From positions 1 through 48,445 of the IMG/VR virus record IMGVR_UViG_3300035073_000022: a stretch of DNA of 48,445 nucleotides; one strand, written 5' to 3'. The stretch comes from a virus. Below, in pieces: positions 1-48,445 of this stretch (its first letter is position 1; each line of letters opens with the position of its first letter). The translations under genes were made by a program, and so were the position numbers. The notes beneath the pieces were generated by a model that had not been told where the DNA came from, did not search any database, and saw only the letters and a list, made by a program, of their open reading frames with translations.

Positions 1-212
1 GAGCAGTCGTACGTGCGACGGACCTCGGAGTCCAAGTCCACGTCGAACCAGCCCTGGCAGGTCTCTGAATGAGGCGAGGCCGGGGCATGTGGGGTCTCCA
101 GCTCACGCTGGTTGTGCGGGGTGTCGGCGACTGTCCCCCAGACCCAGTCGTTGGTGAACACTCGCAGGCCGATTTCGACGGGCTTGCCGCCGACGATGAT
201 GTGCTGGTTCAT
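1..212 (-). CDS. Small protein of unknown function, truncated by the window edge (variant copy of 48140-48379)
   Basis: The start codon is at 210-212, just after an AGGAGGAACC ribosome-binding stretch. The frame is open to base 1. The protein begins MNQHIIVGGKPVEIGLRVF and is nearly identical to the first 70 residues of the complete gene at 48140-48379. Positions 1-125 match 48168-48292 exactly; six mismatches follow before the start codon. I read it as the same gene seen at both ends of a circular or permuted genome, in two variants. No domain is recognised. Confidence 0.8.
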   Translation of the reverse strand, partial: MNQHIIVGGKPVEIGLRVFTNDWVWGTVADTPHNQRELETPHAPASPHSETCQGWFDVDLDSEVRRTYDC

Positions 213-490
213 TGGTTCCTCCTGATGATGGATACTACCTGGGTGATCGTGTAACACCTGAACCCGAAGTCCATCTGGGGTTCGTTGCAGTCGAGCAGCA
301 TGTCCCGGACGACGTCGGGCATCCCACCCCCCGTCGCCTGGTTCAGCTCGTCGAGGGCTTGTTCCTTGCTCTCGTAGAGAGCGACAGCGTGGTCCTGCTG
401 GTCGTCCTCATTCCGGACGCTCATGACGAGCGCCCATGGTGCACCTGGTACCACCGTGAACTCCGGCTTCTGGAATCCCTCGTCGCTCAT
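209..490 (-). CDS. Small acidic protein of unknown function, absent from the variant at the right end
   Basis: A 93-residue protein (MSDEGFQKPEF...) rich in Asp, Glu and Gln, with no recognisable domain. Its stop overlaps the next start in the arrangement AACCAATGA, so the ribosome-binding site of gene 1-212 encodes its last residues (RNQ). The copy of this locus at 48376-48445 joins the upstream gene directly to the downstream one, so this gene is missing there. It is bounded on both sides by the same GGTTCCT motif, which suggests loss or gain by recombination between repeats. Confidence 0.75.
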   Translation of the reverse strand: MSDEGFQKPEFTVVPGAPWALVMSVRNEDDQQDHAVALYESKEQALDELNQATGGGMPDVVRDMLLDCNEPQMDFGFRCYTITQVVSIIRRNQ

Positions 491-819
491 TGGTTCCTCT
501 CTTCCTCATCTTGCTCGGTGTCCAGGGTCGTGATGAACACGGAGTCGCAGTCGATGTTCATGACATCAGACACCCAGCCATCCTCAGGCTGCAGGATGAA
601 CGCCCATTCGTAGTCCTCGTAGTACGGGGACCGGAACGGAGCCGGATCCTTGCCCTGGATTGTCTCGAACAGCACGTGTTCGGCCATCTTGAGCTCCACC
701 GCCCACATACAGGCGGCGATCCAGTCCCTCGCCTCGGACTCGGACTGGAACGCCGGGGACGACTGGATGTACATCTCATGGCCGTCGGGCTCCATGATGT
801 GGGCCTGGTAATACTTCAC
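487..819 (-). CDS. Small acidic protein of unknown function (GTG start)
   Basis: I choose the GTG at 817-819 because AGGAGGAACCAA lies immediately upstream. The longer frame to 891 would run through the neighbouring gene. The product (110 aa) starts VKYYQAHIMEPDGHEMY and ends DTEQDEEERNQ. No domain is recognised. Its last codons and stop overlap the start of 209-490, and its GTG overlaps the stop of 816-986, so the operon is translationally coupled. A variant of its 3' end is repeated at 48376-48445. Confidence 0.75.
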   Translation of the reverse strand: MKYYQAHIMEPDGHEMYIQSSPAFQSESEARDWIAACMWAVELKMAEHVLFETIQGKDPAPFRSPYYEDYEWAFILQPEDGWVSDVMNIDCDSVFITTLDTEQDEEERNQ

Positions 820-986
820 TTGGTTCCTCCTGTGTAGTCGCTGATGGTTGCGTTGCTGATCCAGTTGTGAGCCTGTTCGCTCGTCTTCCACGGTCCGGAC
901 ACCGGGATCCCGGTTCGGTCGTAGGTGAACACCCAGAACCCGGGCTGGTCGGCCCGGGTCCCGATGTAGAAGTCATCGGCGTTCAT
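816..986 (-). CDS. 56-residue protein of unknown function
   Basis: The reading frame starts at 984-986 (MNADDFYIGTRADQPGF...) behind an AGGAGGAACCG ribosome-binding site and ends at 816, overlapping the next gene's GTG by four bases. It contains WKTSEQAHNWISNATISDY, a composition like that of its operon neighbours. The evidence that it is real is the ribosome-binding site, the exact four-base overlap and the absence of any gap otherwise. Function unknown. Confidence 0.7.
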   Translation of the reverse strand: MNADDFYIGTRADQPGFWVFTYDRTGIPVSGPWKTSEQAHNWISNATISDYTGGTK

Positions 987-1315
987 TCGGTTCCTCCTGT
1001 GTGCTTGCGGAGATGGTGGATCTCACCGGGGAAGATCGTGTATCGAACCCCCAGGTCCTCGATCTGGACGAACCCGGGATCTTCGATCTGCTGGAGCAAG
1101 CCGATCGCCCCGATCGTGTGCCAGAACTCGCCCATCGTCGACAGGTTGTCCTCATCGACAGCCATGACGATCATGTGGTCGATGACCGCCTGTTCGGCGT
1201 CATCGAAATCCAGATAGAAGTCGTTGGTGAACGTGTCACCGTTGAGGAAGTCGTACTCGACCCCCCATGCTCGAGTGACACGGCTTACGGTCGGATCGTA
1301 CACGGGCTCATGCAT
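983..1315 (-). CDS. Small acidic protein of unknown function
   Basis: A 110-residue acidic protein (MHEPVYDPTVSRVTRAW...) with the start at 1313-1315 behind AGGAGGAACCA. It ends HTGGTE, residues encoded by the ribosome-binding site of the next gene, whose ATG its stop overlaps. The middle section (FDDAEQAVIDHMIVMAVDED) looks helical. No family is recognised. Confidence 0.75.
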   Translation of the reverse strand: MHEPVYDPTVSRVTRAWGVEYDFLNGDTFTNDFYLDFDDAEQAVIDHMIVMAVDEDNLSTMGEFWHTIGAIGLLQQIEDPGFVQIEDLGVRYTIFPGEIHHLRKHTGGTE

Positions 1316-1625
1316 TGGTTCCTCCTGGAATCTCGATGATGAAGAACATCGTCTCGCCGTCCATGAAACAGCACTCGCCCGGGACGGTCAGTCGGGTACG
1401 GATGTCAATCACGGCCTGCTCGTACAGCTCGGAGACAGACTGGTCGTGGGTGGCCTTGGTGGGGTCGGTGGTCTCGTCGAGGTCCTCTGCTCCCTCGTCG
1501 AGGATGGCCCGGGCTGCCTCGTTGAGGGCGGCCTGGGCGGCTTGGAAGGTGGCATGGACGCCACCCCAAGTGTGGACCCGGACGCCTGCGTAGGCGACCT
1601 GGTCGGTGCATGCGATATATGACAT
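1308..1625 (-). CDS. Small protein of unknown function, helical middle
   Basis: Start chosen at 1623-1625 (MSYIACTDQVAYAGV...) because CAGGAGACTG lies just upstream; the open frame continues to 1823 without another good start. The 105-residue product has an Ala/Glu-rich helical centre (FQAAQAALNEAARAILDEG) and ends IPGGTNA, overlapping the next start by eight bases. Function unknown. Confidence 0.75.
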   Translation of the reverse strand: MSYIACTDQVAYAGVRVHTWGGVHATFQAAQAALNEAARAILDEGAEDLDETTDPTKATHDQSVSELYEQAVIDIRTRLTVPGECCFMDGETMFFIIEIPGGTNA

Positions 1626-1626
1626 G

Positions 1627-1950
1627 TCAGTCTCCTGTCCTGGTATAGGTGCCCTGCGGCAAGATCCAGAATCGAGTCTCGACCTGGGTGTTGTCGTCCC
1701 ACAGGTCGATGTAGTCGTAGCCTCGCATGTTGGCGATCTCCTCGCAGACGGGGATCCGCTCGTCGACCTGGGCGTCGGTCTCGGGGTTCTCCGGATCGAA
1801 CCACAGGTTGTCGACGTCCTCACGGATAGCGTCTCGGGTCTCTTCCAACGTGTCGATCGGACCGACCTGGCTGATCTGATCGCGTGATCCGACGGAACGG
1901 GTGATGATTAGGTACATCCAGCCGTCGCTGGCGTGCTCTTCGATATTCAT
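1627..1950 (-). CDS. Acidic protein of unknown function
   Basis: A 107-residue, Asp/Glu-rich protein (MNIEEHASDGWMYLIIT...) starting at 1948-1950 with AGAGGAACCAGAC upstream. It contains the stretch DTLEETRDAIREDVDN followed by FDPENPETDAQVDER. It is one base away from the next gene. No domain is recognised. Confidence 0.75.
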   Translation of the reverse strand: MNIEEHASDGWMYLIITRSVGSRDQISQVGPIDTLEETRDAIREDVDNLWFDPENPETDAQVDERIPVCEEIANMRGYDYIDLWDDNTQVETRFWILPQGTYTRTGD

Positions 1951-1973
1951 GTCTGGTTCCTCTCTTGTTTGGG

Positions 1974-2351
1974 TTAGAACTGGACCAGTGGGGTCCAGTC
2001 GGTGACACCGAGATCCATGGCCATCCAGTCCTCGTCGAGGTAGAAGGCCATCTTGTCCGGGTCGAATCCGGGGATCAGCCCGTGGAATCCGGGCTGGATG
2101 AAGAACGAGGACTCGTCCTGCATGTGGAGGGTGATGGCGATACCGAGTCCCCAGGCCAACTCGATGGTGGACAGAACCAGCTCGTGGACCAGATTCTGGT
2201 CGTCGGCGCTCAGGTCGTAGATGGAGCAGGCGATCCAGTTGGCGGCTGCATCACGATCGACGGTCCGGTGGAGTGCATTGGTGCAATCCGGGCCGTCGTA
2301 TTGGACCGTGACGAACCGGTGGGCGGGGACGGGGTTCAGGATGGGAAGCAT
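1974..2351 (-). CDS. Protein of unknown function
   Basis: I place the start at 2349-2351 (MLPILNPVPAHRFVTVQYD...), directly after AGAGGAACCAACC. The open frame extends to 2438 but that part is Pro/Thr/Arg-rich, unlike a genuine N-terminus, and overlaps the upstream gene. The product is 125 aa and ends DLGVTDWTPLVQF. No family is recognised. Confidence 0.75.
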   Translation of the reverse strand: MLPILNPVPAHRFVTVQYDGPDCTNALHRTVDRDAAANWIACSIYDLSADDQNLVHELVLSTIELAWGLGIAITLHMQDESSFFIQPGFHGLIPGFDPDKMAFYLDEDWMAMDLGVTDWTPLVQF

Positions 2352-2364
2352 GGTTGGTTCCTCT

Positions 2365-2556
2365 CTACCACAGGTCGTGGGCGTTGTGGGTGTCCAGGAC
2401 GATCTTGGCTGCCTGGGCGGGGGTGTTACCGGCCTCATAGAGGGCGGCGGTGTCGTTGAGATCGGGAAGCTCCCAGAGGGCGAACCCGCACTTGGATGCG
2501 AGGATCCGGCTCACTCGGTCTTCCCAACGCTCGTAGGCTTCCTGGTCGTGACTCAT
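2365..2556 (-). CDS. 63-residue protein of unknown function
   Basis: Starts at 2554-2556 (MSHDQEAYERWEDRVSRIL...) behind AGAGGAACCAGAAC and ends LDTHNAHDLW. The C-terminal half (TAALYEAGNTPAQAAKIV) resembles a short helix-turn-helix-like segment, but it is too short to call a DNA-binding protein. It is the first gene after the 2583-2608 hairpin, so its level may depend on read-through. Confidence 0.65.
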   Translation of the reverse strand: MSHDQEAYERWEDRVSRILASKCGFALWELPDLNDTAALYEAGNTPAQAAKIVLDTHNAHDLW

Positions 2557-2582
2557 GTTCTGGTTCCTCTCATGATATAGGT

Positions 2583-2608
2583 GAGGGGGCCCCGGTTGGG
2601 GCCCCCTC
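2583..2608 (-). terminator. Hairpin between two operon genes
   Basis: Perfect 11-bp arms GAGGGGGCCCC (2583-2593) and GGGGCCCCCTC (2598-2608) around a 4-base loop. On the minus strand it is followed by ACCTATATC rather than a T-run, so it is more likely an attenuator or RNA-processing or stability element than a full terminator. It separates the promoter-proximal gene 2631-3032 from the rest of the operon. Confidence 0.6.
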
Positions 2609-2630
2609 GGTGTTGGTTGGGATTCGTGGA

Positions 2631-3032
2631 TCAGCTCGCCTGCTCGACGACCTTCTCGGTGTCCCACTTGGTGTTCTTGAGCCACCCGGCTTCGGCCTTG
2701 AGCTCGGCCATGGCCTGCTCGGCGGTGTAGTTGTCGTACCGACCCGGCTCCGGGGTGCGCTTGCCGTCGGCGACCAACAGGAGCGCCGAGCGGTGCTTGC
2801 TGTCATCACCGGAGACCCAACGGCCGCCCTTCGTCATGACGCCACATCCGCAAGCGCAGAGCTTGGGAGTGGAGGTGTTGCCCTTGCGGACGGTCAGGAC
2901 GAGGGTTTCGCCCACGAACTCGGGGTCGACACTGAAGATCTTGGCGAGCTGTGCCCGCTGGGAATCAGTGAGATCCGAGATCCGGACTTCGGGCTTGGAC
3001 GTGGTGGGCTCGGTGGTGGTGGACTTTGCCAT
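2631..3032 (-). CDS. C-x-C-G-C-G family small protein (paralogue 1 of 4)
   Basis: Start at 3030-3032 (MAKSTTTEPTTSKPEVR...) behind AGAGGAACCGAA; 133 aa. After an N-terminal helical part (LTDSQRAQLAKIFSVDPEF) it carries LCACGCGVMTKGG, then RWVSGDDSKHRSALLLVADG, KRTPEPG and a helical tail. The same order (helical head, C-x-CGCG, aromatic-x-G-x-D-S, KRTPE, helical tail) recurs at 3684-4031, 4153-4497 and 4626-4970. The three closely spaced cysteines suggest metal binding (inference). Similar short CGCG...PG-x-D-x-K proteins occur in actinobacterial phages; their function is not established. It is the first gene after the promoter at 3092-3121. Confidence 0.8.
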   Translation of the reverse strand: MAKSTTTEPTTSKPEVRISDLTDSQRAQLAKIFSVDPEFVGETLVLTVRKGNTSTPKLCACGCGVMTKGGRWVSGDDSKHRSALLLVADGKRTPEPGRYDNYTAEQAMAELKAEAGWLKNTKWDTEKVVEQAS

Positions 3033-3091
3033 TTCGGTTCCTCTGTTTCTGTTGACGCTCGCCGGGGGCCCGGTCGAGCGGGACTCCGTCC

Positions 3092-3121
3092 ATTCTAGCA
3101 CACGCCGATACGCTCTGTCAA
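3092..3121 (-). promoter_or_regulatory. Sigma70-like leftward promoter
   Basis: Read on the minus strand: -35 TTGACA (3116-3121), an 18-bp spacer ending CGGCGTGTGC, and -10 TAGAAT (3092-3097) with an extended TG. It lies about 60 bp upstream of the first gene of the leftward operon (2631-3032). The CGGCGTGTG spacer element is shared with the promoter at 44664-44693, and partly with 47641-47669. Confidence 0.8.
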
Positions 3122-3179
3122 GCCAACACGTATCGCCGTGAGTCTGCAGGTGACGGTGGACTGCAGATCGTGAAGGGCA

Positions 3180-3219
3180 CGGACTCGGTAGTCCGGTCGC
3201 AGGCGGACTCGGGAGTCCG
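3180..3219. repeat. Two iteron-like palindromes
   Basis: CGGACTCGGTAGTCCG at 3180-3195 and CGGACTCGGGAGTCCG at 3204-3219, start to start 24 bp apart. The second is identical to the three sites inside the replication gene at 41226-41297; the first differs by one base. They are probable binding sites for the initiator encoded at 40910-41665, serving either as a second origin or as control of nearby promoters (inference). Confidence 0.75.
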
Positions 3220-3466
3220 TATTCACCGCTGCTGACACATAGGGTGCCCTCTTAGATTTTCAGATTTGGACCTGGTTCTTGATCTGGAGCGGATTGCATC
3301 GGAGATGCCCCCCTAAACCCCCCCCAACCACGAGAGGACCCCACTAGCATAGCAGGCCTACCAACCGGGGGCAAGATAGGCCCTGAGCGGCCAGAAGAAA
3401 CGCCCCGCTTACCATTAGTAATTGAGACGATTACCTCTCTCGGGGGGTGTCGTGGTGTCAACAAGA

Positions 3467-3620
3467 GTTGCTCAGGTTGGTGTGGGACATTAGACGTGCA
3501 AGGGCGGGTCGTGACATGCTCGTGACCCACGCTCGCTTAGGTTGGTGGGGGGACAGACATCCATCTCTTTACCGGTAAAGTACGGGTTGACCCGTTGCCG
3601 ATATTGGTGAGAGGACAGAT
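3467..3620 (+). repeat. Three copies of a dispersed same-orientation repeat
   Basis: Copies begin at about 3467 (GTTGCTCAGGTTGGTGTGGG), 3531 (a GCTCGCTTAGGTTGGTGGGG form) and 3595 (a GTTGCCGATATTGGTGAGAG form). Further copies lie at 4070, 4536 and 47680, with a degenerate one near 5071. All point the same way and sit in leader or intergenic DNA of minus-strand units, so they are candidates for binding sites of a phage regulator. Confidence 0.6.
3567..3580. promoter_or_regulatory. Perfect 14-bp palindrome, possible operator
   Basis: CTTTACCGGTAAAG is exactly self-complementary. It lies between two copies of the dispersed repeat in a non-coding region. Size and symmetry fit a dimeric repressor site; no repressor gene is identified. 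Confidence 0.45.
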
Positions 3621-3630
3621 ATCAATTAAA

Positions 3631-3667
3631 GCCCTCTTCGAGGGCGGGGGGGCCATACGGCCCCCCC
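3631..3667 (-). terminator. Tandem terminator hairpins for gene 3684-4031
   Basis: Read leftward, the first hairpin has 9-bp arms GGGGGGGCC/GGCCCCCCC (3646-3667). The second has arms GCCCTC/GAGGGC with a GAA loop (3631-3645) and is followed by TTTAATT, the classic intrinsic terminator layout. Confidence 0.8.
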
Positions 3668-3683
3668 GTTATCCCCTCCACTA

Positions 3684-4031
3684 CTACTTGCGGTTCGCCT
3701 TGGCCTCCTTGCGGGCCTTGGCCTCGGCTTCGAGCTTGGTCAGCTCGGCCAACGCCTCTTCCGGTGTCATGTTATCCCACGAACCCGGCTCGGGCGTCCG
3801 CTTGCCCCTGCTCACCGCCAGGAGACCCGACTTGTAGATCGAGTCGTCCCCCGGGAACCAGGTCCCGTAGGTCATACGGCCGCAGCCACAGTAGCATTCC
3901 CGCTGCACCCTCGCCTCACCCTTGGTTACCAACGTGACCTCACCCGCCAGCTCCTCGAGGTCAACCCCGAAGATCTCGACGAGAGAAGCACGGTGGGCCT
4001 TCGTGAGGTTGGACTTGTTGTACTTCGCCAT
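3684..4031 (-). CDS. C-x-C-G-C-G family small protein (paralogue 2 of 4)
   Basis: A 115-residue protein (MAKYNKSNLTKAHRASLVE...). A helical head of about 35 residues is followed by ECYCGCGRMTYGTWFPGDDS, then LLAVSRGKRTPEPGSWDNM and a charged helical tail ending KARKEAKANRK. The CYCGCG and WFPG-x-D-S blocks are conserved with the other paralogues. It is transcribed alone: its own leader hairpin (4060-4079) lies upstream and tandem terminators (3631-3667) downstream. The ribosome-binding site is AAAGGAGAAAC. Function unknown; single-gene units with strong terminators suggest high or separately timed expression. Confidence 0.85.
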   Translation of the reverse strand: MAKYNKSNLTKAHRASLVEIFGVDLEELAGEVTLVTKGEARVQRECYCGCGRMTYGTWFPGDDSIYKSGLLAVSRGKRTPEPGSWDNMTPEEALAELTKLEAEAKARKEAKANRK

Positions 4032-4059
4032 GACTACGTTTCTCCTTTTGGTTGCCTAA

Positions 4060-4105
4060 CCTGGACATTGTTGCCCAGGTTGGTGTGGGATATTGCACCC
4101 AACAA
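4060..4105 (-). promoter_or_regulatory. Leader hairpin and dispersed repeat upstream of 3684-4031
   Basis: In the minus-strand RNA, CCUGGGC (from 4073-4079) pairs with GUCCAGG (4060-4066) around a 6-base loop. The dispersed repeat overlaps and extends rightward (4070-4095). The equivalent leader at 4524-4570 folds in the same way with base changes on both sides of the stem, which supports a conserved RNA or DNA structure. Confidence 0.55.
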
Positions 4106-4120
4106 GTGGGCCACGAAGAA

Positions 4121-4140
4121 AGCCCCCCATGCGGGGGGCT
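4121..4140 (-). terminator. Intrinsic terminator of gene 4153-4497
   Basis: 8-bp arms AGCCCCCC/GGGGGGCT with a 4-base loop, followed on the minus strand by TTTCTTCG. It lies 13 bp past the stop codon. Confidence 0.85.
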
Positions 4141-4152
4141 CCCTCCGATTCC

Positions 4153-4497
4153 TTACTTCTTCGCCTTCGCTGCCTTGCGTGCCTCGGCTTCCTTCTCCAG
4201 CTTCCTCAGCTCCTTGAGGGCCTGCTCCGGTGACATGGCATCCCATGCTCCGGGTTCCGGTGTCCTCTTGCCACGGCTGACCGCCAGGAGGCCTGCCTTG
4301 TACTTGCTGTCACAGCCGGGGAACCACGTGCCGTACGTCATGCTGCCGCACCCGCAGTAGCATGCCTTCTGGACTCGCGTCTCTCCCTTGGTGACCAGGC
4401 TGACCTCTCCGGCCAGATCCTCCGGTGTGCACCCGAAGATCTCGACCAGCTGTGCCGTCTGGGACTCGTTGAGGCTGGAGTTGGTGAATTTGGACAT
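4153..4497 (-). CDS. C-x-C-G-C-G family small protein (paralogue 3 of 4)
   Basis: 114 aa (MSKFTNSSLNESQTAQLVE...). It is closely similar to the product of 3684-4031: EIFG-x(n)-DLAGEVSLVTKGE, ACYCGCGSMTYGTWFPGCDS, AGLLAVSRGKRTPEPGAWD, then a Lys/Glu/Ala-rich helical tail ending KAAKAKK. A further Cys appears in FPGCD, giving four clustered cysteines. Monocistronic, with leader hairpin 4524-4544 and terminator 4121-4140. The ribosome-binding site is AAAGGAGAAC. Function unknown. Confidence 0.85.
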   Translation of the reverse strand: MSKFTNSSLNESQTAQLVEIFGCTPEDLAGEVSLVTKGETRVQKACYCGCGSMTYGTWFPGCDSKYKAGLLAVSRGKRTPEPGAWDAMSPEQALKELRKLEKEAEARKAAKAKK

Positions 4498-4523
4498 GGT
4501 TGTTCTCCTTTTTTGGTTGCCTA

Positions 4524-4570
4524 CCTGAGCGTAGGTTGCTCAGGTTGGTGTGGGGATGTTGACCCCAACA
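4524..4570 (-). promoter_or_regulatory. Leader hairpin and dispersed repeat upstream of 4153-4497
   Basis: 7-bp arms CCTGAGC (4524-4530) and GCTCAGG (4538-4544) around a 7-base loop, then the dispersed repeat GTTGCTCAGGTTGGTGTGGG running to about 4556. Compared with the leader at 4060-4105, the fifth base pair changes from G-C to A-U and the sixth from G-U to G-C, so pairing is kept. Confidence 0.55.
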
Positions 4571-4585
4571 ATGTATTCCATAAAA

Positions 4586-4609
4586 GGGGGGCCGGTCTCC
4601 CGGCCCCCC
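4586..4609 (-). terminator. Intrinsic terminator of gene 4626-4970
   Basis: 10-bp arms GGGGGGCCGG/CCGGCCCCCC with a GAGA loop in the minus-strand RNA, followed by TTTTA. A strong rho-independent terminator just past the stop codon. Confidence 0.9.
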
Positions 4610-4625
4610 AATTATGTCCTGAACG

Positions 4626-4970
4626 CTAGGCCTTCTTAGCAGCCTTGCGTGCGGCAGCTTCCTTTTCCAACTTCCGGAGTTCCTTCAGTGCAGCCTCCGG
4701 AGTGAGTGCGTCCCACGACCCAGCCTCGGGTGTGCGCTTCCCACGAGACACGGCGAGCAGGCCCGCCTTGTACTTGGAATCACACCCTGGGAACCAGGTG
4801 CTGTAGGTCTCCTTACCACACCCACAATAGCAAGCCTTAAGGACCTTGTTAGGTCCACTTACCGTGAGATGGAAATCACGCTCCAACTCCGTGGTAGGGA
4901 CACCAAACACGCGTGCGATGGTGGCCTTATCCTCGTCGGTAAGGTTGGCTTGAGGTGAGTAGTTAGGCAT
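4626..4970 (-). CDS. C-x-C-G-C-G family small protein (paralogue 4 of 4)
   Basis: 114 aa (MPNYSPQANLTDEDKATIA...). Motifs in order: RVFGVPTTELERDFHLTV, ACYCGCGKETYSTWFPGCDS, AGLLAVSRGKRTPEAGSWD, and a Lys/Ala/Glu-rich helical tail ending ARKAAKKA. It is the most divergent of the three adjacent paralogues in its N-terminal half, while the CYCGCG to KRTPE core is almost unchanged. Its upstream region contains the palindromes at 5019-5045, and it is divergent from the terminase gene. The ribosome-binding site is AAAAGGAGAAAT. Function unknown. Confidence 0.85.
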   Translation of the reverse strand: MPNYSPQANLTDEDKATIARVFGVPTTELERDFHLTVSGPNKVLKACYCGCGKETYSTWFPGCDSKYKAGLLAVSRGKRTPEAGSWDALTPEAALKELRKLEKEAAARKAAKKA

Positions 4971-5018
4971 TATTTCTCCTTTTTGTTAGGCCCGATTTAT
5001 CCCGGGGGTTAGGTTGAA

Positions 5019-5045
5019 CTAATACTAGGTATTAGGTGCACCTAA
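5019..5045. promoter_or_regulatory. Two overlapping palindromes in the divergent region, probable operators
   Basis: CTAATAC-TAG-GTATTAG (5019-5035) is a perfect 7-bp inverted repeat. TTAGGTGCACCTAA (5032-5045) is a perfect 14-bp palindrome sharing four bases with it. They lie between the leftward gene 4626-4970 and the rightward late region, where a repressor or early-to-late switch could act. No matching regulator is identified. Confidence 0.5.
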
Positions 5046-5079
5046 CGTCGCTGGGGCAACCGGACATTGTGCCGTATGG

Positions 5080-6969
5080 GTGGGGATGTCCACCCCGGCA
5101 CGAAGTGGTTTCAACCCGGAAGACGTATATGATGGCGTGTATGGCTCGGGGTGCTACACTGGAGAGGTGCCTGTTTCTAAGTTGGTGATTGAGAAGGAAC
5201 GTCATCAGAAGCTGTTTTTGGAGGCGGTGGCTGAGGGGAAAACGTTGGCGGAGGCTTGTCTGTTCGCTGGGGTGTCCAGGTCGGCCTATATGGCGTGGCG
5301 GCGGAATGAGGGGCAGCCGTGGCGGGATCGGGTGGAGCAGGCGAGAGCTCGGTTCGTTTCGGCAGAGCGGGTTACCGAGATCGATCGGACGATAGGTAGG
5401 AATGACAGCTTAACGTTTGCGGAGTTCCGGCTGCGCTATCTTGGTTTTAGCACGCCGTGGGTGCATGCTCGGGTGGCGAATATCCTCGAATATTCCCCGC
5501 CTGGGAGCGTCTCGATGGTGATGATCCATCCGGAGGCGGGTAAGACGACGTTGATGGCCGACTGGATCTGCAAGAAGTTGGCCCAGGATCCGAACTTCCG
5601 GATCCTCTATCTGTCCAAGGCGCAGAAGGATGCCCGCAAGCGGCTCGGGCGGATTAAACGGCGGATGACCGATCGGGATATGGGGGAAAGACTAAGGCTG
5701 TACCAGATGCATTACGGTCCGTTCTATGTGGATGGGCAGGAGAAGAACGGGAAACCGTGGGCTAGCGATTTCATCACGGTGAACAAGTCGGACCATGACG
5801 AGCAGGACTACAGCCTGGAGGCGCTCGGTTTCACCGGGCAGATTTACGGGGCGAGAGCCGATCTGATCATCATGGACGACGTCCAGACGATGGCCAACAT
5901 CAATCTTACCGACAAGATGGTGGAGCTGTACTCCCAGGATATCTCCACCCGTATCGGGACTCGTGGGCGTATTGTCATTGTGGGCACGCAGATGCCGTTC
6001 TACGAGAAGCTGATCGAGAACGGCCAGATTACCGAGGGGCAACTGGTCACCTATCCGGCGATCATGAACGACGGACCTTTAGTCGAGTACGATACCGCGA
6101 CCGGTTTCGGTTTCACGCTGGATACGCTGGCTACGATCCGGAAACGGGTGGGGGAGGATGTCTGGTGGCGGGCTTACATGATGCAGCCGCAGAAAGGTCC
6201 GGGGGCGACTTTCAGCGAGCATATGATCGATGCGGCGAAACGGCACGATCTGACTGTCCAGGGGGTGGCCGAGTACACCCGCTATACGGAAGAAAAACGG
6301 GTGGTCACCCTCGACCCGGCGTTGGGCGGTGGGAATGCGATCGTCGCCATGGGTCTGACCCTCGAGACGTTGCGGATCTACGATTGTCAGAAGGACTACC
6401 ATCTCGGACGCAACGAGGAAATCTACGAACGGCTCGAGATGTTCGTGAACCGCTACCGGCCTAGCATCGTGATCGTGGAGACCAGTGCGCTGCAGAAGGG
6501 GCTGGCCCGGTCGGATCAGCTGCTGGCGATGGCCAAGACCTACGGTTTCGAGATCAAAGAGCACAACACCGGGATTAACAAGCTCGATCCGACGCTCGGG
6601 GTGAAGGAGATGGCGGGATCTTTCTCTCGGGGCGAGGTTATGCTACCCTGGGGGGACGACCATACGGTGGCGAGGATCCAAGAGATGACCGGTCAGATGT
6701 TGGCATGGAGGCCTTACATTCCGACCCGGCTGCTCGTCCAAGATCTCGTGATGGCGTTCTGGTTCGGCTGGTTGTACTGGATGGAGAATCGGAAAGCCCA
6801 GACGGCCGATGTGGCCCAGTGGCGTTTCCGTGGGGTGCCCTATAAAACACCGGTAGGTTTGGGAGGCAAGAATGTACACGTGGACCGCAATCGTGTCCAG
6901 CGTGACTCTGCGGCGCAGTTCCGATACGGTACTCAAACGCCGTATGATCGACATTCGAGATCGCTATAA
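5080..6969 (+). CDS. Terminase large subunit with fused N-terminal helix-turn-helix
   Basis: ATP-driven DNA packaging motor and headful or site nuclease. About 629 aa. Residues about 40-75 (FLEAVAEGKTLAEACLFAGV, then SRSAYMAWRR) form a helix-turn-helix like that of small terminase subunits. The ATPase has a Walker A-like HPEAGKTT near residue 150 and Walker B IIMDD near 265. The nuclease half shows VTLDPALGG near 410 and IVIVETS near 466, with the expected acidic residues. No separate small subunit is visible, so the fusion may supply DNA recognition. The start is uncertain: GTG at 5080 or ATG at 5086 give the full N-terminus, but there is no clear ribosome-binding site. A TACACT box at 5154-5159 could allow a shorter form from GTG at 5167. 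Confidence 0.9.
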   Translation: MGMSTPARSGFNPEDVYDGVYGSGCYTGEVPVSKLVIEKERHQKLFLEAVAEGKTLAEACLFAGVSRSAYMAWRRNEGQPWRDRVEQARARFVSAERVTEIDRTIGRNDSLTFAEFRLRYLGFSTPWVHARVANILEYSPPGSVSMVMIHPEAGKTTLMADWICKKLAQDPNFRILYLSKAQKDARKRLGRIKRRMTDRDMGERLRLYQMHYGPFYVDGQEKNGKPWASDFITVNKSDHDEQDYSLEALGFTGQIYGARADLIIMDDVQTMANINLTDKMVELYSQDISTRIGTRGRIVIVGTQMPFYEKLIENGQITEGQLVTYPAIMNDGPLVEYDTATGFGFTLDTLATIRKRVGEDVWWRAYMMQPQKGPGATFSEHMIDAAKRHDLTVQGVAEYTRYTEEKRVVTLDPALGGGNAIVAMGLTLETLRIYDCQKDYHLGRNEEIYERLEMFVNRYRPSIVIVETSALQKGLARSDQLLAMAKTYGFEIKEHNTGINKLDPTLGVKEMAGSFSRGEVMLPWGDDHTVARIQEMTGQMLAWRPYIPTRLLVQDLVMAFWFGWLYWMENRKAQTADVAQWRFRGVPYKTPVGLGGKNVHVDRNRVQRDSAAQFRYGTQTPYDRHSRSL

Positions 6970-8662
6970 CGGCGATTTCATCATCCCAATCCCCGGGTTG
7001 GATGGGGAGCCGGTGTTCGGCCAGCACACCCCGCTGCTGATTGGCGATGCGATCGACAATACGGCGATGGCTGCTTCTTCGGTGCGCCCTACGATCTTCG
7101 TCCCCGCCACCGGCAACTCCCAGCGGGCCCAGCGTAGGGCGGACCATCGCAGGGAAGCGTTCCACATGATCTGGACCCACAACCGGTTGAACTTGAAGGT
7201 CCGGCGGATGTACCGTCACCTGGCCGCCTATGGGAGTGCCGCTGCCGTGGTCACTCCGTGCTTCAAAACCGAGCGGGCCAAGATTGAATGTCGCGACCCG
7301 CTGAGCGTCTATCCCGACGAGACCGGGCCGGAGGAAATCCGCAATCCGCAGAATGTAGCCTTCGTGTTCGGCCGCAGCCTCGAATGGATCACCTCCAACT
7401 GGCCTCAGGTCCGGGAGTACGTCCCCGACAATCTCCCCTCCACCGCCGTCGATGGCCTGTGGGATATTGTCGAGTGGATCGACCAGGACCATATCGTCTG
7501 GGGTCTACTCGGACCGAGGAATACCGATTTCATGAACTCCGACCAGATGACCCAGGCGACGTTCGAGATCGAGCGGATCGAGAATCGGGCGGGGATGGTC
7601 CCGGCGATCTGCCCCGGCCGGGTCACTCTCGACCGGATCGCCGGGCAGGTGGCCAACGTGGTCGGGACGGTCGATCTGATGGGCCTGCTGATGGCGCTCG
7701 ACGTGGCGGCGGTGGAGCGGGGTGTGTTCCCCGACCGCTATATTCTGGGCCGTCCCAATGAGACGCCAACGGTGATCGGGGGCCGTTGGATGGACGGACG
7801 CTCGGGGGAGGCCAACCTGGTGATGGGAGCTCAGACGATCGGAGAGCTCAACTCCAGTGCCGGGCCGCAGACTCGGTTCACCCTGTCCGACCTCGAGCGT
7901 TCGATCCGGCTCTCCAGCGGCAATCCCTCCCTGTTGTCGGGCGAGGCGAACGGCTCAATCCGATCGGGCCAGGTGGTGGCGGCGATGCAGGGCGTCGCTG
8001 CCGATCCCCGGATCCAGGAGTTGCAGGAGATCATGGAATACTGTCTGGAGGGGGTCAATGAGGCTGCGGCGCAGGTCGAGAAAGCTTACTTCCCGACAAC
8101 TACGATATATGGGTATACGGGGCAGGCTTCGGATCAGGTTATGCGACCCTATGTTCCAGGCGAGGTGTTCGAAGAGTCGACCTGTTCGGTGGTACGTTAC
8201 GGCATGCCGGGTATTGATGCGGCTCGGATGACCGTCAATGTCGCCCAGATGGTGGGAGCGGGGCTCACCTCCCGGACCACCGCAAGGACCATCCACCCGT
8301 ACATCGAGAACGCCGACCAGGAGCAGGCTCTTATCGTCTTAGAGAGGTTGGAGGATGCCGCACTCACCTCGGTGTTGCAGCAGGCGTCGGCAGGTGCCCT
8401 CCCCATGATCGACGTGGCCGAAATCATGTCGCAATACCGGGGCCAGGGCGATCTGGTCGACGCAATACGAAAAGCGCAGGAGTTGGCTCAGCAGCGTCAG
8501 GCCCAGCAGGCTCCGGCCGGTGGTCCGGAGATGCAGCCTGGGCTGTCACTCCCTGGGGCCGGGGTCGAGGCAACTCCTGCGCCGAATCAACGAGTCGGGC
8601 CTCCGACCGATTCGCAGGGGAACCTGCGGAATCTGCTATCTGCGCTGAGCGCTGGGAGGTAA
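6872..8662 (+). CDS. Portal protein
   Basis: 596 aa. It forms the dodecameric portal at the capsid vertex and docks the terminase. The start ATG at 6872 is preceded by GGGAGGCAAGA and lies inside the terminase gene (98-bp overlap). The N-terminal third has the charged, Arg-rich helical pattern of portals (RRADHRREAFHMIWTHNRLN), followed by the clip-like GLWDIVEWID/HIVWGLLG region. Later come RFTLSDLERSIRLSSGNPSLL and QELQEIMEYCLEGVNEAA. The tail is Gln/Pro-rich. The call rests on position between the terminase and the virion genes, on size and on this pattern. Confidence 0.8.
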   Translation: MYTWTAIVSSVTLRRSSDTVLKRRMIDIRDRYNGDFIIPIPGLDGEPVFGQHTPLLIGDAIDNTAMAASSVRPTIFVPATGNSQRAQRRADHRREAFHMIWTHNRLNLKVRRMYRHLAAYGSAAAVVTPCFKTERAKIECRDPLSVYPDETGPEEIRNPQNVAFVFGRSLEWITSNWPQVREYVPDNLPSTAVDGLWDIVEWIDQDHIVWGLLGPRNTDFMNSDQMTQATFEIERIENRAGMVPAICPGRVTLDRIAGQVANVVGTVDLMGLLMALDVAAVERGVFPDRYILGRPNETPTVIGGRWMDGRSGEANLVMGAQTIGELNSSAGPQTRFTLSDLERSIRLSSGNPSLLSGEANGSIRSGQVVAAMQGVAADPRIQELQEIMEYCLEGVNEAAAQVEKAYFPTTTIYGYTGQASDQVMRPYVPGEVFEESTCSVVRYGMPGIDAARMTVNVAQMVGAGLTSRTTARTIHPYIENADQEQALIVLERLEDAALTSVLQQASAGALPMIDVAEIMSQYRGQGDLVDAIRKAQELAQQRQAQQAPAGGPEMQPGLSLPGAGVEATPAPNQRVGPPTDSQGNLRNLLSALSAGR

Positions 8663-8663
8663 G

Positions 8664-9173
8664 ATGCCGAGGTCGTATCGTCCCGCCACCGGACCGGGGG
8701 TTCCTAATCCGAACCGTACCGATCTGAACAATGCGGCGATGCAGGGTGTGCCCTCCGGGGGCAACCAACCCGTCCGGGTTGCTCCTGGAGGGCCGCAAGG
8801 TTCCCGCCAGGCGTTGGAGGCGGCACAGTCGAGCGTGCCGCTGCCCGATTCCGAAGCGCAGATGGCGGGGGCGGTGCAGCAGGCGACCGGCTACAACATG
8901 CCTCCCCAGTTCGACCGGCCATCCGAGAATCCGAACGAGCCGATCACTACGGGGCTACCGTTAGGACCCGGTTCGGGGCCGGGGGTGAACGCCCAGACGT
9001 TCGATCCGATGCAGCAGCAGGATCTCCAACAGCTGGCCCGGTATCTGCCTCAACTCGAGCTGCTGGCGAGCTCCCCTCAGGCGTCGATCGAGACTCGCAA
9101 TCTAATCCGTAGGATCCGGGGCGCTCAGGCTCCGGGCCTGCGCTACGAGGACATGTTCAATGGGATGGCTTGA
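8664..9173 (+). CDS. Pro/Gln-rich virion-region protein of unknown function
   Basis: 169 aa starting MPRSYRPATGPGVPNPNR behind GGGAGGTAAG. The first 115 residues are rich in Pro, Gly, Gln and Asn and look disordered. The C-terminal part (QQQDLQQLARYLPQLELLA) is helical and leads to RNLIRRIRGAQAPG. It overlaps the start of the giant gene by 14 bases. Likely a small virion or assembly factor acting with the portal or internal protein; no family is recognised. Confidence 0.65.
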   Translation: MPRSYRPATGPGVPNPNRTDLNNAAMQGVPSGGNQPVRVAPGGPQGSRQALEAAQSSVPLPDSEAQMAGAVQQATGYNMPPQFDRPSENPNEPITTGLPLGPGSGPGVNAQTFDPMQQQDLQQLARYLPQLELLASSPQASIETRNLIRRIRGAQAPGLRYEDMFNGMA

Positions 9174-12100
9174 CGGTGCGCTAAAACGGGTGGGCCGTCT
9201 GGCCTGGCATGCTGGCCCTTCGACCATCATGACGATCGGCGGGCTCGGCAAGGATCTGATCTCCGCCCCGTTCATCGACGATGATGTGGACGGTTTCACC
9301 CATACGCTGACCGAGATCGGGTTGCGGCGCACCGCCGACGAGATGGGCAACCTGTTGGGGCCGCAGGGAGCGGCCGGTACGGCGGTCGGTGCGCTGCCCG
9401 CAGGTTTCCGGAATCCGGCTCGTTCGGTGATCCACCCGGCGCTCGATTTCCTCGATGCGGCGTACCGGGAGGGGGTGGGTGAGCCGATTTCGACGATGAT
9501 GACGGCAGCGTCGATGTCGTCGGCCTCGGCAGGCTCGTCGATGTGGGACGAGTGGAACCCAGCGAACTACGGGAAGCAGCTCGGGGTCTTCATGAACCCC
9601 CACACCTGGAATGAGGCGTACAAACTGGCCCAGCATCGTTCGCCGGGGCAGGCGGTGGCGCTCGCCATGCAGACCCACGACATCCTGAACGAGGCAGAGG
9701 TCAAGGCGGCGCAGAACACCGACGCTTACCGTTATATTTCGGGCGTTACCGATGGGGTGATCCGCTGGTATCTCGATCCGACGGTCGTGGGGATCGAGGG
9801 TGGGAAGATCGCCAGGTATGCGACCGACCTGGGCCATGTCAACCCGGCGTTCAAGTCGGTGGAGACGATCGGGGATCAGCGCCTCTGGGCCGATATGACC
9901 GAACAGCGGGCCCGGAACTTTGAGAAGCTAGCGGCGGACCACGAGCAACTCGGCTGGGCCGGTGGGCGTAATGCTGATAATATGGTGGCAGCGAAGAAGT
10001 TCAAGAACCTGGCCGCTCATCTGCGCCACGATCTGGCCAGCGCCGGATTCGGCGGCGAATCGGGGATCGCCTACCAGGTCGGCAAAACTGCGGCCGATAC
10101 TCGGCGGGCTGAGGCGATCGACATTGCGGTGGAAGGCTGGGAGGGCCGGGTTTCGGAGTTCGTGGCCTCTCAGACGTACAATGATCTCACCGATGCCGAA
10201 AAGATCGCCGCCAAGAAAGGCATGGCCCGAGATCTGAACCGGGCGTTGGGGGTGGGAAGCGTCCTGTACTCCCAGGAAGCCCTCGACGCCATGAACTTCG
10301 ACGACATCAAGAATATCGCCCAGGGTCTCGATATGTCGTTCACCGTCGAAGGTCAGCGTCTGATCGAAGACGTACTCGGTAACGATGCCGTCCCGGAGGC
10401 AATGCAGAGACTCGAGCTCGAACGCTACATCAACGATTCTCAGCCGTGGGTGAACGGGCTGCTCGACGAAGGCAAGTTCTCCGAAGAGCAGCTGCTCTAC
10501 ATGTCCCCGACCCAGTTCCTACGTACGGTCGAATGGGGTCAGGGTCTCAAGATGACCGAGACCGGTCTGCCGTTCAAGTCGTACACGTTCGAGGCAGCCG
10601 ATCGAGGTTTCTACTGGCCGGGGCAGGACGGGCTCGGCGGAGGCGCTCGGTATCCGGCCGATCTGCATTCGGAGCTGCGGGATGCTCCCGAGGCCATGGG
10701 CTATCAGGCCCACGTCAATCCTCATTGGTCGCAGATTGCTGAGATGACGGGCGATCCCGGGGCTGCCACCGACATGGGATTCGTGTGGCGTGAAAGCATG
10801 CTGGGCGAGTCCCAGAAGATCAACGTCCACGAGGGGACCGGTTCAGCTTCTATCGCCTTCAACCAGGGCGATACGCTGCCGGTAGGCGAAGGTTCTCAGC
10901 CGCTCGATTCAGCGATCTCGTTCGGACCGGCCCATCAGCCCCCCCAGCGGGTGGTCGCTCCCACCGACCGGCTCGGGATGACCAACGATACTTACACCTC
11001 TCGGAACGGGATCTCCGATCTGGCGGGGCGGCGTACCGAACCGGTGGTACCGATCTCGACTCCCGAGTTTGCCGACCGGGTGGTTGAGACGACTGGGCGG
11101 ATGAAGCGGATCTACCAGGAGATGGGGCCGGTTCCGACCGATCCGATCGAGTTTGAGCGTTATGCAGCCGATTTCGGCGACAAGATGTTCGACACGCTGT
11201 GGGAGAAGGAAAAGTTCAAGAAGATCGTCAATGACGAGCTCAACGGGGTAATGAATCCGAACTGGGATCCGGAGACGAGGGCCACCCTGGATTCATTCTC
11301 CCAGGTCTTCGATGCGCTGGTCGGCCAGGAGGGGCAGGGCGGATTCGCTGAGGATGCGGGGATGCTGTTCCGTCCCGGCCACGATGCCGGTGAGGATCTG
11401 CTCGCTGAGATCTTGACCTACATGTCCGAGCCGACCGCCTTCCGCCAGTTCAAGGGCAGGTATTCCGGTCAGATGGTCGGTGGCGAAGGTAAGTGGTTCC
11501 CGAGAATCACCCATTCGGAGTTCATCGACAAGAACTTTGATGTCCATGTCACGCCGATCACTCCGGGACGGGTCAAGGACTCGATGGCGAAGTTGACGGT
11601 GCCGTTCCACCCGACCGACGACTTCGAGAATACGATCAAGATCGCAGATCCCCATTGGGCGGAGTTGCATGGAGATCTGCCGCTGGTCGATCCGCCCTTG
11701 ATCCGGCTTTACGACCCCAATCGAGCTCGGATCCCGATCAAATCGCAGACCTCGATCGACAAGTTCTTCAACTCGTCGATGCGGTACATGGGTCTGCAGA
11801 GCCGGGGCTGGAACAAGGTCAACACGTGGATCCAGGGGCAACTGTTCCCGAAGTACGCTCTCGACGGGGCCGATATCCCGCAACTCTACAAGTCGGTCAA
11901 TGTGGACGGGACGATTCCTCGTCGGGCGCAGCAGGCCGAATCCACTCTGACCGACTCACAGATCCGGGCTCGCATGGCCCGGATGGAGCGACTCAAGAGC
12001 GGCGAGTTCCTCCAGTCGGCTATCCCGACCCCATCGGAACTCCCGTCTCCCCAGCGGATTTCCGATATGTCGCTGGTCCAGGCGTCGTGGACGATGCCCG

Positions 12101-15100
12101 ACGAACTTTACCACGTATCACTCGACCGGGCCGGTGACGAACTCCGGGGCTACGTCCAGGCGGAACTGCCCCACAATGCCTTAATCGAACGACCGATCAT
12201 CTCCGACCCCAATATCGTCAATCGGGCGCACAAGCCGCAGATCCGGTTGACCTCGTCTTCCTCCCAGGCCCATGCTAACGAGGCGTGGGCGAAGGAGGCG
12301 TCCCGGCTGCTAGAGATCACCAACCGTGATCCAGCGATGCTTCCGCAGGCCTTCGCGCAACACCTCTACAAAGAATACGCCAACGACATATACTTGATGC
12401 AGGAGCGGGGGGAGATCGGCCCCGACCGGGTAAACGAGCTGTTGGAACTGGCCGACGATTGGCTGGCCGGGGCGTCCACCGAGGGCAGCTATGCGATGCG
12501 AATGGGCAAACTCCTGGATCAATATGGGGGTCTATGGTCTACCGCCCACGGTTACGCCGGTCGTAAGTTGATGTCGTTCTCCGGTCGTTCCAACATGTGG
12601 CTGATGGACCATCTCCGAGCCGAGAACGTCACTCTTCACAAGTTCGTGGCCGAGGATCTGCTCCAGACCGGCGCTGGGATCGGTAATCCCCAGCAGTTGG
12701 ACCAGTTCAACCATTACGGCGACCTGGCGTTGACCGGGCGTCGGCCGACCCCCTCGGGGGAGACGGCTGGTTTCGCCTTCAACGAGCAGGGCTACGAGGA
12801 TGTGGCGTCGATGATCCGGTACGACGCCGAGCAGAACGTTAACGACATGACGTTCAACGATGCGTTCGAGATCCTCAAGGATCCCGAAGGGCCGGTCGGA
12901 GCCTCCGGGATCCAGGCGGAGGATTACTACCTCGGATTGAGGAACGACGCCAAAAAGGCCATCCTCGATCGGATGATCGACGAAGAGGTCGATATCTACA
13001 AGCTGACCCACGATGGTAAAGGACCCCGTAATGTCGATCTGTGGCGGCTGAACAAGCGCAAAGACATCATGGACAGCGGGCGGCTCGACGAGATCACCAT
13101 CAGCGAGGCTTACGACGTCCTGGAGGGCTCCGGCGATCGGGATCTGCTCGACGAACTGTGGCATCATGCGTCGGTAGCCGAAGAGCGGCGGCTCCGGGCC
13201 GACCCCGACGTGGTGATGGGCCGGGAATATCAGAATATCATGTTCAACCGGAACTACCGGCCCTATGGGGATAATGGGCGTCCGCCCATCTCTGATGCCG
13301 ACCGGAACCGGGTAGCCGCACAGATCCGTAACCGTCTGTTCCCGAACCACGAGCAGGGTGATGCGATCTCGTACGCTCTGGCTCATGCCGAAACCCCACA
13401 GGAGCGGACGCTGGCGATGCGGGTGATGATGGGCGATCTCAACGCCCTCACCGATTACGGTTTCATAAAGAACTCGATCTTGGGCGAGATCCTGCGGAAC
13501 CAGTTCCGCAATCTGTCGGCCAATGCGTCCGATGCGGAGCGGGCTCGCAATGAGTTCCCGACCGCTGCGCAGACTCTCGGAGTCCTCTACGACGGGCGGG
13601 GTCGAGAGCTGAACGGTCTGATCGATCAGACCATTAACGAGATACGGGCTCGGGATAACGTGGAAGCAGCGTTCGCCTCGGTCCGTAAGCCTCCCGAGCT
13701 GACCCTCCGGTCGGGTGCCCGGGTGGCGATCACCCACTCGGACCTGTACCAGCAGTCAACCTTCACTAAGCCGATCCGGGTGTTCTCACAGATGAGCAAC
13801 CATCGGATCGTCGATCTTGCCGGAATCGATGCCGACATCCAGTTCGACCGGTGGCTCCGAGACTCCGACTCGTCCTGGTTCGGGCATGAAGTTCCCTACA
13901 TCACGCCCGAGGAACGAGATGTGTTGCGCGGCCGGTTCATGGGGGCCAGCCCGGAGCAGCGGTTCTCGATCGCCCAGGAAGTCGAAGACACGATCGTGCG
14001 TCGGATGGCCGAGAAGAACGGGATGGACCTGTCGAACGCCGACGACGCCCAGCAGTTCTCTGAAATCCGCCGGTGGGCTCGAGCTCAACACCAGCAGGTG
14101 ACCCACTTGACCAACCGCCGCCAGTACGACGGAGACGAGGTCAACACATTCGTCAAGAAAAATGCTGACATGTCGGGTATGGACCTATTGCGGATCGAGG
14201 GCGACGACGCCGTCACCATCCTACCGATCTGGGCTCGGACCCAGACCGCCCAGTTCTACGCCTTCCCCGACCTGGCGGCGCTGGACCAGGCGTTCGGGAA
14301 GGTAGCGGAATGGCGGCGGCGGTTCCCCGGGGTCGATGCGGCCTATCGGGTCCCGAAGCAGCTGCTCCAGAACGTGATGTCGGTCTGGCGGGTGGCCACC
14401 CTACTCCGTCCCGGCTGGACCGCCCGGGTGCTGTTCGACGAGCAACTCCGGATCATGGCGAAGGTCGGCGTGATGGCCGAGTTCTCCGGGCTCCGTCAAG
14501 GCATGCGAGGCCTGACCCCCTACATGCTGGAACGCCTGAAAGTCACGTCCCGGCAGATGGACCTGATGGCCGAACGAACCCTCATGCGGGACATCGAGGG
14601 GATGCAGGAACCGGCGGTCATCGCTGGTGGCCAAGTCTCCTATTACGAACAGGCGACCGACTACTTCCAGCGGATGTCGGACCGGCTTGCCAACACTCAG
14701 GAACAGGCAGCCCGCCAGTCCCAGGAGGTCCAAGACCTGGCCCGGATCGCCCGAGATTCCGGATCGAAGCAGGACCGGATCCGCTGGATGGAAGCCCGGG
14801 ATCGGAAAGCACGATTCCCCGCCCGGATTAAGGAAGCGGAAGGCCGGATGGAGACCGCTCGGGCTCGGATGGAGGCGGCAGAACGGGAACAGGCGTCCCG
14901 ACCGGTCGAACAGACCGCCGCTGACATGACCGACGTGGCTCCGGCTCCGTTGACCGCACCAGTCGCCCGTCCGATGGCAATCGGTGGGGTGGCCGGGGCG
15001 GCGGTGGGTGGCGTGGTCGCCGGTCCACTGGGTGCGGCTGCCGGTGCGTCGTTGGGTGCGGGTCTTCTTTCTGCGCTCGCCCGGGTCGAGGATAAGGGGT

Positions 15101-17430
15101 ATCCGTCGCTGTCGGTCTTGGACGAGATCGTCAATCCGGCGTTCGGCCCCCCGGGTGACATCGCTAATCGGTATCTCAATCTGGTGTCGTCCCAGCGGGA
15201 TTTCTTCGAGTTCATGGGCAAGAACGAACAGAAGTTCTACAACTCCATGAACATCAACCCCCACTCCTGGCGCACCTATATCGGGACCGACCCTGAGTAT
15301 GTGTCCATGTGGGCGCAGGCGGTCAACCACACGATCGCCAACGACCCGATGGGCCGCAAGATCCTGGAGGGAGCCAACCCCGACGAGATCGCCAACTGGC
15401 TACGCTACGAGAAGGAAGGGGTCGAGTACGGCCAGGCGATCCCGGGGCGGCGAGGTCAGGAGCAACAGTGGGCGCAGGCAGCCTATAATCAGGTCCACCG
15501 CTACACCCTGGGGTTCAAGGAAGATCTGGTCGAGGCGGCGCTCAACCACAACGCCGGGAAGCGGCACCTCGAGGGTTGGCTGCCGTCGCAGCTCCCAGCC
15601 GTCCACGGCCCGGAGTTGGAGCAGATCCTTGGTAAGAACGGAGTTACCAGTCACTTCAATAAGTGGGTCGACCACTGGTTCCACAACCTGGGGACCGCAC
15701 CGACCGACTATCTATCCCGCCAGCCGTATTTCGCCCACGTCTACGAGGCCGAAATCAGGCGGACGATGACGATCTTCGAAGGCAAGAAAGTCCCAGAGAA
15801 GACCATGTTGGGTCTGGAAGAGTCGGCCCGCAAGTTCGCATTGAAGGAGACCCGGGATCTGCTCTACGATCTATCCGAACGCAGCCAGTTCGCTGAGGCA
15901 GCCCGGATGTTCATCCCGTTCTTTGGGGCCTGGCAGGAGGTCATCCAGACGTGGGCTCGGCTGGCGGTCGAGAACCCCCGGTTCGCTATTCACATGGGAA
16001 TGGCCTATGGGGCTCCCGATAAGGCGGGCTGGGTCCAGAAGGATCCGGATTCGGGCGAGGAATACGTGGTCCTGCGGCTTCCTGAACCGTTGAAGGACCT
16101 GGTCAACCACGGCCCGTTGAAGGGGGCATTCGACAACCAGTCGTCGATCCGGTTCGCCAAGGGCTCGGTCTCGATGTTGGCGTCGGGGCTGCCTGGCTTC
16201 GGGCCACTGGTCAACCTGGCCGTGTCTCAGGTGGTTAAGAACCGGCCCGAGCTGATCGACTCGGTCAAATACCTGGTGCCGTTCGGGGTGTCGGAGTCGT
16301 GGGTCGATCCGTTCCTACCGGCCGGGTTCCGACGGATCCAGTCGCTGGTCAAGGGCGAGGACGACGCCGCCTATTCGGTCCTCTACACCAAGATCCTGCT
16401 CTCCCACCTAACCCAGATCTCCCAGGGAACCGATCCCGATTTCACCATCGAGGCGATCAACCAGGACCCGGAGATCCGGGAGAAGCTGTTCGACCAGGTC
16501 ACGTCGGAGACCCAGCACCTGTCAGCGCTCCGGTGGGTGGCGTCGTTCGTATCGCCGGTGTCGTTCTCCTACAACTCACTCTACCAGAAGCAGATCGACG
16601 AATACCGGGCGATGCGTAAGGCCAATCCCACCTCGGCCGACGACGAGTTCCTCAAGAAATATGGGGCGGAATTCTTCTACCTGACCCAGGCGGTGACCAA
16701 GACCAACAACGGCGTCCCCCCGACTCTCCAGGGAGCCGAGGCTTACGAACATTTCGGACCGATCATCGACAAGTATCCGGAGTACGGATCTTTGGTCGTG
16801 GGCGATTCCGACGCCGGTGAGGCCAGCAAGTTCATGTCGGCGGTCTACAACAGGCAGATGCAGACCCCGGTAGAACCCGGGTCGAATGTGATGCAGCGGG
16901 AACGGCTATCGCACCTGGAAATCGTCGAAGCCCCGCAGGTCCGCCAGGGCTGGCAGGAACTGTCAAGGTATCTGGATCAGGTCGATGCGGCGATGATCGC
17001 TATCGGAGCGAAGACCTACGCCGACGCCCCCATGCTGAGGGACTACAAGAACTACGTCATCCAGCAGCTGGCGTTGAAATACCCGGCGTGGGCGAAAGAA
17101 TATTTCGTCCAGGACGAGCTGAAATGGGAGAAGCGGATCGAGGCGTTCCGTGAGATCTCGCAGACCCCGGGGTTGTCGGACCGTCCCGATATGGAGGGCC
17201 TCCACACGTACATTCAGGCGAGAGATCAAGTACTCCAGGTGCTCCAGAATCGCAAGGCCCAGGGCGGCTCGGCTTCGATCTTTGCCGACCGGAATCAGGA
17301 CATCTACGACCAATGGTTCGCCTACCGGCTCTCGTTGCGCGAGGGGAATCTGGCCTTCGAGCAGTTGTATAATAGGTACCTGGACCGTGATCCGATGACG
17401 GTCTATCCGATTTCCATGGAGGCGCTGTGA
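9160..17430 (+). CDS. Giant virion protein, probable internal/ejection protein (2,756 aa)
   Basis: A single uninterrupted frame of 8.27 kb, about 17% of the genome. Long helical, charged sequence with no enzymatic motif that I can name. Residues about 1804-1911 are coiled-coil-like (Gln/Arg/Glu/Ala-rich). Residues about 1939-1974 are a glycine-zipper stretch (MAIGGVAGAAVGGVVAG, then PLGAAAGASLGAG) typical of membrane-inserting segments. Near residue 2250 it has FIPFFGAWQEVIQTW, an aromatic motif I associate with very large phage internal proteins. Position directly after the portal, length and membrane segment fit a protein packaged in the capsid and ejected into the host envelope. Morphogenetic roles cannot be excluded. 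Confidence 0.7.
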   Translation: MGWLDGALKRVGRLAWHAGPSTIMTIGGLGKDLISAPFIDDDVDGFTHTLTEIGLRRTADEMGNLLGPQGAAGTAVGALPAGFRNPARSVIHPALDFLDAAYREGVGEPISTMMTAASMSSASAGSSMWDEWNPANYGKQLGVFMNPHTWNEAYKLAQHRSPGQAVALAMQTHDILNEAEVKAAQNTDAYRYISGVTDGVIRWYLDPTVVGIEGGKIARYATDLGHVNPAFKSVETIGDQRLWADMTEQRARNFEKLAADHEQLGWAGGRNADNMVAAKKFKNLAAHLRHDLASAGFGGESGIAYQVGKTAADTRRAEAIDIAVEGWEGRVSEFVASQTYNDLTDAEKIAAKKGMARDLNRALGVGSVLYSQEALDAMNFDDIKNIAQGLDMSFTVEGQRLIEDVLGNDAVPEAMQRLELERYINDSQPWVNGLLDEGKFSEEQLLYMSPTQFLRTVEWGQGLKMTETGLPFKSYTFEAADRGFYWPGQDGLGGGARYPADLHSELRDAPEAMGYQAHVNPHWSQIAEMTGDPGAATDMGFVWRESMLGESQKINVHEGTGSASIAFNQGDTLPVGEGSQPLDSAISFGPAHQPPQRVVAPTDRLGMTNDTYTSRNGISDLAGRRTEPVVPISTPEFADRVVETTGRMKRIYQEMGPVPTDPIEFERYAADFGDKMFDTLWEKEKFKKIVNDELNGVMNPNWDPETRATLDSFSQVFDALVGQEGQGGFAEDAGMLFRPGHDAGEDLLAEILTYMSEPTAFRQFKGRYSGQMVGGEGKWFPRITHSEFIDKNFDVHVTPITPGRVKDSMAKLTVPFHPTDDFENTIKIADPHWAELHGDLPLVDPPLIRLYDPNRARIPIKSQTSIDKFFNSSMRYMGLQSRGWNKVNTWIQGQLFPKYALDGADIPQLYKSVNVDGTIPRRAQQAESTLTDSQIRARMARMERLKSGEFLQSAIPTPSELPSPQRISDMSLVQASWTMPDELYHVSLDRAGDELRGYVQAELPHNALIERPIISDPNIVNRAHKPQIRLTSSSSQAHANEAWAKEASRLLEITNRDPAMLPQAFAQHLYKEYANDIYLMQERGEIGPDRVNELLELADDWLAGASTEGSYAMRMGKLLDQYGGLWSTAHGYAGRKLMSFSGRSNMWLMDHLRAENVTLHKFVAEDLLQTGAGIGNPQQLDQFNHYGDLALTGRRPTPSGETAGFAFNEQGYEDVASMIRYDAEQNVNDMTFNDAFEILKDPEGPVGASGIQAEDYYLGLRNDAKKAILDRMIDEEVDIYKLTHDGKGPRNVDLWRLNKRKDIMDSGRLDEITISEAYDVLEGSGDRDLLDELWHHASVAEERRLRADPDVVMGREYQNIMFNRNYRPYGDNGRPPISDADRNRVAAQIRNRLFPNHEQGDAISYALAHAETPQERTLAMRVMMGDLNALTDYGFIKNSILGEILRNQFRNLSANASDAERARNEFPTAAQTLGVLYDGRGRELNGLIDQTINEIRARDNVEAAFASVRKPPELTLRSGARVAITHSDLYQQSTFTKPIRVFSQMSNHRIVDLAGIDADIQFDRWLRDSDSSWFGHEVPYITPEERDVLRGRFMGASPEQRFSIAQEVEDTIVRRMAEKNGMDLSNADDAQQFSEIRRWARAQHQQVTHLTNRRQYDGDEVNTFVKKNADMSGMDLLRIEGDDAVTILPIWARTQTAQFYAFPDLAALDQAFGKVAEWRRRFPGVDAAYRVPKQLLQNVMSVWRVATLLRPGWTARVLFDEQLRIMAKVGVMAEFSGLRQGMRGLTPYMLERLKVTSRQMDLMAERTLMRDIEGMQEPAVIAGGQVSYYEQATDYFQRMSDRLANTQEQAARQSQEVQDLARIARDSGSKQDRIRWMEARDRKARFPARIKEAEGRMETARARMEAAEREQASRPVEQTAADMTDVAPAPLTAPVARPMAIGGVAGAAVGGVVAGPLGAAAGASLGAGLLSALARVEDKGYPSLSVLDEIVNPAFGPPGDIANRYLNLVSSQRDFFEFMGKNEQKFYNSMNINPHSWRTYIGTDPEYVSMWAQAVNHTIANDPMGRKILEGANPDEIANWLRYEKEGVEYGQAIPGRRGQEQQWAQAAYNQVHRYTLGFKEDLVEAALNHNAGKRHLEGWLPSQLPAVHGPELEQILGKNGVTSHFNKWVDHWFHNLGTAPTDYLSRQPYFAHVYEAEIRRTMTIFEGKKVPEKTMLGLEESARKFALKETRDLLYDLSERSQFAEAARMFIPFFGAWQEVIQTWARLAVENPRFAIHMGMAYGAPDKAGWVQKDPDSGEEYVVLRLPEPLKDLVNHGPLKGAFDNQSSIRFAKGSVSMLASGLPGFGPLVNLAVSQVVKNRPELIDSVKYLVPFGVSESWVDPFLPAGFRRIQSLVKGEDDAAYSVLYTKILLSHLTQISQGTDPDFTIEAINQDPEIREKLFDQVTSETQHLSALRWVASFVSPVSFSYNSLYQKQIDEYRAMRKANPTSADDEFLKKYGAEFFYLTQAVTKTNNGVPPTLQGAEAYEHFGPIIDKYPEYGSLVVGDSDAGEASKFMSAVYNRQMQTPVEPGSNVMQRERLSHLEIVEAPQVRQGWQELSRYLDQVDAAMIAIGAKTYADAPMLRDYKNYVIQQLALKYPAWAKEYFVQDELKWEKRIEAFREISQTPGLSDRPDMEGLHTYIQARDQVLQVLQNRKAQGGSASIFADRNQDIYDQWFAYRLSLREGNLAFEQLYNRYLDRDPMTVYPISMEAL

Positions 17431-18287
17431 GCAACACCAATCCCAACCCAGTCGGTACCGCGGTTAGTGGCACCATCCTGAACCTGGGCCAGTTCGGGGC
17501 GGGCTATGCTCAAGGTCCGGCTGTTGCCAGCGCATCCCAGGCCTCGCTGTTCGGCATGTCAGGCTGGGCTGACGCCCCGGTCAACGAGCAGGGCACGATC
17601 CCCGCCGTACGGGGTAGCGTCCAGACCCGTTATCGGCGCTACGGTTACGAGAAGACCCCCGCCAAGCCCGGGATCGTCCAGACCCCCGCAATCCAGTTGT
17701 CACAGCGGGTCCTGTTCATGCCGCCCGCTCAGCTCAAGCAGTACCAAGAAAAGATGTTGGCGGCAGGTATGTACCGATCGTCGGTCCAGGCGAAAGATAT
17801 CGCCTTCGGCACCCGAGACCAGTACACACTCGAGGCTTGGCAGAACACGGTGCTGACCGCAGCCCAATACACGGCAGCCGGGAGCAAACTGACCTTCGAC
17901 CAGGTGCTTAACTCGTTCGCTGAGTCGGGTGCCGGTCTGGTCGCCGCTTCCGGGGGTGGCGGTGGCGGGGGTGGTGCGGCTGCCTACCAACCAACCCAGC
18001 TGACCGACCCGGCGTCGCTGCGCCAGATGGCCGACCAGATCTCTGGTAAACTGATCGGTAGGAGGCTCACCGACAAAGAGAAAGAGGCGCTGGTCAGCAG
18101 GATCCACGGCGACGAGACCAAATACTCGGCCGACGTTCGGGGCCAGGCGGCAACTCTTACCAATCCCGATCCGCAGGCTCGGATGATCGAAAACATCCAG
18201 CAAGATTTCCAGCCCGAGTACCAAGCCACCAACGTGGCCAACACTTACGACATGTTTTCGCAGATCATAGGAGGGAGCTCTCGATGA
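17427..18287 (+). CDS. Virion-region protein with glycine-rich hinge
   Basis: 286 aa; the GTG start overlaps the giant gene's stop (GTGA). The N-terminal part contains YRRYGYEKTPAKPGIVQTPA. Next comes a helical region (AQLKQYQEKMLAAGMY), then a run of eight glycines after LVAASG at about residue 176. The C-terminal half (LRQMADQISGKLIGRRLTDK, then EKEALVSRIHGDE) looks helical. Likely a structural or assembly protein by context; no family is recognised. Confidence 0.65.
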   Translation: MSNTNPNPVGTAVSGTILNLGQFGAGYAQGPAVASASQASLFGMSGWADAPVNEQGTIPAVRGSVQTRYRRYGYEKTPAKPGIVQTPAIQLSQRVLFMPPAQLKQYQEKMLAAGMYRSSVQAKDIAFGTRDQYTLEAWQNTVLTAAQYTAAGSKLTFDQVLNSFAESGAGLVAASGGGGGGGGAAAYQPTQLTDPASLRQMADQISGKLIGRRLTDKEKEALVSRIHGDETKYSADVRGQAATLTNPDPQARMIENIQQDFQPEYQATNVANTYDMFSQIIGGSSR

Positions 18288-18403
18288 GCAAAAGCAGCAA
18301 GATGCCTGCCATGCCGAAGCGACCGAGCAAGGCCGGGGGTCGGACCAAGAAAACCCCTAGCGATTTCTCCGGTCGTTCCACCGGTAAGACCGGTAAAGGC
18401 TAA
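18284..18403 (+). CDS. 39-residue basic protein
   Basis: MSKSSKMPAMPKRPSKAGGR followed by Lys/Ser/Gly-rich sequence ending GKTGKG. The start overlaps the previous stop (ATGA), GGAGGGAG precedes it, and its TAA overlaps the next ATG, so it is firmly inside the operon. The composition suggests nucleic-acid binding or a structural minor component; function unknown. Confidence 0.65.
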   Translation: MSKSSKMPAMPKRPSKAGGRTKKTPSDFSGRSTGKTGKG

Positions 18404-19461
18404 TGCCTCAGGGCGGGGGTGGACGCCCTCAGCCGAAACCACCAGTTGCGCCCCAGCGATCCATCAACGCTGCCCAATCGGTAGCGGCGAAGCCTGCCGC
18501 CAAACCTCGCAAGCGGACGGTCAAGAAAGCCGCCGCCGCTCCGGCTGTCGCACCGGCCGCTGGACTACCGGTACCGGCAACCACCCCGGTCCTGTCGATC
18601 GACGATCAGACCCGGAAGTGGGTGAAGGAGAACTACGGCGACTACATGTCGCATTTCCTTGAAGATCCCACCATCGGGCATGTCATTCTCGACGCCGCAC
18701 GCCAGGGATGGGATGTCAACAAGCTCTACGGAGCGTTGCAGAAGACCGACTGGTGGCAGAAGACTTCTGATTCAGCGCGCAAATGGGAGCAGCACAAGGC
18801 CGAAGATCCGGCGTCGGCCACCCAGGAAGTCCAGGAGATCTACGCCAACCTCTCGGATAAGGCTCGAACGATGGGCCTGCAGATCGACAATAAGCGGCTC
18901 ATGACGATGTCCGAAGACATCAAGCGCTTCGGTTGGGATGAGACGCAGATCATCGATGGTCTGGTCAAGGAAGTGTCTGCGGGCGGTATCGGCCCGGGGT
19001 CCATTGATGTCACCAAACATCAGATCATCGGGATCGCCAAAAAGTACATGTTGCCGCTATCCGACGGAGTGGCTATGGACTGGGCCATGCGGATTGCGAA
19101 GGGGGAAATGGAGATTGCGACGGTGCAAGTGTTACTTGGTGAGCAGGCTAAGGCCCGATTCCCTGGGCTGTCCGATATTATCGACAAAGGTGGAACGCCA
19201 GCTGATTTTTTCGCTCCTTACCAGGAGACAGCGGCACGGCTGCTTGAAGTACCATCGGACTCGATAGACTTTACTAAGGCACCGTATTCTCAGGTGCTCC
19301 AGGCCCCCGAAGATCCGACCCAGGTGATGCGTCTGTCCGATTTCGAGCGCCTGATCAAGCAGGACCAGCGGTTCGGCTGGAAGTACACTGATAACGCCAA
19401 CGATGCCATCGACTCGCTCACCATGTTCATCGGTGATAAGTTCGGGGCGACGACCGCTTAG
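18403..19461 (+). CDS. Virion-region protein with TDWW-type repeat motif
   Basis: 352 aa. Residues 1-65 are Pro/Ala/Lys-rich and disordered. The rest is helical and contains HVILDAARQGWDVNKLYGAL followed by QKTDWWQKTSDSARKWEQ. That pattern (G-W...L...L..TDWW..T....R.W) recurs in large virion proteins of actinobacterial phages, as I recall them. Together with 17427-18287 and 19470-20864 it probably forms an internal or adaptor complex with the giant protein (inference from context). Confidence 0.6.
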   Translation: MPQGGGGRPQPKPPVAPQRSINAAQSVAAKPAAKPRKRTVKKAAAAPAVAPAAGLPVPATTPVLSIDDQTRKWVKENYGDYMSHFLEDPTIGHVILDAARQGWDVNKLYGALQKTDWWQKTSDSARKWEQHKAEDPASATQEVQEIYANLSDKARTMGLQIDNKRLMTMSEDIKRFGWDETQIIDGLVKEVSAGGIGPGSIDVTKHQIIGIAKKYMLPLSDGVAMDWAMRIAKGEMEIATVQVLLGEQAKARFPGLSDIIDKGGTPADFFAPYQETAARLLEVPSDSIDFTKAPYSQVLQAPEDPTQVMRLSDFERLIKQDQRFGWKYTDNANDAIDSLTMFIGDKFGATTA

Positions 19462-19469
19462 GAGATCAG

Positions 19470-20864
19470 ATGGCACTCGGAGATCCCACCACAGCACCGC
19501 CCGGGCCGGTCGCCTCGACCGACTACACCACCGGTCAGTTGCAGGCCGGGTATGTCTTCCTCGACCCTCGGGTCGGCTGGGTCTGGCAGGATTCGACCGG
19601 CACGATCTCAGCGAACGACCAGAATCGCTATGCCGCCTCCCAAACCGAGATGCAGAAAAGCCAAGGTGGGCAGCTGGTCCAGAACCCCGACGGGACTTGG
19701 GGTTTCACGATGGCCTACGATACCGGGCCACAGGCGCTCCCGCCTGCCGGTCAGAACTTCCCCGGTTGGGGCTGGTCAGAGAAGCAGATTTATGCTGCGA
19801 TCGAGAAAGCCGGAGGCAGGCAGGATCTCGCTGGTTACACGGCGATGCAGACGTGGGATAACGCTGGGAATCCGATCACGATCCTCGGGGTCTCTCAGGC
19901 TGACGGCAAGCAGGGTTATATCAACGCCAATGGCGAGGTCCAGTGGACCAGCAACTACGATATCGATGCTCGGGCGGAAGCCCGGTTAGCAGCAGGCCGT
20001 CAGCAGGGGGCGCAACGGGCTCCATGGGAGACCGCCACCGGGGGACAGCGGGACGCCTTCGCCCGCCTCCAGTCGGTGTTCACCGACTACGGGCTCGGGG
20101 ATCTCAACCAGTTCGCCTGGGATGCGGTGGTCAACAACGACTCGCAGGAACGAATCTTGCAGAACCTCCGCAACACTGATGTCTACAAGCAGCGGTTCCC
20201 GGGGATGGCCGCACGTAAGACGTCCGGACAGTCTGCTATGTCGGAAGCCGAGTATATCGCCTACGAGCGGCAGGTAAAGCAGATGATGCGGGAGAACGGC
20301 CTCCCTCCGTCGTTCTTCGACCATCCCGATGACTTCACCAATCTGATCGGCAACGACGTGTCGGTCCGAGAGGTCAGCACTCGAGTGTCCGAGCTGTTCA
20401 ACGCTGCGATGCAGGCTCCCGCCGAGGTCCGCCAGGTGTTCAACGACTATTATGGGATCGACGGGACGGCGGCGCTCGCTACTTATTTTCTTGATCCTGT
20501 TCGAGCCCTCCCACTACTGCAGGAAGAGCTGAACAACGCACAAGTCGGCGGCACCGCACGCCGGTTCGGCTACAACATCAGCCAGGATCGAGCCGATGCG
20601 CTCACCCGGATCGGGGTCGGAGCGTCGCAGGCGGCGTCCGGGTTCCAGCGGATCAAGCAGATGGACCCGCTGTTCCACGAGACGATCACCGAGAATCAGG
20701 ACTTCACCGCCGAAGGCGAAGGCGTCAACGCCCAGTTCGGGCTGAGCGGCGATGCGGCTACCGGCCTCCAGACCCGACTCGACCAGCGTACGTCTCAGTT
20801 CGGTGGGGGCGGCGGGGCCGGTCTCTCTTCGGGCGGGGTACTAGGCTTGCAGAATGAACGATGA
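19470..20864 (+). CDS. Large virion-region protein of unknown function
   Basis: 464 aa, start ATG behind GGAGATCAG. The N-terminal part contains YVFLDPRVGWVWQDSTG and repeated aromatic Gly-Trp segments. The middle has FTDYGLGDLNQFAWDAVVNN, then RILQNLRNTDVYKQRFPGM and SEAEYIAYERQVKQMMRENG, an order of motifs also seen in other actinophage virion proteins of this neighbourhood. The C-terminus is Gly-rich. The promoter for the next genes lies inside its 3' end. Confidence 0.6.
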   Translation: MALGDPTTAPPGPVASTDYTTGQLQAGYVFLDPRVGWVWQDSTGTISANDQNRYAASQTEMQKSQGGQLVQNPDGTWGFTMAYDTGPQALPPAGQNFPGWGWSEKQIYAAIEKAGGRQDLAGYTAMQTWDNAGNPITILGVSQADGKQGYINANGEVQWTSNYDIDARAEARLAAGRQQGAQRAPWETATGGQRDAFARLQSVFTDYGLGDLNQFAWDAVVNNDSQERILQNLRNTDVYKQRFPGMAARKTSGQSAMSEAEYIAYERQVKQMMRENGLPPSFFDHPDDFTNLIGNDVSVREVSTRVSELFNAAMQAPAEVRQVFNDYYGIDGTAALATYFLDPVRALPLLQEELNNAQVGGTARRFGYNISQDRADALTRIGVGASQAASGFQRIKQMDPLFHETITENQDFTAEGEGVNAQFGLSGDAATGLQTRLDQRTSQFGGGGGAGLSSGGVLGLQNER

Positions 20865-20875
20865 TGTGGTATACT
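20847..20875 (+). promoter_or_regulatory. Sigma70-like promoter ahead of the capsid genes
   Basis: -35 TTGCAG (20847-20852), an exact 17-bp spacer and -10 TATACT (20870-20875). It overlaps the last codons of 19470-20864. The following 142 bp to the start of 21018-21572 carry no convincing gene and would form the leader. It probably boosts scaffold and capsid expression over the upstream genes. Confidence 0.7.
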
Positions 20876-21017
20876 GCTTGCAGCGATGCGAGCTGTCACG
20901 GCCGTCGCACTCCGCCCGGAGTCCCGCACCGGGTGTGTAGAAGGGGCCTCACCTTTTCTGGCCGTCGTGCGCCATCAAGCACGATACCTGCCGAGAGCAG
21001 AGAAATAGGAGCGAACC

Positions 21018-21572
21018 ATGGGTATGGACCAGGAAGAACTCGACCAACTCAACGCTGACGCCGATGAAGGCGAACAGCCAGTAGAGCCGCTCAACATCAA
21101 GAAGCTCCGTGAGGCTGCCAACCGGTCTGACCGCCACAAGGCGGACGCCGACGCTGCCAAGCGGGAGAACGTGTTCTTGAAGGCGGGGATCGATACTGAT
21201 TCTGCCTTCGGCCAACTGATGCTGGCTGGCTACAAGGGCGAGCTAAACGCCGAAGCCGTCAAGGAATACGCAGCGCAAGTGATGCCGACCCAGGGGTCGT
21301 CGAATCCTGCTCCTGAGATCACCCAGGAGGAAATCGACGCCCACAATCGTCGGACCGCAATCGCTGCGGGTACGCCTGCCGAAGAGATCCACGTCCCGGA
21401 CAACTTCATCGAGCAGGGGTATACGGATTTCCACCAGGCCATGCGGGATGGGATGTCCAGAGAGAACGCTGCGGCGCAGGTTCTGGACCGGATCATCGAC
21501 CAGGCCGTCAAGGGCAATCCGAAGGCGTTGGTCCAGGGGGCGGTCACCTCGACTGCGAGGGGAATCGGCTAA
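21018..21572 (+). CDS. Probable capsid scaffolding protein
   Basis: 184 aa, strongly acidic at the start (MGMDQEELDQLNADADEGEQ), followed by a helical segment LREAANRSDRHKADADAAKR. This is the size, charge and placement (immediately before the capsid protein) typical of scaffolds. The later part is helical with QVLDRIIDQAVKGNPKALVQ. Start ATG with AGGAGCGAACC upstream. No sequence family is assigned; the call rests on composition and synteny. Confidence 0.6.
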   Translation: MGMDQEELDQLNADADEGEQPVEPLNIKKLREAANRSDRHKADADAAKRENVFLKAGIDTDSAFGQLMLAGYKGELNAEAVKEYAAQVMPTQGSSNPAPEITQEEIDAHNRRTAIAAGTPAEEIHVPDNFIEQGYTDFHQAMRDGMSRENAAAQVLDRIIDQAVKGNPKALVQGAVTSTARGIG

Positions 21573-21574
21573 TC

Positions 21575-21856
21575 ATGCACACTGAGTATGTCGAAGGGTG
21601 TTACGGCTGCGAACTCCGGCACAAAGGTATCCGGCTCTCCGCCGCTGCCATACCTTCTCGACAGAACAGTGTGCCTCCCACTACGCCGAACCCGGCGTGG
21701 GAGAGGGGAGTAGCCGGTGAGCACCGTCCTGATGGTTCGTTCATGCCCTATCTGACTCCGGACAGAGAACCGATGCCAATCAAGCAATACACGGAGACAC
21801 GTAAGTCAGTGGATAACGCTGTTCGGCGTTTGAAGACCGAACCGACCAAGGAGTAG
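21575..21856 (+). CDS. Small C-x-x-C protein preceding the capsid gene
   Basis: 93 aa with GCYGCELRHKG near residue 8 and later NPAWERGVAGEHRPDGSFMP. The Cys pair could bind metal, but only one C-x-x-C is present. It sits two bases after the scaffold gene and three before the capsid gene, so it is probably part of head assembly. Function unknown. Confidence 0.6.
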   Translation: MHTEYVEGCYGCELRHKGIRLSAAAIPSRQNSVPPTTPNPAWERGVAGEHRPDGSFMPYLTPDREPMPIKQYTETRKSVDNAVRRLKTEPTKE

Positions 21857-21859
21857 CAC

Positions 21860-23005
21860 ATGTCCGCAGTATCCGGTTTGACCACCGCATACGACCTCAC
21901 AGTCGGTGTTGTGGTCAACATGGACGAGACGATCTACATGATCTCGCCCATGGACTCCCCTCTCATCTCCGGGTTGGCATCCGATGGGCTCTCAGTCCTG
22001 TCAACCAATCCCGTCGATGAGATCCAGTTCTTCTGGATGGAGGAAGAGATCCTCACCCCCCGGAGCGCCCTGAACGGTGCCGTCACCACTGGCGACACCT
22101 TCATCACGCTCACGACCGGTGAGCGGTTGAAGTTCTCCACCGGAGACCTCATCCGTATCGTGAAGGCTGGTGCGACGGAGATCCTCCGAGTCACCGGTCT
22201 CGGTTCGACCGCAGAGACGCTGACGGTCACCCGTGGATACGACAGCACGACCGCCACCAACTACGCTTCGCTCGCCGTGGTCATCGGCCTCGGTACGGCG
22301 CTCGCAGAAGGCTCCAACCCGGAGAACTCCCGACAGCGGGACCGCTCGCAGGTGGACAACTACACGCAGATCTTCGGACCGACCAAGATCACGATGTCCC
22401 GTACCGAGCAGAACGTCCGGAAGTACGGGGTGCCGAACGAGTACACGAAGCAGCTCTACAACCGGATCACTGAGAACACGATCAGTCGTGAACAGGCGAT
22501 CCTGTACGGGCGCAAGACGAACTCGACGACCACGAAGATCCGGTCGATGGGTGGGCTCGACTACTACATCACGACGAACACCGACTCGACGAACACGCAG
22601 CTGACGGACCTCGTCATCCAGACGAACCAGCAGACCTGCTACAACGCCGGGTCCCTCCCCGACCGCCTACTGGTCAACCCCGCATCGCTCAAGGATCTAA
22701 ACACCGTGGCTGACACCTCTCGAGTCCGTCAGTACATGGATGATCCGAAGCGAGGCCGGGTCGCCGTGATGGAGGTCTGGACGGAGTTTGGCGTCCTGCC
22801 GATGGTCCGCAACCGCTGGGTCCATCCGTTCCATGCGTTCGCAATCAAACGGGATTCCTGCCCCCGGCGCATCTTCGCTGGTCTGCAGATGACCCGGCTC
22901 GCCAAGACCGGTGACTCCGACGAGACGATGATCGTCTGTGAAGAGTCGCTCGAAGTCAAGGGCCAGCGCCACATGTTCAAGATGACGGCGCTGTCGTACG
23001 CATAA
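21860..23005 (+). CDS. Major capsid protein (SU10/DUF5309-like)
   Basis: 381 aa. The shell protein of the HK97 fold. The sequence begins with a short N-arm (MSAVSGLTTAYDLTVGVVVN), then SPMDSPLISGLASDGLS. A beta-rich insertion follows (TTGERLKFSTGDLIRIVKAG, then LRVTGLGS and TVTRGYDS). The core has VRKYGVPNEYTKQLYNRITE, then SREQAILYGRK and MGGLDYYITTNT. The order P-hinge-like start, early beta insertion and LYGRK helix matches the SU10-type (DUF5309) capsid proteins as I know them. It is followed by a strong hairpin. Confidence 0.85.
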   Translation: MSAVSGLTTAYDLTVGVVVNMDETIYMISPMDSPLISGLASDGLSVLSTNPVDEIQFFWMEEEILTPRSALNGAVTTGDTFITLTTGERLKFSTGDLIRIVKAGATEILRVTGLGSTAETLTVTRGYDSTTATNYASLAVVIGLGTALAEGSNPENSRQRDRSQVDNYTQIFGPTKITMSRTEQNVRKYGVPNEYTKQLYNRITENTISREQAILYGRKTNSTTTKIRSMGGLDYYITTNTDSTNTQLTDLVIQTNQQTCYNAGSLPDRLLVNPASLKDLNTVADTSRVRQYMDDPKRGRVAVMEVWTEFGVLPMVRNRWVHPFHAFAIKRDSCPRRIFAGLQMTRLAKTGDSDETMIVCEESLEVKGQRHMFKMTALSYA

Positions 23006-23010
23006 CCGGT

Positions 23011-23044
23011 TTGGGGGGGAGGGACGCACACCCCTCCCCCCCAA
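23011..23044 (+). terminator. Strong hairpin after the capsid gene
   Basis: Perfect 13-bp arms TTGGGGGGGAGGG (23011-23023) and CCCTCCCCCCCAA (23032-23044) with an 8-base loop, six bases after the stop codon. No T-run follows, so it may limit read-through or protect the capsid mRNA 3' end rather than stop all transcription. Confidence 0.7.
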
Positions 23045-23063
23045 TTGACCACCAGGAGGGTCA

Positions 23064-23195
23064 ATGCCAGGTTCGAAGTACCGCTCGATCAAGAATCCGA
23101 AGGAATACGAGGCGCTGCGCCGGAAGGGCAAGTCGAAGTCGTCGGCAGCGGCGATCTCCAACTCGGATGCGAAGCGCAAGCGGAGGGGGAAATGA
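23064..23195 (+). CDS. 43-residue basic protein (DUF7218-like)
   Basis: MPGSKYRSIKNPKEYEALRR continuing KGKSKSSAAAISNSDAKRKR. The pattern Y-E-A-L-R-x-x-G-x-S-K...A-A-x-I-S-N resembles a small family common in actinobacteria and their phages; the DUF7218 label is from memory. The ribosome-binding site is AGGAGGG, six bases before the ATG. The stop overlaps the start of the glycosyltransferase. Function unknown. Confidence 0.65.
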   Translation: MPGSKYRSIKNPKEYEALRRKGKSKSSAAAISNSDAKRKRRGK

Positions 23196-23980
23196 ACAGT
23201 GTCGAGCAACATCGAGCTGGTATCTTCGGCAAAGTGGTCCTCGGCTACTGTTCCAACGGCTACGTCCGCCACGAGTTCTGCGATTCGATCATCGACACCA
23301 TGCTTTATGACTATCAACAGCAGGGCATCCTGCTCGGGGTCGGTGGTGGAACTGCAGGTATCGTATCAGGGCCTCGTATTGCAGAGACCCGATCGCAGAT
23401 CGTTGACGCCTTCCTATCTGACCCACGGTTTGTGGATCAGACCGGAGACCGAGCCGAGTGGCTCTGGATGGCCGACACCGACATGGTTTGGAGCGGCGAT
23501 GCGTTCTATCGACTCCTGGCGTCAGCGGACCCGGTGGATCGTCCCATTGTGGGGGGTCTGTGTTTCGCTGGTGGTCGGACTGGGAAGTTCTTTCCTACGA
23601 TCTATCGGACGATTCAGGGAGAGGATGGCCTGGAGATTGAGCCTATACTGGAATATCCTCAGGGGGCTATGATCAAGGTCGGGGCTACCGGTGCGGCGTT
23701 CATGCTGATCCACCGTTCGGTGTTCATCAGAATGAGCCAGCCGTGGCCCAACGGATTCGGAACGACACCGGACGGTCGCAAGAACCCGTATCCCTGGTTC
23801 AATGAGGGCGGGACCGACAAGTCTGGTAACCCGTATGGTGAAGACACCGCGTTCTGCATGAAAGCGCAAGCCGCCGGTTTCCCGATCCACGTCAACACGG
23901 ACGTCCGGGTCGGGCACGTGAAGACGTACGAGCTGAACGAGAGGGTCTACCATGAGCGAAACAGTGTTGGAGTGCATTGA
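23192..23980 (+). CDS. Glycosyltransferase, GT-A type (family 2-like)
   Basis: 262 aa. Probably transfers a sugar from a nucleotide-sugar donor to a phage or host acceptor. It starts KVVLGYCSNGYVRHEF, the usual first strand and loop. The metal-binding DxD motif is WMADTDMVW (Asp95, Asp97), followed by PIVGGLCFAGG and, late in the protein, GEDTAFCMKAQAAGFPIHV, matching the ED...A...G pattern near the catalytic base. The start ATG at 23192 follows GGAGGGGG. Its place between capsid and connector genes suggests that a virion protein may be the acceptor (inference). Confidence 0.8.
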   Translation: MNSVEQHRAGIFGKVVLGYCSNGYVRHEFCDSIIDTMLYDYQQQGILLGVGGGTAGIVSGPRIAETRSQIVDAFLSDPRFVDQTGDRAEWLWMADTDMVWSGDAFYRLLASADPVDRPIVGGLCFAGGRTGKFFPTIYRTIQGEDGLEIEPILEYPQGAMIKVGATGAAFMLIHRSVFIRMSQPWPNGFGTTPDGRKNPYPWFNEGGTDKSGNPYGEDTAFCMKAQAAGFPIHVNTDVRVGHVKTYELNERVYHERNSVGVH

Positions 23981-24845
23981 GCGCTGCCGACGCCAGCTCT
24001 ACGGGCGCAATCACTTCCAACTGAACCGGCTGGACGCCTCCATCAGCGCCACCGACGTGACGCTCACGTTCGACCGAGTGTTGGGCATGATCCGTCCCGG
24101 GGTTCTCCTGGGCCTCGGGACGGAGCTGCTCTACGTGTGGGAGACGAACGACACCGCCAAGACGGCGGTCGTACAGCGGGGCTACCTCGGTTCCACGGCG
24201 GCGGCTGCCTCGGTTGACGCTCTGGTTGAGATCGCTCCCCGGTTCGCCAGGGCGATGATCAAAGAGGCGATCCAGGACGAGATCCGCTCCTGGCCCGATT
24301 CGCTCTACCAGGTGTTCCCGCAGACGCTCACTGTCGCCGGAGGGAACAGCGGGCTCGAACTGTCGGCGGCGTTTGCTGATCTCATCGGCATCGTCGAGGT
24401 GTTCAAGCAGCCCGCCCTCGGTTCGGACACGTGGCGACGGATGAACGGTGTCCGCCTGCTCCGCAATCTCCCGCTCGATGCGTCATCCTCGGGGCTCATG
24501 CTCAACCTGGGTGAGACGGTTACCACCGGCATGGATATCCAGGTGATCATGGCATTCCCGTTTGCGACCGATCCGTGGAACGACAACACCGACCTCGAAA
24601 CCGACTCCGGTCTTTCTCCTTCCATGCTTGATATTGTCCCGCTCGGGGTGAGCGCCCGACTGCTCACCAGCAACGAGGTCGACCGGACCGACATGGGCGG
24701 ACAGGGTGAGGCTCGTCGGGCGACCGAAGTGCCGATCAACGCGATGATCCAGACCGGCGTGAATCACCTGCGGCTGCGGGATCGCCGGATTGCCGAGGAA
24801 GCTGCCCGTCTACTCCGTGATTACCCGATCAGGTACCGGTGCTAA
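23952..24845 (+). CDS. Probable head-tail connector/adaptor
   Basis: 297 aa. The N-terminus (SETVLECIERCRRQLYG) is helical, followed by beta-rich sequence (TDVTLTFDRVLGMIRPGVLL) and AMIKEAIQDEIRSWPDSLYQ. A long helix-then-beta arrangement placed after the capsid gene fits a gatekeeper or adaptor protein. It overlaps the glycosyltransferase gene by 29 bases, with GAGAGGGTCTACC upstream of its ATG. The role is inferred from context rather than from a diagnostic motif. Confidence 0.6.
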   Translation: MSETVLECIERCRRQLYGRNHFQLNRLDASISATDVTLTFDRVLGMIRPGVLLGLGTELLYVWETNDTAKTAVVQRGYLGSTAAAASVDALVEIAPRFARAMIKEAIQDEIRSWPDSLYQVFPQTLTVAGGNSGLELSAAFADLIGIVEVFKQPALGSDTWRRMNGVRLLRNLPLDASSSGLMLNLGETVTTGMDIQVIMAFPFATDPWNDNTDLETDSGLSPSMLDIVPLGVSARLLTSNEVDRTDMGGQGEARRATEVPINAMIQTGVNHLRLRDRRIAEEAARLLRDYPIRYRC

Positions 24846-26708
24846 ATGGCCCTTGGAATCAGCGGGAGACTCTCAACTCCATACACGACCGGCGGGGTCC
24901 CCGCATCTGACTCGTCGTCGGTTCCTGGTACCTGGACCGGTGCGATCGCCGGATACATGTTCAATATCGAACCGAGCAAGTACCAGCGGCGTCTGCTCGA
25001 CATCACCCGCCAGGGGGCCGACACCACGTCGGAACCGGGCGAGGGGAGCCTGTCCAACCAGGGCTTCTGGAGCCGCTACGGTTCGAACTGGCTAGGCGGG
25101 GCGGGCCAGCGCAAGTTCGACTTCGATCGGGACTCGAACCGCACCCGGTTCTTCACCTCCCTCGGGCTGAACGTTTGGACGCCAGACCAGCTGACGCTTC
25201 TGAACGATTGCGAGCAGAAACGCTCGTCGGCCCAGACTAATCTCAAGATGTTGGCGGTGTCCGGGTTCGTCTATCTCGTTGACGGGACCGCTTTGGTCCG
25301 CACCGCCGACATGACCCCTGCGGGTCCGACGTTCACCACGATAACTGGTACACCGGGCACCGCCATCAATGACATCTGCACCGACGGGACGGCCGTCTAC
25401 ATCGCCACCGCATCCGGTGTCTACAAGGCAGCGATCTCGGGGACGTCCGCTGCCGTGTTCGGTGCGGCGACTGCTACCCAGGTCTGCCAGATGGTCAACG
25501 GCAGGATGATGATCGGCCGAGGTCAGATCCTGGCCGAGCTCGACAACGCCGGTGCCGCCACCACCCTCTACACCCACTATTCGACTAACTTCCTGTGGAC
25601 GGCCATTTGGGCCGGTCCTCAACGGATCTACGCTGCCGGATACGCCGACGTCAAGGGCGACGTGTTTAAAGTGGGGATCAACGAGACGACCGGGGCGCTC
25701 ACCCAGCCGACCTACGCTACCTACTTCCCGCTGGGCGAGCTCGTCAACGCCGCGATGTTCTACGCCGGGTTCATGGTGTTCGGCACGAACAAGGGCATCC
25801 GGATCTCGTCGGTAAGTACCGATGACGGGTCACTGACCTATGGGCCGTTGATTGATGAGCCGGGGTCAGTGTCTTGTCTGGTGGCCGAGGGGTTGTACAT
25901 CTGGTTTGGATGGACAAACTACTCCGCTTCTAAGACGGGGACCGGCCGGTTGGGGTTTGATAGCCCCTTTACCGGGACACTGACCCCACCTTTCGCTACC
26001 GATATCATGGCCACCGCCCAGGGTACGGTTACGACGGTGACACGGTATGGTAGCAAGGTCTACTTTGGGGTGTCCGGGCAGGGCTTCTACGGTGAGAACA
26101 CGACGCTGCTCGCTGCCGGTCTGTTCGACACCGGCTGGATCTCGTTCGGGACCCCAGAGAAGAAATCCGCCATCCACTCGACCGTACGTCATGCTGCATT
26201 GACGTCGGGGCAGACTGTATCAGTGTCCATCATCTCGGACCAGTATGGCACACAGGTCATGGGCACCTCCAACACGGTGGGATCCTTTGAGCCCCCGGAG
26301 CCAGCGCTGACTGATATCCCGGGACCTTTTTACGTCCCCGGTGTTCGGGTAGACCGGCTCCGACTTTCGATCACGTTGAATGCGGGTGGGGCTGGGAGCC
26401 CGACCCTCTACCGTTGGGCGCTACGGGCCGCTCCTGCCCCTGTCCGAGCTGAGACGCTAGTCGTTCCGGTCATTTCTTCGACCACGGTGAAAACCGGGGC
26501 GTGGGAATCGACGGCCGAGGCGTTCGACCGGTTCGAGTTCTACGTGGCCATGCTGGCACTAGCGACGTCGGGAGATGTGGTAGTCTATCAGGAGGGAAAC
26601 CATACATGGCAGGTAAAGGTCGAGAGTGTGGCCATGGAAGCAGAACGGTTCGATCCAGAGCGGGACTGGTTCAGCGGCTACATCTATCTGAACCTGATTA
26701 CGGTGTGA
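24846..26708 (+). CDS. Tail protein with beta-propeller-like repeats (nozzle-like)
   Basis: 620 aa. The N-terminal 120 residues are unique. Then come repeated beta-strand units: SGFVYLVDGTALVRTADM, DGTAVYIATASGVYKAA, MVNGRMMIGRGQILAEL, PQRIYAAGYADVKGDVF, GFMVFGTNKGIRISSVS. This regular pattern is that of a beta-propeller, as in the nozzle proteins of T7-like tails. The C-terminal part is beta-sandwich-like (APVRAETLVVPVISST). Placed between connector and fibre genes. Confidence 0.65.
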   Translation: MALGISGRLSTPYTTGGVPASDSSSVPGTWTGAIAGYMFNIEPSKYQRRLLDITRQGADTTSEPGEGSLSNQGFWSRYGSNWLGGAGQRKFDFDRDSNRTRFFTSLGLNVWTPDQLTLLNDCEQKRSSAQTNLKMLAVSGFVYLVDGTALVRTADMTPAGPTFTTITGTPGTAINDICTDGTAVYIATASGVYKAAISGTSAAVFGAATATQVCQMVNGRMMIGRGQILAELDNAGAATTLYTHYSTNFLWTAIWAGPQRIYAAGYADVKGDVFKVGINETTGALTQPTYATYFPLGELVNAAMFYAGFMVFGTNKGIRISSVSTDDGSLTYGPLIDEPGSVSCLVAEGLYIWFGWTNYSASKTGTGRLGFDSPFTGTLTPPFATDIMATAQGTVTTVTRYGSKVYFGVSGQGFYGENTTLLAAGLFDTGWISFGTPEKKSAIHSTVRHAALTSGQTVSVSIISDQYGTQVMGTSNTVGSFEPPEPALTDIPGPFYVPGVRVDRLRLSITLNAGGAGSPTLYRWALRAAPAPVRAETLVVPVISSTTVKTGAWESTAEAFDRFEFYVAMLALATSGDVVVYQEGNHTWQVKVESVAMEAERFDPERDWFSGYIYLNLITV

Positions 26709-26715
26709 GGTAGAC

Positions 26716-28119
26716 ATGGCTCGTGAAGAGATCAAAGGTGCCGTAGCGGCCACCACCCTATCCGGGGCGATTAACAACTCGGTGACGTCGCTCACCCTCG
26801 CTGACGGTACCGGCTGGCCGACCGGCTCGCCTGGTCCGTTCGTCGCCACCATCGACCGGGGGCTGTCTACCGAAGAGAAGATCTTGGTGACCGCCCGTTC
26901 GACCAACACCCTGTCTTCGATCACCCGGGGTTACGATGGGACCTCCGCCCAGAACCACGCCAACGGAGCCGTAATTGAACATACGATCTCAGCTTTGTTA
27001 CTCGACGAGGCGAACCGGGTGGTATCGGAGCGCCAGGCGAACATCGGGCTGGCGTCGGCATCGACGATCGCGTCGCAGTCGAAGGTAACCGGCGACTCGG
27101 TTGTTCGTTTCAAGCGGCAGACGGACGGGCAGATGGAGTGGGGCTCCGGCTCCGGGGCTGCCGATGTCCTTCTCCGTCGGCTGCAGGCAGACGTTCTCGA
27201 GCTCCAAGATGAGTTGCGCCTCCTGCGGGCGACCAATGTCCAGATCCTGTCATCTCGGGTGGGTGCCGAGTCGATCGACCGGTTCAATGTTGATGCCTCT
27301 GGCAAGCACCAGTGGGGTTCCGGCTCCGGTGCGGTCGACCTGAACCTGTATCGTACATCAGCGGCGAAGTTGAAGACGGACCATGCGCTGGAAGTAGCAG
27401 GTGCGTTCACGGCTCTAACTACTGGGGTGGTGACTGGGGCCCTGACTTCTGACAACATCAAGCGGGGGTCGGGTACACCCGAAGGTGCGGTCACCGGAGT
27501 GGTTGGTGATATCTACCAGCGGACCAACGGCTCGTCGGCCACCAGCCTTTACGTGAAAGAGTCAGGATCGGGCAATACCGGCTGGATTCCCCATGGTGCG
27601 ACTCGGATGCTCGCCCACTCTGAATCCCAGGTCTCGCAGTTTGCCAATACTGCGGAGTTCTCGATCTGTGACACGACGGTGGCGGCGGGGACGCTCGTTG
27701 CCGGGGACCATCTCCGCCTTACCGCTGCAGGATCATGGCTCAATAACAGCGGATCGTCCACTTCTGGTAGGGTTCGATTCTATGTCGGTGGGACGCTGAT
27801 CGCTGACACCGGGGTCACGATCGCCCTCATCTCGAATACTGCGGTTTGGATTCCTTGGCGGGTCGAGATCAACATGCGTATCCAGTCACTCACTAACACC
27901 TACGCGACTGGCATGTTTAACACATCGAGGATTTCGGCGACATCGGATACGACATGGGCGACAGCCTCGGGTGATGTGCCCTATCTGTTCAACCTCGTGT
28001 CGACGCCGATCACCGCCAACTGGGCGAACGCCATCGCAGTCAAACTCACTACGACAGCATCCGATGCGAACCTCGGACAGGTCGCGTCGGGTTGGTCACT
28101 GGAAAGGCTGTACGCATGA
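26716..28119 (+). CDS. Tail fibre / receptor-binding protein
   Basis: 467 aa. Two internal repeats carry the WGSGSGA-x-D motif typical of fibre shafts: DSVVRFKRQTDGQMEWGSGS at about residues 131-150 and SIDRFNVDASGKHQWGSGSG at about 190-210, each followed by D-x-x-L-x-R. The C-terminal 180 residues are beta-rich with many Thr/Ser and likely form the receptor-binding head. The N-terminal part (SLTLADGTGWPT...EEKILVTARS) resembles attachment domains. Start ATG with GAGGTAGAC upstream. Confidence 0.7.
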   Translation: MAREEIKGAVAATTLSGAINNSVTSLTLADGTGWPTGSPGPFVATIDRGLSTEEKILVTARSTNTLSSITRGYDGTSAQNHANGAVIEHTISALLLDEANRVVSERQANIGLASASTIASQSKVTGDSVVRFKRQTDGQMEWGSGSGAADVLLRRLQADVLELQDELRLLRATNVQILSSRVGAESIDRFNVDASGKHQWGSGSGAVDLNLYRTSAAKLKTDHALEVAGAFTALTTGVVTGALTSDNIKRGSGTPEGAVTGVVGDIYQRTNGSSATSLYVKESGSGNTGWIPHGATRMLAHSESQVSQFANTAEFSICDTTVAAGTLVAGDHLRLTAAGSWLNNSGSSTSGRVRFYVGGTLIADTGVTIALISNTAVWIPWRVEINMRIQSLTNTYATGMFNTSRISATSDTTWATASGDVPYLFNLVSTPITANWANAIAVKLTTTASDANLGQVASGWSLERLYA

Positions 28120-28667
28120 TTGCGATCCCCGCCCGCTGGCAGAAGAACCGACGTGCTGGTTATGTGATCGAGCTCATCGTCCTGCATTCGATGGAGGCGG
28201 GCGAATCGTCCAAGACCGCCGAAGCCTGCGCTGGCGTATTCCACCGGGGGACCCGCCAGGCGTCCGCCCACTACTGTATCGATAACGACTCGATCGTCCA
28301 GTCGGTGTCTGACCGGCGTTATGCGTTCGGTGCGGGCGGTGGGATCGGGACTCGCCGGATCAATGACAACGCCATCCATCTGGAGCACGCCGGTTACGCT
28401 CGCCAGTCGGTGGCCGATTGGGCGGACAACTTTAGCCAGTCGATGCTGCTGTGGTCCACGATTCTGAGTGCTCAACTGGGTAAGCAATACGGAATCCACT
28501 CGGTGATCCGGGGGGTTGAGGATCTACGGGCGGGGCATTGGAACGGGATTACCACCCACGCCATCGTCGAGAAGGCGTTCCCTTCGACGGGCCATTGGGA
28601 TCCCGGTCCCCATTTCCCGTTGGACTCCTACCGGGACCTGATGGCTCATTGGATAGCGCAGCCGTGA
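28116..28667 (+). CDS. N-acetylmuramoyl-L-alanine amidase (endolysin)
   Basis: 183 aa, Amidase_2 type. It cleaves the amide bond between N-acetylmuramic acid and L-alanine for host lysis. Zinc ligands fit His24 in LIVLHSMEAG and the late GHWDPGPHFP histidine, with HLEHAG and the AHYCIDNDSIVQSV strand between them. The start at 28116 overlaps the fibre gene's stop (ATGA); the open frame upstream to 28092 has no better start. There is no signal peptide, so export depends on a holin. Two small membrane genes follow directly. Confidence 0.85.
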   Translation: MIAIPARWQKNRRAGYVIELIVLHSMEAGESSKTAEACAGVFHRGTRQASAHYCIDNDSIVQSVSDRRYAFGAGGGIGTRRINDNAIHLEHAGYARQSVADWADNFSQSMLLWSTILSAQLGKQYGIHSVIRGVEDLRAGHWNGITTHAIVEKAFPSTGHWDPGPHFPLDSYRDLMAHWIAQP

Positions 28668-28856
28668 ATGATAGCAACCGTCACCATCGAATCGCCGCTC
28701 CTGCTGCTGATCGTCAGCCTGTTCGCATCGACGCTGTTTGGCCTGATCGCTTGGTGTTTGATTACGTTGGTCCATCTGGGCCAGGAGATTATTGCGATAC
28801 AGGAGCAGGTCACCGTACTCACCAGAGAGATAGAAAGGATGCGCAATGGTAGGTAG
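28668..28856 (+). CDS. Small membrane protein, holin candidate
   Basis: 62 aa. One long hydrophobic segment (ESPLLLLIVSLFASTLFGLI to about residue 36) is followed by an amphipathic, charged tail (EQVTVLTREIERMRNGR) that looks like a short coiled coil. It begins right after the amidase stop, so a lysis role is likely. With a single transmembrane segment and a cytoplasmic or exported helical tail it could be a holin or an accessory of one. Confidence 0.65.
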   Translation: MIATVTIESPLLLLIVSLFASTLFGLIAWCLITLVHLGQEIIAIQEQVTVLTREIERMRNGR

Positions 28857-28971
28857 TCTAGCGTTCAGTACGACGATGGCTGGTTGGGCGGATCTGTTTT
28901 TCTTCCTCGCCAGTATCGCAATCTTGGTCTGGTTCGTTCTCCAGATCTTCGACCGCCCACGGAGGCCGTGA
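28846..28971 (+). CDS. 41-residue membrane protein, lysis accessory candidate
   Basis: MVGSLAFSTTMAGWADLFFF then LASIAILVWFVLQIF, ending DRPRRP. One hydrophobic span with a positively charged C-terminus. It overlaps the previous gene by 11 bases with GAAAGGATGC upstream. It follows the amidase and holin candidate, so it could be a second holin or antiholin; unproven. Confidence 0.6.
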   Translation: MVGSLAFSTTMAGWADLFFFLASIAILVWFVLQIFDRPRRP

Positions 28972-29117
28972 TGGCAAAAACACGCAAGAAAGGCGACGAC
29001 CTGGTTACCGGGGTCGCCGGGAATAAGGGGCTTTCCAGCCAGACAGCGAAGCTCGCCAACGGGACCAACCGTCCGAGCAAAAAGCCCAAGGCACCGAGCA
29101 AGCGGAAGGGATACTGA
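28971..29117 (+). CDS. 48-residue basic protein
   Basis: MAKTRKKGDDLVTGVAGNKG..., Lys-rich, ending PKAPSKRKGY. It starts one base inside the previous stop, with GGAGG ten bases upstream. Likely a small structural or nucleic-acid-binding protein; function unknown. Confidence 0.6.
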   Translation: MAKTRKKGDDLVTGVAGNKGLSSQTAKLANGTNRPSKKPKAPSKRKGY

Positions 29118-29332
29118 TGGACGAATCCTTCAAAGAGAAAATCCAGTCGGTGAACTTCGGCAACAACAAGGTCAGGGGCAAGCCCGAAGTCAAAGTCGTC
29201 CCGCATGAAAAGGACGGCAAACCCGCCGGTCAGTACACCGAACATCCGGACGGCCGGATCGACTGCAGCGTGTTCCCCCGGACAGGTCATACGATTGCCC
29301 GTCCACTACAGCCCGGAGGTTCCAGTGGCTGA
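29117..29332 (+). CDS. Small charged protein of unknown function
   Basis: 71 aa starting MDESFKEKIQSVNFGNNKVR, with the ATG overlapping the previous TGA. It contains GQYTEHPDGRIDCSVFPRTG. No family is recognised. It is in the late operon between lysis and decoration genes. Confidence 0.6.
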   Translation: MDESFKEKIQSVNFGNNKVRGKPEVKVVPHEKDGKPAGQYTEHPDGRIDCSVFPRTGHTIARPLQPGGSSG

Positions 29333-29606
29333 TTACCAAACAGATGAACTACGGTCGGCAGCCAGCCTGGTGCTGGAGCACGCGCAGTTGACCGTCGACT
29401 ACGAGAACGCCGTCGCAAAGCGCAACGCCGAGAAGGCGGGCGACGGCCTGACCAAGGCCACGCAGGACGAAGTCCAGGTGGCGGCTGACAAACTCCGTGC
29501 CATCCACCTTTACTGGCGTGGAATCCGGGAATGGTTCGCCGCTGAGGCCCTGGCGGCTGAGGCGGCAGCGGCTACGGTCGCCACAAGCACGGAGGTGCAG
29601 CCATGA
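29325..29606 (+). CDS. Small helical protein of unknown function (GTG start)
   Basis: The GTG at 29325 is chosen because CCGGAGG lies upstream at the right distance; the open frame extends to 29205 without a ribosome-binding site. The 93-aa product is almost wholly helical (ELRSAASLVLEHAQLTVDYE, then ALAAEAAAATVATS). A virion or chaperone role is possible but not shown. Confidence 0.65.
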   Translation: MADYQTDELRSAASLVLEHAQLTVDYENAVAKRNAEKAGDGLTKATQDEVQVAADKLRAIHLYWRGIREWFAAEALAAEAAAATVATSTEVQP

Positions 29607-30052
29607 CGATCGGCAACAGCGGCAAGTTCTACCTGACCGAGAGGGACATCCAGCAGAATGACACGGCCATCGACACGGTGGCCGACTCGCTGAAGGCGGC
29701 GCTATTCACCAACTCGATCACCACTCCGAACTTCGACACGAACACGGCGTATGCCGCTGCCCCGTTCAACGCGAACGAGATCGCAACTCCATCGGGCGGC
29801 GTGGCGCTGGCGGGCAATGCCCATTCGGTCTCGTCCGGTACCCTCATCTTCGATGCGAACGACACGGCGTGGGGCAGCCAGACGTTCTCGACCGCACGGG
29901 CGGCACTGATCTACGACGACACCATCTCAACTCCCGTGTCAAAACCGGCACTGCTGGTGTCGACCTTCGGTGCGGACTTCGGCCCGACTGCCGGGATTTT
30001 CACGATTCAATGGGCGGCAGGTGGGATCTGGACTTGGGACTTAACGCCTTGA
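29603..30052 (+). CDS. Virion surface/tail-associated protein, beta-rich
   Basis: 149 aa. Pattern: FYLTERDIQQND, LKAALFTNSITTPNFDTNTA, GGVALAGNAHSVSSGTLIFD, ANDTAWGSQTFSTARAALIY, FGADFGPTAGIFTIQWAAGG. This order (short helix, Y.A.PF..NE, GG..L, D..DT.W...TF..AR.A.IYD, G.F.I.W) is familiar from small phage virion proteins encoded next to fibre or lysis genes. A decoration or tail-spike-associated role is inferred. Confidence 0.6.
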   Translation: MTIGNSGKFYLTERDIQQNDTAIDTVADSLKAALFTNSITTPNFDTNTAYAAAPFNANEIATPSGGVALAGNAHSVSSGTLIFDANDTAWGSQTFSTARAALIYDDTISTPVSKPALLVSTFGADFGPTAGIFTIQWAAGGIWTWDLTP

Positions 30053-30321
30053 ACCGGCGTCTGGTTCTGCTAATTGTGGCGACGTCGATGGCGATCGGGA
30101 TTACGGCGAATGCGGAAGCCCAGACTCCCCCTGCACCTTATAATACGACCGTTGCCGTGATGGTCGATTCGCTGAACGGCGACACCAAGTCGACCATCGA
30201 CTGTCGTAGGGATGGCCAGTTCGAGACGATTAATGGTGATGCGACGCTGATCATGGTGAATCGGCAGCCGCACAAGATGATCTGTGTGATCACAATCAGG
30301 GTAGCCACCCCCGTAGGTTGA
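30049..30321 (+). CDS. Small secreted protein with signal peptide (TTG start)
   Basis: TTG at 30049 overlaps the previous stop (TTGA). The product is 90 aa: basic start (NRRL), hydrophobic core VLLIVATSMAIGITA, and an AEA signal-peptidase site before Q. The mature part has two cysteines (TIDCRR, MICVIT) that could form a disulfide. ATG at about 30088 is in frame but would remove the charged start of the signal. A secreted late protein could act in lysis or at the cell surface; function unknown. Confidence 0.6.
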   Translation: MNRRLVLLIVATSMAIGITANAEAQTPPAPYNTTVAVMVDSLNGDTKSTIDCRRDGQFETINGDATLIMVNRQPHKMICVITIRVATPVG

Positions 30322-30324
30322 CGG

Positions 30325-31809
30325 ATGGCTAACCCGACCATCGTCAATCGTCAGGACACTGACGGTGGTTCGACGTTCACGAAGCCCACCGGGCTCGCTG
30401 ACAACGACGTCCTGTATCTGATGTTTAACGCGTTCGGCGACAACCTCGTTCAGGACAACTCGGTGAAGCCGTCCGCCCCGTCGGGGTTCACTGAGATCTA
30501 CTGCAAGATCCGCGGGCAGGGCGACGGCACCGGCCATCCCCGTGCGTGTGTCACCTGCTATCGGAAAATCATCACCAACGCGGCAGGTGAGCCCGCCAAC
30601 TACACGGTCGGCGCTCCTGGCGGTGGGTATGGTGCGTCCGCCTATCAGGGCGGCTCCATCTACGCCGTCCGTGGAGCGGACACAGCGACGCCAGAGGCCG
30701 ATTCGGCTGGCGTGTCCGGAAAGTCCGTGACCGCCGACACCGGCTCCATCATCGACAGCAGCGGCACCGACTGGCTCCTTTTCGTCAACTGCACGAACAT
30801 GGTCACCCTGTCTCCCGGCACGCCGTCAGGGATGACGAACGACTTCAACGGCGACACCGGCGACGCCCGTGTCTACTCGCAGTCGTCGTCCGGGTCGGCC
30901 CTGTCGTCCGCTCAGCGGACCTCGTCACTGGGGACCGACGATTCATGGGTGATCGGCTTCGTTGTCGTCAAACCCGCCGCTAGTGGCAATTCGACCGCCA
31001 CTCCTTCTGCGGTTGCTACCGTTACGGCGGTTCCAGCTCCCACTTTGAAGGCGACATCGGTCGCGACCCCGGCAGCGGTTGCTACCGTTGCTGCGGTTCC
31101 AGCCCCAACGATTCGAATCGATCAGGCGGTCACGCCCGCCACGGTGGCTACAGTCGTTGCGATTCCAGCTCCGACTTTGACTACGACGTCGAAGGCGACC
31201 CCGGCTGCAGTCGCAACAGTGGTAACAGTCCCTGCTCCGACGTTGATAGCCGACGCGACGGCCACTCCGTCTGCGGTGACCACGGTAACGGCGGTTCCAG
31301 CTCCGACCCCCCTGACCAGTGGCAATTCGACTGCGACACCGGCGACGGTCGTGACCGTGGCGGCAATCCCGGCCCCCACTCCAACCGCGACGTCGAAGGC
31401 GACGCCTGCGGCGGTGGTCACGGTGGTGGCGGTTCCCGCACCCACGTTGTCATCGTCCCGGACGGCCACCCCGGCGACGGTCGTGACGGTGGCTGCGGTG
31501 CCCGCCCCGACGCCGAAGAGTACCGTAGTGGCTACCCCTGCTGTCGTGATCACCGTGGTCGGGGTGCCTGCCCCGGGGATCGTAGCGGCAGCCAAGGTCA
31601 CGGTCACCCCGGTGGTCACAACTACGTCGATTCCCGCCCCGTCGATCTCGACTAACCCGCCCGCCCCTGATCTGGTCAATCCCTTGACGGTCGAGACGGC
31701 GTCGACTAGGATAGAATCAGACCCCGAGAGCACCGAGCTGACCACCTATCCATACAGCACCGAGTGGGACACCGACCCGCACAGCACCGAGTGGGAGACT
31801 GAACCATGA
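30325..31809 (+). CDS. Surface or fibre-like protein with long Ala/Thr/Pro/Val tandem repeats
   Basis: 494 aa. Residues 1-220 form a beta-rich domain (VNRQDTDGGSTFTKPTGLAD; SGFTEIYCKI; DSWVIGFVVVKPA). Then come about nine imperfect repeats of about 23 residues with the core ATPAAVATVAAVPAPT, to about residue 440. The last 40 residues carry a short acidic repeat (STELTTYPYSTEWDTDPHST). The repeat zone resembles an extended, possibly glycosylated stalk; the globular head may bind the capsid or host. Confidence 0.7.
   Translation: MANPTIVNRQDTDGGSTFTKPTGLADNDVLYLMFNAFGDNLVQDNSVKPSAPSGFTEIYCKIRGQGDGTGHPRACVTCYRKIITNAAGEPANYTVGAPGGGYGASAYQGGSIYAVRGADTATPEADSAGVSGKSVTADTGSIIDSSGTDWLLFVNCTNMVTLSPGTPSGMTNDFNGDTGDARVYSQSSSGSALSSAQRTSSLGTDDSWVIGFVVVKPAASGNSTATPSAVATVTAVPAPTLKATSVATPAAVATVAAVPAPTIRIDQAVTPATVATVVAIPAPTLTTTSKATPAAVATVVTVPAPTLIADATATPSAVTTVTAVPAPTPLTSGNSTATPATVVTVAAIPAPTPTATSKATPAAVVTVVAVPAPTLSSSRTATPATVVTVAAVPAPTPKSTVVATPAVVITVVGVPAPGIVAAAKVTVTPVVTTTSIPAPSISTNPPAPDLVNPLTVETASTRIESDPESTELTTYPYSTEWDTDPHSTEWETEP
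30988..31650 (+). repeat. Tandem coding repeats (about 69-bp unit)
   Basis: About nine imperfect repeats within 30325-31809, each encoding about 23 residues around ATP-A/S-A/T-V-V/A-T-V-x-A-V/I-PAPT. Codon usage varies between copies while the protein is kept, which suggests selection on the protein and long-term amplification rather than a recent expansion. Such arrays are prone to copy-number change by recombination. Confidence 0.75.
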
Positions 31810-32162
31810 CCCGACGCAACCCTATCGTTTACAAACGAGGTAACACTTGGCCCCCGATCGACGACATAATCACCGACCGCAACGGACCGGTTGATACCTC
31901 TGCCGCGATTACTCTGCGATTCTTGATCCGTAAAGGTACTCCCGATGGTGAGTTGGTGGCAACTGGGACTGCGACTGCCGGTAATCCAGATACTGCCGCT
32001 GTCGATGGTGGGATCCGTTACCTACCGACAGCGACTGATACCGACGACATCGGCAACTTCATCGGTGAGTGGGAACTCACGTTCTCCGGTCCGAAAGTCG
32101 CCTCGGCCCCCAATGGCCCGGGTGAGTATATTCCGATCATCATCACCGAGAATCTGGCCTAG
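31806..32162 (+). CDS. Small virion-associated protein, BppU/Ig-like N-domain type
   Basis: 118 aa: YKRGNTWPPIDDIITDRNGP, then AAITLRFLIRKGTPDGELVA, IGEWELTFSGPK and EYIPIIITENLA. The pattern (rigid-body D...G.PVD...A.I.F..RK, then Y....DT...G.W...F) resembles the beta-sandwich domain found on baseplate upper proteins and related phage adhesins. Start ATG overlaps the upstream stop region. Confidence 0.6.
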   Translation: MTRRNPIVYKRGNTWPPIDDIITDRNGPVDTSAAITLRFLIRKGTPDGELVATGTATAGNPDTAAVDGGIRYLPTATDTDDIGNFIGEWELTFSGPKVASAPNGPGEYIPIIITENLA

Positions 32163-32170
32163 GAGGCCTC

Positions 32171-32428
32171 ATGGAACCAGCAACTCCGATCCTCGATTCA
32201 GAACCTACCCGGCTGGTGGCCAGTTTGCTCGGCTTTGCTGCAGCTGTTAACGGTCTGCTCACTCTCACTGAGGTCTACAATGAGAAGATCGGCGGGGCTT
32301 TGATGATCGTGGTTGCCGCTGCGGTCAGCCTCGGCGGTGAACTCGTCCGCAGCCGGGTCTGGTCACGCAAGTCGGTCGATGCTCTCATCACCGGCCAACC
32401 CGAACCGCCGTACGATCAGGACAAGTAA
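32171..32428 (+). CDS. Holin-like membrane protein
   Basis: 85 aa with two hydrophobic spans (LVASLLGFAAAVNGLLTL and IGGALMIVVAAAVSLGG) followed by a basic stretch ELVRSRVWSRKSVDALI. Two helices with an R-x-x-V-x-S-x-x-x-V tail is the usual plan of actinophage holins, as I know them. The ribosome-binding site is TAGGAGGCC. It ends the late region, directly abutting the convergent gene at 32429. Confidence 0.7.
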   Translation: MEPATPILDSEPTRLVASLLGFAAAVNGLLTLTEVYNEKIGGALMIVVAAAVSLGGELVRSRVWSRKSVDALITGQPEPPYDQDK

Positions 32429-32656
32429 CTACTCATCCTCGATGTAGAAACGATCGAGCGTGCCGGTGTTGCCCGTCTCGACATGCCGGGTGCGGATGGT
32501 CGGATGCGTCCATCGCAGCATCTTCAACTTCATCATGCACTTGGGGCATTCGACGGCGACCGCCATCTTGCGGTCGAACGGGCGCTCCGGCTCGCTGCAG
32601 GCGTACCAGTGTTCAGGGCTGAGACCGGCCCGGTCGTGAATCGGGTCTTCCTTCAT
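32429..32656 (-). CDS. Small protein with C-P-K-C motif
   Basis: 75 aa (MKEDPIHDRAGLSPEHWYAC...), last gene of the long leftward operon. Cys20, the VECPKCMMKLKM pair and nearby His residues could form a zinc site. Its start overlaps the methyltransferase stop by four bases. Its stop abuts the stop of the rightward late operon with no gap and no obvious terminator between them. Confidence 0.6.
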   Translation of the reverse strand: MKEDPIHDRAGLSPEHWYACSEPERPFDRKMAVAVECPKCMMKLKMLRWTHPTIRTRHVETGNTGTLDRFYIEDE

Positions 32657-33294
32657 GTGAGATCGTGAGTGGCCAGGTCGGGGGCGACATAGGGCTCGGC
32701 CTGTTCGGTCTCCAGTGGGATGAAACAGATGTTGGTGGGCTGGAGTAGAGCCCGATCCTGGCGTCGCGCCGGTTTGAATGGCACCATCTCGATGACCATC
32801 TCCTGGACGAAGTTCCGCCCATGCTCGATCGCCTGGAGCATCCCCTTTTCCCCGTACTTGGTCAGGTGAACGTCGTATACGAGCAGATTGGCGACGACCA
32901 ACTGCCAGTCGCCCCGGTATCCGTAGTCGGCCCGCCAGTAGATCGGCTGGCTGAAATACTGGAACGAGCCGGGGAACATCCGGCGTACGTGAGTCGGATC
33001 TTCATCGGCATCGTTGCTTGCCCCATGGGGACAACGGATGACGAGCTGACAGCCCTCGGCGGCGACCCTGTATAGTTCCTCCATCAGCGGTAGCGGATCT
33101 TTCAGATGCTCGATGACATGGGACATGTGGATCTCTTCGACGCTGCCGCCTCGCCAGGGAAGGGTGCGCTTCCCCGGTTGAGGCCCAATCCGATCGAGAT
33201 CCACGTTTACCACCCCATCGGGGAGGCGTGGGCCGTGATCAACGTTGACCCACCCCTCCCGAACGTCTTTGCCGCAGCCAAGGTTAACTTTCAT
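32653..33294 (-). CDS. SAM-dependent methyltransferase (class I)
   Basis: 213 aa. Motif I is VNLGCGKDVREGWVNVD at residues 3-19, with the following acidic strand VNVDLD. HMSHVIEHLKDPLPLMEEL matches the motif around the catalytic loop of Methyltransf_11-like enzymes that act on small molecules or glycans. Later CQLVIRCPHG is the next core strand. The substrate is not predictable; phages often pair such enzymes with glycosyltransferases. Translationally coupled to 33284-33448. Confidence 0.8.
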   Translation of the reverse strand: MKVNLGCGKDVREGWVNVDHGPRLPDGVVNVDLDRIGPQPGKRTLPWRGGSVEEIHMSHVIEHLKDPLPLMEELYRVAAEGCQLVIRCPHGASNDADEDPTHVRRMFPGSFQYFSQPIYWRADYGYRGDWQLVVANLLVYDVHLTKYGEKGMLQAIEHGRNFVQEMVIEMVPFKPARRQDRALLQPTNICFIPLETEQAEPYVAPDLATHDLT

Positions 33295-33448
33295 TGAGCA
33301 GTTCCTCCGCTTGCTCTACCATCCGATTGGCACAGTCGATGTGGAATGTTGCCCGGCCAAGGAGTTCCTTGACCAGTTTGGTCTTGGCTACGGCCTGCTC
33401 TTCTGGGGTCGGACTCATTCCCGGCAGGCGTTCGGGTTCTATTGCCAT
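33284..33448 (-). CDS. 54-residue helical protein
   Basis: MAIEPERLPGMSPTPEEQAV continues with a long amphipathic helix (KTKLVKELLGRATFHIDCAN, then RMVEQAEELLNES). It starts at 33446-33448 after GGAAGGAGACC and overlaps its neighbours by about ten bases on each side. Function unknown. Confidence 0.65.
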   Translation of the reverse strand: MAIEPERLPGMSPTPEEQAVAKTKLVKELLGRATFHIDCANRMVEQAEELLNES

Positions 33449-33828
33449 GGTCTCCTTCCCTGCTCATCATAGAGGGCACGGGCAACAGCGAGGTTAGCGA
33501 GGCATGACGTTTGGGCTTGCTGCCATGCTACGCCGAGTCGTTGCGCCCTGCCCGAGTGAATGCCCATCAGTTGGAACAGTCCCGATGCTGATGACCGGGG
33601 ATTGTCGGCATTGCATCGGAAGCCGGATTCCCGGCGTGCCACTCTCAGCGCCCATTCGCGATCATCGGGAAAGACCACGTTGATTAGGGCCTGAGCGGCG
33701 TTGGTATCCCCCAACATCGCCCGTCGATCGAGATCCACCAGAACGGCTGCGCCCTGGATCTGCTCGGGTGTGGGCTGTGGGGTTTGGTGCGGTAGTAGGG
33801 ACAGGAATAGTACCAACAACATTCGCAT
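33439..33828 (-). CDS. Secreted lytic transglycosylase/lysozyme-like protein
   Basis: 129 aa. The N-terminus MRMLLVLFLSLLPHQTP is a signal peptide or membrane anchor. The catalytic region is ALRVARRESGFRCNADNPRS followed by SASGLFQLMGIHSG: the Glu of RRESGF is the likely catalytic acid and S-x-G-L-F-Q-L-M is the SLT-family motif. Encoded in the early operon, not beside the endolysin, so it may act on the host wall during infection or against superinfection rather than at lysis. Confidence 0.75.
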   Translation of the reverse strand: MRMLLVLFLSLLPHQTPQPTPEQIQGAAVLVDLDRRAMLGDTNAAQALINVVFPDDREWALRVARRESGFRCNADNPRSSASGLFQLMGIHSGRAQRLGVAWQQAQTSCLANLAVARALYDEQGRRPWQ

Positions 33829-33896
33829 GGAGTGTTTCCATTTCGTCGTGGCGACTCAGTTTCCTGAGTCCCCCGTACTGGTCAGTGCCTATTGAC

Positions 33897-34115
33897 CTAC
33901 GCACCACCTGCCTTCCATTGATAGTAACAACTGCGAGCGAGCTGAACGGCTCCGGCCTCATCGCCGCCAAAGTTGATGAACCAGCCGTCCATAAATACGG
34001 CGTGCTTTTCGAGAAGGATAGCGATAGCGCCATCTGGCGACCGCCAGGTTGGTACCTCGTGCCAGACTTCGAACCACCATCCCTCCAGTTGGAGAGCGGC
34101 ATATGTGTCTGCCAT
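33897..34115 (-). CDS. Small Trp-rich protein of unknown function
   Basis: 72 aa (MADTYAALQLEGWWFEVWHE...) with five tryptophans in the first 45 residues and no transmembrane span. Start ATG behind GGAGGG. It lies between the LPxTG protein and the transglycosylase. Function unknown. The 68 bp downstream, to the next gene, contain a 7-bp inverted repeat GACTCAG/CTGAGTC at 33853-33870. Confidence 0.6.
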   Translation of the reverse strand: MADTYAALQLEGWWFEVWHEVPTWRSPDGAIAILLEKHAVFMDGWFINFGGDEAGAVQLARSCYYQWKAGGA

Positions 34116-34127
34116 CCCTCCATGGTA

Positions 34128-34760
34128 CTACCGGCGCTTCATCGCCAGGGTGATCCCCCCGGCACCGGCCATGGCCAGTCCTACCAGCACCAATCCCGCT
34201 ACCTCTCCCCCGGTTACGGGGAGCGTCTCCTGCGTGGTCGTGTCGGACACGCTATCTGCCACCGCGGTGGTCTGCACCTCGGGGAGAGCTCCCGCCCTCG
34301 ACGGTGAAGATGTCGTGGTCGTCCCGGCCAGCGTGGTCGAGGGAGCGGTGGTCGCCCCGCCGGTCACGGTGGTTGTCGGCTGATCAACATTCCGGCAGGT
34401 TGTGCAAACTGCTAGAGTGGTGGTCGGTGCCGTCGTCGTCGATGCAGGCGCGGTGGTTGGTGCCGTCTGTTGTCCCGGCGTGCAATCAGGGCAGGTAGTA
34501 GTGGAACTCGAAGATGTGGTACTGCTGCTCGTCGTCGTAGCCATGGTCGTGGTCACGATCGTAGTCGGCATCGTAGTAGCAGTCGTCGTCGTCGGATAGG
34601 TTGGCACCGTCTGCGGATTGGTTACCACGATAGTCGTAGTCGGACAGGGTCCGCCGCAGCGGATCGTCGCGTCCGCACTCTGTGCGAAAGCCAAGAGTGC
34701 CAGTAAAAGGATAATCAGCACTCCCATCCCCAGGCCAATAGTCCTTGATTTCCTGTTCAT
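34128..34760 (-). CDS. LPxTG cell-wall anchored surface protein
   Basis: 210 aa. Parts in order: signal peptide (GLGMGVLIILLLALLAFAQS, cleavage likely after ADA); a Thr/Ser-rich stalk with three Cys pairs (CGGPC, CPDC, CTTC); sortase motif LPVTG at about residues 180-184; a hydrophobic span (GLVLVGLAMAGAGGITLAM) and the basic stop-transfer KRR. A host sortase would link it to peptidoglycan. In an early operon it may mask receptors or block superinfection (inference). The ribosome-binding site is AAGGAGC. Confidence 0.85.
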   Translation of the reverse strand: MNRKSRTIGLGMGVLIILLLALLAFAQSADATIRCGGPCPTTTIVVTNPQTVPTYPTTTTATTMPTTIVTTTMATTTSSSTTSSSSTTTCPDCTPGQQTAPTTAPASTTTAPTTTLAVCTTCRNVDQPTTTVTGGATTAPSTTLAGTTTTSSPSRAGALPEVQTTAVADSVSDTTTQETLPVTGGEVAGLVLVGLAMAGAGGITLAMKRR

Positions 34761-34768
34761 CTTGCTCC

Positions 34769-34861
34769 TTACTTGTCATTGATCCAGCACCAGATTGCTA
34801 CGAACTTGAAGATCGCGAAGATCCACACGGCGATCTTAATGAGGATGACGATCTGTTCCAT
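34769..34861 (-). CDS. 30-residue membrane peptide
   Basis: MEQIVILIKIAVWIFAIFKF then VAIWCWINDK: one transmembrane helix covering most of the peptide. It starts behind AGAGGAACCA, the start-associated motif of the early genes, and ends eight bases before the start of the LPxTG gene. Possibly a small inner-membrane modulator; function unknown. Confidence 0.6.
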   Translation of the reverse strand: MEQIVILIKIAVWIFAIFKFVAIWCWINDK

Positions 34862-35171
34862 TGGTTCCTCTCCTAAACATCATCTCGATCACGGCGTTTG
34901 CCGTGGCTGATAGTGCGTATTTCTTGACGAAGCCCCTGCGTTGCAGCATGGGCCTGAGCACGTCGGTTGTCACTCCGACGAACCGGATGTCCCGATCGCC
35001 TGGGAGTGAATCGAGCCATCGGGAGACGTGCCCCAATCCCGGTTCTGTGGCTCGAATCCATACGACGGTCAACGAGCCGTCGTCCTCGTCTAGCGTTACC
35101 CCACGCACGCCGTAGGCCAGATCGGCCTCCTGCTGTACGTACAACTCTGCGAGATCAAGCGGATTTTGCAT
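34836..35171 (-). CDS. Small protein, GNAT-like C-terminal half possible
   Basis: Start chosen at 35169-35171 (MQNPLDLAELYVQQEADLAY...), 17 bases inside the WhiB gene; the longer frame to 35282 lies in WhiB coding sequence. 111 aa. GLGHVSRWLDSLPGDRDIRF then DVLRPMLQRRGFVKKYAL resembles the last motif of acetyltransferases, but the acetyl-CoA loop is not clear. Best called unknown. Confidence 0.55.
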   Translation of the reverse strand: MQNPLDLAELYVQQEADLAYGVRGVTLDEDDGSLTVVWIRATEPGLGHVSRWLDSLPGDRDIRFVGVTTDVLRPMLQRRGFVKKYALSATANAVIEMMFRRGTNGTDRHPH

Positions 35172-35469
35172 TGGCGAACCATTTCTTCGGTGTGTCAGGC
35201 TCGAGGTAGGCCACGTACTCCAACCAATCGTCCCCGTAGCGTCGGCGGGCTTGCTTTTCCAGTGCCAGCCTATCATCCTCATGGAGTCCGCCCAAGACTC
35301 CGTCTCTCAGCCTCTCGGCGTACGCCCACTGGCGGCATTCCTGCTTGACCGGGCACACGTCACAGTACCGCTCGATTACAGCGACGGCTTCCTCTTTGAA
35401 GAGGGGGAAGAACTCTTCGGTGTCAGCTCCCCTGCATGCAGCCTGATTAGTCCACCTTTCATCTCGCAT
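35155..35469 (-). CDS. WhiB-family iron-sulfur transcription factor
   Basis: 104 aa. Four cysteines, Cys12, Cys36, Cys39 and Cys45, are spaced as in WhiB (C-x23-C-x2-C-x5-C), in ACRGADTEEFF and YCDVCPVKQEC. They are followed by the GVLGG turn and a basic tail (KQARRRYGDD). WhiB proteins bind a [4Fe-4S] cluster and contact the principal sigma factor. Phage members such as WhiB of TM4 alter host division and superinfection (established for TM4). The start ATG follows GGAGGAACT and lies 94 bases inside the upstream gene. Confidence 0.88.
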   Translation of the reverse strand: MRDERWTNQAACRGADTEEFFPLFKEEAVAVIERYCDVCPVKQECRQWAYAERLRDGVLGGLHEDDRLALEKQARRRYGDDWLEYVAYLEPDTPKKWFANAKSA

Positions 35470-35804
35470 AGTTCCTCCAGATGTGTGAGGGTCATCATTA
35501 CAATCCCCTCGGTTCCCCAGCCGTCAGGCATGAGGACAGCGGCAAACGGCTTCCCGTCGTCCGGTCGTGCTGAATACTGGTCTCGGCAGGCGACGTAGAA
35601 CTCGACGTGTCGCCTGATCTGGTCGCCTGCCTTGACCTCGATCCACAGCGGGAGATGGGACCACCTTTCCTCATGTCCCATCCCCGCTGCGAACTTTGGC
35701 GGCTCGATATTAAAGAGCTGCTCGAAGAAACGGCGCACGTAGTTCTGCTTCCTGCGTCCCTTTTGGCGGCTCAGCCGCCCTATGGCCACCCAATCAGAAG
35801 GCAT
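35376..35804 (-). CDS. PD-(D/E)XK nuclease-like protein
   Basis: 142 aa. N-terminal basic part SRQKGRRKQNYVRRFFEQLF is followed by HLPLWIEVKAGDQIRRH, where IEVKAG gives the E-x-K of a PD-(D/E)XK site. Later PFAAVLMPDGWGTEGIVMM is a further core strand. Holliday-junction-resolvase-like or repair endonuclease is likely. Its last 31 codons overlap WhiB in another frame, and its ATG overlaps the upstream gene by 11 bases. Confidence 0.6.
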   Translation of the reverse strand: MPSDWVAIGRLSRQKGRRKQNYVRRFFEQLFNIEPPKFAAGMGHEERWSHLPLWIEVKAGDQIRRHVEFYVACRDQYSARPDDGKPFAAVLMPDGWGTEGIVMMTLTHLEELCEMKGGLIRLHAGELTPKSSSPSSKRKPSL

Positions 35805-36531
35805 CGCCCTGGGCCTCGTCTTGCCCTCCCTGGACCTGGGGGAGGGCGGGGGTAGCAGCGGCCCCCGCCACCATATTCCTTAGCGTCCCGGCCAGCCGGA
35901 GCGTCGGGACATTGAACTTGCGTTCGAACGACTCCCATGACTTTTTGACGGTCCGGTGTTCGATTGCCAGTTTGCCATAGGCGGGGAACGTCCCCGTTCT
36001 TTCCAGCAGCTCGACCTGGGCCTCAATCTCCATGCAGGCGTTGATGCTCGAGGTGGTCATCAGCCAGACCCCCACTCCGGGAGTGTCGAGCATGACCACC
36101 GACAGCCGACCGTTGGGGGAGCAGACGTCGAGTCCCGTCCCCGGCATCTTACCCTCGGACAGACACACACAATCCACGTTATCGAGGCCTCCGCCTTCGG
36201 GATCTTTGTACGGGACCATGGCGGTCTGGCCGTCGCATCGGCGCTGACACCCGGCTTTGGTCCACAGCTCGTAATACGCAGACCACGGATCGGCAGGCAG
36301 CATCACGTCGATCTCGTTACTGTCGATGACGACTTCGAACTGCCCTTTCTCCCACGGCTTGATCTCACCTTTGATGCCGTAGATTCCGCCCATCGCCATG
36401 AGCAGGCCTTTGTCGGGGGAGGTGAGCCGCCAGTTGTCGAGCGGCTTACCCGGTTTCTTCGGGTCGGTTGACTTCTCGCCCAGGCGGAGCCGCCCGAGTT
36501 CAGGATATCGGTTGGGTAGGGTCTTGATCAT
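35794..36531 (-). CDS. gp3/RDF-like protein (recombination directionality factor family)
   Basis: 245 aa. LPNRYPELGRLRLG at the start, LDNWRLTSPDKGLLMAMGGI, then FEVVIDSNEIDVMLP, AYYELWTKAGCQRRCDG and GVWLMTTSSINACMEIEAQV. This order matches the phiC31 gp3-like family as I recall it, some members of which direct serine-integrase excision. No integrase is present here, so a role in replication or recombination is more likely. Cysteines in CQRRC, DCVC and VCSP may bind metal. The Ala/Gln-rich C-terminus looks flexible. Confidence 0.65.
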   Translation of the reverse strand: MIKTLPNRYPELGRLRLGEKSTDPKKPGKPLDNWRLTSPDKGLLMAMGGIYGIKGEIKPWEKGQFEVVIDSNEIDVMLPADPWSAYYELWTKAGCQRRCDGQTAMVPYKDPEGGGLDNVDCVCLSEGKMPGTGLDVCSPNGRLSVVMLDTPGVGVWLMTTSSINACMEIEAQVELLERTGTFPAYGKLAIEHRTVKKSWESFERKFNVPTLRLAGTLRNMVAGAAATPALPQVQGGQDEAQGDAF

Positions 36532-37355
36532 TGCTGTATCTCCTTGATTCGCGTTTCGATCTCTGCGGCCGCATCCCAGGACACGGCCTCCACTGGTAGT
36601 TTGATGCAGGTCTCACGCCACCGGCAGTACCGGCAGTTCCACGGCTCCCCCCGCTTCGCCATGTAAGGCGGGGGAGAGGCGACCGGGCCGTAACCGGGGA
36701 TGACCCGCTTCGGCCATTTCTGTTCGGCGATCCGGCCAGCGATCCCCCTGATCCGTTCCAACTCGTCCTGGATCTGTGTCATCCAGTACAGGTCGTTCAG
36801 GTCGATCACCCATTCGGCCAGACCGTTTTTGTCCTTGTCGATATAGATCATGTGGGCTTCCGATTTACCCAGCCCTCGCCCGCAGATCCCGGCCTGCAGT
36901 ACATGTTCGACCTTCGGGCCGGGGCCATCCTCGGAGAAGATACGCCCGGTGGCCAGGCCGAACGCATAGCCCGACACCGACTTGATCTCGACCACTCGTT
37001 CGTCGTAGGTGGCGTCGGCATGGAACGACACCGGGTATTCCGGTTCGAGCGTCCCCTTCACCTCGAGTTCGGCGCCCATGTTGGTGGCTAGGAGCCCCTG
37101 GATCCGTTCGTGCCAGACGTTCCCCACGTCGAAGGTGAACAGGACGCTGGCGTCGAGCTCGTGATCGGGTGGGTGGCCGACTGCTTGGAATGCCATCTGG
37201 CGGGAGCAGATCCCGGCGTAGGACGCCCGCATGAGCGAACCTGTGGCGGTCGGTTTCGGCCCTTCCTCTTTCTGCTTGTCGAGTAGCCACTGGTCGAACA
37301 GTGGCTGCACGATCCCTTCTTCAATCGGCAGCACCATGACCTCCCGTACTTCCAA
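36528..37355 (-). CDS. Cas4/RecB-type iron-sulfur exonuclease
   Basis: About 275 aa. The PD-(D/E)XK site is read in PVSFHADATYDERVVEIKSV (D...E-x-K). The cluster cysteines are the one in AGICSRQMAF near residue 50 and the C-terminal CRYCRWRETC. This single N-terminal plus three C-terminal Cys arrangement is that of Cas4-like 5' to 3' exonucleases, common in actinophage replication and recombination modules. The start is uncertain: TTG at 37353-37355, or ATG at 37335-37337 (MVLPIEEG), which has GGGAGG very close upstream. Confidence 0.8.
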   Translation of the reverse strand: MEVREVMVLPIEEGIVQPLFDQWLLDKQKEEGPKPTATGSLMRASYAGICSRQMAFQAVGHPPDHELDASVLFTFDVGNVWHERIQGLLATNMGAELEVKGTLEPEYPVSFHADATYDERVVEIKSVSGYAFGLATGRIFSEDGPGPKVEHVLQAGICGRGLGKSEAHMIYIDKDKNGLAEWVIDLNDLYWMTQIQDELERIRGIAGRIAEQKWPKRVIPGYGPVASPPPYMAKRGEPWNCRYCRWRETCIKLPVEAVSWDAAAEIETRIKEIQQ

Positions 37356-37824
37356 ATCCGTCGGTCCCCCGCTCGGACTGTGGCAACTCGGTCACATATT
37401 CGATCTTCCAGCCGATCGCTGCTGACATCATCGGGATCAACTGTCCGATCCGCTGGCCGGGGGCTACCATGATCGGTGAGAGGGTCGGGTTGTAGACGCC
37501 GACGAACAGCTCACCTCGATAGCCGGGGTCGATGATCCCCTGCATGGCGATCAGCTTGTGCTTGCGGAACAGCGAGGATCGGCCGACCACCAGCCCCCAA
37601 CAGTCGTTCGGCATGGCCACGGCCAGATCGGTCCGCACGTCCAAGAACTGGCTGGGCTGGATGGTGTACTGCATGGTTGAGGCCAGATCGAAGCCAGCGT
37701 CGGTATCGTACGCCCGGTAGACGTCCCATGCCTGGCTGGTGACCTTTAACACCCGTAGTACCGGCGCAGATGGCACGGTCAGAGCCCCCGTCTCCTGGTT
37801 GATTGCCCACTTCTGTTCGGTCAT
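37321..37824 (-). CDS. dut: dUTPase (dUTP diphosphatase)
   Basis: 167 aa from the ATG at 37822-37824 (MTEQKWAINQ..., GGGGG upstream). It hydrolyses dUTP to dUMP, limiting uracil in DNA and feeding dTMP synthesis. All five trimeric dUTPase motifs are visible: AGFDLAS; GRSSLFRKHKL; GIIDPGYRGE; PGQRIGQLI; and the C-terminal RGTDGFGSTG that closes over the active site. The first 30 residues are an N-terminal extension of unknown role. Confidence 0.9.
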   Translation of the reverse strand: MTEQKWAINQETGALTVPSAPVLRVLKVTSQAWDVYRAYDTDAGFDLASTMQYTIQPSQFLDVRTDLAVAMPNDCWGLVVGRSSLFRKHKLIAMQGIIDPGYRGELFVGVYNPTLSPIMVAPGQRIGQLIPMMSAAIGWKIEYVTELPQSERGTDGFGSTGGHGAAD

Positions 37825-38081
37825 GCTACCCCCTGCTGTTCGTAGTCGGCTTCCCACATGCGGTGTTCCTGGCCTTCGCAGGGCAACTCGTGGTTGTGCC
37901 GGTGCATCCGGTGGTAGGGCTGGCTCAGTTCCATCCAGCGATTGTTGGCAAACATCATGTTCACCCGTTCGTCCTCCAGTTGCCTACTGGGGGATTGCAG
38001 GTAGTACTCGTTACAGGTGCCGAGTGGACGTGCTACCATCCAGGCCAGTTCGTCACCGGTTATCTCCGTTAGCTTGGTCAT
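37821..38081 (-). CDS. Small His-rich protein of unknown function
   Basis: 86 aa (MTKLTEITGDELAWMVARPL...) starting at 38079-38081 with TGGAGGATCG upstream, inside the preceding gene. The C-terminal part is rich in His, Met and Glu (PYHRMHRHNHELPCEGQEHR). The composition could bind metal but no fold is recognised. Stop overlaps the dUTPase start. Confidence 0.6.
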   Translation of the reverse strand: MTKLTEITGDELAWMVARPLGTCNEYYLQSPSRQLEDERVNMMFANNRWMELSQPYHRMHRHNHELPCEGQEHRMWEADYEQQGVA

Positions 38082-38430
38082 CGGGCTCGATCCTCCATTC
38101 TCCATGGGTGATGATCCAGTCGAACATCTGAGAGTAGACTCGGATGTCTTCCTGGCTGTCTTTGGCGGGCAGGCTCCCCCGGATGAGCGCACTCCACACC
38201 CGGGCGATCTTGCCGAACTGATAGAAGGCGATCGCCATGAGTTGCCCATGGGCCTCGACTTCCTCTGGGTTCGGCTTCCCCTGGATAACCCCGTCCGGGA
38301 GTAGTTCCAGCATCATGGCTCCCATAACCTTCAAATCCCAGGAGCCGTACTCGATTGACTTGGCGATGGTCCGTTCGAGTTCCCATATGAGAGTGTCGGT
38401 GAGTTCTTTACGGGCCTCACTGGCCTGCAT
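38053..38430 (-). CDS. MazG/DUF1599-like nucleotide pyrophosphohydrolase candidate
   Basis: 125 aa, all helical. LERTIAKSIEYGSWDLKVMG is followed by a helix AHGQLMAIAFYQFGKIARVW and GSLPAKDSQEDIRVYSQMFD. The pattern K-x-x-x-YG...G...FGKIAR...D-x-x-x-DI-x-x-Y resembles the all-alpha NTP-pyrophosphatase-like (DUF1599/MazG) proteins of phages. In known Z-genome phages a MazG-type enzyme (MazZ) converts dGTP to dGMP for PurZ, so this is the best candidate here, but the catalytic ExxE/D residues are not certain. RBS AGGAGGAAGG. Confidence 0.5.
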   Translation of the reverse strand: MQASEARKELTDTLIWELERTIAKSIEYGSWDLKVMGAMMLELLPDGVIQGKPNPEEVEAHGQLMAIAFYQFGKIARVWSALIRGSLPAKDSQEDIRVYSQMFDWIITHGEWRIEPDDQANGDNR

Positions 38431-38626
38431 CCTTCCTCCTATGCTTGAGGTTGTCGGGTCTGGTGGTGGGCCGGGTGATCGCCCCGTAGATCTGGATTAG
38501 GACCGGCCCGGTGTAGGGGGAGGTGGTCAGCACCTTGTTAATCTCGGCTACCAGTTCGGCACCGACCGACTCGGGCAGTTGCCCGCCCTCGTCGATTTCG
38601 AGGAACAGGGTGAAGGTCTGTTTCAT
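38417..38626 (-). CDS. 69-residue protein of unknown function
   Basis: Start at 38624-38626 (MKQTFTLFLEIDEGGQLPES...) with GGGGAGGCACC upstream. A beta strand, a helix (VGAELVAEINKVLTTSP) and a second strand (GPVLIQIYGAI), then a basic tail. No family is recognised. It overlaps both neighbours. Confidence 0.65.
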   Translation of the reverse strand: MKQTFTLFLEIDEGGQLPESVGAELVAEINKVLTTSPYTGPVLIQIYGAITRPTTRPDNLKHRRKDAGQ

Positions 38627-38898
38627 GGTGCCTCCCCGAGCAGGCGGCGCAGGACGGCTTTCACTTCGGGCCAATCATGTGATCCTCCCCATCGCTGGAA
38701 CGCCCTGCCCGCTTCGGTTTCGTTGTCGCTGAGCGTGGTTTTGATGGTCAATCGATCACATTTGGTCTGACAAACCTCTAGTGCTCGCTCGGCGGCCAGC
38801 GCACGTTCGGCCAGATCGCAGACGGCGTCGATGGTGTTCTGTGTTACGTCGCCGTATGGCGGGTTGCGCAGGTAGGCGATCTGCTCTTGCGGGGTCAC
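38623..38898 (-). CDS. MTPxEQIAxLR family protein, tandem paralogue 1
   Basis: 91 aa starting MTPQEQIAYLRNPPYGDVTQ, then IDAVCDLAERALAAERALEV and a helical C-terminus ending RRLLGEAP. The N-terminal block and AVCDLAE-x-x-LA recur in the two neighbouring genes. The four-base overlaps suggest tandem duplication. Function unknown. Confidence 0.7.
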   Translation of the reverse strand: MTPQEQIAYLRNPPYGDVTQNTIDAVCDLAERALAAERALEVCQTKCDRLTIKTTLSDNETEAGRAFQRWGGSHDWPEVKAVLRRLLGEAP

Positions 38899-39155
38899 TG
38901 TCCGGCCTCGTTGTACGCGCGCCAGGCGTCCGTTAGCTCGTCTTCCGCGTCCTCGGCACCCTGAAAGTCGATGATGACTTCCTCACCAGTGAAGTTGTGG
39001 GTGGCGTCCCATTCCCCCACAGCGGCGATCAGCCGTTCGGCAGCCAGCGCACGTTCCGCCAGATCGCAGACGGCGAGGATGGCGGCGTTACCCTCGACAG
39101 TCTCGAACGTGTCGATACGTGCGCGCAGGTAGGCGATCTGCTCTTGCGGGGTCAT
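38895..39155 (-). CDS. MTPxEQIAxLR family protein, tandem paralogue 2
   Basis: 86 aa from the ATG at 39153-39155 (MTPQEQIAYLRARIDTFETV...), with AVCDLAERALAAERLIAAVG and an acidic tail (GAEDAEDELTDAWRAYNE). The longer frame to 39245 runs inside the third paralogue. It is closest to 38623-38898 in the first 12 residues and the AVCDLAERALAAER block. Confidence 0.7.
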   Translation of the reverse strand: MTPQEQIAYLRARIDTFETVEGNAAILAVCDLAERALAAERLIAAVGEWDATHNFTGEEVIIDFQGAEDAEDELTDAWRAYNEAGQ

Positions 39156-39349
39156 CGTGGCCTCACGTGATCTTCGGGGGTAATGTCCTGGCCGCCCCAT
39201 CCTTCGGCTGCCGCGTTTGCCTCTTCCGCTTCGTAGGCCAGCCACTTCTCCGCCAGATCGCAGACGGCGAGGATGTAGACAGCGTCCCGAGCGAACCCGT
39301 CGTTCCGGTAAACACTGCGCAGGTGGGCGATCTGCTCGGCGGGGGTCAC
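39152..39349 (-). CDS. MTPxEQIAxLR family protein, tandem paralogue 3
   Basis: 65 aa: MTPAEQIAHLRSVYRNDGFA, then ILAVCDLAEKWLAYEAEEAN and a C-terminal segment ending TPEDHVRPR. It is the shortest of the three tandem paralogues. Its ATG overlaps the purZ-like gene's stop. Function unknown; perhaps a small partner of the nucleotide-metabolism genes around it. Confidence 0.7.
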   Translation of the reverse strand: MTPAEQIAHLRSVYRNDGFARDAVYILAVCDLAEKWLAYEAEEANAAAEGWGGQDITPEDHVRPR

Positions 39350-40371
39350 AGCATCACCATCGTGTTCGGCCCGGTCGATACCGCCACGATCGGAGCCCCA
39401 ATATCCTGGGACAGGCCGTTCAACCGGTGTAGCACATGGTCGGGCAGATCCTTACGACCCGCCAGTTCCGGATACCAGTAGTCCAGGAACGTCAGTACCA
39501 CGTTACATACGGCCCCGCCGTTCGCATAGATCGCCGACAGCGCCAACTGCGGCTCCCACCGGCCGATCCTGCGGATTCGGTTGGTCACAGTCGTACGCTC
39601 CGGCTCGATCTCCACCCCCAACTCATGGGACAGGATGGTGAAATCGATCTCCTGTTCAAGCGGACCGGAGTTCCCGGCCACCCGGATCGGATAGGTCCGC
39701 ATCACCACCCACGGCTGGACCTTGTCGATCAGCGGCTCCCACGGTGACAGGCCGACCGCTGCCATCGCATCGACCGCCCGACAATCGCATGACGTCGTAT
39801 ACGGATAGTATTCGGTGTGGAAGCCGAGTCCGTAGCCCTGAGCGCCCTCGATGATCACGTCGTTCCCTCGGGCGAGCTCATTGCGTAGGGCGGCGGTCAC
39901 CTCGGTAGGCGGGGCGTACCGCCATTCGCTCGACCCGTAGGTCACGGCTTCCCGCATCACTCGGTCAGCTCGAGCTCGACCGATCCCTTTAGCGGTGGAA
40001 CCGATCCGGGGGATCAGCTCTTCCTCGTCTGCCTTATGCCGGTCGGTGATCATGGTGGCGGACCAATCCACCGCGATCCGTTCCGATACTTTGTACCCGT
40101 TGTTGTCGAGTAGGTCGATCTCGTCCCACAGAACCTCCGGGTCGATCTCCGATCCGGGGGCGATGTAGAGGTTGGACTTCGGGTTGACAAATCCGACCGG
40201 GACGTGCCGCATCCGGTAGGGACGGCCCCGGTCGATCACAGTGTGACCGGCGTTAGGTCCGCCGATCCGGACTACAGCAGGTGACGGACGTTGGCGGGAC
40301 AGCCAGGCGGTCACGTGACCTTTGGCCTCGCTCCCGAACTGCCCACCAACGACTACATGTACGTTGGGCAT
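39346..40371 (-). CDS. purZ: PurZ-like 2-aminoadenylosuccinate synthetase (PurA family)
   Basis: 341 aa from the ATG at 40369-40371 behind AGAGAGGAACCAC. PurA joins aspartate to IMP; phage PurZ joins it to dGMP, leading to dZTP and 2-aminoadenine DNA. The P-loop is GGQFGSEAKG (residues 9-18). Ser14 stands where PurA has catalytic Asp13 (GDEGKG), the change known in PurZ. GGPNAGHT carries the conserved His43; GSTAKGIGRARADR replaces the usual GTTGRGIGP; IIEGAQGYGLG and TTVTNRIRRIGRW are the later nucleotide-binding blocks. First gene of a leftward operon that also has a MazG-like candidate and a dUTPase. An ordinary PurA seems unlikely. Confidence 0.8.
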   Translation of the reverse strand: MPNVHVVVGGQFGSEAKGHVTAWLSRQRPSPAVVRIGGPNAGHTVIDRGRPYRMRHVPVGFVNPKSNLYIAPGSEIDPEVLWDEIDLLDNNGYKVSERIAVDWSATMITDRHKADEEELIPRIGSTAKGIGRARADRVMREAVTYGSSEWRYAPPTEVTAALRNELARGNDVIIEGAQGYGLGFHTEYYPYTTSCDCRAVDAMAAVGLSPWEPLIDKVQPWVVMRTYPIRVAGNSGPLEQEIDFTILSHELGVEIEPERTTVTNRIRRIGRWEPQLALSAIYANGGAVCNVVLTFLDYWYPELAGRKDLPDHVLHRLNGLSQDIGAPIVAVSTGPNTMVML

Positions 40372-40390
40372 GTGGTTCCTCTCTTCCTGG

Positions 40391-40429
40391 GGCGGTGGCC
40401 AGTATACCACCGCCTGAACCGCCGGTCAA
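40391..40429 (-). promoter_or_regulatory. Leftward promoter of the purZ operon with overlapping operator
   Basis: Minus strand: -35 TTGACC (40424-40429), 17-bp spacer, -10 TATACT (40401-40406). An inverted repeat GGCGGTGG (40391-40398) / CCACCGCC (40407-40414) is centred on the -10 box, so a dimeric repressor would block polymerase. It is 30 bp upstream of the purZ-like start and probably drives the whole operon to 32429. Confidence 0.8.
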
Positions 40430-40439
40430 TAGGCAGTTC

Positions 40440-40484
40440 AGCGGGGTGCTCGCCGGAGGAACCAGCTACAGCGAGCACCCCGCT
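40440..40484. terminator. 14-bp perfect hairpin
   Basis: AGCGGGGTGCTCGC (40440-40453) and GCGAGCACCCCGCT (40471-40484) are exact complements around a 17-base loop. It sits just upstream of the purZ promoter and downstream (leftward) of the HNH gene. It could end HNH transcription, but no T-run follows on either strand, so another role (protein binding, RNA processing) is possible. Confidence 0.55.
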
Positions 40485-40581
40485 CAACCGCCATGCCCAG
40501 CATAGCATGCCGCCTCTTGTGCGGGCGGTTTGGGGCGCGATAAGATGGGTGGCCCCCCGGGGGAGGGCCGAGGGTTGGGGG

Positions 40582-40929
40582 TTAACGATGGCTTTCACAG
40601 CACGGCTCTCCAAGCCATTCGGTCGGTGTACGTGCGCCTTTCGTATTGTTACAGAGGCCACATGAGAGGACCAGATTTGCACGTTGATTACTTCCACCTT
40701 GCTTACGAGGGACTACATGATCGATCTCAGGAGGAACCCCATTCACTGTTATCCAAGATTCACCCCATCTGTTTTGTATCGGCGCACGTTGAAGGCTGAG
40801 CCGCCGCCTACAGTAGTGGCACTCCATGCTAAAGATGTGCTCTACACCAAAGTCAATCAGACCCAATTTCGTCAACTTCCATGCCCGCTCACCATCGATA
40901 CGGAGACCTATGAATAGATTCTCAGACAT
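40582..40929 (-). CDS. HNH endonuclease
   Basis: Up to 115 aa. The core is SMECHYCRRRL, then PEIDHVVPRKQGGSNQRANL, VLSCGLCNNTKG: two C-x-x-C zinc pairs around the IDHVVP His of the HNH ββα-metal fold. The longest frame starts at 40927-40929, overlapping the start of the rightward replication gene by 20 bases on the opposite strand. An in-frame ATG at 40825-40827 (MECHYC) would leave an 82-bp divergent gap and is a credible alternative. Small HNH proteins act in packaging or as homing-type endonucleases; which one cannot be told. Confidence 0.8.
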   Translation of the reverse strand: MSENLFIGLRIDGERAWKLTKLGLIDFGVEHIFSMECHYCRRRLSLQRAPIQNRWGESWITVNGVPPEIDHVVPRKQGGSNQRANLVLSCGLCNNTKGARTPTEWLGEPCCESHR

Positions 40930-41665
40930 TGGCCCCTACACTATCGTACCTAAGTGGCTGCTGGACCTGCAGGTATCGGGTGATGCCCTCCGGCTCTACT
41001 GTCGGCTCGGTTGCTATGCTAACCAGGAGGGAGAATGCTGGCCACGCCAGACAAGGCTGGCCGCAGATCTGAATGCCAACGATAGGTCGATAAGGCGTTG
41101 GCTTAAGGAGCTCGAGGCTCTCGGAGCCTTGCTCATTACACCCGGCAAACGAGGCATTAATCTCTATAGGCTGGTCCATATGAATCCAATGGAGGATGAA
41201 GGGCTCCCCATGGATGGTGCAGATGCGGACTCGGGAGTCCGGTCCCCTGCCGACGATACGGACTCGGGAGTCCGTAGTGACCGGACTCGGGAGTCCGGTA
41301 CAAAAAAAGAACCAGATCCATGTAACCAGAAGAGTTTCCCTGATGGGAAACTCCGCCTGCGCCCGTCCGCCAGCACCGACTCCAGGGAACCCTTCGCCGC
41401 TGTGGCGCTGCAAGTCTGGAAACAGCGCGAACAAGACAACACTCTTCCGTTTGGACGCGGTATTAGCATGCTCATGCAACTGAGCAAGTATGTTGTCGGC
41501 CGGATTGGGGAAGAGAAGGCGTATTCGCTGCTGATGGGGCTGGATGACTTCACTCCGGGCTATGCTAACTTCGCCCTCAGTAGAGCCGTCAAGAGCCGCA
41601 GCACCTATGACAAGAATATGGAAACCATCGACCGTGTGATGGGAGGAACCGATGAACGATTCTGA
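40910..41665 (+). CDS. Replication initiator, lambda O-like (winged helix with internal origin)
   Basis: 251 aa from the ATG at 40910-40912 behind CGGAGACCT; the frame upstream to 40826 has no ribosome-binding site. The N-terminal domain (TIVPKWLLDLQVSGDALRLY, QTRLAADLNANDRSIRRWLK, ELEALGALLITPGKRGINLY) is a winged helix-turn-helix typical of phage replisome organisers. Residues about 104-145 form a Ser/Asp/Arg linker (DSGVRS repeats) encoded by three iterons. The C-terminal domain (AVALQVWKQREQ...LSKYVVGRIGEEKAYSLL) is helical and likely contacts the helicase loader encoded next, with which it overlaps by 14 bases. Confidence 0.8.
   Translation: MNRFSDIGPYTIVPKWLLDLQVSGDALRLYCRLGCYANQEGECWPRQTRLAADLNANDRSIRRWLKELEALGALLITPGKRGINLYRLVHMNPMEDEGLPMDGADADSGVRSPADDTDSGVRSDRTRESGTKKEPDPCNQKSFPDGKLRLRPSASTDSREPFAAVALQVWKQREQDNTLPFGRGISMLMQLSKYVVGRIGEEKAYSLLMGLDDFTPGYANFALSRAVKSRSTYDKNMETIDRVMGGTDERF
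41226..41297. repeat. Three palindromic iterons inside the initiator gene (probable replication origin)
   Basis: CGGACTCGGGAGTCCG occurs exactly at 41226-41241, 41259-41274 and 41282-41297 (spacing 33 and 23 bp). The second extends to 9-bp arms TACGGACTC/GAGTCCGTA and the third to ACCGGACTC/GAGTCCGGT. An A-rich tract (ACAAAAAAAGAACC) follows at once and could be the unwinding element. Lambda has its origin iterons in the same place, in the middle of gene O. Confidence 0.8.
41332..41353. repeat. 9-bp inverted repeat next to the iterons
   Basis: GAGTTTCCC (41332-41340) and GGGAAACTC (41345-41353) around TGAT, within the initiator gene about 35 bp after the third iteron and just past the A-rich tract. 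It may be part of the origin, as a secondary-structure element or a host-protein site. Confidence 0.5.
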
Positions 41666-42056
41666 GTTCAAGTCATTTATTGCCACTATGGCTTCGATCT
41701 GGCCGGACCATAAGCTGCCCGAAGACCAGGTACTCCGTTGGAAAGACAACACCCGGCTGATGCGGTATGAACAGGGGGTTGAGGTCGTCTCCACCCTCGA
41801 GCGGTCTAGCAAGTTCTGGCCATCGTTCGCTGAGTTCCACCAGACCTGGCGATCGCTGTTCCTCCAGCCGGTCATCAGCGAAGCCGAACAGTATGCAGGG
41901 CCGACGCCGGAAGGACGAGCTGTCGCCGCCCAGATCGGGCGCATGCTGATCGAGGCTCGACCCAAACAGCCACACTGGCATGGCGGGCCAGATCCGTGTC
42001 CTATTTGCACTCTGAGTGCCTCGACTCGCCAGCCGTCATACGACGACGGCAGATAG
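41652..42056 (+). CDS. Probable helicase loader (G39P/lambda P-like)
   Basis: 134 aa. FIATMASIWPDHKLPEDQVL, then W-x-D-N...YEQGVEVVSTLERSSKFW, PSFAEFHQTWRSL: the W-P...W...L...A-x-x-x-L...F-P-x-x-A-E-F pattern is that of G39P-like proteins that recruit the host replicative helicase. The C-terminus has HWHGGPDPCPICT, a possible metal site. Its position directly after the O-like gene repeats the lambda O-P order. The last 56 bases are antisense to the end of 42001-42771. Confidence 0.65.
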   Translation: MNDSEFKSFIATMASIWPDHKLPEDQVLRWKDNTRLMRYEQGVEVVSTLERSSKFWPSFAEFHQTWRSLFLQPVISEAEQYAGPTPEGRAVAAQIGRMLIEARPKQPHWHGGPDPCPICTLSASTRQPSYDDGR

Positions 42057-42771
42057 GACAGATGCCGAAATGCACTCCGTACAGGTCTTGGTGGTACCGT
42101 GGGTCAGTCAGGATCGTTATCAGCTCACGTTGGTAGTCGCCGGAGTAGGATTCTCCGACCCCCTGGTGACCGCCGTTAATCACTTCCTGGCCGAATCGGA
42201 CCCGGACCGAGACTACACCTTCACTGTGCGAAATCTCGAAGCCTATGGGCGTGCCGTTTGGAGCCTCCACGGCGTAACGCCCCCGCAGGGGCCGAATACT
42301 TATGCCACCCCGGTTGCGACGTTCAAACTGTGACGGTTCGCCGTCCAGGTGTAGCGATTTCAGGATGGCGGCTTCCTGCGCCTTTGACGGATGCCAACGT
42401 GGGTTATTGGCGTACGCCTGCATGTCAACCAGGAACTTGAAAGAACCCCGGTATGCCATGAGCCGTGCCCGCCAGGGCGGTTCAGGCGGGCCCTCGCGTG
42501 GCTCTCCCTCGACCTCTGCGGCCTGGGGGGGGATGGTCGTGCGTCGTGCCCGCTGCGAGTCCAGGGAGACCACAGGAGCGCCCTCTTCCTGAAACTCCTG
42601 TTGCTCACCCCGGGGGTCATAGGTGACGCATTCGCAATCAAGAGCGAGATCAATCTGATCCGGGGTTGGCTCGATTGGAATCCACCGGGTCGATTCTGGA
42701 CATTCCATACGGTGTCGGTAGAACTGCACCGTACCGTCCACTGAGGGTATTGCATTAAATGCGTAGCGCAT
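42001..42771 (-). CDS. Protein of unknown function with C-terminal zinc-finger-like motif
   Basis: 256 aa (MRYAFNAIPSVDGTVQFYRH...), start behind TGAGGAACC. The middle is Pro/Glu/Arg-rich and likely disordered (EVEGEPREGPPEPPWRARL). It is followed by helical KFLVDMQAYANNPRWHPSKA and a C-terminal CPICRRRMTAGESRHSEC, which fits a small zinc-binding unit. It converges with the helicase-loader gene, overlapping it by 56 bases at their 3' ends. Function unknown. Confidence 0.65.
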   Translation of the reverse strand: MRYAFNAIPSVDGTVQFYRHRMECPESTRWIPIEPTPDQIDLALDCECVTYDPRGEQQEFQEEGAPVVSLDSQRARRTTIPPQAAEVEGEPREGPPEPPWRARLMAYRGSFKFLVDMQAYANNPRWHPSKAQEAAILKSLHLDGEPSQFERRNRGGISIRPLRGRYAVEAPNGTPIGFEISHSEGVVSVRVRFGQEVINGGHQGVGESYSGDYQRELITILTDPRYHQDLYGVHFGICPICRRRMTAGESRHSECK

Positions 42772-42790
42772 GGTTCCTCACTGGTAGTGC

Positions 42791-42829
42791 CGGGGGGTGG
42801 GGAAGAAAGGAGAAAAACCCCACCCCCCG
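42791..42829 (-). terminator. GC-rich hairpin between genes 42839-43147 and 42001-42771
   Basis: 12-bp perfect arms CGGGGGGTGGGG (42791-42802) and CCCCACCCCCCG (42818-42829) with a 15-base loop that is T-rich in the minus-strand RNA. No T-run follows. In style it matches the hairpins at 23011 and 45382 and probably reduces read-through into 42001-42771. Confidence 0.6.
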
Positions 42830-42838
42830 ACGATCTGG

Positions 42839-43147
42839 TTACGGAGTGGCGTTCGGGTCGGCCGGGGTGCCCTCGACGATCGCCGCCGAGAGGTCGGCCT
42901 GCCCCGCGTCGAGGCTGTCCGCGATCTCGTTGACTTCGGCAGTCACGTCGCCGCCGCTTGCCACCGCATCACGCAGGAGCTGAGCGAGATTCCGGATCAG
43001 GGAAGCCGCAGCCGCCATGACGTCCTTCGACTCGGCTGCCTCGGCTCGAATGTGGGTAAGGTCAGTTGCCATTGATCCTCCGTGCTCTTGGATGTGGATG
43101 TGTAGGTGGAACTCGATGAGCTTGTCTTCGTGGGATGGCTTCGGCAT
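42839..43147 (-). CDS. Small helical protein with two possible starts
   Basis: 102 aa from 43145-43147 (MPKPSHEDKLIEFHLHIHIQ..., GAAGGGATCCC upstream), or 76 aa from 43070-43072 (MATDLTHIRAEAAESKDVMA..., GGAGGATCA upstream). Both have good ribosome-binding sites. The shared part is helical, then VNEIADSLDAGQADLSAAIV and ends EGTPADPNATP, a tail seen on small actinophage proteins of unknown role. The extra N-terminus is His-rich (HLHIHIQEHG). Two forms may be made. Confidence 0.65.
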   Translation of the reverse strand: MPKPSHEDKLIEFHLHIHIQEHGGSMATDLTHIRAEAAESKDVMAAAASLIRNLAQLLRDAVASGGDVTAEVNEIADSLDAGQADLSAAIVEGTPADPNATP

Positions 43148-43156
43148 GGGATCCCT

Positions 43157-43483
43157 TCAATTGTCCGAAGCGTTGGTGGGGGTCGTACCGGGCGTCTGGA
43201 TGCGAGCATTCCATCCGCCATTGCCCTCGACGAGCGATCCTGGGACCACGTACAGGCCGTTCGCATGGGCGTCTGCTACCGCCGCCTCCGCTTCGGCCTG
43301 GGTATCCCACTGCCAGATCTGCGTCTCATAGACGAGCCCGGTAGACACGTCTTCGTAGCCGCCTCCTGACGCCATCAACCTCGGGTAGGGCTGAGCACCG
43401 AGCGCAGCCACCCGGGCTGCTTCGGCTGCCTGCTCGTCGGCGTACTGCTTCTGCTGCTTCGCAACAAAGTCTGGGTCAGACAC
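43157..43483 (-). CDS. Small protein of unknown function
   Basis: 108 aa (MSDPDFVAKQQKQYADEQAA...) with an Ala/Gln-rich helical start, then YEDVSTGLVYETQIWQWDTQ and AEAEAAVADAHANGLYVVPG. It ends in a Thr/Pro-rich tail. It overlaps the start region of the next gene upstream. The strand-helix-strand pattern could be a small virion or regulatory fold; not recognised. Confidence 0.65.
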   Translation of the reverse strand: MSDPDFVAKQQKQYADEQAAEAARVAALGAQPYPRLMASGGGYEDVSTGLVYETQIWQWDTQAEAEAAVADAHANGLYVVPGSLVEGNGGWNARIQTPGTTPTNASDN

Positions 43484-43685
43484 TCGGTCCCTCCAGTTGG
43501 GTCGGCTTGGGGGACTGCTTCCTCAGTTCGACGTCCACCACGGTACCCAGGAAGCCGAGGATACTCGGACCGGAACAGGTCGTCATCAGCGACGACTGCG
43601 TACCGGGCTTGAACCCGGTGGGTGAGCTGGCGTCGAGCAGATCGCTCCCCTCCGGGATCTCCACTGTCAATCGGACTTGCGACAT
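43476..43685 (-). CDS. 69-residue protein of unknown function
   Basis: MSQVRLTVEIPEGSDLLDAS then SILGFLGTVVDVELRKQSPK. A beta-strand opening and a hydrophobic centre; AGGAGGCAAC precedes the ATG. No family is recognised. Confidence 0.65.
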   Translation of the reverse strand: MSQVRLTVEIPEGSDLLDASSPTGFKPGTQSSLMTTCSGPSILGFLGTVVDVELRKQSPKPTQLEGPSV

Positions 43686-43694
43686 GTTGCCTCC

Positions 43695-44360
43695 TTATGC
43701 CGCCGCAGTCTTGCGAGCGCGGGGTTTGGCGGGTGTCTTCTTGCCTGCTGCTTTCTTCGCTGCCGGAGCCTTCTCGGCCTTCGCCTTCGACTTCCCGTAC
43801 TTCCGGTCGAATGCCGGTCCGTAGATGTCCTCCAGCGACATGCCCTTGTCGATCTGGGCGTGCCGGGTTGCCACTCGCTTCTCGAGCCAGGCCTCGCGGT
43901 CGGTGATCTTCACCAGAGCCGCCTTGCCATCGGCCTCCTGCTCTTCCGAAGCCGCTGCGGGGATCGGCCAGTTCCGGCACCGGAGCTCGACGTAGGCGTC
44001 GAGGTCATCGTCGGTGACGAACTGGCGACCGAGGATCCCTTTCAACTTCGCATCCTCGCCGGGAAGGAACGTCCCCCCGGCAGTTTCCTCTCCGCTGAAC
44101 TCGGAGTAGGTCGGTTCCTTCTCTTTCTTCTCTCGGGGCTTGGATTCCTTCGCCATGCGTTTGACTCCTGTGATTGCGGTGTGGCGGGCCAAGATCATGG
44201 CCCGGAATTGCTTCGGGTTGGCTTCGTTTAGGGCCGCCATTGCCCGATTGCTCTGTGTCAGATACACGATGTACTTGTCCTGGCACTCTGACTCTGCCAG
44301 GCACTCTGGGACGCCCTGGTCGATCCGACCGCAGGCTTCGCAGACTTTCACCTTACTCAC
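43695..44360 (-). CDS. Protein with N-terminal Cys cluster and histone-like Lys/Ala tail
   Basis: 221 aa. The N-terminus has four Cys (VCEACGRIDQGVPECLAESE, ECQDKY), a likely zinc site. The middle contains ETAGGTFLPGEDAKLKGILG, which resembles the F-x-PG-x-D-x-K block of the C-x-CGCG family at 2631-4970 but without the CGCG. The C-terminal 40 residues are Lys/Ala/Pro-rich like histone H1. An internal ATG (MAKESKPREKK) behind CAGGAGTC could give a shorter form. A DNA-binding role is plausible, not shown. Confidence 0.65.
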   Translation of the reverse strand: MSKVKVCEACGRIDQGVPECLAESECQDKYIVYLTQSNRAMAALNEANPKQFRAMILARHTAITGVKRMAKESKPREKKEKEPTYSEFSGEETAGGTFLPGEDAKLKGILGRQFVTDDDLDAYVELRCRNWPIPAAASEEQEADGKAALVKITDREAWLEKRVATRHAQIDKGMSLEDIYGPAFDRKYGKSKAKAEKAPAAKKAAGKKTPAKPRARKTAAA

Positions 44361-44617
44361 TTGTCGTCCCCCTTCAAGTGTTGTAAGGAGTTGATACCAG
44401 TCGAGTAGATTTCGAACAGGCTATCGATGTCTTGCTCCAGCTCCTTCAATCCGTCCATCCCCATGTAGTCAACGGTCAGGTAGTATTCCTGCTCGTTGCC
44501 CGATTGGAAGGTGAATACGAGCCGTACTCCGTCGGGAGTGTCGTCGTGTTCGGCGGTGAGCGTTGACAACGAAGTCGATGTCAATCTGCAGTTCCCGATC
44601 TGATGAAGATCTGGCAC
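44357..44617 (-). CDS. Small acidic protein of unknown function (GTG start)
   Basis: 86 aa. The GTG at 44615-44617 directly follows AGAGAGGAACCAT; the ATG one base upstream is in another frame and gives only a 12-residue peptide. The sequence VRLVFTFQSGNEQEYYLTVD is followed by an acidic helix (LKELEQDIDSLFEIY). First gene of the operon driven by 44664-44693. Confidence 0.65.
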   Translation of the reverse strand: MPDLHQIGNCRLTSTSLSTLTAEHDDTPDGVRLVFTFQSGNEQEYYLTVDYMGMDGLKELEQDIDSLFEIYSTGINSLQHLKGDDK

Positions 44618-44663
44618 ATGGTTCCTCTCTGTAGGTTCCGGTTCCTCGCTGAGGCCGGAACCC

Positions 44664-44693
44664 AGTTTATCACACGCCGACAGTCGGCGTCAA
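44664..44693 (-). promoter_or_regulatory. Leftward promoter with palindromic spacer
   Basis: Minus strand: -35 TTGACG (44688-44693), 18-bp spacer, -10 TAAACT (44664-44669). An inverted repeat ACGCCGA (44674-44680) / TCGGCGT (44684-44690) fills the spacer and would suit a repressor. The spacer ends CGGCGTGTGA, almost the same as in the promoter at 3092-3121. Confidence 0.8.
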
Positions 44694-44944
44694 GGGGGCG
44701 GCTCAAGCGGACCACCGTCGGATTTGACGGCCTGTATATACAGGTACCGTTCGCCATCCCAGTGGGTCCGCACCCGAAGCCCACGTTGAGCTGCCCGCCG
44801 GTAGCACTCCGAGCGGAGCGTCTTTTGGTGACTGAAATCGACGCCCAACTCGAAGCGCCATACGGTCCCGTCGAGCCACGTATCCCATCGACGCCACAGA
44901 TGACCGGCATATGCGTCGATATCACCCGGCTGCCGCTCTGCCAT
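44690..44944 (-). CDS. Small protein of unknown function
   Basis: 84 aa from the ATG at 44942-44944 (MAERQPGDIDAYAGHLWRRW...), 23 bases inside the upstream gene. It contains LDGTVWRFELGVDFSHQKTL and RGLRVRTHWDGERYLYIQAV, an alternating beta pattern. The frame runs on to 45010 without a better start. Last gene before the promoter 44664-44693. Confidence 0.6.
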   Translation of the reverse strand: MAERQPGDIDAYAGHLWRRWDTWLDGTVWRFELGVDFSHQKTLRSECYRRAAQRGLRVRTHWDGERYLYIQAVKSDGGPLEPPP

Positions 44945-45176
44945 GTTTGATCTCGCTGGTCCTCTCGTTGAACCGCTCAGTGAGCCAGACCGCGAGACTG
45001 TCGCAGACACGCTCGATGATCACCGGGCGTCTCGCATCGTCCACCCCCTGGGCCTCGCAATATTCGGCCCACATGTGGGCGTAGCCGGTCAGGCTGTCAA
45101 GAGCCGCCTGCTGGCCCTTGATGATCGCCAGATTGCTCGGTGCCCGGTAGGGTCTCCCCTGTGTAGAATCCTTCAT
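44922..45176 (-). CDS. Small protein of unknown function
   Basis: 84 aa (MKDSTQGRPYRAPSNLAIIK...). After a short polar start it is helical: LDSLTGYAHMWAEYCEAQGV then RVCDSLAVWLTERFNERT. The start lies 80 bases inside the upstream gene, with only a weak ribosome-binding site, so the N-terminus may be shorter. Function unknown. Confidence 0.55.
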   Translation of the reverse strand: MKDSTQGRPYRAPSNLAIIKGQQAALDSLTGYAHMWAEYCEAQGVDDARRPVIIERVCDSLAVWLTERFNERTSEIKHGRAAAG

Positions 45177-45423
45177 CCATACCCCAGTCTACTAGATCGA
45201 ACCCGTCGAGTAGGTCTTTCAACATCTGGCGGGAGAGGGCGATGTGCATGTGCCCATCCTCCCACTCTTCGTCGCTGATCTCGAATCGGATGACCGCTAC
45301 TTGCCCAATCGGGGAGTCTATCCATCCGACCCTGGTGTCAGGATTCATGGTGGCCAGAATCAGCTCATCTGGCATGCGTTCGCGGGGGGCCCAATCATCG
45401 GACCCCCCGCTCGCATTGCTCAA
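45097..45423 (-). CDS. Acidic protein of unknown function (TTG start, or ATG 16 codons in)
   Basis: 108 aa from the TTG at 45421-45423, which overlaps the upstream stop (GAAGAAGA upstream), or 92 aa from the in-frame ATG at residue 17 (MPDELILATMN). Core: IGQVAVIRFEISDEEWEDGH, ALSRQMLKDLLDGFDL. The region between the two possible starts holds the hairpin at 45382-45410, which argues for the later start or for translational control. Function unknown. Confidence 0.6.
   Translation of the reverse strand: MSNASGGSDDWAPRERMPDELILATMNPDTRVGWIDSPIGQVAVIRFEISDEEWEDGHMHIALSRQMLKDLLDGFDLVDWGMDEGFYTGETLPGTEQSGDHQGPAGGS
45382..45410 (-). terminator. GC-rich hairpin at a gene junction
   Basis: 8-bp arms GCGGGGGG (45382-45389) and CCCCCCGC (45403-45410), with two further inner G-C pairs. 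It lies just past the stop of 45420-46043 and inside or just ahead of the next gene's start, so it could attenuate transcription or hide the ribosome-binding site. Confidence 0.5.
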
Positions 45424-46043
45424 CAGTCTTCTTCGTGACAGCTGCAGTCTGGATCACTGCAGTAGTCGCCGTCGTCGTCGTTCTGGTTCCAACCGTCGCC
45501 CCACACGTCAGCAATCGTGGTGCCAGCGGCGATCTTCTCCAACGCCTGCGGGACGGTCAGGCCATCCTTCGGGCCTGCTCCACCGCTGAACAGCTCCATC
45601 GCCTCCGATTCGTCGAGCCCGAACACGTGTCGCCCGATGACCATCCACTTCTCACTGGAAGCGACATCGTCGGCGAAGTCGACCAGATCGACCCCGAGCC
45701 TGCGGGCGATCATGTCGAGCGTGTGCTGGACGGCGTAGGTCTGGCCGCTGAGCCCGCTGTCGGGGTCCCAGGCGAGGCTGGAGTCGTAGTCGTGGAGATA
45801 CTCGAGGCTCGCGGTCAGCTCCCATAGCTCCTGGTTGAACAGGTTGATCCCCCAGCCGCAGATGCAACCGGTCGAGGGGCACAGGGTCGCTTTCTCGGCC
45901 TGCTTCAACTGCTCATTCCAGTGCTGACCGTCGTACTCCTGGAGGTTGGCCCAGGTCTGCTGGTTCCACTTCGCATTCGCCGTGGCGAGGGCGTCTTCGG
46001 CCTCCAGATGGAGGGCCACCTTACGTAGCAGGTCTTCGTTCAC
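45420..46043 (-). CDS. Acidic protein of unknown function with Cys-rich C-terminus
   Basis: 207 aa from the GTG at 46041-46043 (NEDLLRKVALHLEAEDALAT...), with AAGGAGAATGAC upstream. Contains LCPSTGCICGWGINLFNQEL and, later, a helical FADDVASSEKWMVIGRHVFG. The last residues (YCSDPDCSCHEEDC) add four Cys. The first Cys group with the terminal group could bind metal. The long frame beyond 46043 is a shadow of the upstream genes. Function unknown. Confidence 0.65.
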   Translation of the reverse strand: MNEDLLRKVALHLEAEDALATANAKWNQQTWANLQEYDGQHWNEQLKQAEKATLCPSTGCICGWGINLFNQELWELTASLEYLHDYDSSLAWDPDSGLSGQTYAVQHTLDMIARRLGVDLVDFADDVASSEKWMVIGRHVFGLDESEAMELFSGGAGPKDGLTVPQALEKIAAGTTIADVWGDGWNQNDDDGDYCSDPDCSCHEEDC

Positions 46044-46044
46044 G

Positions 46045-46347
46045 TCATTCTCCTTGTCCGTTGAGTGATGCGATGGGACCGGCGAACCGGGCGTAGACGT
46101 TGAAGCGGTTGTCCCGTGGGTGTGCCGCCGTGAGGGTGATGGACTGGCGGACCTGGAACCCCCGGGTGGTCGGGAGTCCGTTGCGGGTCTGGCTGAGCAG
46201 GTTGGTCGGGACGTCCTCGTAGATCTGAGCCCATTCGCCCGGATGCTGCTGGAGTTCCTCCTTGATCGACTCCCATCTCGGGTCGACGGCCCCCGGACCT
46301 CGGGTTTGCTTGGGCGGGTCCGCCCACTTGATGATGCTTGGTTCCAT
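46045..46347 (-). CDS. Small protein of unknown function
   Basis: 100 aa (MEPSIIKWADPPKQTRGPGA...), start behind AAGGAACCACC. It contains IKEELQQHPGEWAQIYEDVP and a beta-rich GFQVRQSITLTAAHPRDNRF. The pattern (helix E-W...I, loop, G-F...R, then Y-A-R) looks like a small alpha-beta domain. One base separates it from the next gene. No family is recognised. Confidence 0.65.
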   Translation of the reverse strand: MEPSIIKWADPPKQTRGPGAVDPRWESIKEELQQHPGEWAQIYEDVPTNLLSQTRNGLPTTRGFQVRQSITLTAAHPRDNRFNVYARFAGPIASLNGQGE

Positions 46348-46368
46348 GGTGGTTCCTTCCTTGTTGGT

Positions 46369-46764
46369 TTAGAGGTGCTTGTCGATGAGGTCGGCGATCT
46401 CGTCGAAATCGGCCCCGGTGTCGTTGATGAAGGCGAGACTCCGGTCTTCGTGGTCGTCGTCGATGCCGGGGATGCGGGGGTCGCCGTAGTCCAGGCCAGC
46501 CCAGTTCTTGACCTTCGGGGGCAGGACGTCGGCCGAGCCGTCATACATGAAGTACCGATGCCCCTCGAAATCCATGTACGTCCGGGTCGTGATCCCCTCC
46601 TGCTCCGCCAGATAGCAGAGCACACCGAGGCAGCACAGGCCCGTCTCTTTGGGTCCCTCCGGCTCGTCGGGGTCATGTGCGACCGCCCACAGCTTGCCCG
46701 TACCCTGCTTGAACCGGCCGGAGCGCAAGGCCTCGACCCACTCGAACTTCACATCTTCGTTCAT
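46369..46764 (-). CDS. Protein of unknown function, conserved-type early gene
   Basis: 131 aa from the ATG at 46762-46764 behind AGGAGGAACCC. Pattern: WVEALRSGRFKQGTGKLW then GLCCLGVLCYLAEQEGI, LPPKVKNWAGLD, DRSLAFINDTGADFDEIADL. I recognise the W...L.SG...Q..G.L, CCLGVLC, LP..V..W.GL and L...ND.G..F..IAD order from phage and bacterial proteins of unknown function. Paired Cys at LCCLGVLC are notable. Confidence 0.7.
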   Translation of the reverse strand: MNEDVKFEWVEALRSGRFKQGTGKLWAVAHDPDEPEGPKETGLCCLGVLCYLAEQEGITTRTYMDFEGHRYFMYDGSADVLPPKVKNWAGLDYGDPRIPGIDDDHEDRSLAFINDTGADFDEIADLIDKHL

Positions 46765-46904
46765 GGGTTCCTCCTGTAGTTGGTAGTTGCTGGGGTTGGG
46801 GGATCTGGGATGAGACGGTCCGTCTCGGACCGGGCGTTGATCGCAGACAGGGCGACGACCGTCACAGTCGCCGCCCATAGGATTCGCAGTCGCTTGTTGT
46901 TCAT
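46761..46904 (-). CDS. 47-residue membrane-anchored or secreted peptide
   Basis: MNNKRLRILWAATVTVVALS then AINARSETDRLIPDPPTPAT. A basic start, a hydrophobic span of about 15 residues and a polar, Pro/Thr-rich tail, so a signal anchor or signal peptide. It overlaps both neighbours by four bases (ATGA type). Function unknown. Confidence 0.6.
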   Translation of the reverse strand: MNNKRLRILWAATVTVVALSAINARSETDRLIPDPPTPATTNYRRNP

Positions 46905-47278
46905 GCCACCTCGGCCCACAGTGAGATGGCGAAGGCGCACTTGTCCTGGTTGTACCGGCCTAGATCGGCCAGGATCGGGCGGATCTCGACCTCACCCTCG
47001 AAGAACGGCACCCAGGTGGGGTAGTCGTCCAGCCAATCGCCATGGTCCAGCTGATGGACCCGACGTCGAGCGAGCAGGCAGCACATCCCCCACACGGCGC
47101 ACGTGTCGAACCAGCCGTACTTGTCCATGTCCTGCATGATCTCGTACTCGTTGACGATCAGCTCGATCGCCGCTGATGCCGCCTCGGTATGGGTCATGAA
47201 CGCCCGGCGAAGCAGGCGGTCGTCGTTGTACTCGTGCCGGTATTCGAGTTCATACAGCATCACTACGGTGTCTTCCAT
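46901..47278 (-). CDS. Protein of unknown function
   Basis: 125 aa from the ATG at 47276-47278 (MEDTVVMLYELEYRHEYNDD...) behind GGAGGAACCAGAC. Helical THTEAASAAIELIVNEYEIM, then TCAVWGMCCLLARRRVHQLD and an acidic C-terminal part (FFEGEVEIRPILADLGRY). No domain is recognised. Confidence 0.65.
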   Translation of the reverse strand: MEDTVVMLYELEYRHEYNDDRLLRRAFMTHTEAASAAIELIVNEYEIMQDMDKYGWFDTCAVWGMCCLLARRRVHQLDHGDWLDDYPTWVPFFEGEVEIRPILADLGRYNQDKCAFAISLWAEVA

Positions 47279-47291
47279 GTCTGGTTCCTCC

Positions 47292-47570
47292 CTATACGTT
47301 GAAGATGAGTTGGCCAAGGACCATGGTGATCTCTTCCATCTCTTCGATGGGGACGATCGCCCGAAGTCGGTCGTGCAAATGGCGTGCCATGTTCACCATG
47401 GCCAGCGTGGCCGATTCCATGTCCTCCGTGGCCTGCAGCTCGATCTGCCCCGCTGCCTTGATGTTGGAGACGACGAAGAATGCCGCCTTCAACTGCTCGG
47501 GGTTCTCGCTGAGTGCGGCGATGATGCAGTCAGCGAACTCTTCGGACGTGATGTACGTGGGCTCGGTCAT
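47292..47570 (-). CDS. Small helical protein of unknown function
   Basis: 92 aa (MTEPTYITSEEFADCIIAAL...), start behind AGAGAGGAACCA. Nearly all helix: ENPEQLKAAFFVVSNIKAAG, then MVNMARHLHDRLRAIVPIEE. First gene of the operon from the 47641-47669 promoter. A second GGTTCCT copy at 47588-47594 precedes no gene and may be a remnant of a lost cassette. Confidence 0.65.
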   Translation of the reverse strand: MTEPTYITSEEFADCIIAALSENPEQLKAAFFVVSNIKAAGQIELQATEDMESATLAMVNMARHLHDRLRAIVPIEEMEEITMVLGQLIFNV

Positions 47571-47640
47571 TGGTTCCTCTCTGAGTTGGTTCCTCTACTT
47601 GACTCATTGACTGGGCTTGGCCCCCGTTCGGTTCCCACCC

Positions 47641-47669
47641 AGTTTAGCACACGGCGGGAGCGAGCGCAA
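47641..47669 (-). promoter_or_regulatory. Sigma70-like leftward promoter
   Basis: Minus strand: -35 TTGCGC (47664-47669), 17-bp spacer ending CCGTGTGC, extended -10 TAAACT (47641-47646). It lies 71 bp upstream of 47292-47570. The last spacer bases and -10 match the promoter at 44664-44693. The dispersed repeat at 47678-47709 sits just upstream of its -35. Confidence 0.7.
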
Positions 47670-47677
47670 TAGGCGCT

Positions 47678-47709
47678 GACCCGTTGCCTGTTTTGGTGTG
47701 GGACTCGAT
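47678..47709 (+). repeat. Dispersed repeat copy
   Basis: ACCCGTTGCCTGTTTTGGTG followed by TGGGACTCGAT. It is closest to the copy near 3591-3620, sharing ACCCGTTGCC and the following spacing. Placed directly upstream of a promoter, it suits an activator or repressor site. Confidence 0.6.
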
Positions 47710-47732
47710 AGTCGGTTGGCCATCCCGCCCTA

Positions 47733-47762
47733 AGGGGGCGGGACCCGAAGGCCCCGCCCCCT
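47733..47762 (-). terminator. Terminator hairpin with TTCG tetraloop
   Basis: 10-bp arms AGGGGGCGGG (47733-47742) and CCCGCCCCCT (47753-47762); in the minus-strand RNA the loop closes with a C(UUCG)G tetraloop. It follows the stop of 47776-47952 by 13 bases and so ends the leftward operon that begins at 3121 and crosses the contig junction. Only TT follows, so termination may be partial. Confidence 0.75.
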
Positions 47763-47775
47763 GTCGAGCTCGAGG

Positions 47776-47952
47776 TCAGGCGGATTCGGTGATCGCCTGG
47801 ACCGTGATCCCCTGGTTCAACACCAGGATCTCTCCGGCGTTCAGCCGGATGAGGGCCGTACCGGCCATGCCGAGTTCCTCACGCAGGAACTCCGCCAACT
47901 CGTGGAGCGTGTAGACATCGGATTCGACGCCGTCACTGACTCGGTACTTCAT
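47776..47952 (-). CDS. 58-residue protein of unknown function
   Basis: MKYRVSDGVESDVYTLHELA then FLREELGMAGTALIRLNAGE and ILVLNQGITVQAITESA. A short alpha-beta domain; start at 47950-47952 behind AGGAGGAACCAG. Last gene of the operon that crosses the junction. Function unknown. Confidence 0.65.
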   Translation of the reverse strand: MKYRVSDGVESDVYTLHELAEFLREELGMAGTALIRLNAGEILVLNQGITVQAITESA

Positions 47953-47966
47953 CTGGTTCCTCCTGG

Positions 47967-48143
47967 TCATCTGATTGGTTCGGTGATGTCGGTAGGATCG
48001 CCGTCTCGCTTGACTGCCCACCGGCGAAGCGTATTGGGGATGCCGACCATCATCTCGACGACCGGCCTCCCCTTCGCATCTTCGCCGATGAACTTCACGC
48101 CCTCGGTGCTGAGGACCCGACGCTGCTGCACTGAGTAACTCAT
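47967..48143 (-). CDS. 58-residue basic protein of unknown function
   Basis: MSYSVQQRRVLSTEGVKFIG then EDAKGRPVVEMMVGIPNTLR, ending ITEPIR. The ATG overlaps the upstream stop (ATGA) and has no ribosome-binding site of its own, so it is probably made by translational coupling. KFIGEDAKGRP faintly resembles the F-x-PG-x-D-x-K block of other proteins here; this may be chance. Confidence 0.6.
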   Translation of the reverse strand: MSYSVQQRRVLSTEGVKFIGEDAKGRPVVEMMVGIPNTLRRWAVKRDGDPTDITEPIR

Positions 48144-48379
48144 CGGGGTTGACGGGTGGCCATGCGGGAGCAGTCGTACGTGCGACGGACCTCGGAGTCC
48201 AAGTCCACGTCGAACCAGCCCTGGCAGGTCTCTGAATGAGGCGAGGCCGGGGCATGTGGGGTCTCCAGCTCACGCTGGTTGTGCGGGGTGTCTGCGACCG
48301 TTCCCCAGACCCAGTCGTTGGTAAACACTCGCAGGCCGATTTCGACGGGCTTGCCGCCGATGATGATGTGCTCGCTCAT
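48140..48379 (-). CDS. Small protein of unknown function (complete copy of the gene cut at base 1)
   Basis: 79 aa: MSEHIIIGGKPVEIGLRVFT, then DWVWGTVADTPHNQRELE and a C-terminal part CQGWFDVDLDSEVRRTYDCS. This is the complete form of the gene at 1-212, differing at the second and third residues and at I/V7. AGAGGAACCA precedes the ATG. Two cysteines near the end may pair. The fold is unknown. Confidence 0.75.
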   Translation of the reverse strand: MSEHIIIGGKPVEIGLRVFTNDWVWGTVADTPHNQRELETPHAPASPHSETCQGWFDVDLDSEVRRTYDCSRMATRQPR

Positions 48380-48445
48380 TGGTTCCTCTCTTCCTCATCT
48401 TGCTCGGTGTCCAGGGTCGTGATGAACACGGAGGCTGCGTCGATG
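48168..48445. repeat. Imperfect terminal direct repeat with the left end
   Basis: 48168-48292 is identical to 1-125. Up to the shared start-associated motif there are six differences, and from there the sequence follows 487-560 rather than 213 onward. The two ends therefore overlap but belong to two alleles, one with and one without the 281-bp segment carrying gene 209-490. Confidence 0.85.
48376..48445 (-). CDS. 3' end of a variant of gene 487-819, cut by the window edge
   Basis: Reads ...ASVFITTLDTEQDEEERNQ and stop, matching the C-terminus of 487-819 except for two or three residues just before it. It is followed at once by 48140-48379, so the gene at 209-490 is absent in this variant. 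Confidence 0.75.
   Translation of the reverse strand, partial: IDAASVFITTLDTEQDEEERNQ

Follow-up and report, generated by a model that had tools for sequence, protein, structure and literature searches.

The closest described systems are the PurZ0 phages, which include Gordonia phages Archimedes and Ghobes, Arthrobacter phages Wayne and Korra, Streptomyces phages Galactica and Hiyaa, and Microbacterium phage Cicada. In one study dutZ was present in all 98 PurZ0 genomes, and the DutZ proteins of Ghobes and Wayne hydrolyse dATP and dGTP besides dUTP, while host enzymes finish dZTP in known Z phages (PMC12884076). Cyanophage S-2L carries a Z-cluster (purZ, mazZ and datZ) and is without DpoZ (PMC8599892). 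When its purZ, mazZ and datZ were placed in E. coli, Z replaced 12.1% of plasmid adenine and 3.9% of chromosomal adenine through host polymerases; Klenow does not discriminate A from Z, and Z made by the S-2L gene set is toxic to E. coli cells (PMC8342488). Vibrio phage phiVC8 and Acinetobacter phage SH-Ab 15497 carry PurZ, DatZ and DpoZ.

Here we analyse a whole virus record of 48,445 bases, referred to as the window. It resembles the named PurZ0 phages in its PurZ0, at 40–45% identity, and in its DutZ, and all of these phages except the Arthrobacter ones have, directly after purZ0, the partner protein that the window also encodes. Unlike the window, the named phages have PolA and PrimPol, DmtZ in most cases and PurB in some, and almost no other gene is shared. 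S-2L and the window have in common the absence of a Z-specific PolA and a separate enzyme, predicted in the window, that removes dATP; however, S-2L has PurZ (not PurZ0), MazZ, DatZ and its own PrimPol, whereas the window has DutZ and no detectable polymerase. Ser-type PurZ chemistry is shared with phiVC8 and SH-Ab 15497, but their PurZ is of the ATP type, with N or Q where the GTP-reading Asp would stand, and they possess DatZ and a Z-selective DpoZ. The PurZ0 and DutZ families are already known; what is new is the occurrence of PurZ0 in an unrelated phage in which no polymerase is detectable, together with the attention drawn to a conserved partner family.

Results

A predicted PurZ0-subfamily enzyme

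A sequence-only reading had proposed a PurZ-type enzyme at 39346–40371, and our comparisons bear this out. The frame starts with ATG, reads MPNVHVVVGGQFGSEAKG... and contains, as had been quoted, the P-loop GGQFGSEAKG with Ser14, GPNAGHT and GSTAKGIGRARADR. Its best NCBIfam model is PurZ NF038379 (E 4.3e-88, 295.3 bits), at 4.7 bits below the curated cut-off of 300 bits and hence outside membership by that model; the gene was therefore named by its clade and not by NF038379. The archaeal PurA model NF003295 scored 231 bits, 64 below the PurZ model, and PHROG 1211 matched with E 1.4e-79. The nearest phage records are those of Streptomyces, Arthrobacter, Gordonia and Microbacterium phages (40–46% identity), with phiVC8 at 28%. 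A careful tree of 72 proteins places the window protein inside the viral PurZ0 clade with support of 100/100 and not within PurA; the phage PurZ group, a cellular Ser-type group and the Asp-bearing PurA all fall outside this clade. A quick tree of 130 rows gave the same clade (100 SH-aLRT).

The AlphaFold model (pLDDT 90.7) is closest to 7vf6 (Z 42.5, rmsd 2.0 over 333 residues, 42% identity; VIA-align), followed by archaeal PurA 5k7x (Z 40.9), E. coli PurA (about 37), phiVC8 (34.4) and S-2L PurZ (32.1). The 7VF6 entry is the crystal structure of PurZ0 from Gordonia phage Archimedes (PMC12884076). Alignment at the position of the catalytic Asp shows Ser14 replacing it in the window; the loop reads SEAKG commonly in viral PurZ0, STGKG in the PurZ of phiVC8 and S-2L, and SEGKG in nearly all cellular paralogs. 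The PIRVAGNSG segment of the window protein is common to PurZ and PurZ0. Asp297 (LTFLD) aligns with the Asp of the PurA motif LTKLD, a position held by N or Q in the PurZ of phiVC8, S-2L and BpsS-140. In PurA this residue (E. coli Asp333) reads the guanine of GTP, and Tong et al. reportedly found in 2023 that PurZ0 uses GTP. Since Asp297 is kept, the window PurZ0 is predicted to take GTP as phosphate donor. In PMC12884076, the order in which PurZ0 and PurZ are assigned their ATP and GTP preferences is at odds both with the introduction of that paper and with the residues seen here. As the window protein keeps 72 of the 77 columns conserved among 44 viral PurZ0 proteins, the gene looks intact, and by these comparisons we regard its prediction as an intact PurZ0-subfamily enzyme, distinct from PurA and from the PurZ of S-2L and phiVC8, as confirmed.

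In a scan of viral contigs, a single PurZ protein as query returned no matches and an alignment-based query returned at least 565 relatives. A separate observation concerns locus L087 (8001–9020), where a PurZ0 inside the viral clade lies on a contig binned as Verrucomicrobia, either a prophage or a misbinned phage.

Table 1 Features of the PurZ0 module, its surroundings and the contig end in the window
Feature	Coordinates	Strand	Basis or remark
Gp3-like protein, PF18897	35794..36531	minus	E 4.9e-25
Cas4-like exonuclease, next gene downstream of dutZ	36528..37355	minus	phrog_1706, E 9.3e-18
dutZ, dUTPase-fold protein in the DutZ clade of PurZ0 phages, predicted dATP/dGTP/dUTP pyrophosphatase	37321..37857	minus	clade and matches
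All-helical PurZ0 partner protein of 125 aa without a Pfam family; earlier MazG-like candidate	38053..38430	minus	
Small ORFs separating purZ0 from the partner gene	38417..39349	minus	include three tandem paralogs
purZ0, PurZ0-subfamily succino-2-aminodeoxyadenylate synthase (predicted)	39346..40371	minus	341 aa; Ser14 in P-loop; Asp297 as predicted GTP reader
Promoter-like site TTGACC-17-TATACT, TG before second hexamer	40401..40429	minus	consensus match only
Strong hairpin just upstream of promoter-like site	40432..40492	minus	-50.1 kcal/mol, z -6.7
HNH endonuclease-like gene upstream of purZ0	40582..40929	minus	
O/RepA-like replication initiator with HTH_36	40910..41665	plus	
134-aa protein in helicase-loader place	41652..42056	plus	our reading of the sequence
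Contig end repeating window 1–221 and 500–556 at 95–97%	48168..48445	plus	

Ser-type PurA paralogs in cellular genomes

A scan of GTDB genomes yielded 149 stretches that encode relatives, from which 80 loci (L087–L166) were kept. Where the motif is covered in these loci it carries Ser, with the exception of one Gly, and of the 69 proteins from these loci that entered the 130-row quick tree, 63 form one clade, apart from both viral groups. All eight tested genomes with a Ser-type paralog also have a normal Asp-type PurA. The substitution of Ser for Asp had been read as the mark of the phage enzyme; by itself it fails in this role, because bacterial and archaeal chromosomal PurA paralogs in a separate clade carry Ser too. 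Ser14 is necessary, or at least expected, for a phage Z enzyme and insufficient to call one, and the signature must not serve alone to call Z DNA. These chromosomal paralogs share with the window protein the Ser substitution, 33–42% identity and, usually, an adjoining gene of the dCTP deaminase/dUTPase superfamily, but they are cellular, have the SEGKG loop and form their own clade.

A protein of about 364 aa with a dCTP-deaminase-like domain (PF22769) is encoded near the Ser-type paralog in 64 of the 80 loci and directly downstream in 50 (for example, L103:8001–10144), and 17 loci also have a deoxynucleoside-kinase-like gene. PADLOC holds no family naming this pair, which may form an uncharacterised nucleotide or defence system of cellular organisms.

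The dUTPase groups with DutZ

The sequence-only reading had labelled a second gene of the cluster a dUTPase; the fold is real, while membership of the DutZ clade had been missed. The best 40 phage matches of this protein are without exception from PurZ0-type phages of Arthrobacter and Gordonia. In a tree it joins 39 dUTPases of PurZ0 phages in a single clade (support 100/97), which excludes 13 other phage and cellular dUTPases; one long row (L076) of the set is unsure. The motif GRSS occurs in the window protein and in most dUTPases of PurZ0 phages, as PRSG does in most ordinary dUTPases, and the window DutZ keeps 21 of 21 conserved columns. Because it groups with DutZ, which has been shown elsewhere to hydrolyse dATP and dGTP, the role of DatZ is probably filled in the window, with dutZ as the likely stand-in for removing dATP.

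A conserved partner protein after purZ0

Among 50,697 phage records the partner protein matches only PurZ0 phages, with weak scores; its matches to the gene after purZ0 in environmental relatives are much better (E to 9.5e-18). The family lies directly downstream of purZ0 in 78 of 84 PurZ0 loci and is a conserved neighbour of that gene in cultured phages as well. The window member departs from the family at 3 of 18 conserved columns. Its structure model is confident and all-helical, and a PDB fold search with this model gave only matches with Z < 7 and no family standing out.

The gene had been suggested to be MazG-like. It is real, but searches of Pfam and NCBIfam gave no match, hhalign against MazZ and DUF5664 (single-sequence targets) gave no support, and the fold search showed no telling match; a MazG or MazZ identity is unsupported by these comparisons. 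Kinship with phrog_474 was rejected, as the hit was weak, with 2 of 22 members, and hhalign to a phage protein annotated with the name of that family lent no support.

A DUF5664-type protein takes the place immediately after purZ0 in Korra and three other loci; wherever examined, this slot holds either such a protein or the partner family, never both, which is likely a non-homologous replacement. The DUF5664-type protein of Wayne hydrolyses dATP and dGTP (PMC12884076). Given the shared slot, we infer by analogy that the partner protein may have a related role in the dNTP pool. Between purZ0 and the partner gene lie tandem paralogs (38623–38898, 38895–39155 and 39152–39349, minus strand), which begin TPxEQIAxLR and share a CDLAE motif.

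The proposal that purZ0 heads an early operon with a MazG-like candidate and a dUTPase holds in part: there is a nucleotide-gene cluster, the dUTPase is real and a promoter-like site fits, but the MazG label is without support. This site lies 30 nt before the purZ0 ATG, though finding one in this region does not exceed shuffled expectation, and purZ0 has a ribosome-binding sequence in place. The adjacent hairpin, a 27-nt inverted repeat without a T run between the HNH gene and the promoter-like site, is a candidate operator, terminator or other element.

An unrelated chassis without a recognisable polymerase

The window has terminase, portal, capsid, endolysin and virion genes. The contig seems to be closed, its two ends overlapping around a variable segment, and the genome is likely complete. 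The end copy is without positions 222–499, a 278-nt segment with one small gene, a difference that may reflect population variation or a cassette. Replication genes include an O/RepA-like initiator, which points to replication by host enzymes. The 134-aa protein encoded next to it has no homologue in phage records; that it might be a helicase loader is an idea prompted by its position and our reading of its sequence.

A Pfam search of the record found no PolA (PF00476), Prim-Pol (PF09250), DnaE (PF07733) or PolB (PF00136), and phmmer found no homologue of DpoZ, PrimPol, DatZ, DmtZ or PurB in the window, in agreement with the earlier remark that neither DpoZ nor DatZ is visible. Outside the structural block no ORF exceeds 418 aa, against roughly 590–880 aa for the PolA and Prim-Pol polymerases of relatives. 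Among the 24 PurZ0 relatives of at least 30 kb, PolA was found in 11 and Prim-Pol in 21, and the two without either Pfam match have PrimPol homologues, such that all 24 have PolA and/or PrimPol and the window has neither. Dependence on a host polymerase, which had been raised as a possibility, gains support as such. In comparison with the fetched PurZ0 loci, purZ0, the partner gene and dutZ alone are clearly shared, and a few small proteins and the HNH gene match weakly. Searching for sister phages with the capsid, terminase and Gp3-like proteins turned up no match, leaving the chassis a singleton in that collection at that sensitivity.

The window contains no tRNA genes. At 3684–4970 (minus) there are three tandem copies of an approximately 115-aa gene with a CYCGCG motif (210-nt repeats, 72%), with distant matches in Ghobes, Korra and Archimedes-type phages. 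A 2756-aa protein (9160–17430, plus), encoded between the portal and capsid genes, is related only to the unassigned PHROG 10618 and has no Pfam domain. Eight copies of a 66-nt repeat (30992–31511, plus) code for a Thr/Val/Pro-rich repeat in a likely virion protein.

Discussion

We propose a model in which purZ0, the partner gene and dutZ would constitute a compact PurZ0-type Z-nucleotide module. As suggested by its relatives and by Asp297, PurZ0 would join aspartate to dGMP to form dSMP at the cost of GTP, and host enzymes would complete dZTP as they do for other Z phages. By comparison with the Ghobes and Wayne enzymes, DutZ would hydrolyse dATP and dGTP, thereby lowering the competitor and supplying dGMP. 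Replication would be started by the O-like initiator and carried out by the host replisome, which would take Z for A, with Z entering in proportion to the skewed dNTP pool. The result would probably be partial or mixed A/Z DNA, which may blunt host nucleases. Since the window has no recognisable polymerase, host machinery must insert Z if Z is used; partial or mixed A/Z DNA is the best guess because the S-2L transplant gave partial Z and Klenow does not tell A from Z. On balance we lean towards this model, in which a host polymerase inserts Z from a skewed pool. Against it stand the metagenomic nature of the record and its imperfect closure, with the 278-nt segment differing, so that a polymerase gene could lie outside the contig; the absence of DmtZ, DatZ and PurB homologues; an unusual polymerase that might have escaped detection; and the toxicity of Z in the E. 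coli transplant.

The window could belong to an ordinary Z phage with A fully replaced, whose DpoZ or PrimPol gene is missing through incomplete assembly. The presence of PolA and/or PrimPol in every one of the 24 PurZ0 relatives with 30 kb or more would fit this, as would a metagenomic record with an imperfect end overlap; yet the ends do overlap, structural, lysis and initiation genes are all present, and an O-like initiator is typical of phages that borrow the host replisome, which makes this explanation unlikely. We give similarly little credence to the view that the module distorts the host nucleotide pool, draining dATP and dGTP and stalling host replication, with no useful Z in phage DNA. 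It would accord with the lack of a Z-selective polymerase in the window, the hydrolysis of dATP and dGTP by DutZ relatives and the toxicity of the S-2L gene set to E. coli, but purZ0 would then be superfluous, although it is intact, and a phage that depends on dATP would itself suffer from its loss.

That the purZ0 cluster is a recently acquired relic, unexpressed or non-functional, seems improbable: the chassis that carries the module is unrelated, small ORFs have been inserted among the module's genes, DmtZ and a polymerase are absent and the partner departs at 3 of 18 conserved columns, but PurZ0 and DutZ keep 72 of 77 and 21 of 21 conserved columns, respectively, the frames are open, and a promoter-like site and a ribosome-binding sequence are in place. 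A PurA acting on IMP and boosting ordinary purine synthesis is a highly implausible reading, for although PurA belongs to the same superfamily and its archaeal form is the next nearest structure (Z 40.9, close to PurZ0), the catalytic Asp is replaced by Ser, the PIRVAGNSG segment is common to PurZ and PurZ0, the PurZ0 clade has 100/100 support, and the gene is linked to DutZ and the partner gene.

Returning to the model of host-polymerase insertion, we advance a broader proposal tentatively: the phage may make mixed or full A/Z DNA without a polymerase of its own, and a portable purZ0–partner–dutZ module may turn the host replisome into a writer of Z. In known Z phages, PurZ is accompanied by a polymerase of the phage itself, and the window makes the need for a dedicated polymerase directly testable. 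If the proposal is true, the module could serve as it stands as a minimal gene set for Z DNA in ordinary laboratory bacteria.

Follow-up and report, generated by a model that had tools for sequence, protein, structure and literature searches.

A probable replication origin nested in the initiator gene of an uncultured virus, with a second, noncoding iteron cluster

Introduction

Why does a viral gene carry three exact copies of a dyad in the stretch that encodes its linker? We addressed this question in a virus record of 48,445 bases (IMGVR_UViG_3300035073_000022), the whole of which is referred to here as the window. A first-pass annotation had read the locus as a lambda-like origin; the repeats could also be operators, or a repeat of the encoded peptide. 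That an origin can lie within an initiator gene is already known, as is the existence of a second, intergenic site.

Results

The repeats lie in a predicted initiator gene

Because its first 221 bases match positions 48168-48388 at 96.8%, the record probably represents a terminally redundant genome that is nearly complete and has a unit length of ~48.17 kb. A second piece (483-556) matches the final 75 bases, as though ~260 bases were missing from one copy.

The repeat-bearing gene, P0001 (40910-41665, plus strand), encodes a protein of 251 aa with an HTH_36 domain at aa 23-72, a linker and a C-terminal part. It matches PF13730 (HTH_36) at 3.6e-13 (49.5 bits, cut-off 25) and, among PHROG families, phrog_270 (replication initiation protein, 5.6e-14) and phrog_391 (O-like, 3.2e-10); these family matches support its assignment as an initiator-type protein. 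By family, however, the protein is not lambda O: P0001 has no match to PF04492 (Phage_rep_O) at E values up to 1, where lambda O itself matches at 5.7e-36, and BLASTP against lambda O found nothing (E 3.4). The nearest relatives listed are mostly genes annotated as 'RepA-like replication initiator' or HTH in Arthrobacter and Microbacterium phages, at <40% identity across about half the length or less. In Laroye, Salgado and LiSara, the NC_ record labels the relative 'transcriptional repressor', which favours reading the repeats as operators, as considered below. Close relatives of P0001 were absent from the viral contigs and genome contigs searched, so how these exact iterons evolved cannot be traced; a search for near relatives through the PurZ-like gene described below also found none. 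No solved structure was found for P0001, and an AlphaFold model of the protein alone was too poor to use (pLDDT 38.8).

The 3′ end of the initiator gene is overlapped by an ORF of 134 aa, P0002 (41652-42056, plus strand), in the position occupied by annotated 'helicase loader' genes in relatives; PHROG, Pfam and further comparisons gave no sequence match to any loader. An antisense ORF of 362 codons (40922-42010, minus strand) covers almost the whole initiator gene and is taken for a by-product of high GC.

Among the neighbouring genes, a PurZ-like gene (39346-40410, minus strand) matches phrog_1211 (2-aminooxy adenylosuccinate synthetase) at 1.7e-79 and PF00709 at 2.3e-43. The phage may use 2-aminoadenine; the gene scan revealed neither a partner enzyme nor a polymerase. 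The region also holds a dUTPase-like gene (37321-37857) and a gene for a Cas4-like exonuclease (36528-37355), the latter adjoined by a gene for a Gp3-like 'recombination directionality factor-like' protein (35794-36531, minus strand; PF18897, 4.9e-25). Rfam and tRNA scans returned no matches.

Three in-gene iterons precede an A-rich tract and an inverted repeat

As first annotated, three exact copies of CGGACTCGGGAGTCCG lie within the linker-coding part of the initiator gene between 41226 and 41297, all on the plus strand: iteron 1 at 41226-41241, iteron 2 at 41259-41274 and iteron 3 at 41282-41297. Each is a 7+2+7 dyad with 7-bp arms around a non-complementary GG centre, giving 2 mismatches on the other strand; calling the sites 'perfect dyads', as had been done, is therefore incorrect. 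At ≤3 mismatches, CGGACTCGGGAGTCCG has 11 matches in the window, compared with a mean of 1.74 and a largest count of 6 in 100 shuffles. From this comparison, chance is no explanation for the copies.

Could the repeats have no function as DNA, having arisen by chance tandem duplication or serving only as a repeat of the peptide linker? The abundance of D, S and G in the linker would suit that reading, and the repeated DSGVRS linker proposed in the first-pass annotation is indeed encoded by iterons 1 and 2, which lie in gene frame 1. Iteron 3, in frame 0, reads RTRESG instead. Copies in frames 1, 1 and 0 indicate that the DNA rather than the peptide has been kept. The bases flanking the 16-mers also differ among copies 1, 2 and 3, and two more copies lie in noncoding DNA, as described below. 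The peptide-linker repeat was rejected on the differing reading frames, and we find it scarcely credible that the repeats lack a function as DNA.

Directly after the iterons come an A-rich tract and a 9-bp inverted repeat, both at the places originally annotated. The tract (41298-41331, plus strand), a putative unwinding element, holds AAGAACCAGATCCA at 41307-41320. Its 40-mer is 65% AT (26/40), tied for the highest count in the window, where the mean is 39%. The inverted repeat (41332-41353), GAGTTTCCCTGATGGGAAACTC, has a 4-nt loop and is unique in the window, with a single occurrence at up to 3 mismatches; arms as long as 9 bp were found in 1.0% of random 110-nt pieces.

A second iteron cluster lies in noncoding DNA

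A second iteron pair, which the first-pass annotation had missed, is present at 3180-3219 in noncoding DNA and on the same (plus) strand as the in-gene copies. It consists of iteron 4 (3180-3195), which has one change and a GT centre, and iteron 5 (3204-3219), an exact copy of CGGACTCGGGAGTCCG. The two sites are ~10.1 kb apart via the contig ends. Next to the pair is an AT-rich stretch (3250-3289; 60% AT, in the top 0.3% of 40-mers) containing AAGAACCAGGTCCA on the minus strand at 3267-3280. The 14-nt element AAGAACCAGRTCCA occurs at 41307-41320 (plus strand) and at 3267-3280 (minus strand), with no other mismatch-free occurrence in the window, and the similarity score of the two places was reached at 2 of 1,000 random places. 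As putative sites, 3180-3219 and 3250-3289 provide the SPP1-type combination of a noncoding cluster of initiator sites and an AT-rich element.

The setting of this pair bears on whether the repeats are operators. A near-consensus, sigma-70-like promoter on the minus strand (TTGACA-18-TAGAAT, 3121-3092) faces leftward genes, and the noncoding pair lies upstream of it. The HTH protein, or another regulator, would then be a repressor or activator, with the in-gene sites serving autoregulation and 3180-3219 controlling a leftward operon from ~3032; the 'transcriptional repressor' label would fit such a role. However, 58 bp separate the end of the pair from the −35 hexamer downstream of it, and pair and promoter do not overlap; a simple promoter operator at 3180-3219 was rejected on this ground. 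Sites placed deep in coding sequence and followed by an AT tract and an inverted repeat suit an origin better, and the second copies found in five Arthrobacter phages (see below) have a tract and a hairpin, for which an operator has no need. We therefore consider regulation by operators an improbable explanation of the repeats.

Four small leftward genes are arranged in series at 2631-4970 (minus strand). Three of them are clear paralogues (~72% DNA identity, spacing 466-470), and the gaps between the genes hold a repeated leader like GCTCAGGTTGGTGTGGG.

The two clusters may also differ in function. In that case the in-gene cluster would be an origin, whereas the noncoding pair would neither start replication nor stall forks and would serve only for regulation or for titration of the initiator; for the in-gene part, this overlaps our preferred explanation. 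The make-up of the second cluster lends itself to such a division, having only two iterons, a tract element inverted relative to them and a weak best hairpin (arm 5). Against it stand the shared 14-nt tract element and the AT-richness next to 3180-3219, the precedent of SPP1 and the second copies in Arthrobacter phages. We regard this division of roles as a genuine, if lesser, possibility, and are evenly divided on whether the distal 3180-3219 site is an oriR-like element.

Repeats of differing sequence occupy one linker position in related initiators

Seventeen initiator genes, the window's included, were compared; since many are related to one another, they do not amount to 17 independent cases. 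In each gene, closely spaced direct repeats were scored over the best 150-nt stretch, and the score was set against 200 codon shuffles of that gene. A linker repeat cluster matched by 0/200 shuffles was present in 11 of the 17, in every instance at aa 81-167 (the window, Kovu, Klevey, Salgado, Bumble, Waltz, Shrooms, Edmundo, Prairie, Laroye and SEsuP-1). Results were weaker for Altadena (2/200 shuffles) and Gingerbug (7/200), and clearly negative for Lilmac1015, Bolt007, Lesiram and DelaGarza (4/17). AGGTCAG-type dyads are present in the linkers of Gingerbug, Lesiram and DelaGarza. Halomonas QHHSV-1 and Enterococcus Efs 1-1-1 (L022 and L029), whose initiator frame is unsettled and which were excluded from the set, have short repeats, seen by eye only.

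The letters of the repeats differ from group to group of initiators, and the motif of a phage's own group was confined to the initiator gene in 9 of 9 relatives searched genome-wide (Laroye and Edmundo by pattern only; Prairie and SEsuP-1 left out). A hairpin after the tract was not above chance (loops ≤12) in Kovu, Salgado, Bumble, Waltz, Shrooms, Edmundo, SEsuP-1 or lambda. The window's gene combines an HTH_36 domain, repeats in the linker after the HTH and an AT-rich tract, and so probably belongs with the HTH_36/phrog_270 in-gene iteron origins. The occurrence, at one linker position, of repeats that differ among related initiators supports the reading of the repeats as an origin.

Further support came from viral contigs searched without protein information for the pattern GGACT-N4-AGTCC, occurring twice with a gap of 3-33 nt. 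This recovered 13 contigs, representing 8 distinct loci (six near-identical contigs are one homologous stretch), and at 4 of the 8 the palindromes fall in the linker of initiator-type genes. Two of these (L006 and L007) match PF04492 at 5.9e-13 and 6e-30, respectively, and a third (L017) matches PF13730 at 2.9e-7; the fourth (L014) matches PF13730 at 2.6e-4, under the curated cut-off, and is without a replication PHROG. In L007 and L014, the palindrome copies are in differing reading frames. The other loci are a collagen-like gene (L009), a site near a Cro/CI-type regulator (L018), the end of an HTH-like ORF without a family match (L012) and an unknown gene (the L010 group). Because palindromes alone led to initiator linkers at half of the distinct loci, this search too argues for an origin.

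The module is duplicated in five Arthrobacter phages

In 12 relatives, the linker origin was compared with the phage's own genome. A second copy came to light in five of them, namely Lilmac1015, Klevey, Bolt007, Altadena and Bumble, which form one related group; it was absent in the other 7. The second copy comprises the iteron, the A-rich tract (AACTTAG elements) and the hairpin, is inverted and lies near the right genome end. It is intergenic in all three phages checked against annotation (Lilmac1015, Altadena and Klevey). In Bumble (MT498055, L038), the record bears no annotation at the second copy, and its positions 46500-49500 lack any feature, though genes are annotated close to the right ends of related phages.

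In 10 of 10 module copies, the tract is followed by a hairpin whose arms measure 6-8 bp, and paired changes are seen in the arms, for example GAGAGTCC/GGACTCTC versus GAGACTCC/GGAGTCTC. Since arms of at least 7 bp were common in a control (67/500 random 70-mers), the argument for the hairpin is its place and the paired change rather than the length of its arms. Among the papers that literature searches listed, none announces in its title or abstract an origin duplicated in Arthrobacter phages, and the terms searched in one Arthrobacter phage survey revealed none either, which is weak evidence of absence.

Discussion

The family of the initiator, the order of iterons, AT-rich tract and inverted repeat, and the recurrence of in-gene iterons in relatives all support the proposal of the first-pass annotation that the origin lies within the gene. 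On these sequence features, we think it highly likely that 41226-41353 is the replication origin of the phage, nested in the linker-coding part of its own initiator gene.

In such an origin, a dimer of P0001 would bind each dyad iteron and, by analogy with lambda, the resulting three-site complex would strain the adjacent A-rich tract open. Helicase loading could then occur at the opened tract, perhaps via the P0002 product. The inverted repeat at 41332-41353 borders the tract and might form a hairpin in single-stranded DNA or serve as a site for a protein. P0001 very probably binds the noncoding pair at 3180-3219 as well, where, following the SPP1 analogy, there may be a second origin, or bound initiator may stall the fork and aid the switch to concatemers.

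More speculatively, and on balance we doubt it, two-site origins in which one initiator serves an in-gene and an intergenic site could be a recurrent plan in actinophages and this virus rather than an oddity of SPP1, with the distal site a programmed fork barrier or late origin that times the change from circle to concatemer. The A-rich tract might even consist of 2-aminoadenine:T pairs, in which case the cost of melting it would be changed.

These findings suggest that sequence alone can support a replication origin in an uncultured virus. Several groups of HTH_36-type initiators carry repeats of varied sequence, often dyads, right after the DNA-binding domain. With a whole-module counterpart of the distal site in five cultured Arthrobacter phages, the second-site idea from SPP1 becomes testable in easy laboratory phages.

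Comparison with known systems

The window resembles the Lilmac1015-like Arthrobacter phages (Lilmac1015, Klevey, Bolt007, Altadena and Bumble), whose HTH initiators ('RepA-like replication initiator') have linker iterons, an A-rich tract and a hairpin; the module recurs close to the right genome end. The iteron letters are unrelated to those of the window, and their second copy is a whole inverted module, whereas the window's second site is an iteron pair with a short tract element. For extrachromosomal mycobacterial prophages, a published account tentatively places the RepA origin in repA or directly upstream of it, a place similar to that proposed here; in the part of that account covered, the authors identified no repeated motif (PMC7157519).

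As in the lambda origin within gene O, dyad iterons follow the DNA-binding domain and precede an A-rich tract, all inside the gene. The first-pass annotation had set the window's dyads against lambda-type iterons, a contrast that fails because lambda iterons are, by the published account, themselves dyads that bind O dimers (PMC5043065); dimers on these iterons are described as straining the adjacent AT-rich region open (PMC5043065, PMC7466680). The differences lie in the number of iterons (four in lambda, three in the window's gene), in their unrelated sequences and in the protein family (PF04492 for lambda O, PF13730 here). The stretch of lambda examined, part of the genome only, has no annotated second site.

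Because of the second, noncoding iteron cluster, SPP1 with its oriL and oriR is a closer model than lambda. According to published descriptions, G38P of SPP1 binds oriL, inside gene 38, and the intergenic oriR, which are similar in make-up, with direct repeats and an AT-rich element, and lie 12-13 kb apart on the circularised genome; the second site has been proposed to stall forks, favouring the switch to concatemers (PMC6316719, PMC3485210). Compared on that description, the window likewise has repeats and an AT-rich element in the initiator gene and a second, noncoding site. Unlike SPP1 as described, the window combines at its second site two iterons with a tract element that is inverted.
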